In this document: in pieces, positions 1-31,630 of the stretch
Position numbering within the stretch: the first letter of the stretch is position 1
How the letters are laid out: each line of letters starts with the position of its first letter
Virus record (IMG/VR): IMGVR_UViG_3300032046_000135
Coordinates: 1 to 31,630 of that record
Strand: one strand, 5' to 3'
DNA length: 31,630 nucleotides
Source: a virus
Made by a program: the position numbers and the translations under genes
The notes under the pieces: model-generated
What the model saw: only the letters and a program-made list of their open reading frames with translations
The model's database searches: none
What the model was told of the DNA's origin: nothing

Positions 1-1
1 T

Positions 2-517
2 CTACGTGAATCCAACATTGGCAAGTCAATCAAGAATAAACATTATGCTGATGTGATGACAAAGGATACACAGTTTTTTGATTTTAAGAAGATGACTGAG
101 ATACTCGGTCCAGAAATGATGGAGATGAATGTTTCCATGCTGCGTAAGTATGGCGACTTAGCGATTAATGACAGAGTGCGCATCAGCAAGTGCGTTGCTG
201 ATAAGATCGTTAGTACTATAGAAAAGTATGGCCCGCAGAAGTTAGATGATGCCAGCAAGTCTGATATATCTGGTATGCAGGGCACAGTTACGGGATTTAA
301 CGCTCGCAAGAACGAAGTCACAGTCACTTGGGATAAGGGTGTGATGGGTGTAGTCGGTAAATATAACACCGCTGGATTTGATTTCTTTGATCTTGCTGGC
401 AAGTGGAGTGACTGGGATTTAGATCGCATTATACAGATGGGTGATGTTGGTCTGCCGGGCACTGTGAATCGCGAAGGTGGGAATATAGCAGCAGGGACGA
501 TGGTTAGTTCGAGATAG
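2..517 (+). CDS. Unknown phage protein, 5' end cut off by window
   Basis: The reading frame is open to the left edge, so the true start lies outside; the first internal start codon is a GTG at 53. The visible part has about 172 residues. I do not recognise the family. The middle (about 85-130 from the left edge) reads as a small beta-rich module, with DRVRI, then GMQGTVTGF, VTVTWDKG and GFDFFDLAG. This spacing recalls SH3-like MIB/HERC2 domains, but the match is by eye and weak. The stop is followed after 8 nt by the next gene, so the two are probably co-transcribed. Its position upstream of the head genes is where packaging genes often sit, but no terminase motif is visible in this part. Confidence 0.7.
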   Translation, partial: LRESNIGKSIKNKHYADVMTKDTQFFDFKKMTEILGPEMMEMNVSMLRKYGDLAINDRVRISKCVADKIVSTIEKYGPQKLDDASKSDISGMQGTVTGFNARKNEVTVTWDKGVMGVVGKYNTAGFDFFDLAGKWSDWDLDRIIQMGDVGLPGTVNREGGNIAAGTMVSSR

Positions 518-525
518 GTGATGAT

Positions 526-2643
526 ATGAAGAATAGGATATTCCCTAAAAAAGATAATGATTGGAGTGAACGCCAAGTAACCAGAGAAGATAAGAAGAAT
601 AAAATTGTTTTGACAACTCAACACTATAATTATGGGGGAAGTGGTTCTGGTGTTAAAGAAATAGAATTTATTTTAAGTGATTGGGAAAAAATACATAGTT
701 CATTACATAGTGGAGTATTTAATTTACTACATGGTATAGGGAAGGTTTTTGATAAGGTTGAATCTAGTAATTTAAAGATTACAAACAACTTGTATAATGA
801 TTTAAATAGAAAATATGATGCAGCTAAAAGCAATAGCGAATCATTATCAAGGGAAATAAATGTTCTTAAAAATAAGGCAATAAAGATTTTGCCTAAAGAC
901 AAAAAAGATGTGGTTGGGGTAATGGTTAAACTACAGACTGCACTTGATGATATGGGTTTGGAGTTGTGGGATATGGAACAAGAGTTTGATGAAAAGAATA
1001 AAGAAAATGGGATACTAGCGGAACTCCGTAATAAAATAAACAAAAATATGCAAAAGATTGCAAAAGGGTCTGTTCCTTTTGAACCAAACCTAAATCGTAA
1101 TGAGTTCAATAAAAAACTATCTATAGCTACAGATCTGTGGAATAGGAAGTTATGGGAAACTAATTATAAAAGTGCTAGAAAGATATGGTATGAATTAAGG
1201 GGTTGGCTAATTGACACCGCTCCGTCTTCTTCTCTTAGCCAAAAGACTATAGATAAGTGGGAAGAAATATGTACTCCATTAGATAATATGTTGGAAAAGA
1301 TTAGATTAGCTATGGGGGGTGAATCCAATTCTACTGAACTCCCGTGGGGTGAAGGAGATTGGAAGGGTCTTAAAAATAGTTTAAAAGACAAAAAATTTAT
1401 ATCTGATTTAAAGCGTTTAAAAGAGAATTTTAGTGATAGTGATGATGAGGAAGAAGATAAGTATGGTTTGCACCCTAAATGGAAGAAGATTGCTGTGTCA
1501 AATATAAAGAAGATCGCCTTTGCAGAATCCAATAGAGATATCAACGCTATACGCGCTATTGCCAAGAGCATTATCGGTGTTCTTCAGCAGATAGCGCACA
1601 AATTAGCTGAATTAATTAGAAGTGGAAGGCGTGATAAAAAGTTTGAAGCCTATGCTAGGGAAAAGGCTGTTGAGGCTGCAAAGTGGTACAATCAACATAA
1701 AAGATATGAAACTAAAGTTAGAGAAGTGTTGCGGGTTATGTCATACGTACAGGCGATCATGTCTTATTTAAAATCATTAGAACAAGATGTTGATAATGAA
1801 GGGGTAGATAAGCGAGATCGTACTATAGTTCTTTCTCCAGCGCATTACAACATCACGCCCGGCAAGTTCAGACCCTCTGTGTTCAGGCGCTTTGGGGTTG
1901 GCTTAGGTGTCGGTGCAATGTTGGGTGGCTATGCCGGATATAAGTTAGGGCAGAGGAAAGGTAAGAAGAAGTTTAAGAAATCATTAGATACCATCGTCCT
2001 CACCGATATCATGAACAAGTCTGGTTTCTTCTGCCCGTATTGTAGTGCGACATTAGTGTTAAAGAACCCTATGGATGACGCTGTTCGTTGCAAGTGTGGC
2101 AAGAACTTCACCGTTATCATGAAACATGTGTTCCATCCTAAAGACAAACACATGGGCATGAGTTTTGACCCATTTGATGAGTTTGAAAAAATAGGACTGT
2201 TGCCTACTGGATTACCAATTGAAAATATAAAGTTGATTGGGAGAGTTCGTAGTAAGTTGAAACGTTTGTGGGATTGGCGGCATAAGAAGACAGAAGCTAA
2301 AGCAGAAGAACCAGTTGCTAAAGCAGATCGTACGGTAGAACAAGTGAAGAGAGCAATACGTCGTGCTGAAGAAAGAACAATGAGGGCGGGAAAAAGAACG
2401 CTTCCAGCATTTGGCAGACCCCCTCATCCAACAGCAGAGTCAGATTATCAAAAAGAATTAGATATTCTTAATCGTTTAAAAGCTGAATTAGAGAGAATTG
2501 GTGGAATGCAAAAAGGTTTCCCAATTGCACCATTAGCTTCAATTGCTGATGATGTAGCTTTATATGGATATTACGGATATAAAAACCGCAAAAATAAGCG
2601 CAAACAGATGCGTCAGACACAATCTCAAATTAACCGGCGCTAG
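526..2643 (+). CDS. Large helical protein with zinc ribbon and glycine zipper, unknown function
   Basis: A 705-residue protein of unrecognised family, starting at an ATG preceded by AGGTGAT. Residues 1-430 are highly charged and predicted helical or coiled. A glycine-rich hydrophobic stretch at about 454-475 (GLGVGAMLGGYAGYKLGQ) is followed by a lysine-rich segment. A zinc-ribbon-like unit follows, with CPYC at 503-506 and CKC at 522-524. The C-terminus has a second short hydrophobic patch and a basic tail (YYGYKNRKNKRK). The glycine zipper followed by YxxGxxxG also occurs in the 6388 gene and in the portal C-terminus. A virion or DNA-ejection role is possible but is inference only. A terminator-like hairpin follows the gene, so it probably ends a transcription unit. 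Confidence 0.8.
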   Translation: MKNRIFPKKDNDWSERQVTREDKKNKIVLTTQHYNYGGSGSGVKEIEFILSDWEKIHSSLHSGVFNLLHGIGKVFDKVESSNLKITNNLYNDLNRKYDAAKSNSESLSREINVLKNKAIKILPKDKKDVVGVMVKLQTALDDMGLELWDMEQEFDEKNKENGILAELRNKINKNMQKIAKGSVPFEPNLNRNEFNKKLSIATDLWNRKLWETNYKSARKIWYELRGWLIDTAPSSSLSQKTIDKWEEICTPLDNMLEKIRLAMGGESNSTELPWGEGDWKGLKNSLKDKKFISDLKRLKENFSDSDDEEEDKYGLHPKWKKIAVSNIKKIAFAESNRDINAIRAIAKSIIGVLQQIAHKLAELIRSGRRDKKFEAYAREKAVEAAKWYNQHKRYETKVREVLRVMSYVQAIMSYLKSLEQDVDNEGVDKRDRTIVLSPAHYNITPGKFRPSVFRRFGVGLGVGAMLGGYAGYKLGQRKGKKKFKKSLDTIVLTDIMNKSGFFCPYCSATLVLKNPMDDAVRCKCGKNFTVIMKHVFHPKDKHMGMSFDPFDEFEKIGLLPTGLPIENIKLIGRVRSKLKRLWDWRHKKTEAKAEEPVAKADRTVEQVKRAIRRAEERTMRAGKRTLPAFGRPPHPTAESDYQKELDILNRLKAELERIGGMQKGFPIAPLASIADDVALYGYYGYKNRKNKRKQMRQTQSQINRR

Positions 2644-2665
2644 TTTACCCATACCTGTTTAACGT

Positions 2666-2681
2666 GATCTAGTGGTAGATC
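2666..2681 (+). repeat. Small inverted repeat (hairpin)
   Basis: GATCTA and TAGATC flank a GTGG loop just upstream of the larger hairpin. The arrangement looks like a tRNA D-arm, but no anticodon or T arm can be folded around it. It may be part of a compound terminator or an operator. Confidence 0.4.
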
Positions 2682-2682
2682 T

Positions 2683-2715
2683 GGCCGCTCTGGTGCTATT
2701 CGCATTGGAGCGGCC
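2683..2715 (+). terminator. Terminator-like hairpin after the 705-residue gene
   Basis: GGCCGCTCTGGTGC pairs with GCATTGGAGCGGCC around a TATTC loop. The stem is 14 bp with three G-T wobbles. The following TAATTGTTTG is only moderately T-rich, so termination may be partial. The stem lies in the only sizeable gap between 526-2643 and 2739-2993, and the next SD (AGGAGG) follows immediately. Confidence 0.55.
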
Positions 2716-2738
2716 TAATTGTTTGTGTAGGAGGAATT

Positions 2739-2993
2739 ATGCTAGACGAAAACTTTATAGTATCAATATATGCTTTTGTGTTGAAAGTAAAATGTAAATT
2801 AGGAATACATGGTTGGATGAAAATGGATGAATTTGGGGATAACACTGTCGCTGCCAGTACAGTATGGGATGATGCAACATGCATAGAGTTTTATGAGTGT
2901 GAGGATTGCCGAAAGAGAAAAATGGTCTGGGAAGATTATTGGGGGTTCAAACACACAGCTAATTTAGATGACCCATCTTCCCAGGGGGAATAG
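2739..2993 (+). CDS. Small zinc-binding-like phage protein
   Basis: An 84-residue protein with a strong SD (AGGAGG) seven bases before the ATG. It carries CKLGIHGW near residues 24-31 and CEDCRKRKM near 52-60. A Cys, a His and a CxxC pair suggest one zinc site, the pattern seen in small phage proteins of the DUF1660 type. The family assignment is by motif only. It begins the run of small genes after the hairpin at 2683-2715. No function can be assigned from sequence. Confidence 0.75.
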   Translation: MLDENFIVSIYAFVLKVKCKLGIHGWMKMDEFGDNTVAASTVWDDATCIEFYECEDCRKRKMVWEDYWGFKHTANLDDPSSQGE

Positions 2994-3033
2994 CCATTAT
3001 ATAGTGTAAAATGTTTCATAAAGGAGATGTATA

Positions 3034-3360
3034 ATGGAACAGTTAGAATCAGAAGTGAAGACACCTAGTATTAATGAAATTGTATCTATCCCCACTGCTA
3101 ATAATGTAGATAGGCTCGCAGAGGCTTTCTTTAAAACCACAGGTCATGGTAAGTTAGTAGAGTGGAAGAAGTTTAATGAAAACTTTCCAGTGCAATCTAG
3201 ATTTTTTGAGGCAGGAACATTTGCTATTTTGCAGGAATTGTGCAAGATGGCTGGTGTAGCAATGGATATGTCTTTATTGAAAGCAGAACTTATTAGAAAG
3301 ATATTGAATGATGAGCCCATTTATCATGAGGGGCACGGTAAGATTACAAATATTGGATAG
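3034..3360 (+). CDS. Unknown small acidic protein
   Basis: A 108-residue protein with a clear SD (AAAGGAG) upstream of the ATG. I do not recognise it. It reads as mostly helical, with a hydrophobic core around FAILQELCKMAGVAMD and no zinc or nucleotide-binding motif. It stands among short, closely spaced genes that are probably translated from one message. TATAGT at 3000-3005 could be a weak -10 element, but no -35 box is evident. Confidence 0.7.
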   Translation: MEQLESEVKTPSINEIVSIPTANNVDRLAEAFFKTTGHGKLVEWKKFNENFPVQSRFFEAGTFAILQELCKMAGVAMDMSLLKAELIRKILNDEPIYHEGHGKITNIG

Positions 3361-3368
3361 GAGATAAG

Positions 3369-3548
3369 ATGAAAAAGATGCGTGTGGTAATTGAAGAAGA
3401 TGATGCATTACTTACTCATATTGAAATTCGCTCTTGCTTATTGTATGCTGCAGATCAAGTTATAAATAATGCCAGCACTCTTGATGATACTAAAAAGAAA
3501 CTATTGACTATAAAGCGTGTAATGAAGAGTGAAGAGATTGAAAAATAA
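3369..3548 (+). CDS. Unknown 59-residue protein
   Basis: A short complete reading frame starting MKKMRVVIEEDDALL and ending at TAA 3546-3548. The upstream stop-SD junction (TAGGAG) places a ribosome site 5-8 bases before the ATG. The protein is charged and probably helical, without recognisable motifs. The next gene follows with its own SD overlapping this stop (TAAGGAG). Support comes from the tight stop-SD-start spacing on both sides and from AT-rich phage-like codon use. Confidence 0.65.
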   Translation: MKKMRVVIEEDDALLTHIEIRSCLLYAADQVINNASTLDDTKKKLLTIKRVMKSEEIEK

Positions 3549-3558
3549 GGAGAATAAC

Positions 3559-3720
3559 ATGCCTGACTTAAAAGATAAGTCTGATGCTGAGTTAAAGGAA
3601 GTTATACAGGTGGCATTATTTAGGGGTGGGATGGTTGATAAATTGTTGGCATTTGCTATAAAGGAAATATTACGACTTCGTGAGGAGTTAAAGAAATTGG
3701 AGATGCAAAATGGAAAATGA
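3559..3720 (+). CDS. Unknown 53-residue helical protein
   Basis: The ATG at 3559 is chosen because AAGGAG lies seven bases upstream. An in-frame ATG at 3529 would run into the previous gene and lacks an SD. The product (MPDLKDKSDAELKEVIQ...) is short, charged and predicted to be two helices, the second a likely short coiled coil (ILRLREELKKLEMQ). No family is recognised. It overlaps the next gene by 11 nt, which suggests translational coupling. Confidence 0.65.
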   Translation: MPDLKDKSDAELKEVIQVALFRGGMVDKLLAFAIKEILRLREELKKLEMQNGK

Positions 3721-4069
3721 ATGTGCAGAGACTCCACTAATTGAGTTGTTACGGGATGTCCCTAAAGATGCGCGTCTAGAAATAGAGGTAAATCCAACAC
3801 ATCATAAGATGATACCAGTTGGGGTACTTTGTCATAATGCTGCTGAAAAGCTCGCCGAGACGCAGAAGAATCTCGATGGGTGGATGTTACGCGCCGAATC
3901 CGTCGAGCGGCTGACGCGGGAGCTTGCGTCCTATACCAGCAACGAGGCCATCGAGCAACTGGTCCGGCAGTTGGAGGAGGCGCAGACGCAGCTTGCCGCC
4001 GCGCTCCATGACGCCAAGCTTCAAGGCGATTTAGCCGCGCTCCTCAAGGAGGCCCGCGATGCCAAGTAA
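3710..4069 (+). CDS. Unknown protein, composition chimera (AT-rich start, GC-rich end)
   Basis: A 119-residue protein of unknown function. Residues 1 to about 44 are written in AT-rich phage codons, while from about base 3841 the DNA becomes strongly GC-rich (for example GAGCGGCTGACGCGGGAGC). The N-terminal part contains LIELLRDVPKDARLEIEV. The C-terminal part is a long alanine- and glutamate-rich helix, probably coiled coil. The frame is intact across the change, so either recombination joined two homologous genes in frame or a module was fused. It overlaps the previous gene by 11 nt and the next gene by 11 nt. Confidence 0.7.
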   Translation: MENECAETPLIELLRDVPKDARLEIEVNPTHHKMIPVGVLCHNAAEKLAETQKNLDGWMLRAESVERLTRELASYTSNEAIEQLVRQLEEAQTQLAAALHDAKLQGDLAALLKEARDAK

Positions 4070-4400
4070 GCTTCCTCCGTGTGCCCTGTGTGGAGAGCCG
4101 CTTGAGTCGTTGTTCTCGCAACTCGACGAGGCTCTAGCACAGTGCAACAACGACACCTGTGACCTGTGCCACGAACCGTTGCCTGATGAGTTCTGGAGGG
4201 CGATATGGAGGCGAATGAGGCCGGACTTTGGCAGAGAGAAGCGATACGGTGACGCTCTTCGCAAGTGCCGATTCATCGGTCAGACCAAGAGCAAGGCGTG
4301 GACCATGGAGAAGAAACTAGAGCGCGTTGGGGCGATTGCAGCCGAGGCGCTGCGGTCCCGACGCCGAGGGAGAAGGAGGAGGCGTCATGATTTTCCTTGA
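4059..4400 (+). CDS. Small zinc-finger-like protein with Arg-rich tail, GC-rich island
   Basis: A 113-residue protein starting at an ATG inside the end of the previous gene. Two CxxC pairs, CALC (8-11) and CDLC (about 34-37), each followed by a similar EPL segment, suggest a four-cysteine zinc site (CALCGEPLE and CDLCHEPLP). The C-terminus is very basic (RSRRRGRRRRRH), consistent with nucleic-acid binding. No family is recognised. It lies wholly inside the GC-rich island of about 3841-4612. The poly-Arg end is partly an effect of the purine-rich SD of the next gene, which overlaps it. Confidence 0.65.
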   Translation: MPSKLPPCALCGEPLESLFSQLDEALAQCNNDTCDLCHEPLPDEFWRAIWRRMRPDFGREKRYGDALRKCRFIGQTKSKAWTMEKKLERVGAIAAEALRSRRRGRRRRRHDFP

Positions 4401-4632
4401 TGAACAAATTCGGGCGGCAGTGGATGCTGTCGGAGACCCGCTACTGAAACACATTGTCAGTCGCGTCACGGGGTACACGCGGGAGGAAATCGAGCAGCGG
4501 GTGTCAGAACTGGTGCAGTTGGGTGTGTTGCGGCAGAAAGAAGACCCATACGACCATGACTGGTGTTATCCGGAAGGCAGAACTCAGTGGCCCAAATCCA
4601 CTCGGGAGGAAAGTCGTGAATCTGTTATATAG
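4387..4632 (+). CDS. Small winged-helix-like protein, GC-rich island
   Basis: The start is taken at ATG 4387, which follows a strong purine-rich SD (GAAGGAGGAGGCGTC). The product has 81 residues. Residues about 20-50 (VSRVTGYTREEIEQRVSEL then VQLGVLRQ) have the helix-turn-helix-wing rhythm of a small DNA-binding or replication-adaptor domain; this is inference. It overlaps the previous gene by 14 nt and runs 17 nt into the sulfotransferase gene. The GC-rich composition ends near its 3' end. Confidence 0.65.
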   Translation: MIFLDEQIRAAVDAVGDPLLKHIVSRVTGYTREEIEQRVSELVQLGVLRQKEDPYDHDWCYPEGRTQWPKSTREESRESVI

Positions 4633-5275
4633 TGGTCTGCAACGAAGTGGTACAAATTTTCTTGACGCCCTCATTAAGAATAATTATCATGTTACATCTT
4701 TAAACAAGGAAGAAGATAAAAGTTCCCCATTACATAAACACTTTAGACTATATGATGAAAAAGACATTGTACCAGAACTGTCATATAAAAATAGAACTCA
4801 ATTACCAGACTTTAAAAGTTATGAACAACTGTTTGATATTGTCCCAGATTATTACTTAGTAATATTTAAAGATCCACATAGTTGGCTATTGAGTTACAAA
4901 AATTGGGCTAAGTTATGCAAGTGGCCCGAAGTTAAACATCACTATATTGAAGAATATAATTTGTTTTATAAGAAGTGGTTAGAGTTTTCTGTACAAACCA
5001 ACAAGATCATTTTTGTTAGATATATTGATTTACTTAGGAACCCTGGAGATGAGTTGTGGCGTTTATATAATAGAATGGGATTAGAAAAGTTATGTCCATA
5101 TTTAGTTCACACTATTAATAAAGTTGACCAGTCTGATACATTCACAGATGATAGGCGCACTTATTATCTGGATAAAAAGTATCTTGAAGAATATACAGAA
5201 GAAGAGTTAAGGGTGGTTAATGATATCATTGATGTAAATGTGATTCATTCACTAGGTTACTACAAAAGGGCATAA
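4616..5275 (+). CDS. Sulfotransferase-like protein (PAPS-dependent family)
   Basis: The start is the GTG at 4616, seven bases after GGGAGGA. An earlier in-frame ATG at 4454 would only translate the upstream gene out of frame. The product has 219 residues, somewhat short for the family. GLQRSGTNFLDALI at 7-20 matches the 5'-phosphosulfate-binding loop of sulfotransferases. FKDPHSWLLSYKNW at about 84-97 resembles the 3'-phosphate-binding motif (RdP...lsS, here with Lys for Arg). These enzymes move sulfate from PAPS to a sugar or other hydroxyl. The target is unknown. DNA is AT-rich again from this gene on. The neighbours are a methyltransferase-like gene and a nucleotide kinase. Confidence 0.75.
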   Translation: MNLLYSGLQRSGTNFLDALIKNNYHVTSLNKEEDKSSPLHKHFRLYDEKDIVPELSYKNRTQLPDFKSYEQLFDIVPDYYLVIFKDPHSWLLSYKNWAKLCKWPEVKHHYIEEYNLFYKKWLEFSVQTNKIIFVRYIDLLRNPGDELWRLYNRMGLEKLCPYLVHTINKVDQSDTFTDDRRTYYLDKKYLEEYTEEELRVVNDIIDVNVIHSLGYYKRA

Positions 5276-5279
5276 TTAT

Positions 5280-5807
5280 ATGAAAGTTATACTAGGGTCT
5301 GCTGGTGATAAGATAGATGAATGGTTATCAACCGACAAAGACACACTTGATATAACTAAGTTAAGTGATTGGCAAAAGCATTTTGAATTAGATTCAATAG
5401 ATATGATGTTAGCCGAACACGTATGGGAACATCTATCTATAGAAGATGGTATTCTTGCTGCTGAGAATTGCTATAAGTATTTAAGGAGACGCGGCCATAT
5501 TAGGATAGCTGTCCCTGATGGATATTCCCCACATCAAGATTATATAGAGCATGTAAAGGTTGGTAAATGTGGGCACATGGTTCTGTATAATCATGATGCT
5601 CTGGGAGCTTTGTTAACTGGAGTTGGTTTTGTTATATTAAAAATGGAATATTGGAAAGAAGATGGCGCATTCTTTACTAGACCATGGAAAGAAGAAGATG
5701 GTCATATAAAACGTTCAGTGCGTAATGATTGGAGAAATGTTGATGGCAAGGTTAGATACACTTCTTTGATTATAGACGCTGGGAAAGGGGAGGTTAATAC
5801 AGGATGA
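5280..5807 (+). CDS. Methyltransferase-like protein (COG4627-type), divergent
   Basis: A 175-residue protein beginning four bases after the sulfotransferase stop. It parallels the methyltransferase at 23030-23626: LGSAGDKIDEW stands where that one has LGCGTVYLGGY. AEHVWEHLS then aligns with AYQVLEHFK, and YLRRRGHIRIAVPDG with LKKGGILRVDVPD. This is the layout of small SAM-dependent methyltransferases of the COG4627 kind. The glycine-rich SAM loop here is degraded (GSAGD for GCG), so binding of SAM is uncertain. It overlaps the next gene by 4 nt. A role in modifying sugars or small molecules is inference. Confidence 0.65.
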   Translation: MKVILGSAGDKIDEWLSTDKDTLDITKLSDWQKHFELDSIDMMLAEHVWEHLSIEDGILAAENCYKYLRRRGHIRIAVPDGYSPHQDYIEHVKVGKCGHMVLYNHDALGALLTGVGFVILKMEYWKEDGAFFTRPWKEEDGHIKRSVRNDWRNVDGKVRYTSLIIDAGKGEVNTG

Positions 5808-6346
5808 TAGTTATAGGTATGACCGGCCTTGCTCGTAGTGGAAAAGATACAGTTGCAGATATTCTTGTTGGTCAATATGGGTTTTACAAGATAGGAATGT
5901 CCGACCCTATTTATAAGATAGCGCGAGATTATTATGGGTGGGATGGATTGAGGGATGATAGAGGTCGTAAGCTTCTTCAAGATATAGGCACGATAGGCAG
6001 AGAATATAACAAAGATGTGTGGGTCAACTATGCTAAGGCTACTATCGCCGATGTAATTAATAAAAATTACATGATTATATCCCGCATAAATATTAGGATA
6101 GTTGTGTGTGGGGTTCGTTATCAGAATGAAGTGGACTTGGTTAGAAATTATGACTCTAATCAATTATGGCGTGTAGAGGGTCGTGGGGGTTTAAGTTGGG
6201 ATGTAGCTAAACATAGTTCAGAACAACATGTAAATGAATTCAAGGTAGATCAAGTTATAAACAATTCTGGTTCACACGATGTGTTGTGGAAGAATGTTAT
6301 AGATACTTTTAGGCAATTGCAAGTAACCCACAAATTTCTCATATGA
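5804..6346 (+). CDS. Deoxynucleoside monophosphate kinase
   Basis: A 180-residue P-loop kinase. GLARSGKDTVAD at 8-19 is the Walker A variant typical of phage dNMP kinases (T4 gene 1 type has the same SGKDT form). Further segments fit the family: GREYNKDVWVNYA in the middle, VVCGVRYQNE as the beta-strand with the conserved Arg, and a late GGLSWDVAKHSSE. The reaction is phosphorylation of dNMPs to dNDPs for phage DNA synthesis in the host cytoplasm. The ATG overlaps the preceding stop by 4 nt, and GGAGG lies upstream. It closes this operon; the next gene follows after a 41-nt gap with a -10-like box. Confidence 0.85.
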   Translation: MIVIGMTGLARSGKDTVADILVGQYGFYKIGMSDPIYKIARDYYGWDGLRDDRGRKLLQDIGTIGREYNKDVWVNYAKATIADVINKNYMIISRINIRIVVCGVRYQNEVDLVRNYDSNQLWRVEGRGGLSWDVAKHSSEQHVNEFKVDQVINNSGSHDVLWKNVIDTFRQLQVTHKFLI

Positions 6347-6358
6347 AAATGGAGTGTA

Positions 6359-6364
6359 TATAAT
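6359..6364 (+). promoter_or_regulatory. Possible -10 box (TATAAT) upstream of 6388 gene
   Basis: TATAATACA lies 24 bases before the ATG at 6388, in the only gap of this stretch. The same nine bases occur at 18982-18990 upstream of the glycan cassette. No good -35 box is seen at the usual distance, so this is a candidate only. Confidence 0.4.
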
Positions 6365-6387
6365 ACATTGCAAAACAAGGAGAAATT

Positions 6388-7578
6388 ATGACAGTCCAAA
6401 GAATGCTCAACCCCATAGCTAACAGAATTGTTGGGAGTGCAATTCATGTTGTTGGGAATAAGAGTGGGGTTGTCACCCCAAAATTTAAAATAGCTAGGGG
6501 GATAGTTAGGCGTGGCCCGAAGGCTATGGTTACTACTAAAGGATTGTTATTTGTATCTGATCCCTTGATAAAGGGATATTTTGTTTTTAATGACGGTGAA
6601 CCATTAGGATATGTTCGCAGCAATAATGATATTCGTAAAATGAAGATTCCTCGTAAGTTAAGAAGTAAGGTTTTAGCTATAGCTCGTGCATTCGGCAGTA
6701 AGAGTAAATCTCGCCCGACAATGGGTGGAAAACATGCGGTGAATAGAATTACTCATCCCGCAAGACAATTTGCTCAACGTGCTGCATTGGCTGTTGCTGG
6801 TGGTGGATCAGCGACAGCTGGTGGTATGTATGCGGGACATAAAATGGGTCATAAAAAAGGTTATAATAAGGGGTACGAGTCTGCGTTGCAAGATGTATTG
6901 CGTTATAGTAAATCTGTGCATAGTGATATGGCTAAGGTTATGAATAGTTTACAAGAAGCAGGGATTACGCTTATAGACTTAAAGAAAATGTCTATAGAAG
7001 AAGTGCAAGATAAGATTAAGAAGGGTTTATTTAGAACAGTTATAAGAACTGCGGCAGATGTTGGGGAACATAAATATTTATCAACACCGTATAAGAAATT
7101 TAAGACTGGTATTAAAGTTGGTGAAATTGGTGTTGAGACTGGTAAGAAAATACATGAACATGATAAAGAGAAACCTCGAGTTCATAAAGCTATGACAGTT
7201 GCTCCTGTTGTTGGGAATGTCCTTGCTCGCGAAGATCTACATGGCGGTAGACGCAGGAAGAAGAAACACCTTCATAAAGCTGATATAATTCTCGAGACAC
7301 AGGGTGATACATTAAGGAAAGTTCTCCCTACTGCTATGGCTCGCCCGTTTATGGGTGCTCCTGGTGCGCCCGGTTTAGGGACTGGTTTGAAGAATGCATA
7401 TCGCAAGGGGCAATTATATGTGCGTAGAAAAATGATACGTCCTGCCGTGCAAAGTGCAAAACAGAAGATAAAGGCAAATAAGGGTAAGTTGATTGCTGGT
7501 GGGACATTCCTGGGTGGTTCTGCAATACTCTCACATAATAAAAATAAAGATATGGGTATGCAGCAAGGGAGTTATTAA
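6388..7578 (+). CDS. Unknown protein with glycine-zipper segment
   Basis: A 396-residue basic protein of unknown family with an AAGGAG SD. Residues about 132-168 contain a hydrophobic glycine-rich run (AVAGGGSATAGGMYAGHKMG) followed by HKKGYNKGYESAL, closely resembling the run in the 526-2643 product. A second glycine-rich hydrophobic patch (IAGGTFLGGSAILSH) lies near the C-terminus. The remainder is rich in Lys, Arg and Gly. Such segments could insert in membranes during DNA ejection, which is speculation. Its stop overlaps the next ATG (TAATG), so translation is coupled. Confidence 0.75.
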   Translation: MTVQRMLNPIANRIVGSAIHVVGNKSGVVTPKFKIARGIVRRGPKAMVTTKGLLFVSDPLIKGYFVFNDGEPLGYVRSNNDIRKMKIPRKLRSKVLAIARAFGSKSKSRPTMGGKHAVNRITHPARQFAQRAALAVAGGGSATAGGMYAGHKMGHKKGYNKGYESALQDVLRYSKSVHSDMAKVMNSLQEAGITLIDLKKMSIEEVQDKIKKGLFRTVIRTAADVGEHKYLSTPYKKFKTGIKVGEIGVETGKKIHEHDKEKPRVHKAMTVAPVVGNVLAREDLHGGRRRKKKHLHKADIILETQGDTLRKVLPTAMARPFMGAPGAPGLGTGLKNAYRKGQLYVRRKMIRPAVQSAKQKIKANKGKLIAGGTFLGGSAILSHNKNKDMGMQQGSY

Positions 7579-7856
7579 TGTTGAAGATAGATATTTGGGG
7601 GCGTGAAAATTGCGATGTTTGTAAAAGATTTATTAAGCGTGTGGAAAAAATGGGATTTGGTTATATTAAACACAATATTGATGCTTATATTAATTGGCAC
7701 AATAATTGGAGAATTGACGGTTCTGTCGCTATACTAGCTTCTATGCATTGTCATGGTAATAGTTATCCTCCAGTTATTAGAATAGATAATAAATTTTTGA
7801 CATTTGCAGGAGCACTTAATTTATTGAAGGGTATAAAAGATGGCGAAGCTAAATAA
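7578..7856 (+). CDS. Glutaredoxin/thioredoxin-like small protein
   Basis: A 92-residue protein. It opens with a beta-strand and then ENCDVCKRFIKRVEKMG at about 10-26, the position and spacing of the CxxC redox site of glutaredoxins. YPPVIRIDNKFLTFAG at about 63-78 fits the cis-proline region and following strand (Pro before a beta-strand, then a glycine turn). It would reduce disulfides, possibly those of ribonucleotide reductase or virion proteins; the partner is unknown. The ATG overlaps the previous stop by 1 nt, and the gene overlaps the next by 17 nt. Confidence 0.65.
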   Translation: MLKIDIWGRENCDVCKRFIKRVEKMGFGYIKHNIDAYINWHNNWRIDGSVAILASMHCHGNSYPPVIRIDNKFLTFAGALNLLKGIKDGEAK

Positions 7857-8457
7857 AGGACTTCTTGGTTCTATATTGAATTCGATGAATCCAAATGAAA
7901 GAAGGCTCCTCTTGATTATGGGATTATTGCAGAATGCTGCAATTCCCACGAGTGGAGAGACGTCTATAAGGGAAGCAATAAAGGATAGGAAAAGAAGGAG
8001 ATATGAGGACATGGAAGCTGCTGATGAATTGAAAGTAAGAAAGGTTTTAATTCAACTTAGTAAGCGCAATAATAATGAAATAGTTGAAGCGGTGTCTAAA
8101 ATGAATTCATTAGGTCTCACAAAACAACAGATGTTGGATGCTGTTCAAAATATTAAAAAGCGTATGCGTAAAGTATCAGAAGCTGCAATATCTGATGTTA
8201 CAAACAAACCAGATCCTCAAAAGTTTGCTGTGATGACTTGTGATTCTTGTGATTTTACTATTGATGCCACTAAAGATATTGAAGAATGTGATATGGTATG
8301 CCCTCGTTGTGGTGGCGATATGATTGGCATTACACGTGATCAGTTCCATACCAAATCAGTTGAAGAAGGGTTTAATGATGGTACAGAATTGTTTGACCCC
8401 GCAGAAGATGATAAGGGTTCTACTCCTAAAGTAGACCGTGATGCTGGAATGTCGTAA
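7840..8457 (+). CDS. Zinc-ribbon protein, unknown function
   Basis: A 205-residue protein. The first 125 residues are charged and helical (KDRKRRRYEDMEAADELKVR). A zinc ribbon follows, with CDSC at 134-137 and CPRC at 154-157, plus an extra Cys at 150. An acidic tail ends the protein. The ribbon resembles those in the 526 and 16114 products. It could bind nucleic acid or serve as a structural clip. It overlaps the glutaredoxin-like gene by 17 nt and the next small gene by 1 nt, so these three are translationally linked. Confidence 0.7.
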   Translation: MAKLNKGLLGSILNSMNPNERRLLLIMGLLQNAAIPTSGETSIREAIKDRKRRRYEDMEAADELKVRKVLIQLSKRNNNEIVEAVSKMNSLGLTKQQMLDAVQNIKKRMRKVSEAAISDVTNKPDPQKFAVMTCDSCDFTIDATKDIEECDMVCPRCGGDMIGITRDQFHTKSVEEGFNDGTELFDPAEDDKGSTPKVDRDAGMS

Positions 8458-8633
8458 TGGTAATTGAAATAAAGTGCGCGAAGTGTGGGTTATCAATGTC
8501 TATCCCAGATGAGTGTATGGATCGATTGAAACAACATAAAGATATAATAATCATAAAGGATAATAAGACTTATTGTATTTGTCCTATGCCAAAGTGTGAG
8601 AATCCTATAGAAGTAGACTTAAAGGGGACATAA
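8457..8633 (+). CDS. 58-residue zinc-ribbon protein
   Basis: A short complete frame whose ATG overlaps the preceding stop (TAATGG) and whose TAA sits two bases before the next ATG at 8636. It reads MVIEIKCAKCGLSMSIP and, near the end, YCICPMPKCENPIEV. CAKC at 7-10 and the later Cys cluster form a likely zinc ribbon covering most of the protein. The packing between neighbours leaves no gap, which supports it as a real gene. The function is unknown; nucleic-acid or protein binding is possible. Confidence 0.7.
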   Translation: MVIEIKCAKCGLSMSIPDECMDRLKQHKDIIIIKDNKTYCICPMPKCENPIEVDLKGT

Positions 8634-8635
8634 AT

Positions 8636-10108
8636 ATGTCGCCTCCTTTGTTTTCAGACATGGTTAATATGGGCCATCTTTATAAGATGGTCGATGCTAT
8701 GAATAGGGATAATAATTATTTAGGAAAATTAGAACAAAAAGGTTCTATAAGTGATTTAAAACAAAAATTGTCCACTGAGGCTACTGAGAAAATACGGACA
8801 CTTAATAATATTCTTAATGTAATGGAACATTCAAAAAACAAAGAAGCTCTTATTAATAGTGTAGACGGAATACATACATGGGCAAAAGATAATATCAAGA
8901 AATTAAAACCAGAATCTGATAGAGAGTTGCTAGATGTGTTGATGCATATGTCTGGTTTGTGTCAGCGATTAAAGAATAAGTTAGACGTTAATAAACTCCA
9001 GAAGGCTGGTATAGTTGGTCGTAGTGGGCGCAAACCAGGATATGCATTTAAAGATATGGAACATCCTAGAGGGCCAGGAGGTACATTTCAATCTAAGGGT
9101 GGAGTAACTAATCTTCCTCCCAAATCTCCTACGGGTCATCAATTTATACAAACTGAACGTGGAGTAAAACTTCCTTCATATGATATTGTTGGTGGTAAGC
9201 GTGTAGGACGTGGAATTAAGGTTACACCTAGTGAACCTTCGATGGCTGCTGCTCGTATGTTGGGGCATATAACCCAGGGAGTGTACGCTAGGACCACCAC
9301 AGACCCATTTAAGGCTGGTTTAGTTAGCGCGGTTAAAGTTAGTGAGCGCCAAAACCGCGATATTGTGGAGAGAGAAGCCGCCGTAAGAGAATTACAGAAT
9401 CCACATTTAACAAATGTTGATCGCAAAAAAGTGATGTCAATGATACAAGAAATTGATAGACGCAATGTTGGCGTTAAAAATATAAGTGGACAGTTCAAAG
9501 AACAATTTAAGGCTGGAGCGGGAGCGCTTGCTCGTCAAACTCCATATTCAATGACAGTTGGTGCTGTAGAGGGTGTGTTGCGTGGTCTAATGGAGAGGTT
9601 CCGCAGTAATCCTTATCTAGCTCCATTAGATATACGTGTACGTCCCGAGATACTTGAGGCTGGGATTCGTACTGCCGCTAGTGCTATAAAGCAGACTAAT
9701 GCCGAACATATAGCTACTATGTTAGATGGTGCAAGAAAAGAAGGCAGAACCCTTAGTGTAGAGGAGTATGGGCAGATAGCACACTTGTCTAATATGCCAT
9801 CGGTTAAGAGAAAAGAAATTTCTAGAATGTCTGAAACTCTTAATGATATTCGCAATGACCCTAATGCTAACGAAGCCGAACGTAAACACGCAATGCATAT
9901 GGAAAGGCAGATTAATAGTTCTATTGAAGATCATATTGTAAGTTCTATTGAAAGTGGTATGGAACATCATATGCCGTATGCAGTGCGTCGTAATATAGAA
10001 AGGGCTATTAAGCGTCCCAATCTTAAAGTATATCAATTAAGTCCTCAACAGAAGCAAAGAGCAGAAGAATTGCTAATTAATATTAGACAGAAAAGGGAGG
10101 CTAAGTAA
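8636..10108 (+). CDS. Large helical phage protein, unknown function
   Basis: A 490-residue protein with AAAGGGG upstream of the ATG. I do not recognise the family. Residues 1-125 are helical and charged. A Gly/Pro-rich linker at about 128-170 (AGIVGRSGRKPGYAFK, HPRGPGGTFQSKGG) follows, then a long helical part with many Arg and Glu. The linker resembles disordered segments of minor head proteins. It stands just upstream of the portal operon, so a structural or packaging-associated role is plausible but not shown. Its stop overlaps the next ATG by 1 nt. Confidence 0.75.
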   Translation: MSPPLFSDMVNMGHLYKMVDAMNRDNNYLGKLEQKGSISDLKQKLSTEATEKIRTLNNILNVMEHSKNKEALINSVDGIHTWAKDNIKKLKPESDRELLDVLMHMSGLCQRLKNKLDVNKLQKAGIVGRSGRKPGYAFKDMEHPRGPGGTFQSKGGVTNLPPKSPTGHQFIQTERGVKLPSYDIVGGKRVGRGIKVTPSEPSMAAARMLGHITQGVYARTTTDPFKAGLVSAVKVSERQNRDIVEREAAVRELQNPHLTNVDRKKVMSMIQEIDRRNVGVKNISGQFKEQFKAGAGALARQTPYSMTVGAVEGVLRGLMERFRSNPYLAPLDIRVRPEILEAGIRTAASAIKQTNAEHIATMLDGARKEGRTLSVEEYGQIAHLSNMPSVKRKEISRMSETLNDIRNDPNANEAERKHAMHMERQINSSIEDHIVSSIESGMEHHMPYAVRRNIERAIKRPNLKVYQLSPQQKQRAEELLINIRQKREAK

Positions 10109-10584
10109 TGGATATAAAAGATATTGATAAAAATCTTACAAAAGAAGAAAAAGCAAATGTTGACAAGATTGTTGAACATTTAAAAAATAAAGGGAATTAT
10201 ACACATTCTATATTACAAGAAGAATCATTGCGCGCGAAGTTGAGTATGTTGCCTCATGCGTGTCCGTGCGAAGTGTGTAATAAAGTAAGGGATAGGTCAA
10301 AAGTTGAATCGTTTAGTTTTCAACAGGTGGTGGTGTTAAAGCATGAAAATTTTAGTGAAGACAATTTATTGTTTATCATTGCTCCATTTAAACACATGAG
10401 TAATGAAGAGTTTTTAATGTCCCCATTATGGGGTATCTCTGGGAGATTATTTCCAATAATGAAAAATGTATATGCGTATATATATGGAAAACTGCATGGG
10501 TTTCAAATTGAAGTAAACAATATCTATGGAGATAATTATAGAGAACATGCTTGTGTAAATGTTAAGTTCTTCAAGAAGACCTAA
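10108..10584 (+). CDS. Unknown protein with Cys cluster
   Basis: A 158-residue protein of unknown family. The first 50 residues are helical and lysine-rich. ACPCEVCNK at about 51-59 is a cysteine cluster that might bind metal. The rest is a mixed alpha/beta region (FQQVVVLKHENF, LLFIIAPFKHM, ACVNVKFFKK) that looks like one compact domain. It starts on the stop of the upstream gene and ends 12 bases before the portal start, so it belongs to the portal operon. Confidence 0.7.
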   Translation: MDIKDIDKNLTKEEKANVDKIVEHLKNKGNYTHSILQEESLRAKLSMLPHACPCEVCNKVRDRSKVESFSFQQVVVLKHENFSEDNLLFIIAPFKHMSNEEFLMSPLWGISGRLFPIMKNVYAYIYGKLHGFQIEVNNIYGDNYREHACVNVKFFKKT

Positions 10585-10596
10585 GGAACGATTCAT

Positions 10597-12900
10597 ATGT
10601 CTAAATTAACTGCATTCGGTAGTATGATAAATAACTTTGGTAAGGGTTTTATTCAGAAGTATTCGGCGTCGTTTGGGCCGACCTCTCCATATCGGAGAGT
10701 TGGTGATAGGTTCCCAGTCCCTCGTAAAGGAGAACAGGGGAACCTATCTTCTGCCGCGTCTAGTTCTTTAGGGTTTAGATTACCTGAGAAAAAAGTAACT
10801 AGACATATGATATTAGCGCCGCAGACATTGCGGCGTTTGGGAGATACTGATCCTATAACATGGGCCATAAAGAGAACACGCAGACATCAGATATCACACG
10901 CTCGTTGGGATATAGTAGAAGATTTAGATGATTTTTCTGGAGAGGTTGATAAGTGGCAGGAGGTATTGTTTGATAATCTTAATAATTGGGCTTATAGGGC
11001 GAATATTGCATTACAGCATATACCTGAGGATTTGTACTTTAAGTACAAGAGTGATTTAGATGCTGTATTTAATGATCCCTCTAATAAGTATGACAAAAAG
11101 GCTCGTATAAAGTGGATAATGAAGTCACTTATTAGAGAAAAGAAAGACAGAGCTCATAAACATTGCGTTGAAGTCAAGAAGATATTCAATAGACCTTGTA
11201 ACGAATATACTACGTTCGGAGCGTTGCAGGAAATATTGACTGATGATATGATTATATTTGATGCTGGTATTTTGATAAAGAATAAGGATAGGCTTGGTCG
11301 TTTGGCAGAAATATACCCCATTCCTGGTGAGGAGATGTTCCTTTATAGGAATGAAGATAGGACTATCCCAGAGCCCCCCGAGGCTGCATATCTTTGGGAA
11401 GAGTCTGGTTCAAAGAAAGCAGAATTTGATAGAGACGAAGTTATTTATATAATGTGCAATCCTCAACACAATTTCTATGGACGTAGCCCGGTGGAAGTGA
11501 GTGCATATGTCATTACTACTAGCTTGTATGCTGATAGTTATAATATGGACTTCTTTAAATACAGTGATGTGCCTCCGGGGATATTGAATCTTGGCAAAGA
11601 TATTAATGATGATCAGCGTCGCGCGTTTAAGGCGTCTTGGGAAGCTGAAAAGGCTGGGCGTGGCGGTATATTCCGTATGATGTTTGTGAGTGGTAGCGAT
11701 GGCGTTGAATTTATACCATTAAGAACACAAACACAGAAGGATATACAGTTACAGGAATATTTAAAGTGGTCTTTGTCTATAAAGTGTGCGTGTCATCAAA
11801 TAAGTCCTCAGGATATTGGTTTTACAATGGACTTGCATCGCACAACTAGCGATACTCAGTTACAAATAAGTCGCGACAGTGGTCTTCGTATTATGTTGGA
11901 AAAATTGGGTGATCATTATAATAATGATATTGTAAAGAAAGAATACCCGACTTATAAAGATGCTAAGTTTAAATATCTTGATATGGATACTGTTGACGAA
12001 GTCACAAAGAATAATATGGCAATGGGGCGATATGAGGGTGGCATAATAACATTGAATGAGGCTCGTGAAGATGTAAATAAAAAACCAGTCCCTGGTGGTG
12101 ATGTACTACTCTCACAGAGAATACCGGGTCAGGGATTTATGCCCGTTAATTTATTAGAGAAGGAAGCTGATAAGTTAGAAATGGTAGTTGAACAACAGCA
12201 AACAGAATCGGATGATGCTGCTCAGGGTGGATTACCTCACGATGAGGGGGGTGGTGTTACACAAGATGGGACACCTTCTCAAGGGAATGAAGTACAGGGT
12301 CAGCCAACCAAACAGGTTCGGGTTCAACCAAATGCGGTTGGGATGACAAAGTTACAGAAGTTCATTAGCGATCTCCCGTCTGGGCAATCTGCATCGGTAA
12401 GTTTTACTAATCCTAGGTTTAGTGGGGATAGTGTTGGCCGCCGTAAATTACAAATTGAGGGTTTTAAGGCTGGGATGAGTGATCCTCATTTACAAGCGGT
12501 GGCAGACATATTTAGTGAAGACCCCGACGACAGGGTTAAAGGAACATTTGCATTGGTAGCTTTATCTTCAGCTAGTATTGGTGGAACTGCGTATGCAATT
12601 GGGCAGAAAGGGATAGAGTCGGGATTAAAAACTGGTTCGCAATCAGCCAAAATGTTTGCTTCAAGAATGATGATTCCATATCATTTAAGGAATGAAAAAC
12701 CGATTATTGCAAGTGCCGTTAGGTTAGCCCACAAAATGCCAGGAACGGTTGAGGAAAATTCTAAGATAATCAGCAATGCCATAAATTACTACCGTGGTAA
12801 AAAGAATCTGTTACCAATAAAGAATTTGCACAATAAATTAACGGGACACGCTAATAAATTCACGAGGATCGGGATGAAGTTGATTCGGAGGATAAAGTAA
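10597..12900 (+). CDS. Portal protein
   Basis: A 767-residue protein that forms the dodecameric DNA gate at the capsid vertex. Portal-family signatures of the HK97/pfam04860 type run through residues about 180-520: YGRSPVEVSAYVITTSLYAD, FFKYSDVPPGILNLGKD, FRMMFVSGSDGVEFIPL, then SPQDIGFTMDLHRTTSDTQ. A late GGIITLNEAREDVNKKPVPG segment is common near the end of portals. A long extension beyond the usual end follows: a Gln/Gly/Asp-rich linker (about 525-580), then a domain with a hydrophobic glycine-rich patch (ASIGGTAYAIGQKGIESG) and a basic tail. The extension is unusual and may interact with the next gene product. Confidence 0.9.
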   Translation: MSKLTAFGSMINNFGKGFIQKYSASFGPTSPYRRVGDRFPVPRKGEQGNLSSAASSSLGFRLPEKKVTRHMILAPQTLRRLGDTDPITWAIKRTRRHQISHARWDIVEDLDDFSGEVDKWQEVLFDNLNNWAYRANIALQHIPEDLYFKYKSDLDAVFNDPSNKYDKKARIKWIMKSLIREKKDRAHKHCVEVKKIFNRPCNEYTTFGALQEILTDDMIIFDAGILIKNKDRLGRLAEIYPIPGEEMFLYRNEDRTIPEPPEAAYLWEESGSKKAEFDRDEVIYIMCNPQHNFYGRSPVEVSAYVITTSLYADSYNMDFFKYSDVPPGILNLGKDINDDQRRAFKASWEAEKAGRGGIFRMMFVSGSDGVEFIPLRTQTQKDIQLQEYLKWSLSIKCACHQISPQDIGFTMDLHRTTSDTQLQISRDSGLRIMLEKLGDHYNNDIVKKEYPTYKDAKFKYLDMDTVDEVTKNNMAMGRYEGGIITLNEAREDVNKKPVPGGDVLLSQRIPGQGFMPVNLLEKEADKLEMVVEQQQTESDDAAQGGLPHDEGGGVTQDGTPSQGNEVQGQPTKQVRVQPNAVGMTKLQKFISDLPSGQSASVSFTNPRFSGDSVGRRKLQIEGFKAGMSDPHLQAVADIFSEDPDDRVKGTFALVALSSASIGGTAYAIGQKGIESGLKTGSQSAKMFASRMMIPYHLRNEKPIIASAVRLAHKMPGTVEENSKIISNAINYYRGKKNLLPIKNLHNKLTGHANKFTRIGMKLIRRIK

Positions 12901-15831
12901 GTGCTATTAAAGATTAAAGACAGGCTTGTATTTAAAGATGCAAAGAACTTATTTAATAAAACTTTGGTGAAATTTAATATTCGTAAGGATGGTGATGATG
13001 CTATTGTTGATAGTGTAGAATTTGAAGAGAAAGATAAAGATAATATAGTTAATAGAGAATATATAGATTCAATGGAACGTAAAACATCTGCTGGAGTTTT
13101 ATCAAGAGAAAAAGCATTGACCATTGGTTCTCCCAAAAATCTTTGGTATTTAGTTGGTGAAAATGATTATATATATATTCGCGAGAGCAGTGTAGAACGT
13201 TCTATAGATAATTACTTTAAGACATTAGCATTGATAAATGATAAGTCAGAACCTAATTTACCAGAGGGTGTTCGTAAGAGATTTGCTAGGGCAGTAGCTA
13301 GATATAATCTTCCTATACATTTGTTGTCTGGATTTGGCTTAAAAGAAGATAGTCAAGCTCACGCAGCATATATGATTAATAGTAATAAAATAGTCATAGT
13401 CCCTGAGTACTTTATTAGAATGGGTGTGGTTAGGGTTGGTGGACAGTATATAGATGAATTTTCTAAGACAACTGTTCATGAATTTGGGCATACGATTTGG
13501 CATCAGGTATTAGGTGATAAACAGAGATTGGGTTATGAACAATTAGCGCCTAATTTTTTAGATGAAACAGAACATCAGCAATTGTTGTTGACTGGTAGTA
13601 AAGAATCTGATTATACAAAGGGATATACTGATACATTAAGTGGCAAGCGTGTATTTGGTGAATATTGGACAGTAAAAGATGATAAGTTTCTATCTTCTTA
13701 TGCTAGGATGTCAATTAAAGAAGATTTTGCAGAAACATTTTTACATTATATACTTGCTCCAGATTTTCTTATGGGGTTTGATGAAGCAAGATATAATTTC
13801 TTTAAGAACTTGACAATACCATCAACCATTATTGAAAAGGGTGATTTAATAGTTGATGGTAAAAAAGAACCGGTTCAAATATCAGATCTTATTACTATAG
13901 ATCTTCAGACTTCTGAAATGCGACGTAAACTTGCATTGGAGTTTGAGTCTGCTCTTAGTAATATGATGGAATCATACAATATTGGACTTGAGCAAATTAA
14001 AAATGTAATTCCATATGGTGATTTTGTACAAATGGGGGAAAATATACCCGCTTCAATGAAGGTGGTTTCATATGTTACAAATGTGATTGGAGATAAGAAT
14101 TATATCGGTGGTAATGTTGATATTAGTTTATTAGATACACAGGAAAAAGTAGATGCTATTATTTATAATCAGCGCGTAAATGTTGAGGATACTAAACCAG
14201 AACAAGCAGATTCTAATGAAATGGCAGATTTTTATAATAAGTGTGATATGCTTGATGTTGAAGAGTTTGAAGATGAGGTTCGCATCAATAAGCGTTATTA
14301 TAAGAAGGATGAAATTGATCATTGGGTTACTACTCCGAGTGGCACTCATATCCCAATACCAAAGGAAGGCATGAAGGGTTATAGGAAAATCTTTCAGAAG
14401 CCATCTAAGGGTGGCAAAGCGTTAGTTGCCATAGCGCAAGGTAAAAAGCGTCCTCCGACCCAAAGAGAGGTCAAAGAGAGGGTCGGTAAATTACCATTAG
14501 GGCACGTAGAAACAAAAGCTGGCAAGTTGCCTAAGAATAAGAAGTTCACTTCTATGGTTTCGGAATATAGTGTGCAAAGACATTTTAGTGAGAAAGCGCC
14601 TGATCATCACGATCTTCGTCTTAAAATGGGGAATAAAGCATATTCATGGGCTGTTACTGTGTGGCCTAAGCCTGGAGAAAAGCAGTTAGCAGTTTTACAG
14701 CCAGCACATTCAGTTGAATATATGAAGTTCAAGGGTGTAATACCAAAGGGACAATACGGGGCTGGGCGCGTAGACCTTATAGATCACAATAAGGTTGATA
14801 TTACCGATTGGGATAAGAAGAAAATTGCTTTTAACGTGTATTCCGGCTCAAATAAGGGGCGTTATGCATTGATAGATATCGGGAATAAAAACTTCTTATT
14901 GGTACGTAAGACTAGAATTAGGAAATATCCTAACATTGAATATCATCCCGCTAAAGCAAGAGTTAAGTTTAGAGAAGAAATGTGGGATTCTATCGATTAT
15001 ACTCTTCAACCCGAAATGAAGGGTATTCGTTATCTTCTGTATGTGGGTGGTAATAATGGAAATCAGTTATTGAGTCGTTCCTTTTCAGAAGTTGATAAGG
15101 GACATCATGTTGACCATACAGATAATGTCCCACATCTTCGTGATTTAAAATTCGAACAAAAGGATTTGGTATTAGACGGGAAAATATATAGGGGTAATGA
15201 AGAAACCACCAGTTCTATTATGAATAGTAATCCGATGCGTTCTAGAGAGTTGCAAGCAAAACATGGTAAAGTCACATATTATGTATCTGATATCTTAAGA
15301 TACAAGGGCAATGATTTACGTAGTTTACCATACAAGATGCGTTTGAAGTTTCTTGAACGTGCTGTGGGTGGAAATAAATATCCTAATGTAAAGATTTTAC
15401 CATCATTTAATGATAACAAGAAAGCGCATTATAAAAAGCTCATCAGAATGGGGTTTGAGGGAGTTGCATTTAAGAATTTAAATGGGCCTTATGGCGATAG
15501 GTTTATGACTAAAGTTAGGCCAGTTCATAGTGGTGATTATGTTATAATGGGAGCAACTCCTGGCAAGGGTAAGTTTGAAGGAATGTTTGGGGCATTGATT
15601 TATGGCAAATACACCGACGGGAAACTTACCCAAGTTGGCAAAGTTAGTGGCGGGTTTAGCGAAAAAGAGCGTGTTGCTATTGATAAAAAACTCAAATCGT
15701 ATATTAAACAGAAAAAAGTAATTTCATTAAAACATTTACAGACAAAAGAAGGTAAGTTGGAAGATCCTGTATTTGCTGGTTTAAATGATAACAAAACATG
15801 GCATGATTTATTCGCTGTGGGTGAACCTTAA
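12901..15831 (+). CDS. HExxH metallopeptidase - LigD 3'-phosphoesterase - degenerate ligase fusion
   Basis: A 976-residue protein that starts at GTG 12901, nine bases after GGAGG and directly on the portal stop. Residues 193-197 are HEFGH, a zincin site; KEDFAETF at 273-280 probably gives the third ligand. HWVTTPSGTHIPIP at 474-487 is a linker type known from phage head-associated proteins. Residues about 553-675 match the 3'-phosphoesterase domain of DNA ligase D: QRHF (His561), HHDLRL (His569, Asp571, Arg573), AHSVEY (His603), GVIPKGQYGAG. Residues about 690-970 follow the ATP-dependent ligase layout, with SDILRYKGNDLRSLP, FEGVAFK and an OB-like end. However, motif I reads PEMKGIR (Glu705 at the catalytic Lys position) and motif III reads LDGKI. 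It is probably a packaged DNA-end or effector enzyme. Confidence 0.85.
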   Translation: MLLKIKDRLVFKDAKNLFNKTLVKFNIRKDGDDAIVDSVEFEEKDKDNIVNREYIDSMERKTSAGVLSREKALTIGSPKNLWYLVGENDYIYIRESSVERSIDNYFKTLALINDKSEPNLPEGVRKRFARAVARYNLPIHLLSGFGLKEDSQAHAAYMINSNKIVIVPEYFIRMGVVRVGGQYIDEFSKTTVHEFGHTIWHQVLGDKQRLGYEQLAPNFLDETEHQQLLLTGSKESDYTKGYTDTLSGKRVFGEYWTVKDDKFLSSYARMSIKEDFAETFLHYILAPDFLMGFDEARYNFFKNLTIPSTIIEKGDLIVDGKKEPVQISDLITIDLQTSEMRRKLALEFESALSNMMESYNIGLEQIKNVIPYGDFVQMGENIPASMKVVSYVTNVIGDKNYIGGNVDISLLDTQEKVDAIIYNQRVNVEDTKPEQADSNEMADFYNKCDMLDVEEFEDEVRINKRYYKKDEIDHWVTTPSGTHIPIPKEGMKGYRKIFQKPSKGGKALVAIAQGKKRPPTQREVKERVGKLPLGHVETKAGKLPKNKKFTSMVSEYSVQRHFSEKAPDHHDLRLKMGNKAYSWAVTVWPKPGEKQLAVLQPAHSVEYMKFKGVIPKGQYGAGRVDLIDHNKVDITDWDKKKIAFNVYSGSNKGRYALIDIGNKNFLLVRKTRIRKYPNIEYHPAKARVKFREEMWDSIDYTLQPEMKGIRYLLYVGGNNGNQLLSRSFSEVDKGHHVDHTDNVPHLRDLKFEQKDLVLDGKIYRGNEETTSSIMNSNPMRSRELQAKHGKVTYYVSDILRYKGNDLRSLPYKMRLKFLERAVGGNKYPNVKILPSFNDNKKAHYKKLIRMGFEGVAFKNLNGPYGDRFMTKVRPVHSGDYVIMGATPGKGKFEGMFGALIYGKYTDGKLTQVGKVSGGFSEKERVAIDKKLKSYIKQKKVISLKHLQTKEGKLEDPVFAGLNDNKTWHDLFAVGEP

Positions 15832-15875
15832 AATTCCATTAAGAAATATTCGTTATACATCTGGAGGTTTAGCAA

Positions 15876-16103
15876 ATGAAACCTATAGACACAAAGCCAA
15901 TTTCAGTGGAGCAAACGGGACCACAGACTATGCAAGTAGAGCACGAAGATGGTAGCAAATTCGATTGCAAGTTTAATGGGAAGTTCCCTGAGCGCCTTAA
16001 ACACGACAAGAAACCTCCCGTCGGTAGTGGTAAATATTTTGGTGGTATCGGGCAAGGTAGTGAAAATATACGCAAGATGCGCGAACGATTAGGATTGGAT
16101 TAG
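15876..16103 (+). CDS. Unknown small basic protein
   Basis: A 75-residue protein with TCTGGAGG upstream of the ATG. It is rich in Lys, Gly and Pro (KKPPVGSGKYFGGIGQG) and probably poorly structured at its centre. I do not recognise it. It lies between the fusion enzyme and the protease, in the interval where small decoration or accessory head proteins are often encoded, but there is no direct evidence for such a role. Its stop overlaps the SD of the next gene (TAGGAG). Confidence 0.65.
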   Translation: MKPIDTKPISVEQTGPQTMQVEHEDGSKFDCKFNGKFPERLKHDKKPPVGSGKYFGGIGQGSENIRKMRERLGLD

Positions 16104-16113
16104 GAGATTGGCA

Positions 16114-17811
16114 ATGCTGAATGGTTTGAATGGTTTCGTTGCTATTAGTAAAGTTGACGATGATAAACGAATGGTGTATGGCATTGCCAATAGTGATACA
16201 TTAGATTGCCAAGATGAGATTGTAGAATGGGAAGCAACTAAACAAGCTATCCCCGAGTTCTGTAAATGGCGCAATCTTCGTGAAATGCACGGGGATACCG
16301 CTGCTGGTACGGTCCCAGAGCTCGAGGTCGATGATGTTTCCAAAAAGCTTAACATAGGGGCTAAGGTAGTAGACGATTCTGCATGGAAGAAAGTGAAGGA
16401 AGGGGTATATAAGGGATTTAGTATAGGGGGCAAGGCATTAGAGCGCATCAAAGAATTTGATACTGCGTTAGGCAAGAATATAAGTCGTGTTAAGAAATAC
16501 GTTCTGAATGAAATTTCATTAGTTGATAGACCAGCTAATCCTGATTGTGTATTTACTATGATGAAGAGAGCAGACAGTGATGTACCTAGTCAAAAAGATC
16601 CTTTATCTAAAGATCTTTCTATAATGCGAAAGATAGTTAGTGATTTAGATAATAAGGTTTTAACTGATGATCAGATTGCTAAATTAAATGATAATGAATT
16701 TGCACTTGTTAAGAAAAATGGGGATGATAAAGAACGGTTGTATCCGATACCTGATAAGGCTCATTCAATGGCATTAATGAAGCAATTGATGGGTTTAAAA
16801 GTAACAGATGGGGAGAGGCATATAATTCATGAAAAAATTAAGAAAAGTCTTGGGAACAAACACAGTGTATATAATTGTACTTACTGTCAGGCATTCATGT
16901 CTTCTTTAATCCACAAAGGGGGTGATCAAGTAATGGATAGGCAGAAATTGTTACAAGCTCAGGCGCTTATTGAGGAGCTCTTAGCTGAAGAAGGTGGTGG
17001 TGAGGAAGAGACTCAGCAACCACCTGTTGCCGCCCCTGGTGCTGAAATGGGGGCTGCTGGCGAAGAGGGAGAGTTCGAAGGTCAGGAGGGCGAGGATGTT
17101 GGCCCGGAGACCGAGAACATCGTTGATGCTCCTCAAAAGGATGAGACCGAGGACGTCGATAACCTACAGGGTTCTGACTACTCTGATAAGGAGGGTTCGG
17201 ACGCTGAGGGTTTCGATGATCAGACTCTCGACTACAGTGAAGGGCTTGAGGACGATGAAAATCGTACTCACCTTTATGACACTGAAAGTGAGAGAGGCGA
17301 GAAGGCCGAGATGGAGGGGGGCGATTGCCCGTATTGCGGGTCGACCGTCAAAGCTCTCATGTCTGGCCGCTTCCGTAAGGGAGTCGCCACTTGCCCCGGT
17401 TGCCATACCGAGTATGGAGTCAATGCGAAGCCGAAGGTGCTGATTACCAAGAGGGGCGGTCCTCGTCCCATGCGTAAGTCGGCCGCTGGCTCGCTTGATT
17501 CTCGAGTGATTGACGTTCTTGGTAACTTAGCCAAGGCTGTCAAATCGCTTGATGCCCGCATGACCAGGACAGAGGCTCGTCCTCTTCAGCGGAAGAACCT
17601 CATGAAGCGTGGTGAGGGTGCTACTGAAGTTGAGGGTGATGTTACTAAGGTAGCAGAGAAGCCCGCCGCTCTGAAGGCGGATGAGGATAAGGCTTTGGCG
17701 ATCGTTAAAGCCGCTCAGGGAGCGGGTCGTCAGCTGACTCCTGAGGAACGGGCGTTCACGAGTTCGGTCAGCGATAGGCTGATTGACTTCAAGATTGGCA
17801 AGGTTAGCTAA
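16114..17811 (+). CDS. Head maturation protease with C-terminal scaffold-like region
   Basis: The start is ATG 16114, seven bases after GGAG; an upstream TTG at 16108 is too close to the SD. The product has 565 residues. Residues 1-160 match phage prohead serine proteases of the XkdF type: REMHGDTAAG gives His59, YKGFSIGGKAL gives Ser103, and LNEISLVDRPANPDC is the usual closing motif. It cleaves scaffold and capsid proteins during procapsid maturation. Residues 160-273 are linker. From 274 on the chain is scaffold-like: a very acidic stretch (about 290-400), a zinc ribbon (CPYC 405-408, CPGC 427-430) and basic helices. A strong internal SD before Met274 suggests a separate product. Base composition turns more GC-rich in this second half. 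Confidence 0.85.
   Translation: MLNGLNGFVAISKVDDDKRMVYGIANSDTLDCQDEIVEWEATKQAIPEFCKWRNLREMHGDTAAGTVPELEVDDVSKKLNIGAKVVDDSAWKKVKEGVYKGFSIGGKALERIKEFDTALGKNISRVKKYVLNEISLVDRPANPDCVFTMMKRADSDVPSQKDPLSKDLSIMRKIVSDLDNKVLTDDQIAKLNDNEFALVKKNGDDKERLYPIPDKAHSMALMKQLMGLKVTDGERHIIHEKIKKSLGNKHSVYNCTYCQAFMSSLIHKGGDQVMDRQKLLQAQALIEELLAEEGGGEEETQQPPVAAPGAEMGAAGEEGEFEGQEGEDVGPETENIVDAPQKDETEDVDNLQGSDYSDKEGSDAEGFDDQTLDYSEGLEDDENRTHLYDTESERGEKAEMEGGDCPYCGSTVKALMSGRFRKGVATCPGCHTEYGVNAKPKVLITKRGGPRPMRKSAAGSLDSRVIDVLGNLAKAVKSLDARMTRTEARPLQRKNLMKRGEGATEVEGDVTKVAEKPAALKADEDKALAIVKAAQGAGRQLTPEERAFTSSVSDRLIDFKIGKVS
16916..16927 (+). promoter_or_regulatory. Internal Shine-Dalgarno site for a second start at 16933
   Basis: AAGGGGGTGATC matches the full anti-SD complement (AAGGAGGTGATC) with one A-to-G change that still pairs by wobble. 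The GGGGG core ends 10 bases before an in-frame ATG at 16933. This is one of the best SD matches in the window, and it lies inside an open gene. Confidence 0.65.
16933..17811 (+). CDS. Putative scaffold protein from internal start in protease gene
   Basis: Translation from Met274 of the protease frame would give a 292-residue protein beginning MDRQKLLQAQALIEELLAEE. It would have an acidic middle, a zinc ribbon and a basic helical end (LDARMTRTEARPLQRK). Scaffolds are typically acidic, helical and end in a basic capsid-binding helix. Nested scaffolds sharing the protease C-terminus are known from lambda (C/Nu3). Evidence here is the strong SD, the frame, the composition change and the position just before the capsid gene. 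It may be made in addition to the full-length protease. Confidence 0.6.
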   Translation: MDRQKLLQAQALIEELLAEEGGGEEETQQPPVAAPGAEMGAAGEEGEFEGQEGEDVGPETENIVDAPQKDETEDVDNLQGSDYSDKEGSDAEGFDDQTLDYSEGLEDDENRTHLYDTESERGEKAEMEGGDCPYCGSTVKALMSGRFRKGVATCPGCHTEYGVNAKPKVLITKRGGPRPMRKSAAGSLDSRVIDVLGNLAKAVKSLDARMTRTEARPLQRKNLMKRGEGATEVEGDVTKVAEKPAALKADEDKALAIVKAAQGAGRQLTPEERAFTSSVSDRLIDFKIGKVS

Positions 17812-17877
17812 ACACCTTTAAGATTAGCGATTGGCTTAGGCCGCACTCGAACAGGCAATGAAAGAAGGTGATGTCAA

Positions 17878-18906
17878 GTGCCTCCTTCTAGTATGGACCT
17901 GAGAACTTCATTCCTGGGTAGCGCGATGGAAGTTGATCAGGCGATTGATAGGATTTCGAAGGCTATCTCGGCTACGAACGTCAGCAACTTACTGCTTGTC
18001 CGCGAGGATTTGCAGAATGAGTTGGCGATCAATTGCCCGATAGATACTCCGCTCCGCAACCGTCTGACGCGCATCCCCGGTAATGGTTCCGCCCATGCGT
18101 GGTATCGGGCTCAACCCACCATTCAGACTGAGGGTCGTTTCCTGGGAACTGGTCCAGCGAACGGCTTCTTCGCTCGTGGTGGTATCCCGGTTGCCACTCA
18201 GGTTGCATATCAGTATATGAGCGCTCCGTATGTGAGTCTCGGCGATATTGTTGAGGTGACTCTCTTCGATCAGATGGCAGGACGTACCTACACTGATGTG
18301 AAGAAGCTTCAGCTCAAGATGAAGATGATTAACGTCGCCCTGATGGAGGAGTGGTGCATTATTAATGGTAATAGTGTTGCCAATCCTCTTCAGTTCGACG
18401 GGCTTAATCAGATCATCACCACCAATATTACCGATCTTGCTGGCGGACCTTACACCCTGACTGCTGTTACTACGACCATGAGGAATATCGCCACTCTCGG
18501 TGGTAAGCCTCAGGCTCTGGTTCACAGTTATAGGGAGCATCAGAAGTTCAGTGAGCTTGTGATGGCTTCTTATTACAGGTTGTTCCAACAGGGTGCTGGC
18601 GCTCTGGCTGATATCCCGGCGGGTGTTGCTGTGACCCGGTGGGTGAGTCCGTTTGGGACAGTTGACATTATTGGTAGCAGATTTATTCAGCCACTGTCTG
18701 GCTATACTTCGAACTTCGCACTTATCTTAGACGATAAGTCGATGACGGAGGATGGCAACGCAGTCGGTATGGTTGATCTGATGCCGATTAGTGCAATTGA
18801 TCTTGCTTTACTACAGACGGCTTACCGCACTCTGGTTGCTGAGTTTACGGTGATGATGGTGACAATCGAAGCCTTCCAGGGCAAGATTATCAACATTGGG
18901 CCGTAA
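17878..18906 (+). CDS. Major capsid protein
   Basis: A 342-residue protein. The GTG start follows AAGAAGGTGAT, a good SD. Its position straight after protease/scaffold, its size and its layout (an N-terminal helical arm, TPLRNRLTRIPGNGSAHAWY near 60, then a mixed alpha/beta core) fit an HK97-fold coat protein. GRFLGTGPANGFFARGG could be the flexible E-loop region. The C-terminal strand MVTIEAFQGKIINIG fits the end of such proteins. Hundreds of copies would form the shell. Codon use is visibly more GC-rich and uniform than in most neighbours, as expected for the most expressed gene. A strong terminator follows. Confidence 0.85.
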   Translation: MPPSSMDLRTSFLGSAMEVDQAIDRISKAISATNVSNLLLVREDLQNELAINCPIDTPLRNRLTRIPGNGSAHAWYRAQPTIQTEGRFLGTGPANGFFARGGIPVATQVAYQYMSAPYVSLGDIVEVTLFDQMAGRTYTDVKKLQLKMKMINVALMEEWCIINGNSVANPLQFDGLNQIITTNITDLAGGPYTLTAVTTTMRNIATLGGKPQALVHSYREHQKFSELVMASYYRLFQQGAGALADIPAGVAVTRWVSPFGTVDIIGSRFIQPLSGYTSNFALILDDKSMTEDGNAVGMVDLMPISAIDLALLQTAYRTLVAEFTVMMVTIEAFQGKIINIGP

Positions 18907-18931
18907 CCTTAGTAATTAGATAATAGAACTT

Positions 18932-18966
18932 ATGGGAGCTGGCTGAGGCTGGCTCCCATATTTTTT
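18932..18966 (+). terminator. Rho-independent terminator after capsid gene
   Basis: ATGGGAGCTGGC pairs with GCTGGCTCCCAT around a TGAG loop, giving a 12-bp stem with two wobbles, followed by ATTTTTTC. It separates the capsid operon from the glycan cassette. Confidence 0.9.
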
Positions 18967-18978
18967 CTTGTAATGATG

Positions 18979-18987
18979 TGGTATAAT
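18979..18987 (+). promoter_or_regulatory. Extended -10 promoter of glycan cassette
   Basis: TGGTATAAT is a perfect extended -10 element (TGnTATAAT). It lies just after the terminator and 20 bases before the ATG at 19008. No clear -35 box is visible, which is usual for extended -10 promoters. TATAATACA recurs at 6359-6367. Confidence 0.7.
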
Positions 18988-19007
18988 ACAATAAAGGGAG
19001 ATTTTAA

Positions 19008-20042
19008 ATGAAAATCAAGGCAAGGTTTGAACATGGTTCAGTGTTATTGAACTCTCAGGAATATTATGTTAATGATTGGACTTTAGATGTTCCAGAAGGT
19101 ATTGGTAAATTTTTACTCTCAAGAGGTGAATATACAATAAAGTTAAAGAAAGAGTGTAGTTTACAAAATTCCAAGAACCTGCTCTTTATAAGGGGGTCTG
19201 GTCTTGGCGATGTTATGATGTGTACTGCGGTAGTTAGATATATAAAGGAAAAGATAAATAAGAATGTTAATATAGACTGGTTGTGTGGTAGTGGAGAATA
19301 TTCAGAGGTTCTTGAAGGAAATAAATATATAAGAAAGGTTTATGATATAAAAACAATTCCTAATGATATTGATACGATGTACGATTATATGGCTTCTATC
19401 GATATGGCAGAATTTATTGGAAATAATTCTCACTATCACCATAGGATAGATTTATTTGCTCGTATGCTGCCAGAATTAAAATCTGTTGTAATTGAAGATA
19501 AACATTTAGATTATTTTATAAGAAAAGAAGAGATAGATTGGGTAGAGTCTTTAAAACTTAGAATTCCTTATATAACGTTAACATATAAGACAAGTGCTAC
19601 CAATAGAATGCTATCTAATGAAATGAACATAGAAATATGTAAAAAGATATTAGATGCTGGGATTGGTGTAGCACTTGCTGATAAAGATGTTATTCAATTT
19701 GATAAGCGAGCAATGACTCTTAGTGGGATGAGTATAAGACAAAAGGTAGCGATCATACATGGTGCTGCTGCCGTTCTTACACCAGACACTGGGATATTTC
19801 ATATTGCTTCCGCATTAGATAAGCCGATAGTTACCTATTTCGGGGCTATTAACCCTAAATTGAGAATTTCTTCTGATAATGTGCATGTTTTGATAAACCC
19901 AGTTCCATGTTTTCCATGTGATGTATATACTTGTAGTCTTGGCCGCCCGATGTGCGTTCAAGGGATAAAAGTCGATGATATAGTAAATAAGGTAGTTAGT
20001 TTGGTGGGGGTTGGGGTTAAAAATAGTTCTACGACGGTCTAA
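19008..20042 (+). CDS. GT9 (heptosyltransferase-like) glycosyltransferase
   Basis: A 344-residue protein with AAGGGAG upstream. Residues 1-50 form a separate short module (FEHGSVLLNSQEYYV... GIGKFLLSRGEY) also found in the next gene. From about 58 on it follows glycosyltransferase family 9: FIRGSGLGDVMMCTAVV is the N-terminal glycine-rich loop, and LTPDTGIFHIASALDKP (about 257-275) is the C-terminal nucleotide-sugar site with Asp-Thr-Gly. A later Cys-rich stretch (PCFPCDVYTCSLGRPMC) matches family members that end in CxxC-like loops. GT9 enzymes add heptose or related sugars to LPS cores; here the acceptor may be host glycan or a virion protein. Confidence 0.85.
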   Translation: MKIKARFEHGSVLLNSQEYYVNDWTLDVPEGIGKFLLSRGEYTIKLKKECSLQNSKNLLFIRGSGLGDVMMCTAVVRYIKEKINKNVNIDWLCGSGEYSEVLEGNKYIRKVYDIKTIPNDIDTMYDYMASIDMAEFIGNNSHYHHRIDLFARMLPELKSVVIEDKHLDYFIRKEEIDWVESLKLRIPYITLTYKTSATNRMLSNEMNIEICKKILDAGIGVALADKDVIQFDKRAMTLSGMSIRQKVAIIHGAAAVLTPDTGIFHIASALDKPIVTYFGAINPKLRISSDNVHVLINPVPCFPCDVYTCSLGRPMCVQGIKVDDIVNKVVSLVGVGVKNSSTTV

Positions 20043-20053
20043 AGGGGTATCAA

Positions 20054-21034
20054 ATGGTAGTAATTGGGCCTTTTGAACACGGTTCTTTACTTATTAATGG
20101 TAGAGAGATATATTTTCAAAATGGAAGAGCATCCGTTTCAGATGAAATTGGTAATGAGTTGATAAAACGTCCAGGGTATAGAAAAGTAGAAAATAAACTT
20201 CAAATTAAACAAGAACAAAAACCAATACGGATTGAACGCACTGGCGTAGAAAATCGTGTTATAAAACCATCTGATATTAAACCAGTAACTTTGATGAGAT
20301 ATAGAGATGATATAGATGTTAGTATTATAATCCCAACATATAATAGATTAGAGGATATAAAGAATTGTGTTGCTTCAATATATGATAATACAAAAGCAAT
20401 TACTTATGAAATCATAATAGTGGACGGAACTGGTGTCGCTGCTGAGTATTTTTCAGATCACACCCCTATTGTTTATTTAAAAGATACAGAAAATCTTGGA
20501 GCTACTCATGCATTTAATTTTGGGTTTATGAATGCTATGGGAAAATGGACAGTATGGCTTAATGATGATACAATTGTAACTAAAGATTGGTTGAAAATTG
20601 CTTTAGAGTTCATGGATAAAAATCCAGGAGTTGGGCTAGGTGCTTTCTTTTTTAGAGAACAAGATGAGAATGGAAAATATGTTGTATTTCCGGAGAATGT
20701 AATATATGATGGGGAATATTGTGTGAGAACATTTGCGTCGTGGACTATTCATTCAACTAGAGTATATGCTAATTTTGGGATATTAAAAACATCATTAATG
20801 AAAAAACTGAATTATTTTAATGAAAGGGCATTTAAGTGTTATGCCTCTGATACAGATTTTTCTCATAGAGTTATTAAGAATGGGTTAGATATTAAACCTA
20901 TATTCGGGGCAAAAGTTATACATTTAAATAGACAAGATGAAAATAGAAAGAAAAATGTTTTTGCAGATTTTCAAAAAGATACTATAAATACTTGGCATAA
21001 ATATCACTCTATGTGGGGTGTAAAAGGAATATAA
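20054..21034 (+). CDS. GT2 glycosyltransferase with N-terminal shared module
   Basis: A 326-residue protein. Residues 1-48 (GPFEHGSLLINGREIYF, then SDEIGNELIKRPGY) repeat the module at the start of the GT9 gene. The GT-A domain begins near 94 with VSIIIPTYNRLEDIKNCV. It continues with ENLGATHAFNFGF, then LNDDT at 169-173 as the DxD-type metal and nucleotide site, and DTDFSHRVIKNG near 275, which supplies the catalytic-base region. It transfers a sugar from a nucleotide donor; donor and acceptor cannot be read from sequence. It starts 11 bases after the GT9 gene and ends one base before the next start codon, so the cassette is co-translated. Confidence 0.85.
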   Translation: MVVIGPFEHGSLLINGREIYFQNGRASVSDEIGNELIKRPGYRKVENKLQIKQEQKPIRIERTGVENRVIKPSDIKPVTLMRYRDDIDVSIIIPTYNRLEDIKNCVASIYDNTKAITYEIIIVDGTGVAAEYFSDHTPIVYLKDTENLGATHAFNFGFMNAMGKWTVWLNDDTIVTKDWLKIALEFMDKNPGVGLGAFFFREQDENGKYVVFPENVIYDGEYCVRTFASWTIHSTRVYANFGILKTSLMKKLNYFNERAFKCYASDTDFSHRVIKNGLDIKPIFGAKVIHLNRQDENRKKNVFADFQKDTINTWHKYHSMWGVKGI

Positions 21035-21035
21035 A

Positions 21036-23033
21036 ATGAGCCCTAAAGTCGATTTTGGTATGATTGTACTAAATGGTGACGATTTTGTTGATTTAGTTAT
21101 AAGAAATGTTTATGATATAGCAAATAAGATCATTATTATTGAAGGTGCCGTTAAAACGGCGGATAAAAATATAAAGCATTATGGGAAGTGTACCTCTTGT
21201 GATGAGAAAGGTTTATCAACAGATAATACTAGAGAAAAGATTTTATCTGTGCCAGATCCTCTCAATAAAATTATTTATAATAGAGTCGGATGGGTTGAAG
21301 ATAAAGTTAAATTATCACAATTATATTTAGATCAATCTGATGCAGATTATATGTGGCAATTAGATAGTGATGAAATGTATGAACAGTGGGTTATGAAAGA
21401 TGTTATAGAATATCTTGAAACTAATAAGGATATAAATACAGTGTCTTTCCCGGTATGGCATTTTATTGGTGATTTAAAACATATTGGGTCTGGTAAAAAT
21501 TCTCCTTGGGATTTTATTCCATTTAGAAGGATACATAGATTTAAGAAAGGTTCTAAATGGACCCATCATGAACCCCCTTGTATGACATGGCCTGGTGAAA
21601 AAAAGCTTGTTTGTGATATGGGGAAGAATTTAGACAAAGAATATTGTGCTTCTAGAGGTTGGTATATGTATCATTATTCTTTTGTTACTAGAAAACAAGC
21701 TGTTGAAAAAATGGATAATTTTTATCATCGTATATATAAACCCAATTGGGTTGGTAGGATATTTGACAATATTTTTAATGAAGATGTAGTGAAAAAATAT
21801 GGTTCTCATTCATGGGATGAAACTATATTATATAATAAGTTTGTGGAACGTAAGGGGGGTATTGAAAAGTTTTTAAGACAACATCCTACCATTATGAAAG
21901 AACACCCCTTATTTATAAAAGATTATCCTAAAAATAAAAATGGATCTAAACAATTAGATGTAATACATATGATAAGTTTATGGTGTGGTGGGGGCGGGTG
22001 TAGATCTCCTTATCTTTTGGCAAGTATTAATAATGATAATTTTGGGTGTGTACATGAATTTATAATACTTTCTTCTATTGGGCCTGATGAAGATTTTGCT
22101 GGCCGAAGTATATATACTCCTATGAATTGTGATAAAAGTAATTGTTGTGATAATGATTTTAATAATAATGCAATTGTTGAGTATGTAAAGCGTCGTAATC
22201 CAGATATAATACACGTGAACTGGTGGGCTCAAGATGCACATAGATATAGAAAAATTAGAAGTAAATTATTAGAGTATCCATTTGTAATGACTATACACAG
22301 TCACCCATATGAGGGGGGTCCATATAAATTTAGACGAGAAGATTCTGAATGTTATGATGCTGTTATGCTTGCGTCTGAAAAGACGTTAGAATTGCAATCT
22401 ATAAAGGATTTTCAGAAATCTGGTAAAAAGGTATATGTCGTGCATAGTCCAGTAAATAAGTGGAAATTTGAAAATGTAGTAAGATCTCCTCATTTTGGTT
22501 TTAATGTAGTATTATACGGATATAAGTGTAGTGGGAGATATAGGAGTAATATGTTTGAAACATGTAAAAAGATTATTGATAAATATAAGGATGTATGCAT
22601 TAATTTCATAGGTCTTAGCGATAAAGATAGTGAATATGGTTCTGCTGCAAGACAATACAATAATGATAGAATGGTATATCTTGGTTTTATTGATGTTATG
22701 GATTTATTGCCAGCTATGGATTTGAATTTGCATATATTGCCAGATATAGGTTGTTCAACTTGTGAAGTATTTGTTCAAGAATGTGCATTGTTTAGGATTC
22801 CCACATTAAGAATAGGTGGTTATAATAGCGTGACTGATGACTTACCTGGAATAAACGTTACTGATGAAAATCAGTTATTGGAGCAATTTGATAAGATTTA
22901 TAATGATGCTGAATATAGAGAAAAAGAAATTCAAAAAGCATATGATAAGGTTATAGAATGTTTTGACCCTAAGAAGTCTGCCTTTGAACAAAGAAAAGTA
23001 TATTTAGAAACTATAGAAAGATTTAAGAAGTGA
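21036..23033 (+). CDS. Two-domain glycosyltransferase (GT-A plus GT-B)
   Basis: A 665-residue fusion. The first 300 residues are a GT-A domain: FGMIVLNGDDFVDLVI at the start, and QLDSDEMYEQW with the DxD at 110-112. From about 306 a second enzyme begins (DVIHMISLWCGGGGCRSPYL) with the order of GT-B glycosyltransferases of the GT4 kind: NPDIIHVNWW, FVMTIHSHPYEGGPY, KVYVVHSPVN, then YLGFIDVMDLLPAMDLNLH. It ends with CEVFVQECALFRIPTLRIG, matching the conserved E(x)7E region in outline. One chain could thus add two sugars in sequence. It starts at the stop of the GT2 gene and overlaps the methyltransferase gene by 4 nt. Confidence 0.8.
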   Translation: MSPKVDFGMIVLNGDDFVDLVIRNVYDIANKIIIIEGAVKTADKNIKHYGKCTSCDEKGLSTDNTREKILSVPDPLNKIIYNRVGWVEDKVKLSQLYLDQSDADYMWQLDSDEMYEQWVMKDVIEYLETNKDINTVSFPVWHFIGDLKHIGSGKNSPWDFIPFRRIHRFKKGSKWTHHEPPCMTWPGEKKLVCDMGKNLDKEYCASRGWYMYHYSFVTRKQAVEKMDNFYHRIYKPNWVGRIFDNIFNEDVVKKYGSHSWDETILYNKFVERKGGIEKFLRQHPTIMKEHPLFIKDYPKNKNGSKQLDVIHMISLWCGGGGCRSPYLLASINNDNFGCVHEFIILSSIGPDEDFAGRSIYTPMNCDKSNCCDNDFNNNAIVEYVKRRNPDIIHVNWWAQDAHRYRKIRSKLLEYPFVMTIHSHPYEGGPYKFRREDSECYDAVMLASEKTLELQSIKDFQKSGKKVYVVHSPVNKWKFENVVRSPHFGFNVVLYGYKCSGRYRSNMFETCKKIIDKYKDVCINFIGLSDKDSEYGSAARQYNNDRMVYLGFIDVMDLLPAMDLNLHILPDIGCSTCEVFVQECALFRIPTLRIGGYNSVTDDLPGINVTDENQLLEQFDKIYNDAEYREKEIQKAYDKVIECFDPKKSAFEQRKVYLETIERFKK

Positions 23034-23626
23034 TAAAACTTCACCTTGGTTGTGGTACGGTGTATCTCGGGGGGTATATTAACGTAGACGCTCCAGAGAC
23101 AGCGTTTAGGGGCACTAGATTTGCCATTAGACGCGCAATTAAGCGCAATGCCACTACTTTGGCTAATTATTACAAACGACATTTTAACATGGTCAGGGGA
23201 GGATCAGATTTACCAAGAGTTGCAGATATGTATTTTGATATTAGGTATTTATCTAAGCATTTTGCATATAATTCAGTAGATAAAATTTTAGCATATCAAG
23301 TATTGGAACATTTTAAACAACATGAATTTGAAATGATTATGAGGGATTGGTATAAATGTCTTAAGAAAGGAGGAATTCTTCGGGTAGATGTGCCTGATAT
23401 TTTAGCTACGTTGAAGATTATAATTGAAACAGAAAATTATGTTGATCGGGATTTTGTGCTGAGACTTGTGTATGGAAGTGGAAGAAATGATTATTGTATT
23501 CATTATAATGGATTTTATCCTGAAAAACTTTCGTTAATATTGAGAAATATAGGATATAAGAAAATAACACCATTGATAAAGAATATTCATAGTTATCCTG
23601 CATTTGGATTAATCTGTGTTAAGTAA
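23030..23626 (+). CDS. SAM-dependent methyltransferase (COG4627-type)
   Basis: A 198-residue protein starting at a GTG that overlaps the preceding stop. LHLGCGTVYLGGYINVDA at 4-21 is a standard SAM-binding first strand and loop of this group. ADMYFDIRYL, AYQVLEHFK and CLKKGGILRVDVPDI follow in the usual order, and the last strand is GLICVK. It would methylate a small molecule or sugar; methylation of terminal sugars fits its place as last gene of the glycosyltransferase cassette. It is paralogous in layout to the 5280-5807 gene but keeps an intact SAM loop. Confidence 0.8.
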   Translation: MIKLHLGCGTVYLGGYINVDAPETAFRGTRFAIRRAIKRNATTLANYYKRHFNMVRGGSDLPRVADMYFDIRYLSKHFAYNSVDKILAYQVLEHFKQHEFEMIMRDWYKCLKKGGILRVDVPDILATLKIIIETENYVDRDFVLRLVYGSGRNDYCIHYNGFYPEKLSLILRNIGYKKITPLIKNIHSYPAFGLICVK

Positions 23627-23630
23627 AATT

Positions 23631-23666
23631 CAGATAAAAAATCTGAGTGTAACTATGTGGTTACAC
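23631..23666 (+). repeat. Two adjacent hairpins upstream of 23692 gene
   Basis: CAGAT-AAAAA-ATCTG (23631-23645) is followed by GTGTAAC-TATGTG-GTTACAC (23647-23666), a perfect 7-bp stem. No T-run follows. They fill the gap after the glycan cassette and may act as an mRNA end stabiliser, a weak terminator or a 5' leader structure for the next gene. Confidence 0.55.
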
Positions 23667-23691
23667 CAAGTATTCGGGACTGGAGGGTTAA

Positions 23692-24147
23692 ATGGCTACA
23701 ATAGGATCTAGGAAGGTTACTTCTGTTGTTGTCCCACCTAATGCAACTGAGGATGGTAAAGAGTTACTGGTTGAGTTTCAGAATGGTTTGGCTAAAGTTC
23801 CTAAGAAAGTTAAGAAATTTCTTCTTGAAAGAAGTCCAGAACTTTATTTTGATCCTAAAGTAAGTGATGGCGCTTCTGGTACTAAATTTACTGATGATTA
23901 TACAGCAATAGAATATTACATAGCTAAGATCAAACATAGCGGTTCTGCTCCTAAACTTTGTTCGTTATTAAAAGGTCATTATGAGTCTCTTCAAGGTGAA
24001 TTGATGAGTGGTAAGTATAATGTAAAGACTGAGGAAAAACCGAAGAAACCAAAGGTTGTTGAAGAAGCAGAAGAATCAGATGATGACGATGAAGTTTTAG
24101 CTACTGGTGCTGGCGATAAGATTAAGTCTAAGAAGAATAAGGATTAG
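23692..24147 (+). CDS. Small neck-region protein with shared N-terminal module, unknown
   Basis: A 151-residue protein with GGAGG upstream. The first 55 residues (GKELLVEFQNGLAKVPKKV, then KKFLLERSPELYF) resemble the short module at the start of the GT9 and GT2 proteins and the 55-residue protein at 31353. The middle is helical, and the C-terminus is a highly charged tail with alternating acidic and lysine runs (AEESDDDDEV). Small proteins of this kind are frequent after capsid genes in phages, but their roles are poorly known. It stands at the head of the neck gene cluster. Confidence 0.7.
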   Translation: MATIGSRKVTSVVVPPNATEDGKELLVEFQNGLAKVPKKVKKFLLERSPELYFDPKVSDGASGTKFTDDYTAIEYYIAKIKHSGSAPKLCSLLKGHYESLQGELMSGKYNVKTEEKPKKPKVVEEAEESDDDDEVLATGAGDKIKSKKNKD

Positions 24148-24156
24148 TTGGGGGGA

Positions 24157-24233
24157 TAGAACGGTGGAGGAAACTAAAAATAGTGATTCTGCTTTTGCTG
24201 TCCCGACAAAAGTAGATGGCCTCCACCGTTCTA
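24157..24233 (+). repeat. Long perfect inverted repeat, nested hairpin
   Basis: TAGAACGGTGGAGG (24157-24170) and CCTCCACCGTTCTA (24220-24233) form a perfect 14-bp stem. Inside it TCTGCTTTTG and CAAAAGTAGA form a second stem of about 10 bp with one wobble around a 9-base loop. A short T-run (ACTTTTA) follows. It may be a terminator, an RNA processing site or a structured regulatory RNA between two neck genes. The stop of the upstream gene is 9 bases before the stem. Confidence 0.75.
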
Positions 24234-24241
24234 ACTTTTAA
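24164..24241 (+). CDS. Possible 25-residue peptide within the inverted repeat
   Basis: A GTG at 24164, eight bases after a GGGGGG run, opens a 25-codon frame ending at TAA 24239-24241 (starts VEETKNSDSAFAVPTKV by codon). The start and the end of the frame both lie in the stem arms, so translation and folding would compete. There is no homology evidence; chance is quite possible. Confidence 0.2.
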   Translation: MEETKNSDSAFAVPTKVDGLHRSNF

Positions 24242-24255
24242 AAAGGAGAAGTAAA

Positions 24256-24453
24256 ATGGCAGGTTCACCTTCGGATTATGTGGGTAAAAGAGCTCTACCA
24301 GCGCAACCTTATGATGGAAATAGTAAGGTTGCTACTGTTTTAATGGGAGCTATTGTAGATCCAGCAACAAAGGAAATTATTGGGTATCTTCCTATAAAGT
24401 GTACCGATAATGGGGATGGGACAGCGAGCATATCTGGCCCCTTTAGCCCTTAA
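24256..24453 (+). CDS. Unknown 65-residue protein
   Basis: A short protein with a strong SD (AAAAAGGAG) before the ATG. The sequence is neutral with many Gly and Pro (YVGKRALPAQPYDGNSK), then a short strand-turn pattern (VATVLMGAIVDP, EIIGYLPIK, DGTASISGPF). It looks like a small beta-rich domain, perhaps a head decoration or a fibre fragment, but I cannot assign it. It is 12 bases upstream of the connector gene. Confidence 0.6.
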   Translation: MAGSPSDYVGKRALPAQPYDGNSKVATVLMGAIVDPATKEIIGYLPIKCTDNGDGTASISGPFSP

Positions 24454-24465
24454 TGGGAGATTAAT

Positions 24466-25506
24466 ATGGGTTCTGAACTTATATTTACAAGAAGCGAAAT
24501 AGCAAAATTGTATGCTACTTTCGCATATGGCGGTGTCCCATTAGACCCAATTACCTTGAGAGTCGCCATATATTTTGGGACTACATTGGTTCTCGGCCCA
24601 ACACCAATGACTAAAATATCTACTGGATATTATTATTATCAATTTACAGTTCCGGTTAATTGGGTAGAAGATAGATATAGTGCTGTATATACTGGATTTA
24701 TTAATGGTATTCCATTTAAGCAAGAGGAAACGTTTAAGATAGTAGCATCAGAAACTATATCTTCTAGTGCTGTACCGACTGGTCATTATTGCGTTATAGG
24801 TGATGTTGAAGAGGAACTTAGTGGCGTATTTTATAATGATCTTCCCAATTGGGGTACATATGTTGCTAATTTGATCGTTGATACAGACCATATAGTTGAT
24901 AGGCGTTGCAATAGGACATTTAAACAAGTCAGGAAAATGGATTATATAAGTGGTACTGGTCTGGCTAAAATGTATATTCCGAATTATCCAATTAACGCAG
25001 TTCATAAATGTGAGTTGTTAATTGTCCCTTCGGTAAAATGGTATACATTTGCAAGAATTGCCCTGATAAATGTATATCTTAATAATGGTGTAGCTATAGC
25101 TACACAATCATCTGAAGTAGATTTTGCTGCTTGTGATTTGATAGTTAGCTGCGTAGATGGAATAATGACTATCCCTGAGCGTGTTCAGTATATAGGACAG
25201 TCTGCATTCCCGTTCTGGAATTACACCTTTATAGAGGGAAATAGCAACATTAGAGTTGATTATACTTATGGCTTCACAGCTTTAACTAGACCCTTTGATG
25301 TTAAGAGGCTTGCTGCTAAGTTAGTGGCAAGACAGATATTACTACGAAAAGGTGACCAGATATCTGGTGGTTCTGTTAGTACAACCATGGATGGTGTTGG
25401 TCAGAATTATGATGGTGTCCCGTTTGGTTCTAGAATAAAAGATTTAGATGGTGAGATAGAAGAGATTGTTAGGCGGTATCGTCGTATTGGTTTGGATGCC
25501 GCGTAA
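24466..25506 (+). CDS. Head-tail connector (gp6-like) with N-terminal Ig-like domain
   Basis: A 346-residue protein. Residues 1-95 are beta-rich (VPLDPITLRVAIYF, STGYYYYQFTVP, GFINGIPFKQEETFKIV) and resemble an Ig-like or BppU-like domain. Residues about 105-340 fit the head-tail connector family that binds under the portal: VANLIVDTDHIVDRRCNRTF, YPINAVHKCELLI, IRVDYTYGFTALTRPFDV, then KRLAAKLVARQILLRKGD and a C-terminal helix (GEIEEIVRRYRR). The DYTYGF motif followed by a helical bundle is typical. The added N-terminal domain would be exposed at the neck. The SD is GGGAG. Confidence 0.7.
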   Translation: MGSELIFTRSEIAKLYATFAYGGVPLDPITLRVAIYFGTTLVLGPTPMTKISTGYYYYQFTVPVNWVEDRYSAVYTGFINGIPFKQEETFKIVASETISSSAVPTGHYCVIGDVEEELSGVFYNDLPNWGTYVANLIVDTDHIVDRRCNRTFKQVRKMDYISGTGLAKMYIPNYPINAVHKCELLIVPSVKWYTFARIALINVYLNNGVAIATQSSEVDFAACDLIVSCVDGIMTIPERVQYIGQSAFPFWNYTFIEGNSNIRVDYTYGFTALTRPFDVKRLAAKLVARQILLRKGDQISGGSVSTTMDGVGQNYDGVPFGSRIKDLDGEIEEIVRRYRRIGLDAA

Positions 25507-25517
25507 GGAATTATCAA

Positions 25518-25835
25518 ATGGGGACTTTAAGAGAAGATATAACTGAAATAAAAGTTGGAGTTGCTACAATAGCAGAGCATATAAAGAGTGTAGATAATAG
25601 ACTTGAAGATGGAGATAAAAGGTTTAATAATCATAGTAAAGCAATACACATACACGATACTGATCTTATTGAAATAAGAGATAAAGTAGAAAAGAATAGT
25701 GAGGGTGTAAAACGACATGGAAAGGCATTATGGTGGATAGTAACACAAAGCGTATTAGTATTATTGGCGATGGTGGGATTTTTAGCTAAGATAATTTGGG
25801 AATATGTAAAGACAAAAGGTTTGCCAACACCATAG
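25518..25835 (+). CDS. Coiled-coil membrane protein (XhlA/holin-like)
   Basis: A 105-residue protein with AAGGA upstream. Residues 1-65 are an amphipathic coiled coil (ITEIKVGVATIAEHIKSVD, then DIRDKV-like heptads). Residues about 72-95 are one transmembrane helix (WIVTQSVLVLLAMVGFLAKI), followed by a short basic-polar tail. This arrangement matches small haemolysin XhlA-like proteins, which assist holins in lysis. It is encoded next to a lipoprotein gene, which would fit a lysis or host membrane module set among neck genes. The function is inferred only. Confidence 0.65.
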   Translation: MGTLREDITEIKVGVATIAEHIKSVDNRLEDGDKRFNNHSKAIHIHDTDLIEIRDKVEKNSEGVKRHGKALWWIVTQSVLVLLAMVGFLAKIIWEYVKTKGLPTP

Positions 25836-25851
25836 AATTTGGAGAAGTAGT

Positions 25852-26493
25852 ATGAAAAAGTTTTTGATTGTGGCTGTTCTTTTTGCGTTTATGGGTGGAT
25901 GTCCCGGTGATGATGCTACAAAACCCCCTGTTGTGGCTCCTCAAAGTGAAGAAAAAGAGTTGACAATAGTAGAACGGGTTCAGCGTAGAACACCAGTGCC
26001 TCAGGTTGATAAAGATAAGTTGGATGGGCGTGAGGCAGAATCAAAGTCTTTAATTGTAATTGGGACATCTGATGTTGAACAGATTGCGACTCGTAAACGC
26101 GAAGACACCCTAAACAAGATTAAGTCGTGGTGTTTTTGGATTGAGATCAGTGCTGCGGCATTAGCAGTGATTGGTGCTGGATTGGTAATCTATTTTACCA
26201 AGAGTATTAAGCTTGCTATGACCGTCATTGCGCTGGGTGCGTTAATCGTGGTTGGGGCTTACTGTGTGGGGTGGGTACTTGCTCACATGGGTATGATTGG
26301 ATTAATTGCTGGAATCATTGCTGCTGCGGTTCTTGGTTGGAAGGTGTGGGAACATATCGACGAACTCAAGGACTTTGGCAGGGTGTCTGCAAGTAAGATC
26401 AAAGATGCTGTTGATGTCACCAAGGAACTTGCTGATGCTAAAATCTTGAATAGTGCATCGTATAATAAGATGTTGGCGAAGTTCAAAAAGTAA
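25852..26493 (+). CDS. Lipoprotein with several membrane segments
   Basis: A 213-residue protein. MKKFLIVAVLFAFMGGC is a signal peptide with a lipobox-like MGGC ending at Cys17, so the mature protein would be lipid-anchored. After a polar stretch, three hydrophobic helices follow at about 97-114, 119-138 and 143-160 (IEISAAALAVIGAGLVIYF, LAMTVIALGALIVVGAYCVG, MGMIGLIAGIIAAAVLGW). A helical tail completes it. Phages encode lipoproteins for lysis (spanins) or superinfection exclusion, but multiple membrane helices after a lipobox are unusual for both. The ATG follows TTGGAGAAG. DNA turns GC-rich just after it. Confidence 0.65.
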   Translation: MKKFLIVAVLFAFMGGCPGDDATKPPVVAPQSEEKELTIVERVQRRTPVPQVDKDKLDGREAESKSLIVIGTSDVEQIATRKREDTLNKIKSWCFWIEISAAALAVIGAGLVIYFTKSIKLAMTVIALGALIVVGAYCVGWVLAHMGMIGLIAGIIAAAVLGWKVWEHIDELKDFGRVSASKIKDAVDVTKELADAKILNSASYNKMLAKFKK

Positions 26494-26517
26494 TAATAAA
26501 TTGAAGGAGTGTGACTG

Positions 26518-26568
26518 ATGGCTCTCTTCGACATTCAGCGTGACGTGCGGACCGGGCAAGAGGATTGA
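26518..26568 (+). CDS. Possible 16-residue leader peptide or gene remnant
   Basis: An ATG with a good SD (GAAGGAG) opens a 16-codon frame (MALFDIQRDVRTGQED) ending at TGA, two bases before the GTG of the next gene. It sits exactly at the AT-rich to GC-rich switch. It could couple translation into the island or be the cut-off start of a replaced gene. Confidence 0.3.
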   Translation: MALFDIQRDVRTGQED

Positions 26569-26570
26569 CC

Positions 26571-26921
26571 GTGGCTCTAGTGCGATACGAAACCCTCCGC
26601 GACCGCAAGACCGGCGAGTTGCTTGATGCACGTTGTGCGGCCGATGTTGCGCAGCGCCCCTTCGGTGGTCTGGACAAGACCACCTATGTCCACGCGGTTG
26701 AGAATCTGGACCCCGACGCGGTGCGCAAGGCGCTCGGCCTCAAACCGCTATGGGACGAAAGCGGCATCGCTGCTGACGCGGCTGCATCCAATATGCGCGC
26801 GGAACTCATGGCTGCTGGCCTCTCGGCCGCTGACGTGACGCTGATTTCGACTGGCAAGGTCGGGGTTGCCGAGATGAAGGCGCTGCTCGCCAAAGCCGCG
26901 CCGGTTGCGAAGGAACTCTGA
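26571..26921 (+). CDS. Unknown protein in GC-rich island
   Basis: The GTG at 26571 is preferred to the TTG at 26565 because the next gene begins in the same way (TGACCGTGGC at both junctions). The product has 116 residues. It is alanine-rich with VALVRYETLRDRKTGELLD at the start and a helical end (ALLAKAAPVAKEL). No family is recognised. Codon use is strongly GC-rich and matches only the following gene and the 3841-4612 block. It is likely co-translated with the beta-helix gene and may be its small partner or chaperone; that is inference. Confidence 0.6.
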   Translation: MALVRYETLRDRKTGELLDARCAADVAQRPFGGLDKTTYVHAVENLDPDAVRKALGLKPLWDESGIAADAAASNMRAELMAAGLSAADVTLISTGKVGVAEMKALLAKAAPVAKEL

Positions 26922-26923
26922 CC

Positions 26924-28306
26924 GTGGCCGCTAACGATTACATCGCCGCCTACCCGCCCGTCTGCGCCACGTCTGACCGGGGCGACGGCAAGATGCGCAT
27001 CACCTGGCCGGCGTGGGGCCTGGACGAAGTGCTCCACGCCGCGCTGACCACGAGCCACTACGTTGCCAACGTAACGCTAGGCACTCCCGAGAGCAAGGCG
27101 ATTTTGGCCACGGGTGGCACAAAGTCGGGCGGCTTCTGGATTGACATCGACGAAACTTTCTCTGGCAGTTCCTGGCTCAACACTCACCGCTACAGCCCGC
27201 AACGGCAAAGCACGGTCTACTACTACACGAGCTTTAACCTTGCCCGCGCGGCGATGATAACCGCCGCCAACCATGACAACATGATTCTGTGGGACTTCAA
27301 CACCGCAGGCACCATGATGGGCACGGGCGTAGTCGTGAGCGCCGGGACTGCCGTCGATATCTCCGGCTGGGGCGGCCGCGCCAATCAGCAGAACGGCGTG
27401 GTTGTCACGACCAACATCAACTTCTACCAGTTCAAAGGCGACCTCTCGGCCCACACGTTGATGACGTGGCAGAATCTGGCTTTCAGTGGCGGCTATTATT
27501 TCTGGTATTGGAACGCGACTTCCGGCATGGCCGGCGGTGGCCTGACCGTCTCTCGCTGCGTATTCAACCGCCCCGATCAGTATCTATTCTACGACGGGTC
27601 GAGCGTCACCCTGGCACCTCCCATCACCTTTTCCAACTGCTACGCCGACCTTGCCGGCACAGGCTGGAATGCCGGGACGTGCAGCGGCGCGCTGACGGTC
27701 CAGCACTGCACGTTCATCAACGGCCTCAGCGGGATCGTGAACAACTCTAAAACCGGCACCTACGTCAACAACCTGGGCATCGACCAGAGTTCGGCCTGCT
27801 ACCAGAGCACGACCAACGCGACATTTACGAAGTGCGCCTCCACGGACGCGACCGGCAGCGAAGCGGGTCTGCGCTCTCTGACCCGCGCACAACTCGCGCT
27901 CTGGTCGCTCAACGATGGCGGCAACAATGCCACCGACGCGGGCATTCTGGCGACGAGTACCTGCTATCAGGCAGGGGCGAACACGACCGAGACTATCGAC
28001 CTAAAAGGCAACGCCCGTCACTCCACCACCCCGAGCCTCGGGTGCTACGAGGGCAGCACCAACGCCCTTGGCGTGACGTGGCCGACCGGCGCGCAGAGCA
28101 CGGTCAACTTCACCAACTTCGCCGGGGCGGTCACCGGCACGGCGGTTGCCGAGGCACACGCGAACAGCGATGTGCGCTTCGGCGTCGGCTCCGGCACTTG
28201 CAAGGTGCCGGTCAAGGCAGACGTGCGGCTGGGCACGGCGGTAGATGTGGCCGACATTGGAGAATTGCCAACAAATAAAGCTAAAATATCATCTGTGAGA
28301 GGATAG
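26924..28306 (+). CDS. Beta-helix surface protein (tail-spike-like), mostly GC-rich
   Basis: A 460-residue protein starting at GTG. Residues about 90-380 show the turn-strand rhythm of right-handed parallel beta-helices, with repeated Asn/Thr/Cys-rich strands (LTVSRCVFNRPDQYLFY, ITFSNCYADL, LTVQHCTFINGLSGI, CYEGSTNALGV). Such proteins serve as receptor-binding or glycan-binding virion spikes. The end carries two copies of a short motif (SDVRFGVGSGTCKVP and KADVRLGTAVDVADIG) common in phage surface proteins. The DNA is GC-rich until about 28258; the last 16 codons are AT-rich, marking a recombination joint near the 3' end. No enzymatic motif is visible. Confidence 0.65.
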   Translation: MAANDYIAAYPPVCATSDRGDGKMRITWPAWGLDEVLHAALTTSHYVANVTLGTPESKAILATGGTKSGGFWIDIDETFSGSSWLNTHRYSPQRQSTVYYYTSFNLARAAMITAANHDNMILWDFNTAGTMMGTGVVVSAGTAVDISGWGGRANQQNGVVVTTNINFYQFKGDLSAHTLMTWQNLAFSGGYYFWYWNATSGMAGGGLTVSRCVFNRPDQYLFYDGSSVTLAPPITFSNCYADLAGTGWNAGTCSGALTVQHCTFINGLSGIVNNSKTGTYVNNLGIDQSSACYQSTTNATFTKCASTDATGSEAGLRSLTRAQLALWSLNDGGNNATDAGILATSTCYQAGANTTETIDLKGNARHSTTPSLGCYEGSTNALGVTWPTGAQSTVNFTNFAGAVTGTAVAEAHANSDVRFGVGSGTCKVPVKADVRLGTAVDVADIGELPTNKAKISSVRG

Positions 28307-28310
28307 TGGT

Positions 28311-29702
28311 ATGGAACAAATAAAATTAGGCAAAACCATTAAACGAAAATTTTATATAACGAATCAAAACAATAACTTAGTTAATGTTGATACTCCCCCA
28401 GGAGCAACTGGATTATTATATAGAGAAGATGCAGATTCTGGTGCAGTAGTTTCTATATCTGCCATAACTACTGGAGTATATGGTGCATCTGTTGGAATAT
28501 TGGGTGTTAATGGATTTATTAAGGATTCTATTGGTGAATTAGAAATAGCTGCAACAGTTAGTGGTATACTGGTTAAAAATTCAATATGGGCTGGGATAGT
28601 TGAAAGTTCTGATGTTGATGATCTTCCTAATATTAGTGCTTTGGGCACAGGTGTTTGGGGATTCACTGGAATACGTAGTCTTAGTGATAAGGTTGGATTT
28701 GGAGTGACAGGTATTCCTGTTCTTGCTGATAACGTTACTGGAATATGGGGCGCTCCAAGTAGAACACTTACTGATAAGGCAGGATATTCAACGACTGGAT
28801 TACCCTCAATTAGTGATGTTGCCACAGGAGTTTGGGGATATGGTGGCGGAAGAGCATTAACTGATAAGACTGTATTCGGTGTTACGGGCATACCCGTTCT
28901 TGCAGATATGGTCACGGGAATCTGGGGAGCACCGAGTCGCACACTTACTGACAAAGTTGGATATTCTACTACTGGCATATCCATACCGTCTTTAGGCGAT
29001 ATCGCTACAGGTGTTTGGGGATTCACTGGAATACGTAGTCTTAGTGATAAGGTAAACTTCGGTGTTACAGGTGTAAGTGTTAATCTTGGCGATATCGCTA
29101 CGGGCGTTTGGGGGTATACGGGTATAAGATCATTATCAGATAAAGTTGGGTTTGGAGTGACGGGCATTCCTGTTCTTGCAGATGTAGTTACAGGTATATG
29201 GGGAGCACCTAGCCGCACTCTTACTGATAAGGCTGGTTATTCTACAACTGGGATATCTATACCATCTTTGGGCGATATCGCTACGGGTGTTTGGGGATTC
29301 ACCGGAATACGCAGTCTTAATGATAAAGTTGGGTTTGGTGTGACGGGCATTCCAGTTTTAGCTGATAATGTTACGGGTATCTGGGGTGCCCCGAGTCGTA
29401 CACTCACTGGTAAGACAGGGTTTGGAGTTACCGGATTACCGAATTTAGCAGATATCGCTACAGGAGTTTGGGGATATACTGGTATAAGATCGTTATATAA
29501 TGATAATGTGACTAGATTGGTTAAGAATAAGCAGGTTTGGGAATATGTCGGTGGTGTTTATACTGGGACTGTCTATTTACGTAATGATGGTGATACTGCT
29601 AATATATTAAAGACAATTGCTAGAGACCCAACTACAGGGGCGATTATAACAGACCCCAATTACACCGGACCTATGAACTTCGATGCTTGGAGTACTCCAT
29701 AA
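28311..29702 (+). CDS. Repeat-rich tail/neck protein (ten 29-31-residue repeats)
   Basis: A 463-residue protein. Residues 1-100 form a beta-rich Ig-like domain similar in layout to the connector N-terminus. From about 106 to 400 ten repeats of 29-31 residues follow, of two alternating types: one around TGVWGFTGIRSLSDKVGF, the other around TGIWGAPSRTLTDKAGYS. Each includes a TG.WG turn and an R(S/T)L(S/T)DK loop. Residues 405-463 form a separate C-terminal domain. A fibrous or decorative virion part is likely. A 47-bp stretch is identical at 28647-28693 and 29007-29053, showing recent duplication or conversion among repeats. The stop overlaps the next ATG by 1 nt. Confidence 0.75.
   Translation: MEQIKLGKTIKRKFYITNQNNNLVNVDTPPGATGLLYREDADSGAVVSISAITTGVYGASVGILGVNGFIKDSIGELEIAATVSGILVKNSIWAGIVESSDVDDLPNISALGTGVWGFTGIRSLSDKVGFGVTGIPVLADNVTGIWGAPSRTLTDKAGYSTTGLPSISDVATGVWGYGGGRALTDKTVFGVTGIPVLADMVTGIWGAPSRTLTDKVGYSTTGISIPSLGDIATGVWGFTGIRSLSDKVNFGVTGVSVNLGDIATGVWGYTGIRSLSDKVGFGVTGIPVLADVVTGIWGAPSRTLTDKAGYSTTGISIPSLGDIATGVWGFTGIRSLNDKVGFGVTGIPVLADNVTGIWGAPSRTLTGKTGFGVTGLPNLADIATGVWGYTGIRSLYNDNVTRLVKNKQVWEYVGGVYTGTVYLRNDGDTANILKTIARDPTTGAIITDPNYTGPMNFDAWSTP
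28647..29053 (+). repeat. Direct 47-bp DNA repeat (28647-28693 and 29007-29053)
   Basis: The two copies, 360 bp apart, are identical from ACAGGTGTTTGGGGATTC to the final GATAAGGT. They encode repeat units 1 and 5 of the protein. Other units of the same protein type use different synonymous codons, so these two share a recent history. Confidence 0.8.
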
Positions 29703-30469
29703 TGCTTGCAAGACCTACGATGGTGGGATGGGCTGGTGGCGGGGGAGCCACACCACCGGTCTTTACAACCCCTGTGATTTTAGTCACAGACCTCTTAGAT
29801 GGCACAATTAGGGTAACGGTTAGCAATAATGCAGGGCAAACAAGTAGACTCCTATATCAAGAATCTGATGGTGATCTGAATGTGTGGGGTACGACACAAG
29901 TTGGTAATGGATATAAAGATATAACGGGGTTAGATACTGAACAGGATATGTATTTTGCTGCTCAACCGATAAGTGGAGTATATTTAGGGGCATTGAGCAA
30001 CATACATGAATTGACTTCTAAGAATTCTAAGATATTAAATCATGACGGAAGAAATCATATGTCAAAGTTTATACAGAACCTGTTGATACGCTCTACTAAG
30101 TTTGATTGGTATATCAAGAGAGTTGGTTCTGCAGGAATACCAACCACTCAATTGAACGTGCCATTTATAGGGCAACCAGTTACAGTTCAATATAATGAAA
30201 ATGTAAGAGTTGCTAATCAAGCAGAAATATTTCAAGCTCGTGGTTCAATACCCATATGTATACAGAGGACTGGTGGATATAATAAGGCTGATATAGGATT
30301 TGGTACAGTTAGAATGGGTGATTTTACAGCGTTTTGTTCTATAGAACACCAGATAGAAATCGATGATAGACTTATAGATCCTGTATCAGATATAGAATAT
30401 AGAGTGGTACATTCGACTCCACACAAAGATGGGTTATACAGACATTTGGAGCTCAAATGGCTGAGATAA
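29702..30469 (+). CDS. Head-tail stopper-like protein with N-terminal FnIII-like domain
   Basis: The start is ATG 29702, which overlaps the preceding stop (TAATG); a TTG at 29687 is less likely. The product has 255 residues. After a Gly-rich lead, residues about 18-105 are beta-rich (GTIRVTVSNNAGQTSRLLYQ, then YFAAQPISGVYLG) and look like a fibronectin III domain. An internal Met120 starts the more conserved part (MSKFIQNLLIRSTKF). Its end, FCSIEHQIEIDDRLIDPVSD followed by IEYRVVHSTP and RHLELKW, has the strand order of head-closure (stopper) proteins. It would seal the connector under the portal. It overlaps the next gene by 13 nt. Confidence 0.6.
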   Translation: MLARPTMVGWAGGGGATPPVFTTPVILVTDLLDGTIRVTVSNNAGQTSRLLYQESDGDLNVWGTTQVGNGYKDITGLDTEQDMYFAAQPISGVYLGALSNIHELTSKNSKILNHDGRNHMSKFIQNLLIRSTKFDWYIKRVGSAGIPTTQLNVPFIGQPVTVQYNENVRVANQAEIFQARGSIPICIQRTGGYNKADIGFGTVRMGDFTAFCSIEHQIEIDDRLIDPVSDIEYRVVHSTPHKDGLYRHLELKWLR

Positions 30470-30801
30470 CAATGAACATGGGTAACAAACCATTAATATC
30501 TATAGAAACTAAGGGTGAAAAGAAAATGGATAAAATGATGAAATATATAAGTGAAGATTTTGTTGGTAATAAGAATCAAAAGTTAGTCAGAAAGATTTCA
30601 TCTAAGTTAAAGACAAGAATGCAATTGGCTTTCTTGGGTTCAAATGTTAGAACAGAAGTATCTAATGCTGATTTCAGAATATCAGTCACTAATATCTCAC
30701 AATTAAATGAAGTGTTAAGTAAAAAGGCGGTTGTTGATGTTGGTAAGCAAATAGAAATGTTATATCAGGACGAATTTGCATTAGCGAAGGAAGTAAAGTA
30801 A
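30457..30801 (+). CDS. Neck/tail-completion-like protein
   Basis: A 114-residue protein with TTGGAG upstream. It is lysine-rich and mixed alpha/beta (LVRKISSKLKTRMQLAF, then VSNADFRISVTNISQ). Between a stopper-like and a terminator-like gene, phages usually encode an HK97 gp10-like neck protein of about this size; the position supports this but the sequence match is not strong. The stop is followed directly by the next ATG. Confidence 0.5.
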   Translation: MAEITMNMGNKPLISIETKGEKKMDKMMKYISEDFVGNKNQKLVRKISSKLKTRMQLAFLGSNVRTEVSNADFRISVTNISQLNEVLSKKAVVDVGKQIEMLYQDEFALAKEVK

Positions 30802-31341
30802 ATGAAAATCAACTATACTGCTATAAGGAATTCGATATATACTACGTTGAAAACAAATACTAAACTTGATCCGTTAGACTTGACAAATAGATATATAGTT
30901 CAGATGATAAAACAGCGTTGGATACCTAGTGCTGGATTACCCGCTGTTCAGATATATTTAGAAAATAAACCCGATGAACCTCATAGAGCGATAGGTTACT
31001 CACCATTTCCCAATTTGATATATACAGTGAAGACGGTGATAGGGTTGCCAGTTAATCTTAATAATAGTGTTGAAGAAACTCCGCCAGCTTTACTAACAGC
31101 AATAGGAGTACCTAGTATACAAACTCCAGAACAATGTGATGATGCGTTAGCGGAGATAACAGATACGATAGAAGAAGTAATAAGGGGTGATAACGGTGCA
31201 TTAGCTCCTAACAGATATCTTAATAATGGGCAAATAAAAGTATGTCTCCCGATTTCTACAGACTTCAATTTTGTAAAATCTGAGGCTAATTTTTATGTGT
31301 TTAGTGAAGTCCATTTGCAAGTACAAATGCGTTTGATATAA
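30802..31341 (+). CDS. Tail-terminator-like protein
   Basis: A 179-residue protein with AAGGAAG upstream. The opening helix (TAIRNSIYTTLKTN), the strand LPAVQIYLENKPDEP and the late strands (NFYVFSEVHLQVQMRLI) follow the alpha/beta layout of tail terminators (gpU/gp17-like). These cap the tail tube and join it to the head. Its position after the stopper and neck genes and before the tail genes agrees. The assignment rests on order and secondary-structure pattern rather than on catalytic motifs. Confidence 0.55.
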   Translation: MKINYTAIRNSIYTTLKTNTKLDPLDLTNRYIVQMIKQRWIPSAGLPAVQIYLENKPDEPHRAIGYSPFPNLIYTVKTVIGLPVNLNNSVEETPPALLTAIGVPSIQTPEQCDDALAEITDTIEEVIRGDNGALAPNRYLNNGQIKVCLPISTDFNFVKSEANFYVFSEVHLQVQMRLI

Positions 31342-31352
31342 GGAGTTATGAC

Positions 31353-31520
31353 ATGAGAGTAAAGTACATCGGGAATCATAAAGAGGTTAGTAATATTCAT
31401 GGTGTTTTTAAGAAAGATGAAGAAAAAGAAGTAAAAGATGAAATTGGAAATATCTTAATAAGATGTAAAAAGGAATTTGTAATGGTTGGGGAAAAACTGA
31501 CCCCCAATAAGGAGAAGTAA
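31353..31520 (+). CDS. 55-residue protein with shared short module
   Basis: A short complete frame with AAGGAG upstream of the ATG and its own stop at 31518-31520. It reads MRVKYIGNHKEVSNIHG and then KEVKDEIGNILIRCKKEF. The second part matches the SDEIGNELIKRPGY segment at the start of the GT2 protein and the GIGKFLLSRGEY segment of the GT9 protein. Such one-domain proteins are common between neck and tail genes, usually without known function. The SD of the following gene overlaps its last codons. Confidence 0.65.
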   Translation: MRVKYIGNHKEVSNIHGVFKKDEEKEVKDEIGNILIRCKKEFVMVGEKLTPNKEK

Positions 31521-31521
31521 A

Positions 31522-31630
31522 ATGCCATATATTTTGGGAATCGATGAATATTTTCATTTCATGGGGGCGACCGCTGGGATAGTCGCTGGTGGTTCAATGA
31601 CAGAGGAGTCAGAACCAAGGGAAATTAGAA
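31522..31630 (+). CDS. Start of a further (probably tail) gene, cut by window end
   Basis: An ATG at 31522 follows AAGGAGAAGTAAA, and the frame is open to the end of the window (MPYILGIDEYFHFMGATAG...). Only 36 residues are visible, too few to identify. From gene order it is probably a tail tube or sheath protein. Confidence 0.55.
   Translation, partial: MPYILGIDEYFHFMGATAGIVAGGSMTEESEPREIR

Follow-up and report, generated by a model that had tools for sequence, protein, structure and literature searches.

Genes for glycan-modifying enzymes that stand among the structural genes of a phage raise the question of what these enzymes act on, and of whether they form an expression unit of their own or belong to the late genes around them. 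This question was addressed in a 31,630-base fragment from an uncultured virus (IMG/VR record IMGVR_UViG_3300032046_000135), analysed over its full length and referred to below as the window, in which a first-pass annotation had described a self-contained, independently expressed moron operon whose products could act on the capsid or on host LPS. The four genes concerned are an accessory glycan cassette in the late operon, and moron status is not demonstrated. According to the reading that we prefer, to which we assign a probability of about 0.5, they are accessory late genes whose soluble products add glycans and methyl groups to the virion, with an N-terminal module perhaps docking two of them.

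Gene content of the cassette

The features of the region are collected in Table 1. The tight succession of a GT9 gene, a GT2 gene, a GT-A/GT-B fusion gene and a methyltransferase gene proposed by the first-pass annotation was confirmed, with a weak family assignment for the fusion, and its placement between capsid and neck genes was correct, since a PF17236 capsid protein is encoded upstream and a phrog_442 adaptor downstream. Along the cassette, gaps of 11 nt and 1 nt are followed by a 4-nt overlap, so that the methyltransferase gene starts inside the fusion gene.

Table 1. Features of the capsid-to-neck region of the window, with the evidence for each.
Feature	Position	Strand	Evidence or remark
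XkdF/S78-type head maturation protease	16108..17811	+	PF14550 6.3e-9; phrog_9427 2.6e-21; synteny anchor
Major capsid protein, SU10 type	17878..18906	+	PF17236 SU10_MCP 1.4e-13; phrog_752 4.1e-10
Intrinsic terminator, 3' of capsid gene	18931..18960	+	13-bp stem, T6 tail
Extended -10 TGTGGTATAAT, without -35	18977..18987	+	predicted start about 18994
GT9-type glycosyltransferase with N-terminal module	19008..20042	+	PF01075 1.5e-11, residues 238-312
GT9 N-terminal module, residues 1-42	19008..19133	+	homologous to GT2 module
GT2-type glycosyltransferase with N-terminal module	20054..21034	+	PF00535 2.5e-22, residues 90-211; 6p61 1e-7
GT2 N-terminal module, residues 1-45	20054..20188	+	predicted four short strands and helix
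GT-A/GT-B fusion	21036..23033	+	PF00535 0.0011; PF13439 8e-6
Class I SAM-dependent methyltransferase, GTG start	23030..23626	+	PF08241 1.3e-5, above cut-off; GCG motif
Small protein, capsid+1 position of relatives	23692..24147	+	module-like N-terminal stretch, charged tail
Head-tail adaptor, first recognised neck gene	24466..25506	+	phrog_442 9.9e-8

The GT9 enzyme passes its Pfam cut-off (44.5 bits against 22) and is matched by heptosyltransferases of the PDB at an E-value of about 5e-4, its fold beginning, by reading, near residue 57. The GT2 enzyme lies far above its cut-off (80.1 bits against 23.3) and contains NDD and DTDF motifs corresponding to acidic metal-binding residues; its catalytic motifs, like those of the methyltransferase, look intact. 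The fusion protein comprises a GT-A half (residues 1 to about 300), which carries a DSD motif, and a GT-B/GT4-like half (about 310-665). Both halves score just under their Pfam cut-offs (19.4 against 23.3 bits for GT-A, 26.4 against 28.5 for GT-B), so the family assignment is weak and should be taken as a resemblance only. Glycan-tailoring genes also occur outside the cassette, as a sulfotransferase and another methyltransferase are encoded at 4454-5807.

Terminator and promoter-like element downstream of the capsid gene

The strong terminator and the extended -10 promoter claimed ahead of the cassette were both borne out, the latter as a sequence feature. The terminator stem of 13 pairs includes seven G-C pairs, closes on a 4-nt loop and is followed by TTTTTTCTTG; with its flanks it reaches -24.6 kcal/mol (z = -5.15), a value equalled by none of 200 shuffled sequences. 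A search of Rfam returned nothing at gathering score. The short form of the -10 element, TG.TATAAT, is not rare across the window (three occurrences on the + strand, 2.4 expected), while the longer form TGTG.TATAAT is found once for 0.14 expected. The element TGTGGTATAAT falls in the 47 nt separating the terminator from the start codon, a stretch in which the short form would be expected about 0.004 times by chance; no -35 hexamer was found at the usual spacing from it. At the other end of the cassette, no T-run terminator was found on the + strand between 23627 and 23691, where two small hairpins only are present.

To place these signals, relatives with the same portal-protease-capsid-neck order were located through the maturation protease. 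This yielded eight phages, namely the Streptomyces phages Annadreamy, Comrade, Wakanda, Karimac and Mildred21 of the Stanwilliamsviridae, the similar Streptomyces phage HangryHippo, and the Rhodococcus phages Weasels2 and Francesca. They share with this phage a portal-protease-capsid-small gene-adaptor order and differ from it at the capsid/neck position, where by synteny none of the eight, all of them distant, has an annotated glycosyltransferase. The protease is homologous to those of Annadreamy, Francesca, Karimac and THSA-485A, and the portal to those of Annadreamy, Francesca and Karimac. The capsid protein finds a sequence match in THSA-485A only, and its equivalence with the capsid proteins of the Streptomyces phages is one of position and annotation. 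When the fusion protein and the capsid, portal and protease proteins were each scanned singly against IMG/VR, no relatives emerged. The portal relative phiYS40, a Thermus phage, was set aside as uninformative, no glycosyltransferase being annotated near its portal gene.

A hairpin stands directly 3' of the capsid gene in all eight relatives, followed in seven by an extended -10-like element, although these counts are not independent events, several of the phages being close kin (Annadreamy, Comrade and Wakanda form one subfamily). In the six Streptomyces phages a strong post-capsid hairpin precedes TGCTATAAT, TGATATAAT, TGTTATAAT or TGCTACAAT, and in Weasels2 the hairpin is accompanied by TGGTAAAAT; Francesca has the hairpin without the element. 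No such pair was seen after the capsid gene in THSA-485A, Mufasa8 or Charlie, and it is thus a feature of only part of the group. The comparison with phages lacking the cassette, which the first-pass annotation had proposed as a check, therefore divides: the eight relatives do lack the four genes, but seven of them still carry the terminator/promoter-like pair.

This result bears directly on the idea of an independent moron operon, a unit bounded by a promoter and a terminator of its own, expressed separately and acting on host LPS or O-antigen. The two signals upstream of the cassette, the absence of the four genes from the relatives and the resemblance of the GT9 enzyme to LPS heptosyltransferases all speak for such an operon, but the same signals accompany the capsid gene in relatives free of the cargo, the cassette has no downstream terminator, and its composition appears near that of other late genes. 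GC3 in the cassette is 0.18-0.26, compared with 0.21-0.30 in most downstream late genes, with the capsid genes as the outlier; cassette codon usage is likewise nearer that of other late genes than capsid-gene codon usage is. No GtrB/GtrA-type membrane protein is encoded in the cassette either, and we consider a separately expressed moron quite unlikely; the claim of self-contained expression is not supported, given the pair in seven cargo-free relatives and the missing closing terminator.

The parsimonious reading is that the terminator/promoter pair is an inherited capsid/neck boundary and that the cargo was inserted behind it. The four accessory late genes would thereby have separated the capsid gene from the capsid+1 gene (23692-24147), on the downstream side of a pair that normally marks this boundary in the phage group. 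The region from capsid to adaptor seems to accept accessory genes, as Comrade and Wakanda carry other cargo one gene further on: after the capsid+1 gene and ahead of the adaptor they have genes for lectin-like and collagen-like proteins, the lectin match falling short of its cut-off. As for expression, the terminator would shorten most capsid-gene transcripts and the promoter would restart transcription, first of the cassette and then of the neck and tail genes, into which it would read because no terminator follows the cassette. The predicted promoter thus probably serves both the cassette and the neck genes.

An N-terminal module shared by the GT9 and GT2 enzymes

The new and most interesting part of the locus is a shared module, absent from the account given by the first-pass annotation: the GT9 and GT2 enzymes carry extra N-terminal residues ahead of their catalytic folds, which the fusion protein and the methyltransferase do not. 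The first 42 residues of the GT9 enzyme align with the GT2 module at a score of 75, compared with 55 for the best of 2000 shuffles (0/2000), a homology that concerns two sequences from one genome. The copies are 35% identical overall and keep the FEHGS, L.N, E.Y and IG positions. AlphaFold2 predicted the module alone, from the two sequences, with a pLDDT of 91.4, placing strands at 2-4, 9-14, 17-22 and 25-27 and a helix at 30-37; for the full GT2 protein from one sequence the pLDDT was 34, so that a good model was obtained for the module alone.

The model was compared with known structures using Foldseek. Against 350,542 PDB chains, YqbF of B. subtilis (2hjq), which had been named as a candidate before this search, came second (E 0.58, TM 0.56), behind a chain (E 0.19) whose annotation names a DNA replication protein; PDB E-values of 0.2-0.6 are weak. 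The top matches in a BFVD structure search were small phage proteins (probability 1.00, best E 0.0033). When the two modules were combined into a profile and run over 1335 ORFs from 16 loci, the next best match was Tsac_2858 of THSA-485A (E 0.013), whose gene immediately follows that of the capsid protein, then came the window's own 23692-24147 product (E 0.015) and a 55-residue ORF at 31353-31520 (E 0.028), the match after these having an E-value of only 5.1. With hhalign, the module was aligned to the 23692-24147 product at P 0.00066 and, marginally, to a Streptomyces capsid+1 domain at P 0.0089. The score against Pfam DUF7302 was 15.3 bits for a cut-off of 24.9, which does not place the module in DUF7302/phrog_748, although the resemblance of fold stands; a sequence search of the PDB gave nothing significant. 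Each piece is weak; on the sequence comparisons and the predicted fold taken together, the module is a likely member of the YqbF/DUF7302-like small head-region proteins. YqbF itself is encoded between the capsid and connector genes of the B. subtilis skin prophage. The module shares its predicted fold with YqbF and the DUF7302/phrog_748-type proteins and differs from them in being fused, in this phage, to glycosyltransferases.

No further glycosyltransferase bearing the module was found in the profile search or by tblastn in 50,697 phage records, where queries with the GT2 module and the fusion protein returned nothing useful; an artificial DUF7302-like consensus had no tblastn match. When FEHGS..N was searched as a DNA pattern that left the serine codon loose, there were at least 120 matches, and those listed were all, by reading, an unrelated terminase motif, QGRFEHGRIVLN; the strict pattern gave two chance matches outside real genes. 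The GT9 enzyme of the megaphage LR756511 (24% identity) has an N-terminus without the module, and a scan of GTDB retrieved one bacterial glycan locus, also without it.

The module could also be a recombination scar, left when the cargo landed behind the start of the capsid+1 gene and now translated as a leader without a docking role, ahead of enzymes that would still modify virion or host glycans. Such an origin would suit the resemblance of the module to the protein whose gene ordinarily comes next after the promoter, and the fact that both the GT9 and GT2 genes begin with it. The retention of FEHGS, L.N, E.Y and IG at that overall identity, however, suggests selection, and the prediction shows a complete fold at high confidence; we regard a scar as unlikely.

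Candidate acceptors of the glycan

The proposal that the cassette acts on host LPS is not favoured, because all four of its proteins lack a membrane segment (maximum 19-residue hydropathy 1.0-1.5). This argues against a Gtr-type conversion of lipid-linked O-antigen; the membrane-bound GtrB and the flippase GtrA of the GtrABC serotype-conversion system have no counterpart among the four proteins.

The glycosyltransferases might instead glycosylate modified bases in the phage DNA. Virus-encoded DNA-modifying glycosyltransferases are known (Pyle et al. 2024, as cited in PMC12619734), and a deoxynucleotide monophosphate kinase is encoded at 5804-6346, which would suit such a role. The cassette nevertheless adjoins capsid genes, no base-modifying synthase was recognised within the window, the families matched by the GT9 and GT2 enzymes are typically those for protein, lipid or LPS glycans, and the N-terminal module of the two enzymes resembles small proteins of the phage structural region. 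We consider DNA hypermodification quite unlikely.

Modification of virion proteins fits best, since the enzymes are soluble, are encoded with capsid and neck genes and, in two cases, bear a head-like module. In this preferred reading, the GT9, GT2 and double glycosyltransferases would build a short glycan that the methyltransferase would modify, and we infer that a virion protein is the likeliest acceptor, with the capsid protein as the first candidate. The module, being akin to free-standing small head and neck proteins, would probably dock the GT9 and GT2 enzymes during assembly, either to a component of the head or to one another; docking on the head is a guess made from its location. A more specific version, in which a head domain of YqbF-like fold fused to the two glycosyltransferases tethers them to the assembling capsid for decoration in the manner of an assembly line, is put forward tentatively, as less likely than not.

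Phage-encoded glycosyltransferases acting on the virion have a precedent in mycobacteriophages, whose capsid and tail-tube proteins are glycosylated by such enzymes according to PMC12363180 and PMC12619734; virion glycosylation of Che8, Corndog and Myrna is cited there from Freeman et al. 2023. Phage-encoded glycosyltransferases are common to both systems; virion proteins are the known acceptors in the mycobacteriophages and the candidate acceptors here. The present phage also differs in combining GT9, GT2, double glycosyltransferase and methyltransferase genes between capsid and neck, with a head-protein-like module on two of the enzymes, and tblastn with the GT9, GT2 and fusion proteins against the phage collection returned no mycobacteriophage.

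An apparently independent parallel is provided by another IMG/VR contig (L141, IMGVR_UViG_3300032516_000161), chosen by GT2 similarity only, which we count for the virion-glycosylation reading. In it, a 934-codon frame encoding a GT4-GT2-GT2 fusion begins 10 nt after a capsid-like gene and is followed by a further gene, a SAM methyltransferase gene and an adaptor-like gene; the capsid and adaptor labels are a reading of size, order and sequence, and no library confirmed either. Both phages thus have a glycosyltransferase fusion and a SAM methyltransferase after a capsid-like gene, while the contig differs in its GT4-GT2-GT2 order, in having no N-terminal module and in having no terminator in the 10-nt gap.

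Implications

A terminator and promoter preceding inserted genes need not denote an independent moron, as the pair can mark the capsid/neck boundary; this corrects a common inference, in which such a pair is taken as the mark of a moron. If the proposed role of the module is true, a docking module common to them and to head proteins would show how phage glycosyltransferases reach virion proteins, and the module would be a testable sequence tag for predicting whether a given phage glycosyltransferase targets the virion, as opposed to DNA or the host surface.

RNA structures and a possible further copy of the glycosyltransferase module

The strongly structured intergenic RNA of the window folds into two hairpins enclosed within a perfect 14-bp stem, the arms of which are TAGAACGGTGGAGG and CCTCCACCGTTCTA; a search of this RNA against Rfam returned no match. 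A further strong terminator-like hairpin occurs 3′ of the gene at 526-2643. The profile of the N-terminal module common to GT9 and GT2 also matched a 55-residue ORF (E 0.028), which is located close to the window end.

Features of the window and of the compared loci
Locus	Coordinates	Feature	Value
Window	2683-2715	Terminator-like hairpin	14 pairs
Window	3710-4400	G+C-rich island	0.54-0.58
Window	4454-6346	Sulfotransferase-like, second SAM methyltransferase-like and dNMP kinase genes, consecutive
Window	12901-15831	Gene between portal and protease	976 residues
Window	24148-24255	Structured intergenic RNA	-40.3 kcal/mol, z -5.5
Window	26565-28306	G+C-rich island	0.62-0.63
Window	28311-29702	Repeat protein gene
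Window	31353-31520	Module-matching ORF
L136 (Wakanda)	8812-10918	LtfC-like, lectin-like and collagen-like genes
L138 (Comrade)	8786-10668	LtfC-like, lectin-like and collagen-like genes
L141	9098-13086	Triple glycosyltransferase fusion and methyltransferase

Gene content and composition

The product encoded between portal and protease contains a metallopeptidase-like stretch as well as two domains, one a LigD 3′-phosphoesterase and the other an ATP-dependent DNA ligase, and the gene group beginning at 4454 lies upstream of the portal gene. Two islands exceed the record mean G+C of 0.40; the 460-residue protein encoded in the richer one is without a family match. The repeat protein, which carries numerous copies of a repeat resembling DKVGFGVTGIPVLADVVTGIWG, is likely a fibre or spike.

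Other loci

In L044, one terminase locus, the ORF continues past HDDL into CFIANTQISTP, reaching 393 aa in total, which looks like an insertion into the terminase gene, an intein or similar. In the Streptomyces phages Wakanda and Comrade, the tabulated genes lie between the adaptor and the small gene directly after the capsid gene. In L141, an unrelated IMG/VR contig (IMGVR_UViG_3300032516_000161), the fusion and methyltransferase stand immediately 3′ of a capsid-like gene.
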